Part shown: positions 1 to 38,915 of the stretch, piece after piece
Position numbering within the stretch: position 1 is the first letter of the stretch
How the letters are laid out: every line of letters begins with the position of its first letter
DNA from: Nitrospirota bacterium
GTDB lineage: Bacteria; Nitrospirota; Thermodesulfovibrionia; Thermodesulfovibrionales; Magnetobacteriaceae
Direction of reading: 5' to 3'
DNA length: 38,915 nt
Assembly (NCBI GenBank): GCA_015233015.1
Contig: JADFYO010000032.1
Span: 1-38,915 of the forward strand
Translations under genes and position numbers: made by a program
The notes under the pieces: model-generated
What the model saw: the letters and a program-made list of their open reading frames with translations, nothing else
Database searches by the model: none
Told to the model about the DNA's origin: nothing

Positions 1-53
1 ATCGCTTCTATTGCTACCTTTGCCTTAAATGCCGACGCATATTTCGTCTTCAT
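1..53 (-). CDS. IS3-family transposase OrfA, N-terminal fragment
   Basis: Seventeen codons read off the left edge. The peptide starts MKTKYASAFKAKVAIEA, matching the typical OrfA start of IS3-family elements (M-K-x-x-Y-x-x-x-F-K-A-K-V-A-x-E-A), which leads into the helix-turn-helix that binds the element's ends. AAGGA lies four bases upstream of the ATG. It sits inside the element end described at 1-121. Too short to name the IS subgroup. Confidence 0.7.
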   Translation of the reverse strand, partial: MKTKYASAFKAKVAIEA

Positions 54-121
54 AGTATCCTTGGACCTCCATCTTTCTTCTCTTTCTGTAACTTAACATG
101 TTGTCCAGTTTTTGGGGTCCA
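1..121 (-). mobile_element. IS3-family insertion sequence, terminal part
   Basis: The element enters from the left edge and ends at 121. Read on the minus strand it begins with TGGACCCCAAAAACTGGACA (121 to 102), which has the look of an IS3-family terminal inverted repeat (starts with TG, CCCC and ACTGGACA core). About 70 bases inside this end an OrfA-type reading frame begins (ATG at 53). The other end, most of OrfA and all of OrfB lie outside the window, so the target duplication cannot be checked. Confidence 0.75.
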
Positions 122-376
122 TTATAAACTATATGTGTCGGCCCGTTGACATGTGATATAACGACAGGGAATATAGGCCACCTATATTGGCCTTCTATAG
201 AAGCTGCTGATGCTAGCAGACAAACCGCCATCCTGTATGTCACATATCAAGACCTTACTCCTTTTGACTCTCTTACCCATAAAAAAAAAAGGGGCACGGG
301 CCAGTTGAGGACATGTCCCTTTAATATTTTTTATAACACCATCCGCGGCGCGACTGCGGTTTGTTCAGCCATAATA
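122..376. other. Non-coding stretch between the IS end and the HEPN promoter
   Basis: I see no convincing gene here. The frames that stay open lack ribosome sites and resemble no family I know. The only structure is an A-run followed by a weak hairpin at 288-322 (listed separately). The stretch may hold debris from earlier insertions, but nothing is specific enough to say so. Confidence 0.4.
288..322. terminator. Possible bidirectional terminator hairpin
   Basis: AAAGGGGCA (288-296) can pair with TGTCCCTTT (314-322), nine pairs including one G-T, across a 17-base loop. It is preceded by a run of ten A (281-290) and followed by TTAATATTTTTTAT, so either strand would show a stem followed by T-rich sequence. 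The loop is long and the stem only partly GC-rich, so this is tentative. It would insulate the HEPN promoter from the IS element. Confidence 0.3.
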
Positions 377-418
377 TTTTCAACTACAGTTGAAAAAAAG
401 GGGAAATGTAACTATAAT
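377..418 (+). promoter_or_regulatory. HEPN/MNT promoter with overlapping operator-like dyad
   Basis: A sigma-70-type promoter is visible: TTGAAA at 390-395, a 17-base spacer, and a perfect TATAAT at 413-418. A near-perfect 20-base dyad, TTTTCAACT-AC-AGTTGAAAA (377-396), covers the whole -35 box. Transcription would start near 425, leaving a short leader with GGGGAGGGG at 443-450 before the ATG at 453. A repressor on the dyad would block the -35 box, the usual arrangement for an autoregulated toxin-antitoxin operon. The regulator is inferred, not seen. Confidence 0.6.
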
Positions 419-452
419 AAGATCAAGATCTATTGGGAATTGGGGAGGGGAT

Positions 453-836
453 ATGAATAATGCACTCCAAGCATTAGAAAAAGCAAAAGTTCATATGAAG
501 CGGGCAATGGCTGCCTGTAATGACGAGGATATTGAGGTTGCCGTTACATGGGCATTTTATGCTTATGAAAATGCCGTTGTCGCGGCAGCAGAAAGGTTTG
601 GCATTAATTGGAAGAAAAATCATTTTTCTAAAGCACAGGCTGCTCGTGAATTGCATAATAAGAAGTATCTTTCCATTGACGTTGGCGATAAGATAGAAGA
701 ATTTAATGCATTGCGAAAAGATGTTTAGTATGGTGAACCAGGTCCAGACTTGTTACGTGTTGATTTAGAAGACTTGTCATCTGAATTAGAGGACTTTATT
801 AACGAAGTCGGGAAGGCTGTATCCGATGAAGAATGA
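453..836 (+). pseudogene. HEPN-domain protein interrupted by an in-frame TAG
   Basis: HEPN proteins are small four-helix proteins, often RNases, encoded beside minimal nucleotidyltransferases (MNT) in toxin-antitoxin or defence modules. The ATG at 453 follows a G-rich ribosome site. The frame reads through helices containing AFYAYENAVVAAAERFG and WKKNH, then meets TAG at 726-728 (codon 92). Beyond the stop the same frame continues with YGEPGPDLLRVDLEDL and an acidic helix to TGA at 834-836, which overlaps the next gene by 11 bases. The sequence on both sides of the TAG looks like one conserved HEPN C-terminus (...LRKDVxYGEPGP...), so the stop is secondary. One C-to-T change from CAG would explain it. 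The expressed product would be 91 instead of 127 residues. I see no classical R-x4-6-H RNase motif. Confidence 0.75.
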
Positions 837-1545
837 AATGTCGTATAATACATATATAGGTGAAATACTCGCGCAGCTTCAACTGTTGCATGTGGACGAG
901 GAGGCTTCATTAGTTTTAGTAGGTTCATATGTACGAAATAGGCAGACCTGGCGCAGTGATAGAGATTTTATCGTCGTAACACCCGATCGAATTAAGAGAT
1001 GGAGAGTACCCCTTAATATTCATATCATCTTTAATACAAGAAATGAATTTATTGATAAACTTATTCACGGTAACGATTTCCAGCACTGGGCTATTCGTTT
1101 CGGCAAAGTATTGGTAGATGCCGCTGGATGGTGGAATACAGTAAAGAATTCTGAAGGCATTACTGATATTTGGCCGGATTGGCGCTTGAAAATCAGACAT
1201 GCCGAAAAGGCTCAATCCATTGCATATCAACTATTAATGGACAACGACTGGGATAATGCAGAAGACGAGTATCTGTTGACAGCATCTCACATAGCCCGCG
1301 CATTGTTGCTGCGTAATAAAATATTTCCTTTATCCAGGCCGGAATTGCCTGAGCAGCTTAAACTCATAGACCATGATGATTTGTCCAATATATTAGAAAG
1401 ACTTATCGATGGAATTAAAACCCATGAAGATTTAATAACGCTCTCCAATACTATCGCCCTGATATTAAAGGATCTCAGGCTGACGGCTGATGAGTCAGAA
1501 AAATCTGAATACTTGACTGCTTCATTCGACAAACTTACGGCATAA
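826..1545 (+). CDS. Minimal nucleotidyltransferase (MNT), partner of the HEPN protein
   Basis: A 239-residue protein of the polymerase-beta nucleotidyltransferase fold. The signature G33-S34, followed by D45 and D47 in WRSDRDFIVV, is the GS...DxD motif that holds metal and nucleotide. The expected third carboxylate strand reads NIHIIF, with no clear Asp, so activity is uncertain. The C-terminal half (about residues 125-235) is all-helical and HEPN-like. In characterised HEPN/MNT pairs the MNT modifies the HEPN protein with AMP on a tyrosine and neutralises it; I infer this role only from the pairing. The ATG at 826 lies inside the end of the HEPN frame, indicating translational coupling and one operon from the promoter at 390-418. 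Confidence 0.75.
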   Translation: MKNEMSYNTYIGEILAQLQLLHVDEEASLVLVGSYVRNRQTWRSDRDFIVVTPDRIKRWRVPLNIHIIFNTRNEFIDKLIHGNDFQHWAIRFGKVLVDAAGWWNTVKNSEGITDIWPDWRLKIRHAEKAQSIAYQLLMDNDWDNAEDEYLLTASHIARALLLRNKIFPLSRPELPEQLKLIDHDDLSNILERLIDGIKTHEDLITLSNTIALILKDLRLTADESEKSEYLTASFDKLTA

Positions 1546-1578
1546 GGATACAGGGACACGGCATAAGGATATTGAGAC
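1537..1578 (+). repeat. 21-bp tandem duplication across the MNT stop codon
   Basis: Two 21-base units, 1537-1557 and 1558-1578, share their first 14 bases exactly (ACGGCATAAGGATA) and differ at a few later positions. The first copy contains the TAA stop of the MNT gene. It looks like a local slippage duplication. Confidence 0.7.
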
Positions 1579-1680
1579 GCATACCAATTATTACTTTGAG
1601 ACAGGGCAAGCGGGGCAGATTTATTTAAGCCGGCCTGATGAAAATCAATACGAGCGGTGTGAAATATGACAGGAAATATG

Positions 1681-2868
1681 CTACTCCATCTTCATGGCAT
1701 CTATAATCTCTATCTTCGATGCCTTTCTTGCAGGCATATACCCGAAGGCCATACCAATCAGCAGTGAGGCCGCAAAGCTGATAACAATAGAATTTAATGG
1801 AATTATTGGTCTCCAATCTGCAAAAATGGATATAGCTAACGATATTATTATACCCAGTATGATACCAAGAATTCCTCCGATTGTAGAAAGTATTACGGCC
1901 TCGGACAGGAACTGCGTAACGATGTGTGAACGCTCAGCACCGCACGCCCTCCTTATGCCAATCTCCCTTTTCCTCTCCTTTACCGATACCAGCATAAGGT
2001 TCATAATGCCGATGCCACCCACTATTAGCGAAATGGAGGCCGTTGCCAACAGCACATTCGATGATGTCTTAGACTGTTCCTCCGCCTGTTTTATCAGCAT
2101 TTCCTGTGTCTCCACATTCACGGACAGTCCTAACCTTCTTACAAAATAATCCTGAATAGTTACTTTTGCCTTATCGGCAGAGAAACCTTCTTTTATCTTA
2201 GCCTTAAAGTTAGTCAGTTTCTTCGACTCAAACAGCAGCTCCGCCTGTCTTATCGGAATAAACACGCATTCGTTCAGGTTATCTGACGAGTTGAAGTATT
2301 TGTTCTTCTCATAGATACCTACCACAACAAACTTGCTTCGTTTTATGTTTATCGATTTGCCTGTTATTTTATCGGACACCTTGCCGAAGAGTTTCCCGGC
2401 GATGTCATAACCCAGGACACAATAGTTCTTTTCCATATCGAATTGCGTCAGTCGTCTGCCAAGTTTTATCGTTTGCTTATATAATATATCGAACTTGTCC
2501 GTAATGCCTGCTATGTTGGCATTCGATACCGTCCCCGAATGAGAAACGGTAGTGAAATTACTAATTCGCGGTGCCGACGTTAGTATAAATTTATTATCGG
2601 TGGACATTTTAACCACATCGCTTGCCTTGAGTATATCGGTGTCCAGGTACCTTCGCATAACCGTATTGCTTTGCTGCATCGAGCCTGTGATAACGTCAGT
2701 GCCTAAGGCCTTCAGTCCGGCAAGGGATTTTTCCTTCGCGCTTTCCCCAATGGAAAACATGCCTACGACAGAGGCAACTCCCACCAGAATCCCCAGCAGG
2801 GCTATGAATGTCTGAAACTTGCTTGCACTGAGACTTCTCAGCGCCTCTTTCAGCGTTAAGCTAAACAT
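1681..2868 (-). CDS. MacB-type ABC transporter permease (FtsX family)
   Basis: 395 residues with the MacB/FtsX layout: one membrane segment near the N-terminus (about residues 20-42, after SLTLKEALRSLSASKFQT), a large periplasmic domain (about 45-270), then three membrane segments (about 275-300, 325-350, 358-385). The motif KERKREIGIRRACGA before the third segment is typical. MacB-type proteins do not pump through the bilayer; they use cytoplasmic ATP hydrolysis to drive a periplasmic adaptor and TolC-type duct (mechanotransmission). It is the last gene of a four-gene operon, 11 bases after the ATPase gene. No strong ribosome site precedes its ATG, so coupling is likely. In many MacB proteins ATPase and permease are fused; here they are separate. 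Confidence 0.88.
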   Translation of the reverse strand: MFSLTLKEALRSLSASKFQTFIALLGILVGVASVVGMFSIGESAKEKSLAGLKALGTDVITGSMQQSNTVMRRYLDTDILKASDVVKMSTDNKFILTSAPRISNFTTVSHSGTVSNANIAGITDKFDILYKQTIKLGRRLTQFDMEKNYCVLGYDIAGKLFGKVSDKITGKSINIKRSKFVVVGIYEKNKYFNSSDNLNECVFIPIRQAELLFESKKLTNFKAKIKEGFSADKAKVTIQDYFVRRLGLSVNVETQEMLIKQAEEQSKTSSNVLLATASISLIVGGIGIMNLMLVSVKERKREIGIRRACGAERSHIVTQFLSEAVILSTIGGILGIILGIIISLAISIFADWRPIIPLNSIVISFAASLLIGMAFGYMPARKASKIEIIDAMKME

Positions 2869-2879
2869 CGCCGGCAGGG

Positions 2880-3560
2880 TTAATTCTTATAATCTTCAAT
2901 TATCAGGCCTTCGCTTATCTTTATCACTCTCTTTGCCATATTGGCGATATCCATATCATGTGTCACAAGTACTACGGTAATGCCCTTCAGAGCTACGAGG
3001 TCTTTTATTATGTTAAGTATCTCGTTGCGAGTTGCCGGGTCAAGCGCCCCCGTGGGTTCGTCTCCCAGTATTACAGACGGTTTTGATGCCAGCGTCCTTG
3101 CTATTGCTACGCGTTGCTGCTGTCCGCCTGAGAGGTGGCTGGGTTTATAGAGCATCCGGTCCTGTAGTCCGACCTGACACAATGCCCTGTATGCCTCTGT
3201 GCGTCTTGTGTTTAGTGGAATCTTTCTATAGACGAGCGGAAGCTCTACATTTTCTATTGCGTTGAGTTTTGTAAGCAGATTGTAGGACTGAAAGATAAAG
3301 CTTATCTCCTTATTTCTTATTGCCGAGATTTCTTTGTCCGACTTGTCCCCTATCAGCTGTCCTTTTATCTTATATTGCCCCGATGTCGGTTTGTCCAGAC
3401 ATCCGAGGATATTCATGAGCGTGGACTTGCCAGAACCCGACGGGCCTACGATTGCGGCAAACTCCCCTTGTCCTATCTCCAGATTTATATCTTTCAGGCC
3501 AAAGACTTGTCTGCCGTCGGGGCGCTTGAATATCTTATTTATTCCTGACAGCGCTATCAT
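2880..3560 (-). CDS. ABC transporter ATP-binding subunit (MacB/LolD type)
   Basis: 226 residues with all motifs of an intact ATPase: Walker A GPSGSGKST (about residues 39-47), Q-loop FIFQSYNLL, signature LSGGQQQR (about 143), Walker B VILGDEPTGALD and the H-loop in VLVTHDMD. The LSGGQQQRVAIARTLA and DEPTGALD wording is typical of the MacB/LolD/FtsE group. It powers the permease encoded immediately downstream. The ATG at 3560 lies 26 bases inside the 3' end of the adaptor gene, with GAGG and AGGGA upstream, so the genes are translationally coupled. Confidence 0.92.
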   Translation of the reverse strand: MIALSGINKIFKRPDGRQVFGLKDINLEIGQGEFAAIVGPSGSGKSTLMNILGCLDKPTSGQYKIKGQLIGDKSDKEISAIRNKEISFIFQSYNLLTKLNAIENVELPLVYRKIPLNTRRTEAYRALCQVGLQDRMLYKPSHLSGGQQQRVAIARTLASKPSVILGDEPTGALDPATRNEILNIIKDLVALKGITVVLVTHDMDIANMAKRVIKISEGLIIEDYKN

Positions 3561-5463
3561 CGAGTTTCCCTGCCTCTTCGATAAGTTTATTTTTGTCCAG
3601 TTTGCTTAGTGTTTCCTCTATTTCGGAGGTCAATACTACAGTCCCTTCAGGAAGTGTGGAATCCAGCAGCTCAAGCGACCTCGGATTAGTCAGTCCCGGC
3701 CTGATGAATGCCAATTTGATTGTTTTCCTGTTATCGAGATATAAGACGCAAGGTCTGCCATCTAAATCGAACATGGCCTGAATTGGAATGGATAGGGCAT
3801 TTGGCTTTTCACTTATTATGACCGAGGCATTTGCAGATAATCCAAATTTTATAACCTTGTCTATTTCGTCATTGTTGATTATCTGAATCTTTGCCTCAAA
3901 TACCGAGGAGTTTTCCTTGATTGTGGCCACGGCGGCTATCTCTTTCAATATCCCTTCAATCTTCATATCTTTCAACATCTCTGTGGTGATTAAGACCTTC
4001 ATGCCTTCCTGCAGTCTGCGAACCTGGGACTCGGCTATCTCGATTTTTATTCCTATATTTTTATAATCCCCGATATATACCACTATCGCGTCTGAGTTAA
4101 TCGATTGGCCGATGGCATAGACCACCTTGCCGGAGTTCGACACGGGGACGGTTACGATACCGCTGATAGGGGACTTAAGCTCTCCGGCGCTGTAAATCTT
4201 TTCTGCATCTTCGAGCGCTTTTTTAGCCTTATTCAGCGCCAGTGAAACGAGTTTTTGGGATGTAACAAAGGCTATCTCCACCTGTTTGAGTTTGAAGGCA
4301 TAGTTATCGGCTTGTGTAAGCGCGTTTTCATAATCAACCTCGGCACGCTCCAGCTCGGCCTTCGAAAGGATGCCCTTATCCACGAGACGCTGCGCCTTCT
4401 GTTTTCTCTGCATTGTCCTGTTGAGATTGTTTTTGGACTCTAACAGGCTTTTCGATATTTCGTTGTACTCGGTTGACGTTTCCAGTGTTTCATATTTCCT
4501 GAAGTTGGCCTCTGCCGTAATATAATCCGACCTTGTCTGCTGTAACTGCTGATATGCGTTACTGCTGTCTATTTTAAAAAGCGTCTGCCCCTCTTTGACG
4601 TGGTCTCCGTCTTTGAATCCTATAGAGACGATCTTTCCAGAAAGGGGATTTACTACCGGTACGGGGTCAAGAAAGTTAATTATTCCCGGGAAACCCATCG
4701 TATCCTGAAAGTCTGTTCTGCTTATCTGAGCAGTGGCGTACTGTTGAGCAGTTTTTACGTGAGATTTCTTATAACCCCAGACACCGGATAGAATAACGGC
4801 TATAATTAAAGCTGCAAGACCAGCAAAAAAGACCGTCTTCGCATGTTTTAACCCCGAAATTTTGTCCATTATCGATCTTTTGTTCGGGACGAGCCTTAAC
4901 ATCTCCTCTTCGGTAACATAATTGTCATCGAGCAGACCGCCAGGCAAGTGTTTTTTATGTTTATTCAGCTTATAGTATATCACGGGCTTGGCTTGTGCTT
5001 TGTCATTGTCAGAAAATACTATCTTATAATCGGAAAATGACAATTCGCTGCCAAGCTCAACCTCCTCGGTGCATTCCTCGCCTGATTGCAATGTCCGGTC
5101 CGATAGATTAACGGGCGTCCTGCCAACGTAACTAACCAGGATTACACCCTCTTTGGAATAGTTTATTTCTAAAAGAGCCCTCGAAATCTCAGGGGTTGTC
5201 AAATGGATCTCATTGCCCCTTGCGCGCCCCACCCTGAGCGTTGAAAGCACATACAGGGGATACAGCTTACTGAAGATGCCTTCCTTATAAAGCTTTACAT
5301 ATATTGGGTTAATGATAAGATTTGGAGCGCTTGTGCTGTCAGATAAATCGATACTGCCGTCGTCACAGTCGCAGAGAACCCGCTCTGCATCAGAAATGAA
5401 CATCGTTTTTTCTGAATCAAAATTTTCATCGCCAGTCACTTTATCGGAGATTTCCTTATCCAT
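3535..5463 (-). CDS. Membrane fusion protein with an N-terminal cytoplasmic FHA-like domain
   Basis: 642 residues, about 250 longer than a usual MacA-type adaptor. Residues 60-150 resemble a forkhead-associated (FHA) domain: LRVGRARGNEIHL carries the G79-R80 and N84 positions, S94-R95 follows in EISRALLEI, then RTPVN and a closing beta strand DYKIVF. FHA domains bind phosphothreonine. Residues 210-230 form one membrane segment. The periplasmic part has two lipoyl half-motifs (NPLSGKIVSIGFKDGDHVKEG and ELKSPISGIVTVP) flanking a long coiled coil (about 310-420), then beta-barrel and membrane-proximal domains. It should link the ABC permease to the TolC-like protein. The FHA part would lie in the cytoplasm. 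A possible phospho-acceptor, T20 in SEKTMFI, precedes it. The FHA call is by motif reading; the fusion is visible directly as one frame. Confidence 0.85.
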   Translation of the reverse strand: MDKEISDKVTGDENFDSEKTMFISDAERVLCDCDDGSIDLSDSTSAPNLIINPIYVKLYKEGIFSKLYPLYVLSTLRVGRARGNEIHLTTPEISRALLEINYSKEGVILVSYVGRTPVNLSDRTLQSGEECTEEVELGSELSFSDYKIVFSDNDKAQAKPVIYYKLNKHKKHLPGGLLDDNYVTEEEMLRLVPNKRSIMDKISGLKHAKTVFFAGLAALIIAVILSGVWGYKKSHVKTAQQYATAQISRTDFQDTMGFPGIINFLDPVPVVNPLSGKIVSIGFKDGDHVKEGQTLFKIDSSNAYQQLQQTRSDYITAEANFRKYETLETSTEYNEISKSLLESKNNLNRTMQRKQKAQRLVDKGILSKAELERAEVDYENALTQADNYAFKLKQVEIAFVTSQKLVSLALNKAKKALEDAEKIYSAGELKSPISGIVTVPVSNSGKVVYAIGQSINSDAIVVYIGDYKNIGIKIEIAESQVRRLQEGMKVLITTEMLKDMKIEGILKEIAAVATIKENSSVFEAKIQIINNDEIDKVIKFGLSANASVIISEKPNALSIPIQAMFDLDGRPCVLYLDNRKTIKLAFIRPGLTNPRSLELLDSTLPEGTVVLTSEIEETLSKLDKNKLIEEAGKLDDSAVRNK

Positions 5464-5477
5464 ACCTGCAATCCTCG

Positions 5478-7448
5478 TTAATTTTCCGAAGAGTCAGATG
5501 CAGTATCGGCCACAGCAGCATCATGAATCTTAATATTGAGAAATGACGACAGCACACCCTCGCTTTTTTTCAGGGCGATAACGGCATTCTGATAATCTAC
5601 CGTGGCCGACACATACGCCAACTGAGCAGAAACCAGATCGTTTTGATAGCTTATAACGGTAAACAATTCCGACAAGCCCTCCTCTAATTTTGCCTTCTCA
5701 GCGTCAAGTTTCAATTGATTCAGCTCCTGGGTTTTCTTTGCGACTTCAACCTTTTTCTTCGATGACAGTACGGCTATTATACCCTGCCGGATCTCTTTTT
5801 TCACGGATTCCTTCAATTTATCCATGTTAATATTTGCCTGGTCAAGGGCTATTTTACTTTTCAGATACGCGTTATTTCTTATTGTATTAGGGATTGGTAT
5901 CGTGTAATTCAACGAGGCCGTCCATGACCTTTCATCGGCGCCGTGTATGATAGACCTTCCAAGCCCTCCGGTATCCATCGAAGACCCCGTGCCGTAACCA
6001 AAATTAAGTGAAAGATTTGGCAGCGAGCTGTTTTTTGCAAGTTTTAAGTTGATTTCGCTGATCTTGAGACTCTCCAGAGCCTGAAGGTAGTCCGTCCGGT
6101 TTTCAAATGCCGCGTTTAAACTGTTTTGGTAGTCAGGGTCAATGTAATCGAACGTGGGTGGGTCCTCGGGCGATATGTTCTCGGATAAATCCCGGTTCAA
6201 AAGGTTTAACAAGGTATCCTGGGCGTCTCTGAAGGCCTTCACCGCATTTATGAGCGCATCCTCTCTGCTGGAAATCGCCGCCTCCGTCTGATACTTGTCC
6301 AGTACCGCAATCTCGCCTTCTTTTATAAGCTCCAGGGTCTTATTGTGAAGCCTTACTGCGTCGTTAAGGGCCTCCAGTTGTATCAGAAGCTGTTCTTTAG
6401 CGACTTTAAGATTCCAATACGCGGCGTTCACGCTGACAAACATAGTCTCTATCTGTTCTCTTAAGGCAATTCTTGAGTTCAACTCATTTATCTCCGCAAT
6501 TACTACCGGCGCCCAGTTTACAAAATATCCCGCTCCCGCAAGCAAAGGCATAGTTAATACCGTACCAAGAGTTGATTGATATTGTGTCGCCGCGTCCTGG
6601 GAAAGGTTTGCGGAAGTCGCATAGAGCACGCTTAGCGAGCCGCCCGTCAGAAGTGGCAGAGACAGGCCTGCCGGCGATAATGACATGCCGGATGTACGTG
6701 AAACTGGATTTCCAGATAGGGAAAATGCCTGTGTTAATGTCGGATAGAAGACGGCCTTTGCACTCGATATATCCAAACCGGCAGAGACGGGGGCTAGTTT
6801 TGCGCTTTTGATAGCTAAGTTCCTCTGCAAGGTCTCAAGAAATGTATCCCTCAGGGTGATTTTCTTTTCATCGCCTTTATTAAAAAAAACCGCGTTATAT
6901 TTTTCGCTGTACAGTATGCCGGAGAGCTGCTGCTCTATCGATTTATTGTTATCGTCTGCTTTCTTTTTATCCTCTGCCGGGGCTTTTGCCTCTGCCGGAG
7001 ACCGATTATCTTTCGCAGGGGGCGGCAAAGTCGTGACAGTCTTGTTGTCTCTGCCGAAGGCGTTTTTTGTGGTGTATAAATCGACCACGACACTATTTGG
7101 GTCTGAGAGTGTGGAGATATTATAACCGCCAAACATACTGCCAAGGTCAAAGACTATCCTGAGGGTTTGTTTGTCGAATCTTCCGGCCCTTACGGCGTTA
7201 ACTGTATTACTGTTAACCGGATATGTCTTTGTTGCGGAGGCAATAGTGGATTGTTCTATATCTATGTAAAGTCTCTCAGGGCTAGTGATGAAATGTTCGG
7301 CGAACTTCACGGGGCCGTCAAATTCGAGTTTGACAGCGGTATGTCCATTATCCGACTCGTGCGTGATATTTATAAGCGACGCCCCGGATGCCTTGTCTGC
7401 ACAATATAGGCAGCATACTATTAAAAGAATGTGTAGGATAATCTTCAT
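5478..7448 (-). CDS. TolC-family outer membrane channel with N-terminal AMIN domain
   Basis: About 656 residues from the ATG at 7448, chosen because it starts a clean signal peptide (MKIILHILLIVCCLYCADKASGA). An ATG at 7499 adds 17 residues but has no ribosome site. AGGAGG exists about 22 bases before the 7448 start, unusually far and separated by a T9 run. Residues about 10-100 resemble an AMIN domain (strands such as GHTAVKLEFDGPVKF and TLRIVFDLG), which binds peptidoglycan or targets envelope complexes. A charged Pro/Ala/Lys linker follows, then two outer-membrane-efflux halves with long helices (NAAYWNLKVAKEQLLIQLEAL and a second copy near the end). TolC-like trimers form the exit duct for the adaptor and ABC pair encoded downstream. 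It is the first gene of the operon, 14 bases before the adaptor gene. Confidence 0.88.
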   Translation of the reverse strand: MKIILHILLIVCCLYCADKASGASLINITHESDNGHTAVKLEFDGPVKFAEHFITSPERLYIDIEQSTIASATKTYPVNSNTVNAVRAGRFDKQTLRIVFDLGSMFGGYNISTLSDPNSVVVDLYTTKNAFGRDNKTVTTLPPPAKDNRSPAEAKAPAEDKKKADDNNKSIEQQLSGILYSEKYNAVFFNKGDEKKITLRDTFLETLQRNLAIKSAKLAPVSAGLDISSAKAVFYPTLTQAFSLSGNPVSRTSGMSLSPAGLSLPLLTGGSLSVLYATSANLSQDAATQYQSTLGTVLTMPLLAGAGYFVNWAPVVIAEINELNSRIALREQIETMFVSVNAAYWNLKVAKEQLLIQLEALNDAVRLHNKTLELIKEGEIAVLDKYQTEAAISSREDALINAVKAFRDAQDTLLNLLNRDLSENISPEDPPTFDYIDPDYQNSLNAAFENRTDYLQALESLKISEINLKLAKNSSLPNLSLNFGYGTGSSMDTGGLGRSIIHGADERSWTASLNYTIPIPNTIRNNAYLKSKIALDQANINMDKLKESVKKEIRQGIIAVLSSKKKVEVAKKTQELNQLKLDAEKAKLEEGLSELFTVISYQNDLVSAQLAYVSATVDYQNAVIALKKSEGVLSSFLNIKIHDAAVADTASDSSEN

Positions 7449-7571
7449 GATTTTATCGAAAAAAAAACACGTCCTCCTCGTCCTTAGAGAGATTATCATA
7501 TTTTTTTTAATCGTGTAAAGTTCCTATTTTTCCGATGTTGGATTTTGACAGCTATGAACATGTATTTTTTT

Positions 7572-7601
7572 TTGACAAAAGCAAATCTGTAGTGTTAATG
7601 T
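7572..7601 (+). promoter_or_regulatory. Candidate promoter of the cytochrome gene
   Basis: A perfect TTGACA (7572-7577) is followed after 18 bases by TAATGT (7596-7601) with an extended -10 TG one base before it. The -10 match is weak. The site lies in the divergent gap between the exporter operon and the cytochrome gene, about 40 bases before the ribosome site. Confidence 0.4.
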
Positions 7602-7644
7602 ACGGGACACGATGTAAAAATTATCTGCAAAGGGAGGATTCAAC

Positions 7645-8037
7645 GTGAAAGTGATTGTAAAGATGCTGGTATTTTTGATAGTAATCGCGGTGGCGTATCA
7701 GTTTGTTAACGCGGAGGTTCCTTTGAAAGGAGACTCTAAAACCATGTCTGGAAATGCCAAAAAAGGTGAAGAGGCATTTAACGACGTTAAATTTGCCGGA
7801 GGAAAGGCCGGTAAAAAATGCAGTGAGTGTCACGCTAAAGGGAAAGGCTTCGAGGGATTAGACAAACAGCAAAAGTATAAGGTATTAGATAAGGAATTCA
7901 GCTCTATCGAGGAGGCAGCGAATTTCTGTATTCAAACGTGGCTTCAGGGCATTCCGCTTGTGAAAGATTCTACCGAGATGAAAGACCTCGTAACCTATGT
8001 GAGGCTGGTGAGTTACAACAAGCAGCCCTCTCGATAA
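7645..8037 (+). CDS. Small secreted monoheme cytochrome c-like protein
   Basis: 130 residues starting with GTG at 7645, with AGGGAGG eight to fourteen bases upstream. Residues 1-23 form a signal peptide or anchor (VIVKMLVFLIVIAVAYQFVNA). One CXXCH heme-attachment motif, KKCSECHAKGKGFEG, lies near residue 60, preceded by KKGEEAFNDVKFAGGKAG, as in small class I cytochromes. A distal Met ligand is not obvious; the Met of STEMKDL is the only late candidate. It would act in the periplasm as an electron carrier. It stands alone between the exporter operon (divergent) and the large repeat protein, so its partner is unknown. Confidence 0.75.
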   Translation: MKVIVKMLVFLIVIAVAYQFVNAEVPLKGDSKTMSGNAKKGEEAFNDVKFAGGKAGKKCSECHAKGKGFEGLDKQQKYKVLDKEFSSIEEAANFCIQTWLQGIPLVKDSTEMKDLVTYVRLVSYNKQPSR

Positions 8038-8116
8038 GACGGGCGGTTAAGATAAATTGAAGATATGTCATTTGAATTACATCATTCTCAAAAAAGGAAA
8101 GTATAAGCTATGTACA

Positions 8117-8134
8117 TAGGTTAAGATAAACCTA
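8117..8134 (+). promoter_or_regulatory. Small inverted repeat in the leader of the repeat-protein gene
   Basis: TAGGTT (8117-8122) and AACCTA (8129-8134) form a perfect six-base inverted repeat with a six-base loop, 11 bases before the GGAGG ribosome site. It could be an operator or an mRNA hairpin near the start. AT-rich and short, so weakly supported. Confidence 0.3.
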
Positions 8135-8157
8135 AATAAAAAAGTGGAGGTATGTTT

Positions 8158-11154
8158 ATGGAAACGGCAGTCAAAAGATGTATGAATGCGTTGGGGGCAG
8201 TGTTAGTAATTCTCTGTACCATGTACGCGGGAGCGGCGTTTGGAGGGTCTGCGCCAGTGATAAGCCAGACGTCTCCGGTTGACAACCAGAAATATTCGGC
8301 ATCGACGAATTCTATTTCGCTTACAGGTAATGTAACGGACGATGTGGGGTTGAAAGAACTCACGCTGTCCACTGACAAGGGGTGGCAGAAGACGTATTCT
8401 ATAAGCGGGAAAAAAGTTGACCTGTCGGGATACGCATTCGATGTTAAAGATGTATCCGGTCAGGTGAAGCTCACAACACTGGTGACCAACACAGGCGGGC
8501 AGACTAAGACCCTTACAGTTACGTTAAGTATCGATACCGCTTCTTCACAAGGACCTCCGGAAATTGGCGATTCAGTCCAATCCGACGATATCACCGAAAA
8601 AAGTTCCAACATCAAAGCTAAGGTTCATCCGAGAGGCAATTCCACAACGGTGTACGTCATGTTTGGCGTCAGCCAGGGCAGCCTTGTAACTAAAAGTTCT
8701 CAGCAGACCATAACCGGCGACAGCGAGCAGTCGGTAACGATAAGCCTGACGGGGCTGTCTGCCGATACTACTTATTATTACAAGCTGTATGCGGAAAACA
8801 CTAAGGGTAAAAAAGAGTCCGACTCGAAAAGTTTCAAGACAGCAAAGTCTAAGGTCAGCGACCCGGTGATAAATTCATCATTCAGCGTAAGCGATGTAAC
8901 GTCTAGTTCGGCCAAAATAACGGGAAAGGTAAATCCTAATGGGACTTCGACTACGGTCTATGCGGCTTATGGCGTCAGCACCGGCAGTCTTACGTCACAG
9001 ACCACTCAGACCGTTATAACCGGCGGCGACGAAAAGGATATATCGATATCCCTGACGGGGCTGACCGCGGCAACCACATACTACTACAAGATAGTTGCGG
9101 ATAACGGTAAAACGAAGAAGGAATCTGCGGTTGACAATTTCAAGACAATAGCAGAGACGTGTTCTCAAACAGCACCTGTGGTCGGCTTATACAGCACTTC
9201 TGTGGATGAGAATTATTGTTATGTATATGCCAAAGTACAGCCAAAATGCTCAACGACTTCAACGTATGTACTATATGGAACCGCGCAGGGCAGCATGACG
9301 ACGAAGGTTTCAGGTTATCTGGGCAGTGCTGACCTGGACAAAGAGATATTTGGTTATTACTACATGACAGGACTTACCCCTGGCACTACTTACTACTATA
9401 AGGTAGTTGCGGTAAACGCAAAGGGTACTACAGAGTCTGCCGTGGGTACCTGCAAAACCCCTGAAAATACTTGCAGTAGCAGCAACACTGCGGCCCCTGC
9501 GGTCAGCTTATACAGCACCTCGGTGGATGAGAATTATTGTTATGTATATGCCAAAGTAAATCCAAAATGCTCATCGACAACATCCTATATACTATATGGA
9601 ACCGCTCAGGGCAGCATGACGACTAAGAATTCAGGTTATCTGGGCAGTTCTGACCTGGACAAAGAGACCTATGGTTATTACTACATGACGGGACTTAACC
9701 CTAACACTACTTACTACTATAAGGTAGTTGCGGTAAACGCAAAGGGTACTACAGAGTCTGCGGTTAGTACTTGTAAAACAAATGCCAGTCTTTGCCAGAC
9801 GGTACCGGCAGTCAGCGGTGTAACCACAGATTCGATAACGGACTCCTCCGCCACTGTCAAGGCTACAGTCAATGCAAAAGGCGGTACTGGCAATGCTTAT
9901 GTAATGTCTGGGACTAACCAGACCAGCCTGACGACAAAGAGTTCTCAGGTCCCTATATCCGGGACAAATGACTCAACCATCTCGATATCGCTAACGTCAC
10001 TTTCCGCAGATAATACTACTTATTTCAAGGTCGTTGCGGAAAATGAAAGAGGAAAGGCCGAATCCTCAGTTTATTCCATTAAGACAAAGGCAAAAGAAGC
10101 GGCAAAGGCCGCTCCAACGATAGCTGAGGATGTGGACACCAAAGATATAACCGATGCGTCGGCATCTATGACCTGCAAGGTTAATCCAAATGGCAATTCA
10201 ACTACAGTTTATGCCATGGTCGGGACAAGTTCGTCAAGTCTGACGCAGCAGGGTTCGCAGATACCACTATCGGGTACTGGACAACAGGGTGTATTGATTT
10301 CAGTCTATTATCTGACCCAGAATACTACATACTACTTCAAACTGGTAGCTGAAAGTTCTGGAGGAAAGGCAGAGACTAAGGTCTTCTCATTTAAGACAAC
10401 AGCAGTACATGTTTCAGTAAATCCAAGCACATTAGAGGTTAAAGTCGGCGCATCAGGCAACGTTACTGCCTCAGGCGGAACGGCTCCATACACCGCCGTT
10501 AGCAGCAACACCCAAATTGCAACAGCTCTCATGTCTCGCGATGACCTTGTTACCATTTCAGGTGTTGCAAGCGGCTCCGCAACCATCACTGTAAAAGACA
10601 GCAAAGGCGTCAGTACAACTGTCTCCGTTACTGTTCCAGCAGCTTCACCAACACCTACACCTAAGGCAACGGCTACTCCAACACCAACACCTACGCCTAC
10701 ACCTAAGGCAACGGCTACTCCAACACCAACACCTACGCCTACACCTAAGGCAACGGCTACTCCAACACCAACACCTACGCCTACACCTAAGGCAACGGCT
10801 ACACCAACTCCAACACCTACGCCTACACCTACTCCGACTGCATCGGCAAAACTCCCTCCGACTATTGCCGAGAATATAAAGTCACAAGATATAACCACTA
10901 CATCGGCAACTGTAACAGGGCAAGTAAATCCCAAGGACAGCTCAACAACCGTTTATGCCATGTACGGCACCAGCGACACGACTATGACATCGAAGACCTC
11001 GGTGACAACTCTAACCGGTATAAGCCAGCAGGACGTATCGTTTTCGTTAAAGCCGCTTTCTGCGGATACGACCTACTACTTCAAGTTAGTGGCTGAAAAT
11101 GCTGCCGGAAAGGTGGAGTCTAAAGTGTTTACACTGAAGACGTCGAAAAAATAG
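8158..11154 (+). CDS. Large secreted fibronectin type III-like repeat protein
   Basis: About 998 residues. The ATG at 8158 is preferred over 8152 because GGAGG (8146-8150) is seven bases from it and only one from 8152. A signal peptide (AVLVILCTMYAGAAFGG) is followed by an Ig-like domain (about 30-130), two fibronectin-like modules with the recurring L-T-x-x-T-T-Y-Y-Y-K-x-x-A-x-N pattern, two almost identical modules each with four cysteines, two more fibronectin-like modules, a BIG2-like bacterial Ig domain (about 745-825), a Pro/Thr linker of four 14-residue repeats, and a last fibronectin-like module. No membrane anchor, LPXTG or PEP-CTERM tail is visible. It is probably a cell-surface or extracellular adhesive or structural protein. 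Whether the neighbouring ABC exporter handles it is unknown, and the Sec signal argues for ordinary secretion. A strong terminator follows. Confidence 0.85.
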   Translation: METAVKRCMNALGAVLVILCTMYAGAAFGGSAPVISQTSPVDNQKYSASTNSISLTGNVTDDVGLKELTLSTDKGWQKTYSISGKKVDLSGYAFDVKDVSGQVKLTTLVTNTGGQTKTLTVTLSIDTASSQGPPEIGDSVQSDDITEKSSNIKAKVHPRGNSTTVYVMFGVSQGSLVTKSSQQTITGDSEQSVTISLTGLSADTTYYYKLYAENTKGKKESDSKSFKTAKSKVSDPVINSSFSVSDVTSSSAKITGKVNPNGTSTTVYAAYGVSTGSLTSQTTQTVITGGDEKDISISLTGLTAATTYYYKIVADNGKTKKESAVDNFKTIAETCSQTAPVVGLYSTSVDENYCYVYAKVQPKCSTTSTYVLYGTAQGSMTTKVSGYLGSADLDKEIFGYYYMTGLTPGTTYYYKVVAVNAKGTTESAVGTCKTPENTCSSSNTAAPAVSLYSTSVDENYCYVYAKVNPKCSSTTSYILYGTAQGSMTTKNSGYLGSSDLDKETYGYYYMTGLNPNTTYYYKVVAVNAKGTTESAVSTCKTNASLCQTVPAVSGVTTDSITDSSATVKATVNAKGGTGNAYVMSGTNQTSLTTKSSQVPISGTNDSTISISLTSLSADNTTYFKVVAENERGKAESSVYSIKTKAKEAAKAAPTIAEDVDTKDITDASASMTCKVNPNGNSTTVYAMVGTSSSSLTQQGSQIPLSGTGQQGVLISVYYLTQNTTYYFKLVAESSGGKAETKVFSFKTTAVHVSVNPSTLEVKVGASGNVTASGGTAPYTAVSSNTQIATALMSRDDLVTISGVASGSATITVKDSKGVSTTVSVTVPAASPTPTPKATATPTPTPTPTPKATATPTPTPTPTPKATATPTPTPTPTPKATATPTPTPTPTPTPTASAKLPPTIAENIKSQDITTTSATVTGQVNPKDSSTTVYAMYGTSDTTMTSKTSVTTLTGISQQDVSFSLKPLSADTTYYFKLVAENAAGKVESKVFTLKTSKK
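9185..9781 (+). repeat. Tandem duplication of a ~321-bp cysteine-containing module
   Basis: The DNA from about 9185 recurs from about 9506, an offset of 321 bases (107 codons), with long identical stretches such as GATGAGAATTATTGTTATGT. Each copy encodes a fibronectin-like module with four cysteines at matching places. The similarity is much higher than between other modules of the protein, so this duplication is recent. Confidence 0.85.
10660..10827 (+). repeat. Four 42-bp tandem repeats encoding a Pro/Thr linker
   Basis: Units start at 10660, 10702, 10744 and 10786. Each 42-base unit encodes PKATATPTPTPTPT. The first three are nearly identical and the fourth has a few changes. The length is a multiple of three, so copy-number change would keep the frame and alter only linker length. 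Such linkers are often glycosylated or span cell walls; that is inference. Confidence 0.9.
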
Positions 11155-11161
11155 AAAGAAT

Positions 11162-11202
11162 GGCCGCATCCTGGCAGTAGTCAGGATGCGGCCTATTTCT
11201 TA
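11162..11202 (+). terminator. Rho-independent-type terminator after the repeat protein
   Basis: A perfect 12-base stem, GGCCGCATCCTG (11162-11173) and CAGGATGCGGCC (11182-11193), with an eight-base loop is followed by TATTTCTTAAT. It lies eight bases after the TAG of the repeat-protein gene. The T tract is broken, but the stem is strong. Confidence 0.8.
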
Positions 11203-11234
11203 ATGCATAAGGCGGCAACACAGCCCGCAAACTA

Positions 11235-11246
11235 ACCATAAATGGT
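11235..11246 (+). promoter_or_regulatory. Dyad immediately upstream of the HMA_2-like gene
   Basis: ACCAT-AA-ATGGT is a perfect inverted repeat ending nine bases before the ATG at 11256, over the place where a ribosome site would be. No good Shine-Dalgarno sequence is visible there. It could be a protein-binding site acting on transcription or translation. Confidence 0.3.
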
Positions 11247-11255
11247 AACTAAACT

Positions 11256-11579
11256 ATGAATACTTATTATATTAGCGCTACGCCGGGAAGGCTTAGGATT
11301 CGGAGTCCGCGTCTCCATAACAACCATGAGGAGATTAAAAGGTTCGAGGAGTTCATGGCCACTGTCATTGGCATAGAGAAGGTTGAAACGAATTATTATA
11401 CCGGCAGTGCCCTAATACACTATGATGAGAAGAAAATGAGTTGTGAAAAACTCATCGGCATTCTGGAATCTACCGGTTATTTTGACCTTCTGCTGGCAAA
11501 GACCTCTGACGATATGCTTGAAGAAGGCGTTGAAGAGGCCGCAAGGATAGTTGCCGAGGTTTTCACTGACGAACTGTAG
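11256..11579 (+). CDS. HMA_2-like small protein
   Basis: 107 residues. The N-terminal 75 residues match the ferredoxin-like HMA_2 pattern: ATPGRLRIRSPRL, a helix (EEIKRFEEFMATV), GIEKVETNYYTGSALIHYD, a second helix and a final strand. HMA_2 domains resemble heavy-metal-associated domains but lack the CXXC metal pair, and none is present here. The last 30 residues are an acidic helix (LEEGVEEAARIVAEVF). Many such proteins accompany metal or surface systems, but I cannot assign a role. It sits between the terminator and the HU/IHF gene on the same strand. Confidence 0.6.
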   Translation: MNTYYISATPGRLRIRSPRLHNNHEEIKRFEEFMATVIGIEKVETNYYTGSALIHYDEKKMSCEKLIGILESTGYFDLLLAKTSDDMLEEGVEEAARIVAEVFTDEL

Positions 11580-11671
11580 TATTAATCGACATGTCTGCAA
11601 ACCGCTTGCGCCTGCCGGTCAGATTTGAGGGCGTATTGACTAAATCCACGCATTTCCATAAAATACCACGT

Positions 11672-12157
11672 ATGGCACATGGTAAAGCTAATATTATCGA
11701 AGACATTGCAGATAAGATAGGCATACACAAAACAGAGGCACGGGACATCGTTGAAATTATCCTCTCTACGATAAAGGAGACGCTGGTCGAAGGTGAAGAG
11801 GTAAAGATACCGAATTTTGGCACGTTTCATGTTAGAAGAAAGACTGTGCGGGCAGGGAAAAATCCAAAGACGGGTGAAGATGTAGAGATTACGCCGCGAA
11901 CTGTAGTCACTTTTCATCGATGCAGCAAGCTGGCAAATTCAATAAGCTATGCCGAAAAGGTGGACGTCGATACTAATTTTAGAAGTGAACCATATAAGAA
12001 GCATGACTGGCCTGCCCTTTGGGCTGAGTACCAGGCAGGGAAGGCGCAAGGCCAGACCTTAACCGACTTCAGCAAGGGCAAGGGTATCAACAGGTCATTG
12101 TTAAGCAGGGAATTTCAGCCGTTTCGGTTGGCAGAGGCGGCCATTAGAAAAACATGA
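11672..12157 (+). CDS. HU/IHF-family DNA-bending protein with C-terminal extension
   Basis: 161 residues from ATG 11672. This start is preferred because MAHGKANIIEDIADKIG aligns with the usual N-terminus; the frame is open from an ATG at 11591, but the extra 27 residues look unlike the family, and neither start has a clear ribosome site. Residues 1-95 hold the whole fold: two helices (KTEARDIVEIILSTIKETLVEGEEV), KIPNFGTFHVRRKTVRAGKNP with the conserved Asn-Pro of the DNA-intercalating arm, and the closing helix. Family members are about 90-105 residues. Here about 60 more follow, including DWPALWAEYQAGKAQGQTLTD and FSKGKGINRSLLSREF, which reads like a helix-turn-helix. Two DNA contacts in one chain would be unusual. 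It ends convergent with the polysaccharide operon. Confidence 0.75.
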   Translation: MAHGKANIIEDIADKIGIHKTEARDIVEIILSTIKETLVEGEEVKIPNFGTFHVRRKTVRAGKNPKTGEDVEITPRTVVTFHRCSKLANSISYAEKVDVDTNFRSEPYKKHDWPALWAEYQAGKAQGQTLTDFSKGKGINRSLLSREFQPFRLAEAAIRKT

Positions 12158-12197
12158 GCACTTACAACCAGTCATGGTTTCTAACGGACAATCCGGG

Positions 12198-14225
12198 TTA
12201 ATGTCTGGAAGTCATAGTAATTTTCAATTGTTTCATCAATCGTTCTGCTTCAATATTTAATGGATCTATCGATAGGGCTTTGAGCAGGGACTCTTCCGCT
12301 AAGTTATATTTTTTCATTATAAAATAAATAGCGCCTATTTTAAGGTGTGATTCGACGCGATTACGATTAATGATAATATCCTTTTTAAATTCTGCAACCG
12401 CCTCGTCATATGATGTTTTCTCCGTAAATAACAGCCCCAAGATGAAATGTGCCTGTAAGTCATCTGGATTATTATTGGCTATGAATTGGAATTCTGTAAT
12501 CGCTTTATCTATATCGTTGACTTTTATATAATAATTGCCCAGATTGATATGAGTTTTAATGTCACCACCGTAGAGTTTCAGGGCATTGTTAAACTGCTCT
12601 AATGCTTTGTCGTAATTATTCATATTAATGTATAGAGAGCCTAATCCATTATAAGCATCTATTAATAATTGGTCATTTTTATTACTCAGTGCAATAGTCC
12701 TCCTGAACATGTCCTCTGCGTTGTCATAGTCGGCTTTCTGTAAGTATGATAATCCCATGTATAAATAAACCTGTTCAATCTTTTCTAAAAACAATTTGGT
12801 TTCCGAATATTTCGAATATAAAATTGTCGTTTCCCTGAATTCATCGATAGCATAGTCATAGTCCCCATGATTTAAATAACTAAGTCCCAGAATAAAATGT
12901 CCCCGCATACTCTCCGGACTTTTTTTGACAACATCCTTCCATAGCAGAACTTCGCTTTGCCAGACCATATTGCGTTTATAGGCAGCTACAGAGAATATTA
13001 TAATAATTAAAACTAAAGCTGACAATAAGATACGGGCATATTTCCCGCCGGTTTTTTCGGCTATTATAATCACAGTTGTCGTAAGGAATATGATAAATCC
13101 TATTGAAGGGAAATATAACCTGTGTTCGATAACCAGGTCGTTAGATGGTATAAGCGTATGGGGCAACAGAAAGAGAAAATACCAGTAAATGCCGATAGAG
13201 GCAAGTCTCGATAGACGCATGTTTTTATCCGGCGATAAGAAATAAGCATATATGCCGGCTAAAATAATAGATGACAGGAAAATAAACGAAGAAAACACGT
13301 GAACATTAAAAAAACTCCTGTAAAAGGGATAATCGTAAACAATTGTCTGATTTACAGGGAAAAGCAATAATCTTATATAGGTAACTAAAACACAGAGCTG
13401 AGTAAAAAAATAATACACGGGAGAGGTTGTATTTAACCTTATGTATTCAGCTGAAGCAGCAGCGCGCAATATGCCTAATTCTCCAAGAACGCCTGTATAA
13501 TTTCGATAAATGGTTATTGGAACAAGTGATATGAGGACAAGAAATATAAATATATTGATAAATACCCTGCTCAAAGTCACCCTGTAAAACGAAAGATGCA
13601 TTATAATTATCAGAAAAGGCAATAAAAACGCCAGTTCTTTCGATTTTGCCGCAAGAAACAAGGATATGACTGATATTATGCAATAAAGTATTTTCTTATG
13701 CCATGCGTCCGGCGATATCATTTTAATATAGGCAATAAGCGAACACAACATAAAGAGAGCCACTAATAGATTATACCGCTGGACAATATAAGTAACAGAC
13801 TCTGTTTGAATGGGGTGCGCGGCAAATATTGCGGCAGCGAGAAATGCGTGTATTTGCGGCGAATAAATATTTGTCTTTGGTATATAATCTTGAAGGAATG
13901 GAGATTTATATATTAAAATAATAAGATAGTAAATAAGAATAGAATTAACCATGTGAATACCTATATTCACAGCATGGTATCCTGGTAAGTTTAATTTGTG
14001 AATGCGATAATTGACATGAAAGCTGACAAGGCCGGTAATTCTGTTACCGAGGAATAATCCAAAACTCTTTATATTGTTGAAAAGCAAAGACGAATCTTTT
14101 ATCAGAGGATTATCGCTGATGTTCCGCACATCTTCATAAACAAAAGGCACATGAAACGTATTCGAGTATATTAAAATACTCAAAACGCCTATGATCAGTA
14201 TATGAACCGAACTGCGCTTAACCAT
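12198..14225 (-). CDS. TMTC-like multipass membrane protein with TPR domain (GT-C type)
   Basis: 675 residues. The first ~400 hold about ten membrane segments. Just after the first, FHVPFVYEDVRNISDNPLI resembles the acidic Glu-Asp loop that is catalytic in GT-C mannosyltransferases of the TMTC/PMT type, and AAIFAAHPIQTESVTYIVQR is a strongly conserved block of bacterial and eukaryotic TMTC-like proteins. Residues ~430-675 are about seven tetratricopeptide repeats (YDYAIDEFRETTIL, NYDKALEQFNNALKLYGGD and so on). The family transfers sugars from polyprenyl-phosphate donors to proteins in the periplasm or ER lumen; bacterial members are mostly uncharacterised. It is the last gene of the polysaccharide operon, 39 bases after the methyltransferase gene, so it may glycosylate a surface protein with sugars related to this pathway. 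Confidence 0.75.
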   Translation of the reverse strand: MVKRSSVHILIIGVLSILIYSNTFHVPFVYEDVRNISDNPLIKDSSLLFNNIKSFGLFLGNRITGLVSFHVNYRIHKLNLPGYHAVNIGIHMVNSILIYYLIILIYKSPFLQDYIPKTNIYSPQIHAFLAAAIFAAHPIQTESVTYIVQRYNLLVALFMLCSLIAYIKMISPDAWHKKILYCIISVISLFLAAKSKELAFLLPFLIIIMHLSFYRVTLSRVFINIFIFLVLISLVPITIYRNYTGVLGELGILRAAASAEYIRLNTTSPVYYFFTQLCVLVTYIRLLLFPVNQTIVYDYPFYRSFFNVHVFSSFIFLSSIILAGIYAYFLSPDKNMRLSRLASIGIYWYFLFLLPHTLIPSNDLVIEHRLYFPSIGFIIFLTTTVIIIAEKTGGKYARILLSALVLIIIIFSVAAYKRNMVWQSEVLLWKDVVKKSPESMRGHFILGLSYLNHGDYDYAIDEFRETTILYSKYSETKLFLEKIEQVYLYMGLSYLQKADYDNAEDMFRRTIALSNKNDQLLIDAYNGLGSLYINMNNYDKALEQFNNALKLYGGDIKTHINLGNYYIKVNDIDKAITEFQFIANNNPDDLQAHFILGLLFTEKTSYDEAVAEFKKDIIINRNRVESHLKIGAIYFIMKKYNLAEESLLKALSIDPLNIEAERLMKQLKITMTSRH

Positions 14226-14264
14226 AAATGAGCATAGCCGCCGCGCGGTGAGTATTGCGCGATT

Positions 14265-15005
14265 TCACTGTTTTTCCGCCACCAGAAAATATCCAAGCGG
14301 AAATTGCTTACTCGTTCTTTCAGAGCATCTCCTGCCGAATGATGTACGGAGAAACAGGGCGGTCATCACCTGCATTGAGGTGGCAAGCCACTTTCCGAAC
14401 AGGGGAATGATATATACATGTTTGGCTATCAGGTCTGTAAGAATCTCAGGGGTACCGCCCAGTGATTTCAGGACTACCAACCTGAAGCCCGTTCTTTCGG
14501 CAAATCTCCTCAATGCAAACTCGGTGTACCGGTAATAATCATAGGGTGTTTCGTGCAGCCAGAAAAAAAAGGGGACATTGAGAAAAAGGTTTCCCCCGGG
14601 CTTCAGGATGCGCGACATTTCCTGCCACAGCAGCTCCGGCTGGGGAATATGTTCCAGCACATCGGATAGTATCAACGTATCAAACTCACCGTCCTCAAAC
14701 GGCAGAGGTTCCGTAAGATCGCACTCTTTATCGATGTATTCGGAGGTATTGAGTGAATTCCCCCAATCGACACATATTGTGTCGGTTACATATTCACGGT
14801 ATGCCTCGTATAAAGGCACCTTCCCACAGCCCAGGTCCAGCAGTCTGCCCCTGGCATACTTTGAAAGATACGCGTCATAAAGGGATGCTGTGAGATCCAC
14901 AAGGAGTCTGGTCCTGCTCCTCACTTCATTCTGGTCGCGTGAAGCCATGAGTTTGCCCTTTCTGTAAACATACTTGGTCGGCGCCCATTTGTCTTTATTT
15001 CTCAT
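14265..15005 (-). CDS. Class I SAM-dependent methyltransferase
   Basis: 246 residues with a typical Rossmann methyltransferase core: motif I LLDLGCGKVPLY, an acidic second-strand end (VDWGNSL), FDTLILSDVLEHIPQPE (post-motif) and ILKPGGNLFLNVPF. It lies within the polysaccharide operon between the ATP-grasp and TMTC-like genes, so a sugar or chain-end modification is likely. Chain-terminating methylation is known in some O-antigen systems, but nothing in the sequence defines the acceptor. Confidence 0.8.
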   Translation of the reverse strand: MRNKDKWAPTKYVYRKGKLMASRDQNEVRSRTRLLVDLTASLYDAYLSKYARGRLLDLGCGKVPLYEAYREYVTDTICVDWGNSLNTSEYIDKECDLTEPLPFEDGEFDTLILSDVLEHIPQPELLWQEMSRILKPGGNLFLNVPFFFWLHETPYDYYRYTEFALRRFAERTGFRLVVLKSLGGTPEILTDLIAKHVYIIPLFGKWLATSMQVMTALFLRTSFGRRCSERTSKQFPLGYFLVAEKQ

Positions 15006-15039
15006 GTCCTGCTCTCCTCTTGCACTTCATGATTTACAG

Positions 15040-15915
15040 TCAGACCGTCCACTGGTCGCCGAAAATTCTGTCATAATCAGGTGGATTAAATCTTTCAGTT
15101 CCACCTCCCGGATAAAATGTCGCTTCGCTGAATTTTATTTTCCCTTTAACGTTGTAAAGATCAATGCGAACGTACGAAAAATCTTTTCCTATGTCTTCTG
15201 CTATCCTCTTCATTTCAGAGAAATTATCAGGTTTCGCAACGGCCCTCAGATGTTTCGGGTAAGCGACATAGCATACATCCATAATATTGAAATCCTTGTC
15301 GTACATCTGAATCCTCGGCACGGTATCTCTGTCGACGAGTACCTGAAGGGCGAATGTTTTACCGCCAAAGACGTGAAATTTATATTCTGTAAGGTCATCA
15401 TCCCCGAATTTCACGTATTCTTCCACAAAGGCCTTTCTCTCTATCAGGGAATACGCCCATTCTTCTAAGACGGCTGAATGATCGAAAGCAAGATATCGTT
15501 TTAAGCGAGACTTTATCTCTTTTTCATTAAAGTTTTTGTCTTTGACAAAGATATTCATGTGACAGCTGTGATTTACTTTTATTACATATGGCGGGGGGAT
15601 GCTCTGCATATCAAAACCATCGACATCATCGATAACTTTCAGAGTTGGAATAATAATTTCTTTGCCAAACCGCGCCGCTATTTGTTCTTTAACAAGAATC
15701 TTGTCTACTAGTGGAACCATAGCCAGGTTTCTGTCATGAAGTTTTCGATAAGCGATTTTCTCACTAAACGTTTTAGGAGATTTTAGATTTGGCAGGCATC
15801 CGTGCGCTCTGTAGTGTATCATCATGACGTGGAGTTTTGCCGGCAGAATATTTTCGAATATAGAGAACGCCGGCTTCAGCACTGGTTTCAAAACCTTTTT
15901 TAATAATTCCTTCAT
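15040..15915 (-). CDS. TupA-type ATP-grasp protein
   Basis: About 291 residues from ATG 15915. The frame extends further upstream but there overlaps the glycosidase gene in low-quality sequence, so the internal start is preferred; a GTG six bases earlier is also possible. Family features are visible: LKSPKTFSEKIAYRKLHDRN, VPLVDKILVKEQIAARFG, an ATP-binding lysine in PPYVIKVNHS, ERKAFVEEYV, LTEYKFHVFGGK, and the C-terminal metal site FSYVRIDLYNV...FSEATFYPGGGTERF. ATP-grasp enzymes of the TupA group are linked to teichuronopeptide and polysaccharide biosynthesis and are thought to ligate carboxylates to amines. Here it probably adds an amino acid or amide decoration to the polysaccharide; that is inference. 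Confidence 0.8.
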   Translation of the reverse strand: MKELLKKVLKPVLKPAFSIFENILPAKLHVMMIHYRAHGCLPNLKSPKTFSEKIAYRKLHDRNLAMVPLVDKILVKEQIAARFGKEIIIPTLKVIDDVDGFDMQSIPPPYVIKVNHSCHMNIFVKDKNFNEKEIKSRLKRYLAFDHSAVLEEWAYSLIERKAFVEEYVKFGDDDLTEYKFHVFGGKTFALQVLVDRDTVPRIQMYDKDFNIMDVCYVAYPKHLRAVAKPDNFSEMKRIAEDIGKDFSYVRIDLYNVKGKIKFSEATFYPGGGTERFNPPDYDRIFGDQWTV

Positions 15916-15964
15916 AACCACCCGCTCATCTTTTAATTTCAGCAGCCTACGGCTGTTGGTACGG

Positions 15965-17098
15965 TTAACGATTCTCTGCCTTATCGAACGCCCCTGCAAT
16001 AGCGTTCCATGCCGGCTTGCGGTTAAAATTTTCGTCCAGCGGCAACGGCCTGACCGCGGCCTTGTCGTCACGCGGCATGTATTTTGACAGCCATGTGTAT
16101 TTATCGCTTAATCCCCATGTAAGAACTCCAATTACAGCCTTCTCTTGCAGCGCTGTACTCAGAAACTCCTCATATTTGTTTGCAACCAATTTGTCCCGCT
16201 TATTAATATTTTGTGAAAACATTATATCTGTCACATCCAGTTCGGTAATCATAATCTTAAGACCAAGTTCTGCCACATCCTTCAAAAAAGTTCTGAACAC
16301 TCCCGGACTGAAAATTTCCCCATCCATGCTAAGATGAGACTCTATGCCCAGGGCATGGACTGGCGTTGCGGATGCCTTCAGGCGTTTCAACAGCCTGAGC
16401 GTGGCGGCCCGGCTTTGTGCATCTATCTTAGTGTCATGCTCAAGGTGATCCTGGTTTAACACTAGTATGGCCTTTGGGTCTGCCGCCGCGGCCGCCTTAA
16501 AGGCTATGTCAATGTATTTCGGACCCAGCAGTTTATACCACGGTGAATTACGCATGCCATCAGACTGTTTATCTTTATCCCATGGTGCGATTGCTTCATT
16601 TACCACGTCCCATGAGTGCATTTTCCCGGCATAGTGCCCGGCTGCCGTGGTAATGTGATTTCGTAATACCTGTTCGGCGTTTTGGCTGTTGACAGTGGTC
16701 TCAAACCATTTTGGTAAGGCCTGATGCCACACCAGTGTGTGACCGCGCAACAGTATATTGTTCTTTTTAGCGAAATCAAGTATAAAATCGCCCTGAGTAA
16801 AATCAAACTTGTCAAGACTTGGGCGCAGCGCCTCCCATTTAAGCTCGTTTTCCGGCACGACTATTCCACATTCTCTCACAACGGAAGCCGCTAATTTTGT
16901 ATCCCTGGTCAGAGCACCGTAGTTGACGGCAGAACCGTAAATCAACCCTTTTCTGGCTGCGCGTTCACGCAAAGGGGCGTCTCCATTCGTTTGTCCCCAT
17001 GCGCATATTTGCCCAAACGATGTGCTCGCAATAGCCAGCGCCGCCGCATGTTTCAGAAACGAACGCCTTCCCATTATTGCCTCATCTTTTTCTGTCAT
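15965..17098 (-). CDS. Tat-exported GH10 family endo-xylanase-like glycoside hydrolase
   Basis: 377 residues from ATG 17098, chosen because AAAGGAGG lies just upstream (an ATG 15 bases earlier sits before that site). The N-terminus has a twin-arginine signal, GRRSFLKHAAALAIAS (RR at residues 11-12), so it is exported folded. GH10 features follow in order: GSAVNYGAL, NELKWEALRPS, LRGHTLVWH, the acid/base Glu168 in WDVVNEAIAPWD, LNQDHLEHD, GIESHLS, the nucleophile Glu286 in IMITELDVTD, and VLTWGLSDKYTWL. Family enzymes cut beta-1,4-xylan or related glucans with retention. Its gene overlaps the WecG-like gene by 17 bases deep inside the polysaccharide operon. A role trimming or releasing the cell's own polymer is more likely than plant-fibre digestion. 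Confidence 0.9.
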   Translation of the reverse strand: MTEKDEAIMGRRSFLKHAAALAIASTSFGQICAWGQTNGDAPLRERAARKGLIYGSAVNYGALTRDTKLAASVVRECGIVVPENELKWEALRPSLDKFDFTQGDFILDFAKKNNILLRGHTLVWHQALPKWFETTVNSQNAEQVLRNHITTAAGHYAGKMHSWDVVNEAIAPWDKDKQSDGMRNSPWYKLLGPKYIDIAFKAAAAADPKAILVLNQDHLEHDTKIDAQSRAATLRLLKRLKASATPVHALGIESHLSMDGEIFSPGVFRTFLKDVAELGLKIMITELDVTDIMFSQNINKRDKLVANKYEEFLSTALQEKAVIGVLTWGLSDKYTWLSKYMPRDDKAAVRPLPLDENFNRKPAWNAIAGAFDKAENR

Positions 17099-17861
17099 TA
17101 CGCCTCCTTTCAATATTAAAACCTAACAATCTCAACAGTAACCAGGGTTCGACAAGGTATCTCCGCCAAAGCCGCTGAGGTTCGCAACACAGCCGGTACA
17201 ATCCCTCGAGGCCTGCACGCCCCATCCAGCGTGGAGGCATAGGTATTTCCCCTGCAATATAATCAATATATGCACCGATGGTTATTATCACATTTGTGCG
17301 TAATGCCTTAATATTATCGGCAACCCATTGTTCCTGAATAGGCATTCCCATGCCTACAAATAAAATATGAGGACGATATTCATTGATTTTTTCAATGATA
17401 CGTTTATTACCGCCACTTTCATGGGCCACACCAAAATAACCATGGTGAGTATCAATCTGAAGTCCAGGGTATTTAGCCTTCAATATGTCGGCGCCTTTCT
17501 GTGCTACGCCATATTTGGAACCAAGATAAAAAATCCTCCAACCCTCTTGCGCGGCTCGTAAGAAAACTAATTGCAGCCAATCTAATGAGGTCATCCTGTT
17601 ATCTCTTTTGAGCGGGTGGCCTAAAATCTGTCCAATCCATACCAGTGGCATACCATCGATAAAAGTAACATCCGCCTTATCATAAAATGAGCGCATTTTT
17701 ATGTCCTTTTGACATAAATAAACGCTATGTACGTTATGATGAGCAATAATGCAGTGTGCATTATTGCCGATAGTGTTATGGATTATGTCGCATAAATCCT
17801 GTGCGACCAACTTATCGACACGAACTCCCAACGGTTTTATGTCTATTTTGGGATATTCCAT
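17082..17861 (-). CDS. WecG/TagA/CpsF family glycosyltransferase (GT26)
   Basis: 259 residues matching GT26 along the length: the early HCIIAHHNVHSVYLC block, ADVTFIDGMPLVWIG with the conserved Asp-Gly, the WRIFYLGSKYGVA and IDTHHGYF blocks, PHILFVGMGMPIQEQWV, and the basic C-terminal tail AGLEGLYRLCCEPQRLWRRYL that docks on the membrane. These enzymes add an N-acetyl-mannosaminuronic acid, ManNAc or similar sugar to a lipid-linked acceptor on the inner face of the cytoplasmic membrane. Its start is six bases after the preceding GT2 gene and its end overlaps the GH10 gene, so it belongs to the same operon. Confidence 0.9.
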   Translation of the reverse strand: MEYPKIDIKPLGVRVDKLVAQDLCDIIHNTIGNNAHCIIAHHNVHSVYLCQKDIKMRSFYDKADVTFIDGMPLVWIGQILGHPLKRDNRMTSLDWLQLVFLRAAQEGWRIFYLGSKYGVAQKGADILKAKYPGLQIDTHHGYFGVAHESGGNKRIIEKINEYRPHILFVGMGMPIQEQWVADNIKALRTNVIITIGAYIDYIAGEIPMPPRWMGRAGLEGLYRLCCEPQRLWRRYLVEPWLLLRLLGFNIERRRNDRKR

Positions 17862-17867
17862 GTCGGG

Positions 17868-18845
17868 CTAAACCATGTCCTTCCAGAGATTATGTGAAAA
17901 GCCGGCAAATATTCGGGGGTCAATGCCGTTGACGGCAATTTCCTTGCTGCCCAGTTCGTAAGTGAGCCGTTTAATGAAATGTCCCGGTGAGGTAAGCAGC
18001 GATTTGGCGGCATATGCGGAGGCCCTTATGTAGTCTTTGCCGCTGGCGTATATGTTTACCTTGCGGATATTCTCTCTGAACTGGAGGTGTTTCTTATCGA
18101 GTAATGCCGGTAAATGGTTTCTTACCTCATCGTCCGCTAACGGACTAAGCCCCCACAGGTGGGACAGCAGCAGGTATTGTACATATATGACGTCTATTGA
18201 CTGCTTCAGAAGACCTTTACTTGAGACAGTTGAAAAATTAAGGCGAAACCCTGTGGTAACTTCAGGTATGAAGATTATTTCACTATTCAATGCCAGCCGC
18301 CAAAACAAGTCAACATCCTCTACACCGCTTAAATTAAGGGTATATCCACCCGTATCGAGGACTTTTCTAACATTAAGCGTGACCGTTGACTGACAAATGG
18401 CCAATAAATAACCGGCTTTCGTGAGATTTCGTAAGACGGCCGGGGTTGCAATAGTAGTCCTGAACGTACCAACATTTTTACTGCCGTGGTATTTTGCCAT
18501 CGAATAAAACATCCCCGCGCCGGGATATTTCCGGATATACTCCATAACAAGACGAATTCGGTTTGGATAGGCTATATCGTCATGGTCAAGCAGTACAAGC
18601 CAGGGAGTGCGCGTCTCCTGCAATAACCGGTTTCTCGTAAAGATAATCCCCTTATTCTCCTGTCTTATCACACGCAGCCGGTTGTCTTTAACAGTTTTAA
18701 GGTATTGTGAACTCTCGTCCGTCGAGCCGTCATCAATTATAAGGATATTGAAATCATGGTAGTCCTGGGTGAGAAGGCTGCTAATCGTCTCCGGTAGAAA
18801 CGGCATGGCGTTGTACATGGGTATCCCAAGAGTCAACTCTGGCAT
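17868..18845 (-). CDS. Family 2 glycosyltransferase
   Basis: 325 residues from ATG 18845. The frame is open further upstream but overlaps another GT gene. The chosen start has AGGAG upstream and begins the GT-A fold directly: LTLGIPMYNAMPFLPETISSLLTQ, ILIIDDGSTDESS (nucleotide-sugar binding), PWLVLLDHDDIAYPNR (metal-binding D-x-D at residues 87-90) and, further on, the acceptor-side SGVEDVDLFWRL. It extends the lipid-linked oligosaccharide unit in the cytoplasm. Its ATG lies one base after the stop of the next GT2 gene. Donor and acceptor cannot be read from the sequence. Confidence 0.88.
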   Translation of the reverse strand: MPELTLGIPMYNAMPFLPETISSLLTQDYHDFNILIIDDGSTDESSQYLKTVKDNRLRVIRQENKGIIFTRNRLLQETRTPWLVLLDHDDIAYPNRIRLVMEYIRKYPGAGMFYSMAKYHGSKNVGTFRTTIATPAVLRNLTKAGYLLAICQSTVTLNVRKVLDTGGYTLNLSGVEDVDLFWRLALNSEIIFIPEVTTGFRLNFSTVSSKGLLKQSIDVIYVQYLLLSHLWGLSPLADDEVRNHLPALLDKKHLQFRENIRKVNIYASGKDYIRASAYAAKSLLTSPGHFIKRLTYELGSKEIAVNGIDPRIFAGFSHNLWKDMV

Positions 18846-18846
18846 T

Positions 18847-19785
18847 TCAATGTATCTCCTTGTTTTTTTTGAAAAAGTTACGTATCTTATGCCGCGCGTC
18901 CATTGGGATAAACCACATCCCCATAAATAGTAAAAGATCAAAAGACCTCGGTACTCCGAATTTAAAGAGTTCACGAAGCAACGGCACAAAGGCCTCCCAT
19001 TGTCCCTGCTGCGCCGCCTGAGCCGAAAGGTCTGTAGCCACATACCCCGCATAGGCCTTCGTGGTAAACAGATTACGGTTTTCCCTGAGCCAATGCAGAA
19101 AATACTTCCAATCGTACTGCGAGCTGACAGCTTTTCTCTGCTGTTCGGCATAGTAAATATATAAAGGCTCCGGCACAAATTGAAAGCTCACTCCCTCGAC
19201 CTGTGCCGCCCGCAATGCCCAATCGAATTCCTGGTATTTCTTCATGCCGCTGCGAAATGGTACCCTTTCTAATAATAATTTTTTTATAAGCAGCGACGAT
19301 GTTATCAACTTTGTATCGCCCTGGTAAAAAGAGTTTCTGACACACAAATATTCGCTTATCTGTTCTGAGGGTTGTGGAAATCTTTTGGGCCAGGTGAGAT
19401 CCCCCCCCGGCGTCCGGACAATACTAAGGCAGGACATCACAGGGAAAGGGTTATGTAAATTGACCGCAAGATTAATTTGCTTCATGAGTTTTTCAGGCAG
19501 CCATTCATCGTCATCATCCAAAAAGGCGACCCAGTCATACCTTGCCGCCCTGACGCCGGCATTTCGGGCATCGGAGCCGCCAACATTCTCAGGCAGCGGC
19601 AGAATTCTTACCCGTGGGTCGGTTATCTGCCCAAGTGCGTCCTCCGTAGCCTCATCCGGTCCGTCTATGACCACGATAACTTCTAACTCTTTAAAAGTTT
19701 GTGCCAGCGCGCTCTCAACTGCCTTGCAAACAAGATTCGGCCTGTTGCGTGTGGGAATTACTACACTGATTTGTTCGCTTATCAT
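18847..19785 (-). CDS. Family 2 glycosyltransferase
   Basis: 312 residues. The GT-A motifs are clear: SVVIPTRNRPNLVCKAVESAL, VIVVIDGP, GGSDARNAG and WVAFLDDDDEWLPEKL (metal-binding aspartates at residues 90-93), then an acceptor region around KYQEFDWALR. It starts with an ATGA overlap with the end of the Wzy/ligase-like gene and stops one base before the next GT2 start, so it is translationally linked to both. Expected to add one sugar of the repeat unit. Specificity is unknown. Confidence 0.88.
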   Translation of the reverse strand: MISEQISVVIPTRNRPNLVCKAVESALAQTFKELEVIVVIDGPDEATEDALGQITDPRVRILPLPENVGGSDARNAGVRAARYDWVAFLDDDDEWLPEKLMKQINLAVNLHNPFPVMSCLSIVRTPGGDLTWPKRFPQPSEQISEYLCVRNSFYQGDTKLITSSLLIKKLLLERVPFRSGMKKYQEFDWALRAAQVEGVSFQFVPEPLYIYYAEQQRKAVSSQYDWKYFLHWLRENRNLFTTKAYAGYVATDLSAQAAQQGQWEAFVPLLRELFKFGVPRSFDLLLFMGMWFIPMDARHKIRNFFKKNKEIH

Positions 19786-21071
19786 AAAGTTCTCCTCACG
19801 GACTGCCTGTTATTCGTGTAATATAAAGAAATCGTTATGGAAACGAAAACGATCCAAAGCAGGCCTCCTCCAAAAACAAGGTTATTTTCTGTAATATTAT
19901 CAAGGAATAATAAAGTCACAAAGACAAAAGGCCAGATAGACTTGTTGGACGCGGACAAATATAAATTCCTGAAGGCAAGGCGTGCTGTCCGGAAATATCC
20001 AAAGAAAAATATAAAGAACCCCACTAACCCTAAATTAATGCCAATCTCCAAAAAACCGTTATGCGAATGAGGAATTGCCCATTTACAAAGATCTCTGACA
20101 ACATTGCCGCCGCTGTCTCCCCCCAACCAGAAACCTCCGTAACCATAACCGAGAAGCGGGCGTCTTTCAAGCATGCCAAGAGTGCCTTTCCATAAGCAGT
20201 CTCGTCCGGTCAACGTGGCATCCTTTCCCATTAAATTCAAAAAAGAGTCTAATTTTAAAAGCAGCAGCGTACTTACAACAGAAATTACTATTATCGCCGA
20301 ACAGTATGAAATAATCCTTATATAGATATGATTATGAAAAGTCTTATAAAAAGGAATTAAACATATAACGATAAGCATTATTAATGTTGCCCCTCCCGAC
20401 TTTGAAAGTATTGATAAACAAAAAGACAACATTATTATCCCCCATTTAATAATACGGTGTTTCAGTTCCCTTACATTCAGCAGTAAAAAAACTATCAGGC
20501 AGAAGTTGGAATATAACCCTAATGAATTTTTGTGACCAAATACACCACGCCATGCACCGGGATGGTTCTCACCATAAGGATGCCATTGCATAATGCCATA
20601 CTTAGGTAACAGCACTGCGGTAATCACACTAAAAATGGCGATAATCCCCAATGTTATTGCCATGAGTTTATGTTGTTCTTCCGATGTAAAACGCATTACC
20701 ATATACAAACCAAACAGAGTAAGTCCTGTAAATTCGATGCTTTCTCTCAAAGTAACAAGGGGAAATTGCGACCACAACGCTGATAATAGCGAAAGCGTTA
20801 TCAAAGATATGAAAAACTTCTCTTTCCATAACAATACAAACGCGCCGCTTGTATTCCTTATCATAAGATAAATGGCTATCAGATAGAAGGGATAAGAAGT
20901 AATCACCAGTAACGGATGCGCTTGGCCGGCTTCGAAATTAAGTTGAGCCTCACTCTCATAAAGACGAGTGATGGCACTGGTGCTAAACAGCATCGCCGTT
21001 ACGGCAAACCCCTTTTCCAGATTTCCCGGACGTATGTCTGTATCGTCATTATTAATCATAGCTGCCGTCAT
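19782..21071 (-). CDS. Wzy/O-antigen ligase-type membrane protein
   Basis: 429 residues with about ten membrane segments. The large periplasmic loop carries the Wzy_C signature GRDCLWKGTLGMLERRPLLGYGYGGFW followed by KWAIPHSHNGFLEIGINLGLVG, where the Arg and His residues are those used by polymerases and ligases. An upstream block, YGENHPGAWRGVFGHKNSLG, is also typical. Such proteins either polymerise lipid-linked repeat units (Wzy) or ligate them to an acceptor (WaaL). Next to a Wzx-type flippase and Wzz-like gene, polymerase is the better guess. It overlaps both neighbours by four bases. Confidence 0.85.
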   Translation of the reverse strand: MTAAMINNDDTDIRPGNLEKGFAVTAMLFSTSAITRLYESEAQLNFEAGQAHPLLVITSYPFYLIAIYLMIRNTSGAFVLLWKEKFFISLITLSLLSALWSQFPLVTLRESIEFTGLTLFGLYMVMRFTSEEQHKLMAITLGIIAIFSVITAVLLPKYGIMQWHPYGENHPGAWRGVFGHKNSLGLYSNFCLIVFLLLNVRELKHRIIKWGIIMLSFCLSILSKSGGATLIMLIVICLIPFYKTFHNHIYIRIISYCSAIIVISVVSTLLLLKLDSFLNLMGKDATLTGRDCLWKGTLGMLERRPLLGYGYGGFWLGGDSGGNVVRDLCKWAIPHSHNGFLEIGINLGLVGFFIFFFGYFRTARLAFRNLYLSASNKSIWPFVFVTLLFLDNITENNLVFGGGLLWIVFVSITISLYYTNNRQSVRRTL

Positions 21072-22222
21072 GTTTGTATAACACTATCATATAATCCTTC
21101 CAATAAACTGTTTTGACGGGTCAGATTAAACTTATCCTCAACGCGTCTCTGTCCGTTATAGCTGAACTGCGTCCATAGATTTTCATTGTTAAACATAATG
21201 AGAATGTAATCCGCAAGTTTCTCCCAGTCACGTTCCGGCGCGAGAAATCCTGTTTCCTCATGGGACACAGCCTCTTGTATTCCACCGGTCTTAAAACTAA
21301 CCACCGGAAGTCCCATTGCCTGAGCCTCGGCAAAGACTATTCCAAACGCCTCCGAACATCTGGCGTTTATAGTAAAACTTGGCGCACAAAAGACCTTAGC
21401 CCTGTTCATTAAATCCCGTACCTGCTCAGATGTCTGCCACCCCATAAATGTGTAGTTTTGCAAGGCATCTGCCGCCTGCCTTTGCAGAGAAGCCCGAAGC
21501 TCACCATCTCCAACCACTACAAGTTTGACGTCAGGCCTTAGAGCCTGTACCTTAGCCATAGCCTTTATCAGGTATTCACAGCCCTTATACTCCACTAAAC
21601 GTCCTACGAACAGAACCATAGGTGAACGCTCTACCATTGGGTCTCGCCGGAATAATTTGTTATCGATACCGATATAGTGCACAATCACCGATTCCGGTGA
21701 AAATCCTTTTTCTATTAATTTACTCTTCATAAACTCAGAGACCGCAATGAACAGCCGGCCATATTGCATGAGTTTTTTCCTATTCCGAACATAATCACGA
21801 GTAACGAATGACCTCTGAATGAGGAATTGATCGGGATTTGTGTCAACTCCATGAAAGGTTACTATTAATGGTACTTGCAGATATTTAGATATGGACATTG
21901 CGTAAATGGAATTCGGTCCAAAGTGGGCGTGTACAAGCATTGGCTGTAGTTTTGATAACCGGGTATATAGTCCGGGCATAACTTTCAATAGTCTGAATAA
22001 AACCTTTTGAGCCTTAGCTGCCACTGCCCACTTACTGCGTCCGATAACGATTGTCCGCTCTGGCGGCACTGAAAGGCCATCGGAAACACGGCGTATGCCT
22101 ACGTAATAAGGCGTATAACGCTGCAACCCTTCGCCTTGAGCAAGTATAAAGGTCTCAGATTGAGGAAGCAAGTCGCTGCTAAAGATTATTACATTGCGTT
22201 TATCGGCCACTTCATTTTCCAT
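21068..22222 (-). CDS. Family 4 glycosyltransferase
   Basis: 384 residues of GT-B fold. The N-terminal domain includes PMLVHAHFGPNSIYAMSISKYL and VTFHGVDTNPDQ. The C-terminal domain opens with PMVLFVGRLVEYKGCEYLIKAMA and has VVVGDGELRASLQRQA and the donor-binding EAFGIVFAEAQAMGLPVVSF with the two glutamates of the E-x7-E pattern. It resembles WcaL/colanic acid-type enzymes, and donor sugar is not predictable. It follows the flippase gene by six bases (GAGG overlaps the flippase end) and overlaps the Wzy-like gene by ATGA. Confidence 0.88.
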   Translation of the reverse strand: MENEVADKRNVIIFSSDLLPQSETFILAQGEGLQRYTPYYVGIRRVSDGLSVPPERTIVIGRSKWAVAAKAQKVLFRLLKVMPGLYTRLSKLQPMLVHAHFGPNSIYAMSISKYLQVPLIVTFHGVDTNPDQFLIQRSFVTRDYVRNRKKLMQYGRLFIAVSEFMKSKLIEKGFSPESVIVHYIGIDNKLFRRDPMVERSPMVLFVGRLVEYKGCEYLIKAMAKVQALRPDVKLVVVGDGELRASLQRQAADALQNYTFMGWQTSEQVRDLMNRAKVFCAPSFTINARCSEAFGIVFAEAQAMGLPVVSFKTGGIQEAVSHEETGFLAPERDWEKLADYILIMFNNENLWTQFSYNGQRRVEDKFNLTRQNSLLEGLYDSVIQT

Positions 22223-22228
22223 ATTTAA

Positions 22229-23524
22229 TCATCCTCGGGGCATCTTCAAGCGGTTAGTTTTATTTGAGATATGTAATAGAACCGCCCATAGCAAAACAGC
22301 CAAAAGGCCGTCTGAGGCTATGCTCGACCACGCCGCGCCTCTCCATGAATAAGCCGGAATCAACCAGAGATTTATGCCGGCATTAAAAACAGCTACAAAG
22401 ACCTGTACGCCGCTGCGCAGGCCCTGATACCCGGCGCTGGTCAGAGTATCCGCCGCAAAAAAGTGGACTGCCTTCAAAAATGGCAGAGGAGACAACCAGC
22501 GTAAGGCATCGGCAGCGTCAGCATATTCCGCCCCAAGCACATAGGGAAGGAGCGGCGCTGCTAACACAAGCACAATACCCGCGACAAACCCATAGCCGCC
22601 CGCAAATGGAATAAGCTTTATGGCAAACCTGAGACTCCCGCGCACCCCAGATTCTCCATGTTGAAAAAATTTAGCATATACAGCGGCCAGCAAAGAACGT
22701 ACCGGCGTAAAAGACACATCGATAATTCGATACGCGGCGGCGTAAATACCCACGGCACTCAGGCTGGAAAGACGTGTAAGCATGGACTTGTCAATATCGT
22801 TATAAATATTTTGTGACGATAGGGTGATCGAAAAATAAAACCCTTCCAATATATCGGCTTTCATGCCCTTTAGCGTAAATACTGGCGGCCCAAGCTCCTT
22901 ATTGACCAGATACCCTGCAATTAACGCACAGATTAGCCCCGTTGCAAGGTATAAACAGCTCCATTGCAAAGGTGACGGCGACTTAACGAGAGCGCTCAAC
23001 CCTGCTATGGCAATCAACCTGAATATATTGGGAATAACATTAAGCAGTGCGGTTCTGTGGAGACGTTGAACGGCCTGGAAGGCCTGAGCGCCGATAACAT
23101 GAACGGTATCGAAAAAAAGAGAAGTAACGGCAATAATAAAAATGAGTGAAAAAGGAATCGACGCCGGAAGGACAAACCGTGCTACTGCAAGAACGAGCAA
23201 CAGCAACACGCCCCCTGAAATAAGCGTCATCAGCAAGGTATTACCCCAGTATCTGCCAAAAGACGAGGCGTTGCGCGCCACATTCCTGATTAAAATATTC
23301 CCAAATCCAAGGCTCGCAAATGGAAACGCAATGGCCACCAGCGCACAGACGCCGACAAAGGCCCCATATCCATCAGAGTGCAGCGAGCGCGCTATGAGGA
23401 CAAAATAAGCGGCCTGGACAACCGTCTTTATCCCATTTCCAAACAACATCCATGACGTATTACGCGCCATCTGGCTGCCCTTAAAACGGTTTAAAACTGC
23501 TTTAATCATAGCCAGGCCGCTCAC
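22229..23524 (-). CDS. Wzx-type oligosaccharide flippase (MOP superfamily)
   Basis: 431 residues with about 12 membrane segments. The start, RNTSWMLFGNGIKTVVQAAYFVLIARSLHSDGYGAFVG, is typical of polysaccharide_synt/RfbX proteins, as is DIDKSMLTRLSSLSAVGIYAAAYRIID before segment 7. It would turn lipid-linked repeat units from the inner to the outer face of the cytoplasmic membrane for polymerisation. The ATG overlaps the stop of the phosphotransferase gene by four bases. Confidence 0.87.
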   Translation of the reverse strand: MSGLAMIKAVLNRFKGSQMARNTSWMLFGNGIKTVVQAAYFVLIARSLHSDGYGAFVGVCALVAIAFPFASLGFGNILIRNVARNASSFGRYWGNTLLMTLISGGVLLLLVLAVARFVLPASIPFSLIFIIAVTSLFFDTVHVIGAQAFQAVQRLHRTALLNVIPNIFRLIAIAGLSALVKSPSPLQWSCLYLATGLICALIAGYLVNKELGPPVFTLKGMKADILEGFYFSITLSSQNIYNDIDKSMLTRLSSLSAVGIYAAAYRIIDVSFTPVRSLLAAVYAKFFQHGESGVRGSLRFAIKLIPFAGGYGFVAGIVLVLAAPLLPYVLGAEYADAADALRWLSPLPFLKAVHFFAADTLTSAGYQGLRSGVQVFVAVFNAGINLWLIPAYSWRGAAWSSIASDGLLAVLLWAVLLHISNKTNRLKMPRG

Positions 23525-24789
23525 TCACCCGTTTTTCTCAGAACCGCAGGTATTGTCTTTAGTAGGATTATAAAATCCAGCCATAAAGACCAATTATCTA
23601 TGTAATACAAATCCAGTTCCATCCACTTATCAAATGATATATCGTTCCTGCCGCCTATCTGCCATAAGCAGGTAATGCCCGGGGTAACTTTAAAACGGCG
23701 TTGATGCCAGAAACCGCTGCGATGCCAGTCTTTCTCGAAGCCCCTGCAATCCCGCACAGGAAGCGGCCTGGGACCAACGAGACTCATATCGCCAATCAGG
23801 ACATTAAAAAGCTGCGGCAATTCGTCTATGCTGGTTTTTCTCAGAAAATGCCCGACCTTCGTTATTCGCGGGTCATTTTTAATTTTGAATACAGGACCTG
23901 CCACCTCATTGAGACATTCGAGCGATGCCTGCATCGCCTCAGCGTCCGGTACCATTGTCCTAAGCTTAAACATCCTGAAAACTCGTTTGTCGATACCTAT
24001 TCTGTCTTGCGCAAAAAACACAGGACCTTTTGAAGTAAGTTTAATCATAATAGCCGACACAAACAATACGGGAGATACAATAATAATCAAAGCGAGAGAA
24101 ACGGCGATATCTACCGCGCGCTTTATATAAAGCCCGAAACCCTCCATAGTTCCCGTATTAACTATGCCTACTGTTTCATCTTCAAAATACATAGTTTTTG
24201 AACGGGCAAGTCTGAGATTAAAAAAATCCGAAAGGATCCTTGTAGTAATTCCCTGATCTTCACACAAGGCGGTGATATTAGAGGACTCCTCGTAAAACGA
24301 CTTCATTGGAAGGCATATAATCACCTCATCTACTTCATGATCTGCCAAAAAATCATGGAATCCCTCTATGTCACTCAGAATGGGGTATCCTGACTGTGCA
24401 ACGGCGTTTGTGTTTGTCCATTGAGCATCGACAAAACCCAGTAAATTGTACCTGTGGTCAGAGTTCTTACCGGCCAATCTTTCCGCAAGATGCAGTGCCT
24501 TGTCATTTGTGCCCACTATAAGCAGATTCTTCACGGCGGTTTTGGATTTCGAGAATATTATAGTTATAAGAAGCCTTATCATCACAATGCCTGTGCAAAC
24601 TATTATACATATGCCCCATGTCCTGATAAGCCGTTGGCTGTCGGCGTCCCGCTTTTCAAAAATAAGACTGAAATAAAGAATTACAATAGTCGTTAAAGAT
24701 GATGTGACGACCGAATAATAGAACTTTTTTAACACGTCAGCTAACAACTTTGACGTTTCAATGCTCCTGTCAACTCCAACCTCTTCCAT
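23521..24789 (-). CDS. Initiating sugar-phosphate transferase (WbaP/polyprenyl glycosylphosphotransferase family)
   Basis: 422 residues. The C-terminal catalytic half is intact: membrane segment YIKRAVDIAVSLALIIIVSPVLF, GPVFFAQDRIGIDKRVFRMFKLRTMVPDAE, the Asp-Glu dyad in KTSIDELPQLFNVLIGDMSLVGPRP, and TPGITCLWQIGGR. A Rossmann-like CoA-binding_3 domain (about 85-200) precedes it. It transfers a sugar phosphate from a UDP-sugar to undecaprenyl phosphate, the first step of the pathway. Family members usually have four or five membrane segments at the N-terminus; here only about two (residues ~25-45 and 55-75) are present. The start is well supported by GGAAGGAGG six bases upstream, so the short N-terminus appears real. 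Confidence 0.9.
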   Translation of the reverse strand: MEEVGVDRSIETSKLLADVLKKFYYSVVTSSLTTIVILYFSLIFEKRDADSQRLIRTWGICIIVCTGIVMIRLLITIIFSKSKTAVKNLLIVGTNDKALHLAERLAGKNSDHRYNLLGFVDAQWTNTNAVAQSGYPILSDIEGFHDFLADHEVDEVIICLPMKSFYEESSNITALCEDQGITTRILSDFFNLRLARSKTMYFEDETVGIVNTGTMEGFGLYIKRAVDIAVSLALIIIVSPVLFVSAIMIKLTSKGPVFFAQDRIGIDKRVFRMFKLRTMVPDAEAMQASLECLNEVAGPVFKIKNDPRITKVGHFLRKTSIDELPQLFNVLIGDMSLVGPRPLPVRDCRGFEKDWHRSGFWHQRRFKVTPGITCLWQIGGRNDISFDKWMELDLYYIDNWSLWLDFIILLKTIPAVLRKTGE

Positions 24790-24807
24790 AAAATACCTCC
24801 CTTCCCT

Positions 24808-25551
24808 TTATAACCGATTGTAAATAAAATCAGGTATATATTGACGGCGTTTATTAAAAACAACGCCCAGAATCTTCCCGCCATTCTTTTCGATAACATT
24901 CTTTGTGTTTTCAGCCATAGGATAACGGGTCTTTTCGGCCTCCAGCACAAGGACTACTCCGTCGACAGTTTTAGCGATAGCTATGCCGACCGTGGAGACA
25001 TCCTCCGACGGTGAATCTACTAAGATATAGTCGAAACGTTCCTTCAACTTACTCCAGACTGCGGCAACCTTCGACGATTCCAGGATTTTGCGGTTAACGG
25101 GGCTGCCTGGCAAAACAGGGCATACATACAGGGTCAAATCCCTCACCTGATAAAAACATTCGTCGTGTATCTCATCGCCGTCGAAAAGAACATCCCATCC
25201 ATACACCGGATTAATCTTGAAATACGTGTGCTGTTTTGGATTTACCTGATCGGCGTCGAAAATAACTACCGATTTATTAAGCTTATCGGCAAGCATCTGC
25301 CCGTAATCGCGTACAACTGTCGAGGTACCCTCGCCATCTCTGGATGCTATAAACTGGATAACCTTTTTAGGACACTCCTTGAGCAGGGATTCAATGTTGT
25401 GGTAAAGGCCAAGCAGGGGTTTCTCGGGAATTACGACGTCCCTGCCTGAAGACGACTGCATAGCGCGATGAGATGCTCTTCGTCTGGCGGCTGATTTCAG
25501 GCCTTGCTTTTTCCCTTGCACCTGCTGAAGCGCCTTATATATATTGCCCAT
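24808..25551 (-). CDS. CpsD/CapB-type BY-kinase-like ATPase with altered P-loop
   Basis: 247 residues, the cytoplasmic half of a split Wzc-like system. In bacterial tyrosine kinases Walker A reads G-E-G-K-S-T; here it is DGEGTST, with Thr76 in place of the lysine. Walker A' is VVIFDADQV (usual D-x-D-x-R, the Arg is missing) and Walker B is YILVDSPS (usual D-x-P-P). The tail has only two scattered tyrosines (YIPDFIYNRL), not a tyrosine cluster. The first residues MGNIYKALQQ are typical of EPS-locus members. It probably works with the Wzz-like protein encoded just upstream to control chain length or export, but tyrosine-kinase activity is doubtful. GGGAG precedes the ATG. Confidence 0.85.
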   Translation of the reverse strand: MGNIYKALQQVQGKKQGLKSAARRRASHRAMQSSSGRDVVIPEKPLLGLYHNIESLLKECPKKVIQFIASRDGEGTSTVVRDYGQMLADKLNKSVVIFDADQVNPKQHTYFKINPVYGWDVLFDGDEIHDECFYQVRDLTLYVCPVLPGSPVNRKILESSKVAAVWSKLKERFDYILVDSPSEDVSTVGIAIAKTVDGVVLVLEAEKTRYPMAENTKNVIEKNGGKILGVVFNKRRQYIPDFIYNRL

Positions 25552-25590
25552 TTTCTCCCACCCCTGATATTATATTATATCTTAAATCTT

Positions 25591-27102
25591 TCATTTTTGT
25601 TGATGAGGAATCGCCGCAAGCACCGGCAGGCCCAGCCTTCTTTCTACGTTTTCACTCGATGATATGCCCTGAGAATAGGTCTCGGCAAAAAAGGCATACC
25701 CTATGCCGCAGGCAGAGCCAAAGGCGATGCCAAGCAGGACATTCAGTACCTTCTTTGGCCATTTAGGCGCGTTGTTGACAGGGGCTTCCTGAATAACGCT
25801 TACATTTGATATGGTTTGTTTGTACATTTCCGAATAAATTAAGGACTCCTCATACTTTGTCCTGTATGACTTATAATTCGCCTCGTTTATCTCAAAATTA
25901 CGCGTCAGTTCCCTCAGCCTTTTTTCATTCATATCTATGTCCTGAAGCTCTTTCAGGACATCCTGAATCTGGACACGGATAGTCTTTTGTTTGGCAAGCT
26001 CCGACACCAACTCCGATTCTGATTTGTTAGCGTCAACTTTAACCCCCTGAAATAAGGGATTCCCCGTTTTGACCTTATTTGATATGGCCATTTCCTGGTT
26101 CTTGATGAAATCGCGCGTATTTTGAATTTCCCTGCGGACATCCACAACGAAAGGGTTGTCCGGTTTGTATTTCTGCAGGAGATTAAGCTCCTTGCTCTCA
26201 AGCGCAAGGAGCTGATTATTTGCGTTGGACAGTATGGAATCCATCCCTGATGCGGTATATAAAGTCTTGTCACTCATTATCTGTTTCAACTGTGAATGAT
26301 TAGACGAAAGTCTTCCCCGCAATGAGGCCACCGCAGTTGTCGAGGCTCGTAATGCCCCTTCGAGAGCCTCCAACTGGTTGATATGAGAGGTTCTTTGTGC
26401 CGGCAGGTCGAATGCCGATTTTTCATGTTTGAAAGCTTGCAGTTCATCGGCGGATTGCTCCATCTTTTGTTTAAACTCGGCAAGCTGATTTGACAGGAAA
26501 GCAGACCGGGGACCGCTATAAACCTCGAGATGTTTTTCCTTGTATAAATTGACAAGCAAATTAATTGCCCTCGCCGCCATTACAGGGTTCCTGCTCTCAT
26601 ACTTAATTTCTATTACATTTGATCTTACGTTCTTCAGCAGTTTCACTCCTATCTTCACGTTTTGCTGAAATCTCGATGCAGCCTTTTGCAACGCCGGCAC
26701 CTTTTCTCTGACGCCGATTTTTTCAAGGAAAGACCGCTCCGAGTCTTTCAATCCGGGAAACATTTTCTCAACCCCTATCGTAGAGACAACCTGCTCTGCG
26801 ATATCATAACTTTGCATAATAGCTATCTCTGAATTTACTATTTCGGATGTTGACACTTGAAGCGACTCGTTTATAGGCTGATTTGGTGTATTGGCTACAT
26901 TGGGGCGGTCAACATATTCCCTGCCAAATTGAATAAGGACATCGGAGGAGGTCTCATATGATCTCGGCCAAAGAAGAGAAACAACCGTTACAACAAAAAC
27001 GATCGCAAAAAAAATACCCGTAATCTCTTTCTTATACTTAAAGAGTACTGTGACTATCTCTACTAAATTAGCCTTTTCCTGCACCATAAACTCCTGTGTC
27101 AT
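25591..27102 (-). CDS. Wzz/GumC-type chain-length determinant
   Basis: 503 residues with the two-membrane-segment layout of polysaccharide co-polymerases: segment 1 at about 31-51 (ITGIFFAIVFVVTVVSLL), a long periplasmic region with coiled coils (about 185-425, including QLAEFKQKMEQSADELQAFK), a Pro-rich stretch APVNNAPKWPKKV, and segment 2 at about 457-478. The motif ESRNPVMAARAINLLVNLY is characteristic. It sets polymer length and couples polymerisation to export. It has no kinase domain; the CpsD-like partner is the next gene, 39 bases downstream. Confidence 0.9.
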   Translation of the reverse strand: MTQEFMVQEKANLVEIVTVLFKYKKEITGIFFAIVFVVTVVSLLWPRSYETSSDVLIQFGREYVDRPNVANTPNQPINESLQVSTSEIVNSEIAIMQSYDIAEQVVSTIGVEKMFPGLKDSERSFLEKIGVREKVPALQKAASRFQQNVKIGVKLLKNVRSNVIEIKYESRNPVMAARAINLLVNLYKEKHLEVYSGPRSAFLSNQLAEFKQKMEQSADELQAFKHEKSAFDLPAQRTSHINQLEALEGALRASTTAVASLRGRLSSNHSQLKQIMSDKTLYTASGMDSILSNANNQLLALESKELNLLQKYKPDNPFVVDVRREIQNTRDFIKNQEMAISNKVKTGNPLFQGVKVDANKSESELVSELAKQKTIRVQIQDVLKELQDIDMNEKRLRELTRNFEINEANYKSYRTKYEESLIYSEMYKQTISNVSVIQEAPVNNAPKWPKKVLNVLLGIAFGSACGIGYAFFAETYSQGISSSENVERRLGLPVLAAIPHQQK

Positions 27103-27121
27103 AAATCCTCACAATGGTCTG

Positions 27122-27976
27122 TCATGGCGATATAGTCTGAAAGGCGGTACCCAGGCTTACATTGAAAAACAAAACCTTCTTTAAATATTGATCTACCCAC
27201 ATATCCAGCTTGGCGATGGGTGTTTTCGGCACATAGACAATATCCATCGGCATCAGCCTGATATTTTGTCTTATGTCGGTGCCATCGATAGCCTTTTCAA
27301 TGTCTAACGAATAGATATTAAAGTTTTTTTCTGTAACCCGCCGTATTACAATAACATCGCTCTTTCTTCCAGTGTCACTGATGCCTCCGGCCTCAGCCAG
27401 CGCCTGCAAGACATCTATATTTCTGCCTGCTATGAGAACTGCGCCTTGCTTACGCACTTCTCCGTCAACCCAAATCTTCTGGTTTGGGGTTGCCGTTATA
27501 GCTACATTGATTTCAGGGTGAGTTATGAAATCAGCATATAATTTTGTTAGTTTATCGGTAAAGTCTTCTGGTGTTAATCCCTTTGCAACTACATCGGGTA
27601 TCAAAAAAAGAGAAATCTTGCCGTGTGGAGTAACGGTAACCGTAGAATTTAATTCGGGATTGTAAAGGAATTTTATGTCGAGCTTATCTCCTTCCTGAAT
27701 AATATAATCCGAACTTTCATCGAGAGATGCCTGTGCTGCTACTATCATTTGCCTCTCGGGCAAGTTCGTCCTGACACTCTCCCCACATCCCGCGATAACC
27801 ATGAGGCTGCATAATAGACAGAAGACCCGGATAAACTTAGGGATGCCGCTGGCGGCCTGCCCGCCGTCTGTGACGGCTGTCCTGTCTCTAACATTCAAGT
27901 GTCCAATGCCCACGTAACACTTATCGGCAGAATAGCTGAAAAAGTTTATATATATCATATGGGGTTGCCCGGTCAT
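27122..27976 (-). CDS. Wza-type polysaccharide export lipoprotein
   Basis: 284 residues. AAGAGG lies eight bases before the ATG at 27976. About 48 residues precede the hydrophobic stretch FIRVFCLLCSLMVIAGC, whose IAGC fits a lipobox (Cys about 64), so the signal region is unusually long and a shorter internal start remains possible. Then come the Poly_export domain (DYIIQEGDKLDIKFLYNPELN, about 90-170) and an SLBB domain (KIWVDGEVRKQGAVLIAGRNIDVLQALAEAGG). Wza-like proteins form the outer-membrane exit channel for capsule or exopolysaccharide. The C-terminal part is short, and the outer-membrane helix is not obvious. Its ATG forms an ATGA with the frame the upstream regulator gene would use without its frameshift. 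Confidence 0.87.
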   Translation of the reverse strand: MTGQPHMIYINFFSYSADKCYVGIGHLNVRDRTAVTDGGQAASGIPKFIRVFCLLCSLMVIAGCGESVRTNLPERQMIVAAQASLDESSDYIIQEGDKLDIKFLYNPELNSTVTVTPHGKISLFLIPDVVAKGLTPEDFTDKLTKLYADFITHPEINVAITATPNQKIWVDGEVRKQGAVLIAGRNIDVLQALAEAGGISDTGRKSDVIVIRRVTEKNFNIYSLDIEKAIDGTDIRQNIRLMPMDIVYVPKTPIAKLDMWVDQYLKKVLFFNVSLGTAFQTISP

Positions 27977-27998
27977 CTCTGAACCTCTTTATAAAGTT

Positions 27999-30698
27999 TC
28001 ACCGTCTCTTTATAACCTCCATCTTATGAAGCACAATGGCAAGATTGTTGCTGGCCATGGCAACTTTCGGCAAATACACATCGGGCTGTTCTTGTGAGAG
28101 GGTTCTGTATATCCGGAGGGTCTCTTCATAAAGTTTCTTAGCACCCTTATAATCGCCCGTCTTATGAAGCACAATGGCAAGATTGCTGCTGGTCATGGCA
28201 ACTTTCGGCAGGTAGTCGCCGGGGTGTTTCTCTGAGAGGGTTATATATATCCGGAGGGCCTCTTCATAAAGTTTCTTAGCCGCCTTATCATCGCCCATAT
28301 TTTTGAGCAGGAGGGCAAGGTTGTTGCCGGTCAGGGCGGCCTTAGGCAGGTACTCGCCGGGCTGCTTTTTTGCGAAGGTTCTGTATATCTGGAGGGCCTC
28401 CGCGTAGAGTTTCTCAGCCCCCTGCATATCGCCCATATTTTTTAGCATAACGGCAAGGCTGACGCAGGTCGTGGCGACTTCCGGCAGGTAGGCGTCGGGG
28501 TATTTTTTTGAGAGGGTTCTGCATATCTGAAGTGCCTCAGCGTAGAGGTTCATAGCCCCTTTCCCGTTGCCCACATTCTTTAGCAGACTGGCGAGGCTGA
28601 TGCAGGTCATGGCAACATAAGGCTGATATTCATCGGGATTATTCGCAGCTTTGTTTCTTGCAATTTCTATAGCGTTTTTCAAATACCCGATGCTACATCC
28701 CCACATCTTTTTTATTCCCCAATACTCGCTGATGGTGTTAGTATAAAGGATAAATTTAGCATGGTAATTATCATTTGCAAGCAATAGATTAAGGAACTCA
28801 ATAATGTGTCCGTGTTCTTTTTCCAATAAATTAAAATTGTTCCCGTATTTTATGCCGGTATCTGAATATCGTTTGACAAAATTATCCCAATATGAAATAA
28901 AGGCGGGTTCTATTACATATTTTTTTTCAGATTTATTCTTATCCTCATTAAGTACATCCTTGCCATAACGATGTACAATCGACAGGAATCTCCATTTGCC
29001 GTCATCCATAAGATTTATTAACGAAGACGTCTCAATTTCCTCTAACAGAGCCTGTATTGAGTTATTAATAAATAACTTTTCATAGCATTCCCTGACCAGA
29101 GGCGTCTCGAAGCCATTCGCAAAAAGTGATAAGGCGCGAAATAACCTTTGTGCGGGTTCGGACAATTTTTCATATGACCAGTTAAGGCACACATCGATGC
29201 TCAAATGCCTGTCTGAACGCGGCGGCCTTTCACCGCGGCTTCCTCTGACCATCGAGAGTTCTGCAGATTTCTTTAACGATGCCGCCGCCTCCTGCCATGA
29301 GCAGGTACCCATCCTGCCAGCCACTAACTCAATGGCAAGCGGTATGCCGTTTGTGATTTCGAGTATGCCTTTTACATGTTCCGCATCGACGCCGGACACT
29401 TGCCAGTTCCCCTTGCCCGCCAGAAGCCTTACGCGCTGTTGCAGTAATCGATATGAACTGGAGGCCTCGAGGAATCTTATTAATTCGTCGTCTTTTCTTT
29501 CGCCAAAGTTCAAATCCAAAGGGTGTAACCTTACCACTTTTTCACAATCAATTCCGGCTGAAACTATTGAAGTTATCAATATCTTTAAACATGGCACTTC
29601 CGTGAGCACCGCTATCACACGCCTCAGCTCCCTTCCTCTCCTGTCTTCTCTCCTCCTTTCCGCTTCTTTTCTTGCATCCGTTCTCCTGTCATTTGTCCGC
29701 CTGTCGTTTCCTCTGTCCGATGGATTGACGATTTCATAATTATCGATAAGCAAAAGAACCGGGGTTTTTACGCAAATATTTTCGATGGCCGTTTTCAGGC
29801 TATCCAGGCCTTTAAGCGATGCTGTGGGCAATTCCATGGATGCGGCTATTTGGTCTATCATTTGGCCTTCGCTGGCCTCGCCGTCAAAGCCATCCATGGC
29901 GACAATGAATATATCGTATTTATCGTCTATCTCCTTACACGTTTTTATAGCGGCAGCCGTCTTCCCCACGCCTCCAATACCGCATATAGTCAGGAGTTTG
30001 TGCATTTTGATATTGTCCTTTAAATCCCTGATAAATTCATCGCGTCCTATGACACTTTTATTGAAAATGGAAGGATATTTAATAGTCCTGTCATTCGGTG
30101 GTTCAGGGCCAGGTTGTCTGTCACCCCAGAGAAGCTCATATATTTCGACCAGATATTCTATTCCCTTAAATTGCATTTTTCTCAATGGATAATAATCGTA
30201 ATCACTAAATCTGCCTGACATTTCCTTTGTGTCGCCTGACAACAATATCTGGCTTTTCGCCGCAATTGCCTGAATCCTCGCCGCCAGCAGCACATCGTGT
30301 CCCTCGTAATCCACGATCTTATGACTGCTGTCTGTTACGGGATAGACAGTGCCGGTGTGCAGAGCTATTCTTACCTGCAGGTAATTATCCGGGTCTGCCG
30401 GATTTGGTATCTTCAGACTTTCAAATCTTTTAATAATACACGCCGCGGTTACTATGGCGTCCTGCGGCCACTCAAATACGGCAATGAACCCGCCGCCTTT
30501 GTTTTTGACCTCATAGCCGAGATTTTCATCCAGGCATTTTCTGATAATCTCATCGTGAAGCTTTCTTGCTTTTCCCGTATCGAAATCGTCATTGTCCCGT
30601 TCACTTCGCAGCACCCCCGCCATCGCGGTGCTTCCGGCAATACCAGTAAACATTATGGTTAAAATTTCGCTGTTTGGTAATTCTCTCTTGTGCGCCAA
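27999..30698 (-). CDS. STAND regulator: degenerate class III cyclase + NB-ARC ATPase + TPR
   Basis: 899 residues, starting with TTG at 30698 (AAGG eight bases before; the nearby ATG at 30705 is out of frame). Residues 10-190 follow the class III nucleotide cyclase fold, but the catalytic positions are lost: FTGIAGST has Gly19 for the first metal Asp, NKGGGFIAVF has Gly69 for the second, and Leu137 replaces the transition-state Asn, while Arg141 remains. Next is an NB-ARC/STAND ATPase: Walker A GIGGVGKT (240-247) and Walker B VLLLIDN (314-320). An odd Arg/Asp-rich insert (327-360) separates Walker B from KILITS. A GxP-like ITNGIPLAIELVAGRMG and helical domain follow, then 46-residue TPR units to the end. 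It probably senses a ligand and controls the polysaccharide operon it heads, perhaps by protein contact; no DNA-binding domain is visible. The last TPR is frameshifted. Confidence 0.85.
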   Translation of the reverse strand: MAHKRELPNSEILTIMFTGIAGSTAMAGVLRSERDNDDFDTGKARKLHDEIIRKCLDENLGYEVKNKGGGFIAVFEWPQDAIVTAACIIKRFESLKIPNPADPDNYLQVRIALHTGTVYPVTDSSHKIVDYEGHDVLLAARIQAIAAKSQILLSGDTKEMSGRFSDYDYYPLRKMQFKGIEYLVEIYELLWGDRQPGPEPPNDRTIKYPSIFNKSVIGRDEFIRDLKDNIKMHKLLTICGIGGVGKTAAAIKTCKEIDDKYDIFIVAMDGFDGEASEGQMIDQIAASMELPTASLKGLDSLKTAIENICVKTPVLLLIDNYEIVNPSDRGNDRRTNDRRTDARKEAERRREDRRGRELRRVIAVLTEVPCLKILITSIVSAGIDCEKVVRLHPLDLNFGERKDDELIRFLEASSSYRLLQQRVRLLAGKGNWQVSGVDAEHVKGILEITNGIPLAIELVAGRMGTCSWQEAAASLKKSAELSMVRGSRGERPPRSDRHLSIDVCLNWSYEKLSEPAQRLFRALSLFANGFETPLVRECYEKLFINNSIQALLEEIETSSLINLMDDGKWRFLSIVHRYGKDVLNEDKNKSEKKYVIEPAFISYWDNFVKRYSDTGIKYGNNFNLLEKEHGHIIEFLNLLLANDNYHAKFILYTNTISEYWGIKKMWGCSIGYLKNAIEIARNKAANNPDEYQPYVAMTCISLASLLKNVGNGKGAMNLYAEALQICRTLSKKYPDAYLPEVATTCVSLAVMLKNMGDMQGAEKLYAEALQIYRTFAKKQPGEYLPKAALTGNNLALLLKNMGDDKAAKKLYEEALRIYITLSEKHPGDYLPKVAMTSSNLAIVLHKTGDYKGAKKLYEETLRIYRTLSQEQPDVYLPKVAMASNNLAIVLHKMEVIKRR
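28002..28628 (-). repeat. Tandem 138-bp TPR-coding repeats
   Basis: Four full units of 46 codons and a broken fifth encode the pattern YLPKVAMTxxNLAxxLxxxGDxxGAxKLYxEALRIYRTL. Neighbouring units share long identical DNA stretches (for example AAGCACAATGGCAAGATTG twice on the plus strand), so they have been copied or homogenised recently. Confidence 0.85.
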
Positions 30699-30705
30699 GC
30701 GCCAT

Positions 30706-31022
30706 ACCTTCTCGATATACTTATAAATTTATCTGTTTTCGTTACATTTGTGTCTTCAATATTAACTCCCGATTATTTAAGCACGCCGCCGCTTTCAGAC
30801 ATTTTGCACTGCTGTCACATGTGCATCTGTACTGGCATTAACGTCAATATTTTGGGTATGTCCGTCATTTTTCACTCAAATTCTTTGAAAGACCGTTGTC
30901 TCCTGTGCCTAACTAAGCAATTATTACATCCAGTATATGGTTGCACTATTGAGCAAGCAAATTCTATGCCATATTTTGTCGTGGAGTAAGAATTGTTGGG
31001 AACATCAGCTTTTTTAAAAGTG
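30706..31022. other. Divergent intergenic region between the STAND regulator and the toxin-antitoxin module
   Basis: No gene is supported here. The promoter of the long minus-strand polysaccharide operon should lie in this region, but I cannot point to a convincing -35/-10 pair; TATAAG-like and TTGAAG-like elements are present with poor spacing. The plus-strand promoter of the antitoxin starts at 31023. Confidence 0.4.
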
Positions 31023-31051
31023 TTGACGGAAAAATTATTATGTGATAGAAT
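31023..31051 (+). promoter_or_regulatory. Consensus promoter of the toxin-antitoxin module, possibly leaderless
   Basis: TTGACG (31023-31028), a 17-base spacer and TAGAAT (31046-31051) with an extended -10 TG at 31043-31044. The antitoxin ATG at 31057 begins only five bases after the -10 box, so transcription would start at or next to the A of the ATG. No Shine-Dalgarno sequence is visible. Confidence 0.65.
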
Positions 31052-31056
31052 GGATT

Positions 31057-31287
31057 ATGAGCGAACCGATTACCAACTATGACATTGAGCATATCATCGA
31101 TACGCTGCCGGAGCTTTCCCCTGAGCGCGTCAGAGAAGTTGCTGCTTTTGTAGATTTTCTGGCAGAAAGACAACGTAAGCATAAAGTGTTTGTCGATGAA
31201 ACACTTGCTGCCATTGCAGAGCCTGATGCTATCGTTTGCAATACCGCCGAAGAGGTTATGGAAGCTATAATGAATTGGACTGAATAG
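31057..31287 (+). CDS. Putative type II antitoxin (DUF2281-like)
   Basis: 76 residues from ATG 31057. The N-terminal half, IIDTLPELSPERVREVAAFVDFLAERQ, matches the helical pattern of DUF2281-type and related small antitoxins (leucine-rich helix ending in D/E-F-L). The rest is acidic and probably the toxin-binding tail. It is followed after one base by a RelE-like toxin gene, the usual antitoxin-first order. A GTG at 31042 would add five residues but lies inside the -10 region. Confidence 0.7.
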   Translation: MSEPITNYDIEHIIDTLPELSPERVREVAAFVDFLAERQRKHKVFVDETLAAIAEPDAIVCNTAEEVMEAIMNWTE

Positions 31288-31288
31288 C

Positions 31289-31555
31289 TTGCCAAGGTTG
31301 ATTCCCAAAAAACGATTCTTACGAAAGGCATACAAGATTGCTAAAGGTTCAAATTCATCGAAAGAAAAACTATTAAGGACATTAAAGATACTACAGGAAA
31401 ATCCCTTTACGCCGTCGCTTGACACACATAAACTCTCAGGTAATCTCAAAGACACATATGCCTGTTCCGTAACTGACGATATTCGCATCACGTTCATGCT
31501 ATCAGGCGACACAATACATCTCCTCAACATAGGCTCTCACGACGAGGTTTATTAG
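31289..31555 (+). CDS. RelE/YafQ-type toxin
   Basis: 88 residues, apparently starting with TTG at 31289, one base after the antitoxin stop; no ribosome site is seen, so coupling is likely (a second TTG at 31298 is possible). A basic N-terminus, FLRKAYKIAKGSNSSKEKLLRTLKIL, is followed by FTPSLDTHKLSGNLKDTYACSVTDDIRITFML and a final HLLNIGSHDEVY, the strand-rich core and C-terminal His of RelE/YafQ mRNA interferases. Such toxins cut mRNA on ribosomes unless bound by the antitoxin. Confidence 0.8.
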   Translation: MPRLIPKKRFLRKAYKIAKGSNSSKEKLLRTLKILQENPFTPSLDTHKLSGNLKDTYACSVTDDIRITFMLSGDTIHLLNIGSHDEVY

Positions 31556-31620
31556 CGGATTTAGTGAACTCATCGGATATGTTCTACTTGTTGCAGATAA
31601 AATCACGAACGAAAAAGGAG

Positions 31621-31643
31621 CATCCTTCGACAGGCTCAGGATG
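31621..31643 (+). repeat. REP-like palindromic element
   Basis: CATCCT (31621-31626) and AGGATG (31638-31643) flank TCGACAGGCTC. From memory, CCTTCGACAGGCTCAGGATGA-like sequences occur as short dispersed repeats in many bacterial genomes. Only one full copy is in this window. It directly abuts the 17-bp tandem array. Confidence 0.5.
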
Positions 31644-31914
31644 ATTCTTTTAACTAGTTGATTCTTTTAACTAGTTGATTCTTTTAACTATCTGATTCTT
31701 TTAACTAGTTGTTTCTTTTAACTGGATGTTTCTTTTAACTGGATGATTCTTTGAACATGGTGATTCTTTTAACTGGATGATTCTTTTAACATGGTAATTC
31801 TTTTAACAGGATGTTTCTTTTAACATGGTAATTCTTTTAACAGGATGTTTCTTTTAACATGGTAATTCTTTTAACAGGATGTTTCTTTTAACATGGTAAT
31901 TCTTTTAACAGGAT
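31643..31914. repeat. Sixteen 17-bp tandem repeats
   Basis: Sixteen units of exactly 17 bases fill 272 bases. The general form is G(A/T)TTCTTTTAAC followed by TAGTT, TGGAT, ATGGT or AGGAT-type ends. The last units alternate as pairs (AATTCTTTTAACAGGAT and GTTTCTTTTAACATGGT), giving a 34-base higher-order period. A TAA falls in every unit on each strand, and 17 is not a multiple of three, so no frame can stay open. The array lies between two convergent 3' ends. Function unknown. Confidence 0.92.
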
Positions 31915-31927
31915 GTTTCGAATAATC

Positions 31928-34270
31928 TCAGGTTGTTTCGATTTCTGAAGCGGAGTGCCTATGACGGATCTTAATTAGGGTATCAATTAAACTCAATGGA
32001 ATAAAAAGACAAACCAACGCCGTAACCGGTGCTACATATCTAAAGTTAAACGCCGGAAAAGACGTCGCATCTATTATAGAAAGAAGGGCAAGGCGAATGA
32101 CAATTCCTATTAACAGAATTGTATTAAAGTAAAACAACTCTGTATATCTCCTGAATATAAGCAGGTTCAGCAAGTAACACAACAGGGCTGTAAGAAACAG
32201 ATATGGGAAAAAGATATTATATTTCCGGGCGATATTATTAAGCGTTCTGTTCTTAAACATCGGTATATGTTTAAATGTGGCGGCAGATTTTTCATAGCCA
32301 GAGAAGGGAGTCACATTATCGATAATCAAGTTCACGTTATTGTCGTAGATGCGGATACCGTCGGGGATTTCATTTAGCGGTACCTCTGCGGCCAACATCG
32401 TTTTGTTGTCATAAAAGGCTATCGCGCAGAGGGAGTCAGCTGCCGTTTCAAGGCTGAATCTTGACCATATAGCCGACGGTTCCTTAAAATAAGCCACAAC
32501 ATCGGCACTTGGCGCTCTCTCGATATGATGATAAGTGCAGTCTTTGGGCGGGAGGGTTTTGTCGGCAGTCCGTGGTATTAACCTTACCTCAAGAGGCGGA
32601 GTGCCCTTTTTATAAGCCCAGCCTGAAACCGAATAATTAAACGGCTTCTGTTTAGACGGGACGTCAGTTTTTTCATTGGCAGCGGTGGTCACGTTATCAT
32701 TGACAGCGGTGGTCACGTTATCAATATATATCGCCACTTTTTTGTCGTAGGTGCGGATACCCGGAGGGTTTGTATATAGTGGAATCGCTGCGACCAACTC
32801 CGATGAATTATCATAAAACCCTATCGAGCAAGAGGTGTTGGAGTGTGTTTCAAGCCTGAATCTTGACCAAGCCGCCGACGGCTCTTTTTGATAAGCTACA
32901 ACATCGGCTCCCTCAGATTTGCTGACCTGATAGGGACATTCGGAAGCAGTGCGCGGTATTAATCTTATCTGAAGAGGCGGGTCGCCCTTTTTATAAGCCC
33001 AGCCTGAAACCGAATATGTTAGTCGTGTCTGCTCTTCGGATGGATAGCTCCTGTTACCAGTGATGCTCTGAAAAAAAAGAAGACCCTTCAGCTCACCGAC
33101 AGAGCATGGCTCGCCGGGGATTTGCGAAAAACTATTAAGTGCGTGGACTGCCAGATCGATGAATGTTGCAGGCAAGCCGGCTAAGTACTCTTTCTGGAGC
33201 GCTGGCATCAGTGTGGCGCGAAGGGGTTCACAATCCAGAACCTTTCTGCTGCACAGACCATTAATCTCATCGCCAAGCTGTTCATAAAACTTCAGGGCGA
33301 GCGGGGCAGATGTATAGAATCCCTCATATGCAACTGCATCTCTTAACGTCCAAAGAAACATTCCCCCTCCAAGTTCACCTTTTGACCTCGGCCAATGCTT
33401 TTCGATAATGGCCTCTATTCTGGAAAACCCGGGGCTGTGGCTGGCAATTTCATCCATAGTGGAAAACTGAACCGGTACTTGCGGCTGCCATATTTTGGGT
33501 TTTACCCTTGTCACTGCGCCGTAAGCCTTGAGGAAGGATTTGTGGCTTAACTCATTTACTATATAGGCGCCATAATACGCATTATTCGTAAAGGCGATCA
33601 AACTATAAAATAAAAACACTATTACAACGGGCAGGCCTAATACAGGAAGTGTTTTAACAAGGGCATATTTGCCGTTACTCTTCACTTTAATGAAAATAAC
33701 TAAATAAGCGGCAATCATCGACGGCACCACCCAAAGCCCTTCCTCTCGTGTAAACCAGAACATACACATAGAAAGTCCTGTAAACACAGCCCATTTATAA
33801 TTCCTGTATTTCATCAATCCAAAAAGAGATGCAAACAAAAACACTACCTCTGACGCGTAAATATTCTCCCTCATAACCCCCATGAACTCTGTGTGCGTTT
33901 GAATGGGGAGAAACACGTAAAAGGCAAAAACAGCCGCTAAAACAGTAGTGTTCTTTATATAATCAGATAAAACATAGATGAATACTAATCCTGCAAATAT
34001 GAAAAAAAGTTGTTGAGTAATAAGGAGCGGCATCCCAATTATATAATTAAAAGCGATAAATAAGGGATAAAACACTCCTCTTATAAGAGTCAACACATTG
34101 TAATCGCCAAGCCAGTCCCCGTTTAAAATGTTTGAGGCAAGGTTGATATAAAGAGCGTCGTCGTGGACAGCATCGGCTGAGACAAGCATCGCCATGCTGG
34201 AAACTAGAAACAGCTTAACCCCTGCTATTATCAATAAGACATAAAAAAGAGACTTATCAGTCCTTACCAT
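31928..34270 (-). CDS. Large multipass membrane protein with a duplicated soluble domain (GT-C-like?)
   Basis: 780 residues. About nine membrane segments fill residues 10-230. The first loop has an acidic motif (VSADAVHDDALYINLA), as in GT-C glycosyltransferases of the ArnT/PMT group. Then comes a helical soluble region, and a ~95-residue domain present twice (about 410-510 and 545-645): each copy starts YSVSGWAYKKGxPPLxxRLIPRTA and contains SADVVAY-type, SAxWSRFxLET and GIRxYD blocks. Four C-terminal membrane segments follow. A short DNVTTA repeat (24-bp DNA duplication near 32681 and 32705) links the two copies. The duplicated domain is not one I recognise. Its gene overlaps the DPM1-like gene by 14 bases, so it may use the polyprenyl-phosphate sugar made by that enzyme. 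Confidence 0.7.
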   Translation of the reverse strand: MVRTDKSLFYVLLIIAGVKLFLVSSMAMLVSADAVHDDALYINLASNILNGDWLGDYNVLTLIRGVFYPLFIAFNYIIGMPLLITQQLFFIFAGLVFIYVLSDYIKNTTVLAAVFAFYVFLPIQTHTEFMGVMRENIYASEVVFLFASLFGLMKYRNYKWAVFTGLSMCMFWFTREEGLWVVPSMIAAYLVIFIKVKSNGKYALVKTLPVLGLPVVIVFLFYSLIAFTNNAYYGAYIVNELSHKSFLKAYGAVTRVKPKIWQPQVPVQFSTMDEIASHSPGFSRIEAIIEKHWPRSKGELGGGMFLWTLRDAVAYEGFYTSAPLALKFYEQLGDEINGLCSRKVLDCEPLRATLMPALQKEYLAGLPATFIDLAVHALNSFSQIPGEPCSVGELKGLLFFQSITGNRSYPSEEQTRLTYSVSGWAYKKGDPPLQIRLIPRTASECPYQVSKSEGADVVAYQKEPSAAWSRFRLETHSNTSCSIGFYDNSSELVAAIPLYTNPPGIRTYDKKVAIYIDNVTTAVNDNVTTAANEKTDVPSKQKPFNYSVSGWAYKKGTPPLEVRLIPRTADKTLPPKDCTYHHIERAPSADVVAYFKEPSAIWSRFSLETAADSLCAIAFYDNKTMLAAEVPLNEIPDGIRIYDNNVNLIIDNVTPFSGYEKSAATFKHIPMFKNRTLNNIARKYNIFFPYLFLTALLCYLLNLLIFRRYTELFYFNTILLIGIVIRLALLSIIDATSFPAFNFRYVAPVTALVCLFIPLSLIDTLIKIRHRHSASEIETT

Positions 34271-35453
34271 ACGCCTTGTCTTTGACAGCTTTATTCTTAT
34301 CCGATTTCAGACCAAGAATGCTGAGGTAAAAACTTGAAATAATAACCTGCACGCCTAAGGTGAGAATGGTGACGGCGGGAATGGTGATACGCATCATCGC
34401 GGCAGGATTTAACGCCCCGAAAGCCGTCTTTTCCCAAAGCGAAAGCGCATATACGGACATTGCAAGCCCTATAATTATAAGTATCAATCCTAACATTATT
34501 CCCTTCTCCAGAGTAAAGAACTTAATGCCCTGTATAAAGCGGTCATTGTCGGGAATAAGCCCTGCGTTAATGGCAAAGATTTTGGAAAAAAAGGCAAAAG
34601 CGGCTGACTGTACACCTATTACTATGAATGTCGATGAATAAAGCATTGTGTGAATATCGATGTAGGCGCCCAGAAACGGCAGCGGTCCATGTATAAGCAG
34701 CAGGTTTAAAAGGATACCTGTTATGGCCAGAAAAATACCCGGGTACAGGAAAAGCCACTTCGGGCTGAAAATAAGCAGAAATCTGAGGTGGCGCCATCCA
34801 TCCCGAAAACTCCTCAGGTGCGGCGCTCTGGTCCTGCCGGCAGGGGAGAGATTTGTGGGCACTTCCGTTACTTTAAGGTTAAACAGTATTGCCTTTACGA
34901 CCATTTCACTGGCAAATTCCATTCCCGTCGTCTGAAGGTTTATCCTGTCGATAGCGTCTTTTCTGAAACCGCGCAGGCCGCAATGAAAATCTCTGACAGA
35001 ACTTTTGAAAAACAACCGGCCTATGCCGCTCAGGACTGGATTCCCAATGTACCTGTGAAGAGGAGGCATGGCGCCTTTTTTTATACCGCCCGTTAACCTG
35101 TTCCCCATTACAAGATCATAGCCCTCACGAAGTTTTTCTATAAACGGCCCAAGATTCGTAAAGTCGTAACTATCGTCGGCGTCACCCATTATAATGTACT
35201 TTCCTTTTGACTGGTTAATCCCGCCCATAAGCGCGCTTCCATAGCCCCGCTCTTTTACCGCGGCCACCCGCGCTCCAAGCTCTGAGGCGATTGCCTGAGA
35301 GCCGTCGGTACTGCCGTTATCCGCGACCACTACCTCGCCGGCGATCCCGTATTTTTTCATGAATCCCATAGCCTTTTCCACGCACGTCCCAATAGTCTCA
35401 GCTTCATCTAAGCATGGGATAAGTACTGTCAGCTCAACCGGGTCAACGCTCAT
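34257..35453 (-). CDS. DPM1/GtrB-like family 2 glycosyltransferase with C-terminal membrane domain
   Basis: 398 residues. The GT-A domain is typical of polyprenyl-phosphate sugar synthases: TVLIPCLDEAETIGTCVEKA, EVVVADNGSTDGS, ERGYGSALMGGI, YIIMGDADDSYDF (metal-binding D-x-D) and DFHCGLRGFRKDAI. About four membrane segments follow (from residue ~230). Such enzymes move a sugar from a nucleotide onto undecaprenyl or dolichyl phosphate, making a donor for GT-C enzymes that act outside the membrane. The gene before it overlaps by four bases and the one after it by 14, so the three work as one unit. Confidence 0.88.
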   Translation of the reverse strand: MSVDPVELTVLIPCLDEAETIGTCVEKAMGFMKKYGIAGEVVVADNGSTDGSQAIASELGARVAAVKERGYGSALMGGINQSKGKYIIMGDADDSYDFTNLGPFIEKLREGYDLVMGNRLTGGIKKGAMPPLHRYIGNPVLSGIGRLFFKSSVRDFHCGLRGFRKDAIDRINLQTTGMEFASEMVVKAILFNLKVTEVPTNLSPAGRTRAPHLRSFRDGWRHLRFLLIFSPKWLFLYPGIFLAITGILLNLLLIHGPLPFLGAYIDIHTMLYSSTFIVIGVQSAAFAFFSKIFAINAGLIPDNDRFIQGIKFFTLEKGIMLGLILIIIGLAMSVYALSLWEKTAFGALNPAAMMRITIPAVTILTLGVQVIISSFYLSILGLKSDKNKAVKDKAYGKD

Positions 35454-36166
35454 GTGCGCCTGCCAATTGCTATGAGAGATTGCCCCACAGGGGGTTTAAC
35501 AATCCCCTCTATTTTCGATACCAGGGGTACAAGGGCGTTCATTACATGATAGTTATCGTCTGTTTGCGTTTTTTGTCTGAGAATTCGCCCCTTTATAAAC
35601 CAGCCAAGGGCGCCGGGAAGGTTGAAATAGTGCATTTTAATGATTTCAAGGGGATAGGCTGACAGAACTTTACTGAGAGCGCCCTTTGTGTATCTTCTGT
35701 AGTGAGAGTCTAAGGCGTCAAGCGTACCATAAAGAAACTGGAATGCCGGCACTAAAATACATAAAGCACTCCCTTTGGGCAGCGCGTCACATATACGCTC
35801 TATCACCAGGGCGTCCCTTTCCACATGTTCAAGAAGGTTAATACACAAAACCGTATCCAGATTAAGAGACCTTAACTCCCTGACACATGCCTCGTCAGTT
35901 ATGTCATAGTTGAGGAATTTTACGTTAGAACTGTCCCTGTATTTTTTGTTTAACTCTCCGGTAAGCTCTAAGTCGCTGTCAACTCCGGCGTAGAGGTCCT
36001 TGTCCAGCATGAAATCCGTAAAGTTGCCGTAGCCGCAGCCTATGTCGGCAATACGCCGTCCAACATAACCGTCAAACTGTTTTAACTGCAGAGCAAAATA
36101 TGGCCGCGCAAGCGAATTCCACCGTCTGTAAAATTCTATATGACTCTCCTTTGCGTCATACCCCAT
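35450..36166 (-). CDS. SAM-dependent methyltransferase
   Basis: 238 residues. Motif I is RIADIGCGYGNFTDFML, then AGVDSDLELTGELNKKY, a conserved TVLCINLLEHVERDALVIERI block and GSALCILVPAFQFLYGTLDALDSHYRRYTKGALSKVL, which is very typical of methyltransferases found beside DPM1-like glycosyltransferases. The acceptor is unknown. Its stop overlaps the ATG of that glycosyltransferase by four bases. Confidence 0.85.
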   Translation of the reverse strand: MGYDAKESHIEFYRRWNSLARPYFALQLKQFDGYVGRRIADIGCGYGNFTDFMLDKDLYAGVDSDLELTGELNKKYRDSSNVKFLNYDITDEACVRELRSLNLDTVLCINLLEHVERDALVIERICDALPKGSALCILVPAFQFLYGTLDALDSHYRRYTKGALSKVLSAYPLEIIKMHYFNLPGALGWFIKGRILRQKTQTDDNYHVMNALVPLVSKIEGIVKPPVGQSLIAIGRRT

Positions 36167-36235
36167 GGCAGAAGTAGTATATCCGATTTATTTGAAAGAA
36201 ATCAACGGGCATCCCCTGAAAATCATTACACTGCA

Positions 36236-37330
36236 TCACACGTTCTTTATAACGTGATTAGGGCTTAAAACATATTTATCTCTTATAACCAGCCTTAGCA
36301 CAATTGCTATGAGATAACTTAACACTATCATTAGTATAATCCCAACCCATGCCGACTTAACTGCCGGGAAACTGAAAATAACGGGAAAACAAAACATATG
36401 CAAACAATACAGAGCCATAGAGTACCTGGACATGAACCCGATAACAGGATTAGAGGGTAATCTTATCGACAAAGACGCCAACAACAGAATAATCGACGCA
36501 ATCACGACAGAGGTGCGCGCATATACCGGCAATGCAATCTTCTGTCCACATAAAAATATAGGATTTAATAAGTATTTCCATTCGGCAACGGCGATTAATG
36601 TCCCAACCGCTATCAATATTATTTTCAGGATACCCCATCGATATTGTTTTCCGGGAGCACTGCTATGAAACCGGTTAATCGATACCGCCGCAAAAGGATA
36701 GGCGATAAAATTCAAGGGACTCCAATAGATAGTCAGATTTGGCGAGTTGGTATGGATGGCGATAAAAGGCAATAACATTAATGCGGCCACGGCCATCAGG
36801 AGCAGGACTATGTTTGCCGGGGCAGATAGTTTATTTGCAAAGTGAGTAATCATCGTCATAATACAAAGACTTATAAAAAAATAATACAGTGTGCCTCCCG
36901 ACGTTAAGACCATTACAAACGCTTCCTTTGGTGAATGAGGCGGCAGCGCAAACAACCCGCCGAACCCATGTAAAAATATTGTTTGAAACACCGTCCAAAA
37001 CAAGGCCAGCCCGCAAAGGTAAAGCAATCTCTGCCCTAAATATTTCATAGACCTGTCCTTTGCGGCATATAAAAAACAAGCAATGAGGACAAACGCGGGC
37101 ACGGCAGCTAACAGTATGTGGTAATTTATGAAATCAGCCGCACTAAAGGTATGCTTTGAGAGTGCCGGCTGGTCGAGAACAAAGGCAGTCTCGGAAAACC
37201 CATGCCCATGCCACACCACAACGCAAATTGAAAGAAATGCCCTTAAATAATCAATGCCTGTGTAAATGACCGCTTTCTTTGGAGTATTATCCATAATCAC
37301 GATTAACGATGATTTCAAAACCCGGGACAT
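36236..37330 (-). CDS. Acyltransferase 3 family membrane protein
   Basis: Up to 364 residues with about ten membrane segments. The first, DYLRAFLSICVVVWHGHGFS, holds the conserved Arg and catalytic-type His of the family, and LYCLHMFCFPVIF near the end is also characteristic. These proteins transfer acetyl or other acyl groups onto extracytoplasmic sugars. The start is uncertain: ATG 37330 (GAGG 11 bases before) or ATG 37294 (MDNTPKKAV, no clear ribosome site). It lies 70 bases before the methyltransferase gene on the same strand and may head that group. Confidence 0.8.
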   Translation of the reverse strand: MSRVLKSSLIVIMDNTPKKAVIYTGIDYLRAFLSICVVVWHGHGFSETAFVLDQPALSKHTFSAADFINYHILLAAVPAFVLIACFLYAAKDRSMKYLGQRLLYLCGLALFWTVFQTIFLHGFGGLFALPPHSPKEAFVMVLTSGGTLYYFFISLCIMTMITHFANKLSAPANIVLLLMAVAALMLLPFIAIHTNSPNLTIYWSPLNFIAYPFAAVSINRFHSSAPGKQYRWGILKIILIAVGTLIAVAEWKYLLNPIFLCGQKIALPVYARTSVVIASIILLLASLSIRLPSNPVIGFMSRYSMALYCLHMFCFPVIFSFPAVKSAWVGIILMIVLSYLIAIVLRLVIRDKYVLSPNHVIKNV

Positions 37331-37440
37331 AATAGCTGTCTGCCTCAGTCCACAACAACATTGCTAATATTACCATTTAGCCTTTCTTTCAGTAAAGCCT
37401 GATAAACAACGGCGTCATTGTGGGTATTGCCATCCTGTTT

Positions 37441-37449
37441 TGCTATAAT
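37441..37449 (+). promoter_or_regulatory. Extended -10 promoter of the GT9 gene, possibly leaderless
   Basis: TGC-TATAAT (TG at 37441-37442 and a perfect TATAAT at 37444-37449) forms an extended -10 element. No good -35 box is at standard spacing, which extended -10 promoters can tolerate. The ATG at 37457 lies seven bases after the -10 box, where transcription should begin. Confidence 0.5.
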
Positions 37450-37456
37450 AAGCGGC

Positions 37457-38569
37457 ATGAACAGAACCGGCTTATTAAAGGCCGTTGACGGGTTGACCGG
37501 CAGCGCCCTTATATCGATAATATCGAGACTGAAGCGTATCCGCTCCGATGAGTTTCCTTCCCCCGTTATATCAGACGGGCCGTTAAGAAAAATCCTTGTT
37601 ATTCGTCCCGGAGGGATAGGGGACGCGGTCTTGCTGCTTCCAGCCCTGAAGCATCTCAGGGCGCTCCATCGCGGCGCGCAAATAGACGTCCTGTGTGAAA
37701 AAAGAAACCACGGGATTTTTCAGTTATCGGGGGATATTAATCGAATATATCTCTACGACAGCGGCCTGCAGCTTATAAAGTGCCTGCGGAACACCTACGA
37801 TGCCGTTATAGATACCGAGCAGTGGCACAGGCTGTCAGCGATAATCGCGTATCTTACAGGGGCGCGTTTGAGGATTGGCTTTAACACCAACGAAAGAGGA
37901 GAACTCTTTACGCATAAAATCCCCTACAGCCACGACGACTACGAGGGGCGGAGTTTTATTAATCTTATAGCGCCATTGTCCCGCATCGATATAAGTGACG
38001 GCGTACCCGATGTGTTTTTATCCGGCGAGGCATTTATCGACGCCGAACCTATCTGGATTTTCAAAACTGGCAGGACAGTAGCTATCGCCGCAGGTGCCTC
38101 TGTCAAAGAACGCCGCTGGGGTGGTGAGAACTTCGGTCTGATGGCGAGGCAATTGTCTGACATAGGATTTAATATCCTGATAATCGGCTCAAAGGCTGAC
38201 AAGCCAGACGCCATGATAATAAAAGGCTATTGCCCTGAGGCGGTTGACCTCACCGGCGCCACTTCTCTAAAAGACACTGTGCCGCTTCTCAAAGCGGTAA
38301 GCGCGCTCGTGTGTGCGGACAGCGGCATTATGCACATCGCCAGTGCCGCCGGCACACCCACGGTATGCCTGTTTGGTTCGGGCATCGGGAAGAAGTGGGC
38401 ACCGTTAGGGAAAAGGCACAGGATTATTAATAAACGCCTGCCGTGCAGCCCTTGCACTAAGTTCGGTTATACGCCGCCATGTGAGCAGGTCAGGTGTCTC
38501 ACTCAAATAACCGTCGATGAGGTCGTCAGGGAAGTTATCGATTTATTAATACCAAAAGTGCGTTCATAG
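37457..38569 (+). CDS. Family 9 glycosyltransferase (ADP-heptose:LPS heptosyltransferase-like)
   Basis: 370 residues from ATG 37457 (a GTG at 37418 is also in frame but would lie upstream of the predicted promoter start). GT9 landmarks: ILVIRPGGIGDAVLLLPALKHLR at the N-terminal domain, GARLRIGFNTNERGELF, AIAAGASVKERRWGGENFGLM opening the C-terminal domain, and VCADSGIMHIASAAGTPTVCLFGSG, then KWAPLGKRHRII. These enzymes add heptose to the LPS inner core or to other surface glycans. The Cys-rich SPCTKFGYTPPCEQVRC near the C-terminus is usual in the family. It is divergent from the acyltransferase gene. Its last ~127 coding bases before codon ~362 are repeated exactly at the window's end. Confidence 0.88.
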   Translation: MNRTGLLKAVDGLTGSALISIISRLKRIRSDEFPSPVISDGPLRKILVIRPGGIGDAVLLLPALKHLRALHRGAQIDVLCEKRNHGIFQLSGDINRIYLYDSGLQLIKCLRNTYDAVIDTEQWHRLSAIIAYLTGARLRIGFNTNERGELFTHKIPYSHDDYEGRSFINLIAPLSRIDISDGVPDVFLSGEAFIDAEPIWIFKTGRTVAIAAGASVKERRWGGENFGLMARQLSDIGFNILIIGSKADKPDAMIIKGYCPEAVDLTGATSLKDTVPLLKAVSALVCADSGIMHIASAAGTPTVCLFGSGIGKKWAPLGKRHRIINKRLPCSPCTKFGYTPPCEQVRCLTQITVDEVVREVIDLLIPKVRS

Positions 38570-38690
38570 AACTCATCTTCGACAGTCATAGACAAAAAAA
38601 TCCTCAAAGACCGGCATAAAATGTAGGGATTGGCATCGAAAAAGCCGTAAAAAGCTAAAAAGCGTAGGCACACGACTATCAATAAGTATC

Positions 38691-38720
38691 TTGACATATT
38701 AGTGGACATACATGTATAGT
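38691..38720 (+). promoter_or_regulatory. Promoter of the IS1634-like transposase
   Basis: A perfect TTGACA (38691-38696), 18 bases, then TATAGT (38715-38720). The ATG at 38727 is six bases after the -10 box, again with no ribosome site, so this transcript could also be leaderless. Confidence 0.55.
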
Positions 38721-38726
38721 GTAGGC

Positions 38727-38804
38727 ATGTATATGAGAACTACGACAAGAAAAAACAAGGACGGCTCCGTTGTCAGTTATCTGCAGCTGGCACAGGATTA
38801 TTAA
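38727..38804 (+). pseudogene. IS1634-family transposase, N-terminal fragment
   Basis: The reading frame starts MYMRTTTRKNKDGSVVSYLQ and continues L-A before joining foreign sequence. This start is characteristic of IS1634-family (IS4 superfamily) transposases (R-T-T-x-R-K-N-K-D-G-S-V-V-x-Y-L-Q-L-A). After about 22 codons the sequence becomes an exact copy of the GT9 3' region, and the frame stops at TAA 38802-38804. The junction shares GGCACA with the usual coding sequence at that position (L-A-H). The rest of the element is absent. Confidence 0.65.
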
Positions 38805-38915
38805 TAAACGCCTGCCGTGCAGCCCTTGCACTAAGTTCGGTTATACGCCGCCATGTGAGCAGGTCAGGTGTCTCACTCAAATAACCGTCGATGAGGTCGT
38901 CAGGGAAGTTATCGA
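38789..38915 (+). repeat. Exact 127-bp copy of the GT9 3' region at the window end
   Basis: Bases 38789-38915 are identical to 38415-38541. The copy runs to the last base of the window. A length of exactly 127 equals a common largest k-mer in de Bruijn assemblers, so this may mark an assembly-graph loop and not real DNA. A real tandem duplication of 374 bases would look the same. Confidence 0.9.

Follow-up and report, generated by a model that had tools for sequence, protein, structure and literature searches.

Regulation of tripartite efflux pumps is understood to act mainly at the level of transcription. In the MacAB-TolC pump, the adaptor MacA has only a short cytoplasmic N-terminus. Control by Ser/Thr kinases and FHA domains is known for type VI secretion systems (T6SS). 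The FHA-like cytosolic domains of the type III secretion (T3SS) proteins YscD, PscD, and PrgH are described as structural modules without phosphothreonine-binding residues. MacA lacking its cytoplasmic region or its transmembrane helix is compromised in the stimulation of the MacB ATPase, and how these short elements exert the stimulation is unexplained (PMC5985334). The ABC exporter Rv1747 is regulated via its FHA domains (PMC5549992).

Here we analyse a stretch of DNA from a bacterium of the phylum Nitrospirota (contig JADFYO010000032.1, 38,915 nucleotides, hereafter the window), which encodes an exporter adaptor with an FHA-like domain in front of its membrane helix. To our knowledge, no adaptor carrying an FHA, PAS, or GAF domain has been described, and a survey of open-access full text and field reviews found no description of any of these domains joined to a HlyD-type adaptor. 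The novelty that the original prediction had claimed for an efflux adaptor of this build is in agreement with the survey.

Reading frame and operon of the fused adaptor

The 642-residue frame proposed in the original prediction, which gave no strand, is complete and runs on the minus strand from position 5463 to 3535 (Table 1). The plus strand was ruled out as the coding strand, because its frame is interrupted by stops throughout. The residues named in the prediction are present: the motif SEKTMFI starts at residue 17 and contains T20, and G79-R80, N84, S94-R95, and V118-N119 follow. The membrane segment predicted at residues 210-230 corresponds to one hydrophobic segment starting at about residue 207-212, in which the mean Kyte-Doolittle (KD) hydropathy reaches up to 2.5, whereas all other windows of the profile stay at or below 1.25. 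No signal peptide was found at the N-terminus of the adaptor. Since the segment at about residues 207-230 is the only hydrophobic one and none precedes it, residues 1-206 should be cytosolic.

The rest of the protein had been described as a complete MacA/HlyD-type adaptor, and HlyD/RND profiles exceed their curated cut-offs over residues ~245-617: PF16576 with 44 bits (cut-off 30; E 1.6e-11), PF13437 with 38 bits (cut-off 22; E 3.7e-9), and TIGR01730 with 107 bits (cut-off 95). Its nearest relatives among solved adaptors are the MacA structures, with E. coli MacA reaching 4.4e-10 in phmmer. The score against the MacA equivalog PRK11578 is 53.5 bits, below the cut-off of 342. Judged by its sequence, the adaptor is a relative of MacA and not MacA proper.

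The fusion could be apparent if the true start were near the transmembrane helix and the upstream frame untranslated, or if the contig contained a join error, and the join is confirmed by no orthologue. Several features argue against such an artefact. A GAGG sequence lies 9 nt before the ATG of the adaptor gene, which itself follows the stop codon of the gene for the outer-membrane factor (OMP) by 14 bases. The GC content by codon position is 0.48/0.33/0.50 in residues 1-206 and 0.49/0.33/0.51 in the remainder, so the codon signal continues unbroken through the N-terminal part. These features make a start after the FHA domain unlikely. Furthermore, the predicted fold of the N-terminal domain fits an expressed domain, and the operon is continuous on one contig. 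An artefact is thus very improbable, and the fused frame is very probably what is translated.

The adaptor gene belongs to a four-gene operon on the minus strand, unbroken on one contig, which encodes the OMP, the adaptor, an ABC ATPase, and a MacB-type permease, in this order. The start of the ATPase gene overlaps the end of the adaptor gene by 26 bases. A MacAB-TolC-type set, consisting of a permease with MacB_PCD and FtsX domains, an ABC ATPase, an adaptor, and an OEP outer-membrane factor, is therefore present together, and the assignment of the adaptor to an ABC exporter stands.

The window contains further genes outside the operon. Divergent from it, at 8152-11154 on the plus strand, is a gene for a secreted protein of 1000 residues, in which FN3-like domains are repeated and a low-complexity TPTPTPTPKATA repeat occurs, and a cytochrome c-like gene (7645-8037) is located between the two. 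A protein combining an adenylate/guanylate cyclase domain, an NB-ARC-like ATPase, and TPR repeats (27999-30698, minus strand) is encoded next to a cluster for polysaccharide synthesis and export at about 14265-27976. A 780-residue protein in the glycan cluster (31928-34270, minus strand) has no Pfam match.

Table 1 Features of the fused adaptor, its operon, and the sister adaptors. Positions refer to the window or to the locus named.
Feature	Sequence	Positions	Strand	Basis
FHA-TM-HlyD adaptor, 642 aa	window	3535..5463	minus	reading frame, Pfam/NCBIfam profiles, hydropathy, codon composition
Adaptor N-terminal tail, residues 1-54, T20 in SEKTMFISD	window	5302..5463	minus	candidate phosphorylation site or FHA ligand
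FHA domain, about residues 53-155	window	4999..5307	minus	own-genome FHA HMM, predicted models, structure matches
Cytosolic linker, residues 156-206	window	4846..4998	minus	sequence, hydropathy
Single transmembrane helix, about residues 207-230	window	4774..4845	minus	hydropathy
Periplasmic HlyD/RND-type adaptor part (lipoyl, hairpin, barrel, membrane-proximal), about residues 245-617	window	3613..4731	minus	profiles
Outer-membrane TolC-type factor (OMP), 673 aa; signal peptide, AMIN (residues 45-119), two OEP repeats	window	5478..7499	minus	
ABC ATPase, 226 aa, LolD/MacB-NBD type	window	2880..3560	minus	profiles
MacB/FtsX-type permease, 395 aa, MacB_PCD + FtsX	window	1681..2868	minus	profiles
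GAF-fused HlyD-type adaptor	G146/L087	4001-6025		GAF E 1.9e-13, above Pfam cut-off
GAF-type adaptor	G318/L088	2108-4129		93% identical to G146/L087 protein
PAS-fused HlyD-type adaptor	G099/L089	3638-5398		PAS E 3.7e-11, above Pfam cut-off

Fold and phosphate-site residues of the N-terminal domain

The N-terminal domain scores below the Pfam cut-offs both for FHA (PF00498, 12.4 bits vs 20.7, E 0.22) and for Yop-YscD_cpl (PF16697, 14.7 bits vs 33.2), which is its best, still sub-threshold, Pfam match with an E-value of 0.037. A hidden Markov model (HMM) built on nine FHA domains of the adaptor's own genome matched the adaptor with 11.2 bits (p 1.6e-5), and the best of 2000 shuffled sequences reached 8.2. 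AlphaFold2 run without an alignment on residues 45-165 returned an all-beta model of low confidence (pLDDT 50). The best 28 Foldseek matches of this single-sequence model in the PDB were all FHA domains, and the 50 matches listed by another structure aligner were all FHA or FHA-like. When 23 FHA domains from the taxonomic order served as an alignment, residues 52-160 were modelled with a pLDDT of 87.9 and a pTM of 0.78. This model matched FHA structures with TM scores of up to 0.80 and Foldseek E-values down to 1.1e-5, and solved FHA domains with Z scores of 12-15 (15.1 to 3gqs, 98 residues, 2.1 Å). It was built on remote FHA domains, and its fold match is partly circular, because the alignment itself consists of FHA domains, whereas the match of the single-sequence model is not. 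The FHA beta-sandwich was thus obtained with and without an alignment, as anticipated for the FHA-like N-terminus by the original prediction. According to the models, the domain is a diverged FHA member by fold, not by curated profile.

The phosphothreonine site of FHA domains comprises the residues G-R, S-x-x-H, and N, which are G69, R70, S85, H88, and N107 in Rad53. The adaptor domain keeps G79, R80, N84, S94, and R95. The histidine of the SxxH motif is replaced by L97, and the asparagine of the NG motif by G114 or P117, depending on the alignment. Among 24 aligned FHA domains, the sole invariant columns are those of G79, R80, and S94, which the adaptor domain keeps at an identity of 11-19%. 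Because of the replaced histidine and asparagine, phosphopeptide binding by the adaptor domain may be weak or lost.

The loss of these two residues also favours the main rival to a phospho-dependent input, in which the FHA fold is a phospho-independent scaffold like that of YscD and PrgH. As a plain protein-binding or ring-building module below the membrane, it would anchor the ATPase or a partner from the cytosol at the base of the pump. The best Pfam match being Yop-YscD_cpl, the presence of PrgH (4g2s) and PscD (6uid) among the structure matches, and the FHA-TM-periplasm topology common to the adaptor and the T3SS proteins point in the same direction. However, canonical FHA structures outscore those of T3SS for the aligned model, the phosphate-binding positions R80, S94, and R95 are kept in a domain that has otherwise strongly diverged, and kinases and FHA domains are abundant in the genome. 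We consider a scaffold conceivable but rather unlikely.

The FHA domains of DgcB from Bdellovibrio, GarA, and OdhI bind their own phosphorylated N-terminal tails, and the phosphorylated site in the tail of DgcB has a hydrophobic residue at position +3 (PMC6733907). In the adaptor tail, T20 is located upstream of the FHA domain, with an acidic lead and the hydrophobic I23 at +3. A family of two-FHA proteins from the same order has the linker motif D[EA]ThhI/V/L in 12/12 members examined, and one member (L002) is encoded in the genome from which the window originates. A general tail motif ahead of FHA domains was not seen across the order, and conservation was confined to the two-FHA family. T20 is a candidate cis ligand of the FHA domain, and the analysis gives this idea better grounds than were available when it was first raised.

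The two-FHA proteins (L002, L100-L117) are about 240 residues long and consist of a canonical FHA domain, a linker in which the motif D[EA]T[IMV]hh is invariant, and a second FHA-like domain, in which K replaces the R of GR and the SxxH motif is missing. They are likely to function as an FHA/phosphothreonine relay, possibly a self-binding one.

The original prediction pointed to a Ser/Thr kinase as a possible controller of the pump. The genome (3.78 Mb, 99% complete) provides candidates, with 14 PF00069 matches in about 12-13 genes, and no Ser/Thr kinase was found in the operon or the scanned open reading frames of the window. Besides the adaptor domain, the genome has nine FHA matches above the threshold, some of them in kinase-FHA and PP2C-FHA proteins. 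Within the order, FHA domains are concentrated in the taxonomic family of the bacterium (4-14 matches per genome in a sample of seven genomes), and most of the other families have none. In one protein of the genome (L006), an FHA domain is fused to a PP2C-type phosphatase and a C-terminal part resembling a cyclase.

Related adaptors with PAS and GAF domains

The FHA version of the adaptor is a singleton, found in one genome in the data searched. No FHA-TM-HlyD orthologue was detected in 84,980 species genomes (exact-peptide patterns), in viral contigs, in plasmids (54 records, where, among the matches listed, similarity begins only from residue 227 on), or in 396 genomes of the phylum. A chimeric FHA-TM-HlyD profile identified no second such protein in 176 genomes of the order, and the fused adaptor is absent from the congeners searched. 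Phyla beyond Nitrospirota were covered by exact peptides and plasmids only.

A search for kin among 149 relatives, 396 genomes across the phylum, and the complete set of 176 from the order identified three relatives in which the adaptor has a long cytosolic N-terminus. These are the sole similar adaptors in the 176 genomes and contain a GAF domain in two genomes and a PAS domain in one. In each of them, the sensor domain is followed by a coiled-coil-like linker and then by the transmembrane helix. The order OMP-adaptor-ATPase-permease is the same wherever the contig is readable, and the OMPs of these operons have no AMIN domain. Directly upstream of one GAF-adaptor operon are genes for small secreted proteins with KGPGPDMKGK-like repeats (L087, 211-1134 and 1903-2358), which are possibly cargo.

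In a tree of 46 adaptor rows, the four fused adaptors (FHA, PAS, and GAF) form one side of a branch with support of 97/95, and the support was 100/97 after removal of the other long-branch rows. A position of the FHA adaptor among the plain adaptors of its own family was rejected (AU p 0.0008). The exact kinship of the FHA adaptor is to be held loosely, because its row is itself a long branch. The best full-length match of the OMP from the window is in the PAS operon (178 bits, the next one 132), as is that of the permease (213 bits, the next one 205). A tree of the ATPases, used as a second witness for the sensor clade, left the grouping unresolved (support 44). Homology of the linkers of the FHA adaptor and the PAS and GAF adaptors, proposed by eye from a D-Y-TEE pattern, was dropped, since about 290 of 5000 shuffled sequences gave higher scores. 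The simplest account of the sequences is one exporter clade, in which the adaptor carries an exchangeable cytosolic sensor.

Residues 14-168 of the OMP (155 residues comprising the signal peptide and the AMIN domain) share 56% identity with the N-terminal part of a secretin-like (AMIN-secretin) protein from a congener (L130, 1-2004), and the closest match of the TolC body is the OMP of the PAS operon. The N-terminus of the OMP is an apparent domain graft. Two adjacent genes, for the OMP and the adaptor, thus both carry N-terminal modules that look lineage-specific, which is consistent with an exporter that was acquired elsewhere and adapted by domain grafting, and we infer such a history.

The grafted OMP also fits a scenario in which recombination within the lineage fused the FHA domain to the adaptor as a neutral passenger without a role in export, as does the restriction of the FHA version to one genome, with congeners that have no fused adaptor. 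A passenger is improbable, because the frame is intact, the codon bias normal, and the core residues and fold are kept. Moreover, this position is occupied by other sensor domains in the sister adaptors, a pattern suggestive of selection for a sensor.

Proposed control of export and comparison with known systems

Based on the domain structure of the adaptor, its operon, and its relatives, a mechanism of control can be proposed, to which we give about an even chance. The kept G79, R80, and S94, the position of T20 relative to I23, and the motif of the two-FHA family speak for it, and the replaced histidine and asparagine speak against it. The cytosolic N-terminus of the adaptor from a MacAB-TolC-like tripartite ABC exporter would have been turned into a signal-input module, in which the FHA domain reads phosphothreonine. 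According to the stoichiometry of MacA, up to six FHA domains would be located below the membrane, next to the ABC ATPases. They would bind phosphothreonine in a partner phosphorylated by a Ser/Thr kinase of the cell or in the tail of the adaptor itself, near T20. The state of the FHA domains would be passed via the transmembrane helix and alter the assembly of the adaptor or its stimulation of the ATPase. Export could then be toggled on and off, with no new transcription needed. Phospho-dependent control of the exporter is plausible but unproven, and a Ser/Thr kinase may be in control.

Slightly less probable is the wider proposal that the adaptors of a whole clade of tripartite ABC exporters are transmembrane signal receivers with exchangeable FHA, PAS, or GAF domains, and that export is gated post-translationally by phosphorylation, ligand, or redox state rather than by transcription. 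The presence of these domains at exactly the cytoplasmic spot of MacA implies that an adaptor is able to relay cytosolic information to the pump, and suggests that the cell may control the pump from inside via the cytosolic domain of the adaptor. The clade of sensor-bearing adaptors makes the question of how MacA stimulates its ATPase testable. If the proposal is true, control by Ser/Thr kinases and FHA domains, as in T6SS and Rv1747, extends to MacAB-type export.

The exporter resembles MacAB-TolC in the single N-terminal transmembrane helix and the lipoyl, hairpin, and barrel domains of its adaptor, and in the combination of a MacB-type permease (MacB_PCD and FtsX) with a TolC-type OMP in one operon. 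It differs in the ~206 cytosolic residues of the adaptor, including the FHA domain, and in having the ATPase and permease as separate proteins. The PAS and GAF adaptors (L089; L087 and L088) share with it the operon order, the adaptor clade, and the sensor placed before the transmembrane helix, whereas their sensors are of the PAS or GAF type, followed by a coiled-coil-like linker, and their OMPs lack AMIN. In Mycobacterium tuberculosis, the FHA-FHA-ABC exporter Rv1747 likewise has FHA domains in the cytosol that are linked to signalling by Ser/Thr kinases (PMC5549992). However, these are part of the ABC protein itself, in another type of transporter without an adaptor or OMP.

DgcB, GarA, and OdhI have a threonine with a hydrophobic residue at +3 in the tail ahead of the FHA domain (PMC6733907), comparable to T20 and I23, and the FHA domain of DgcB is among the top structure matches of the adaptor domain (Z 14.1). 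They are soluble enzymes or regulators, whereas tail binding is putative for the adaptor, and the peptide-contacting asparagine, N97 in DgcB, is not kept. The T3SS proteins YscD, PscD, and PrgH also have an FHA-like cytosolic domain, one transmembrane helix, and a periplasmic part that belongs to a trans-envelope machine, but this periplasmic part is unrelated to that of the adaptor.
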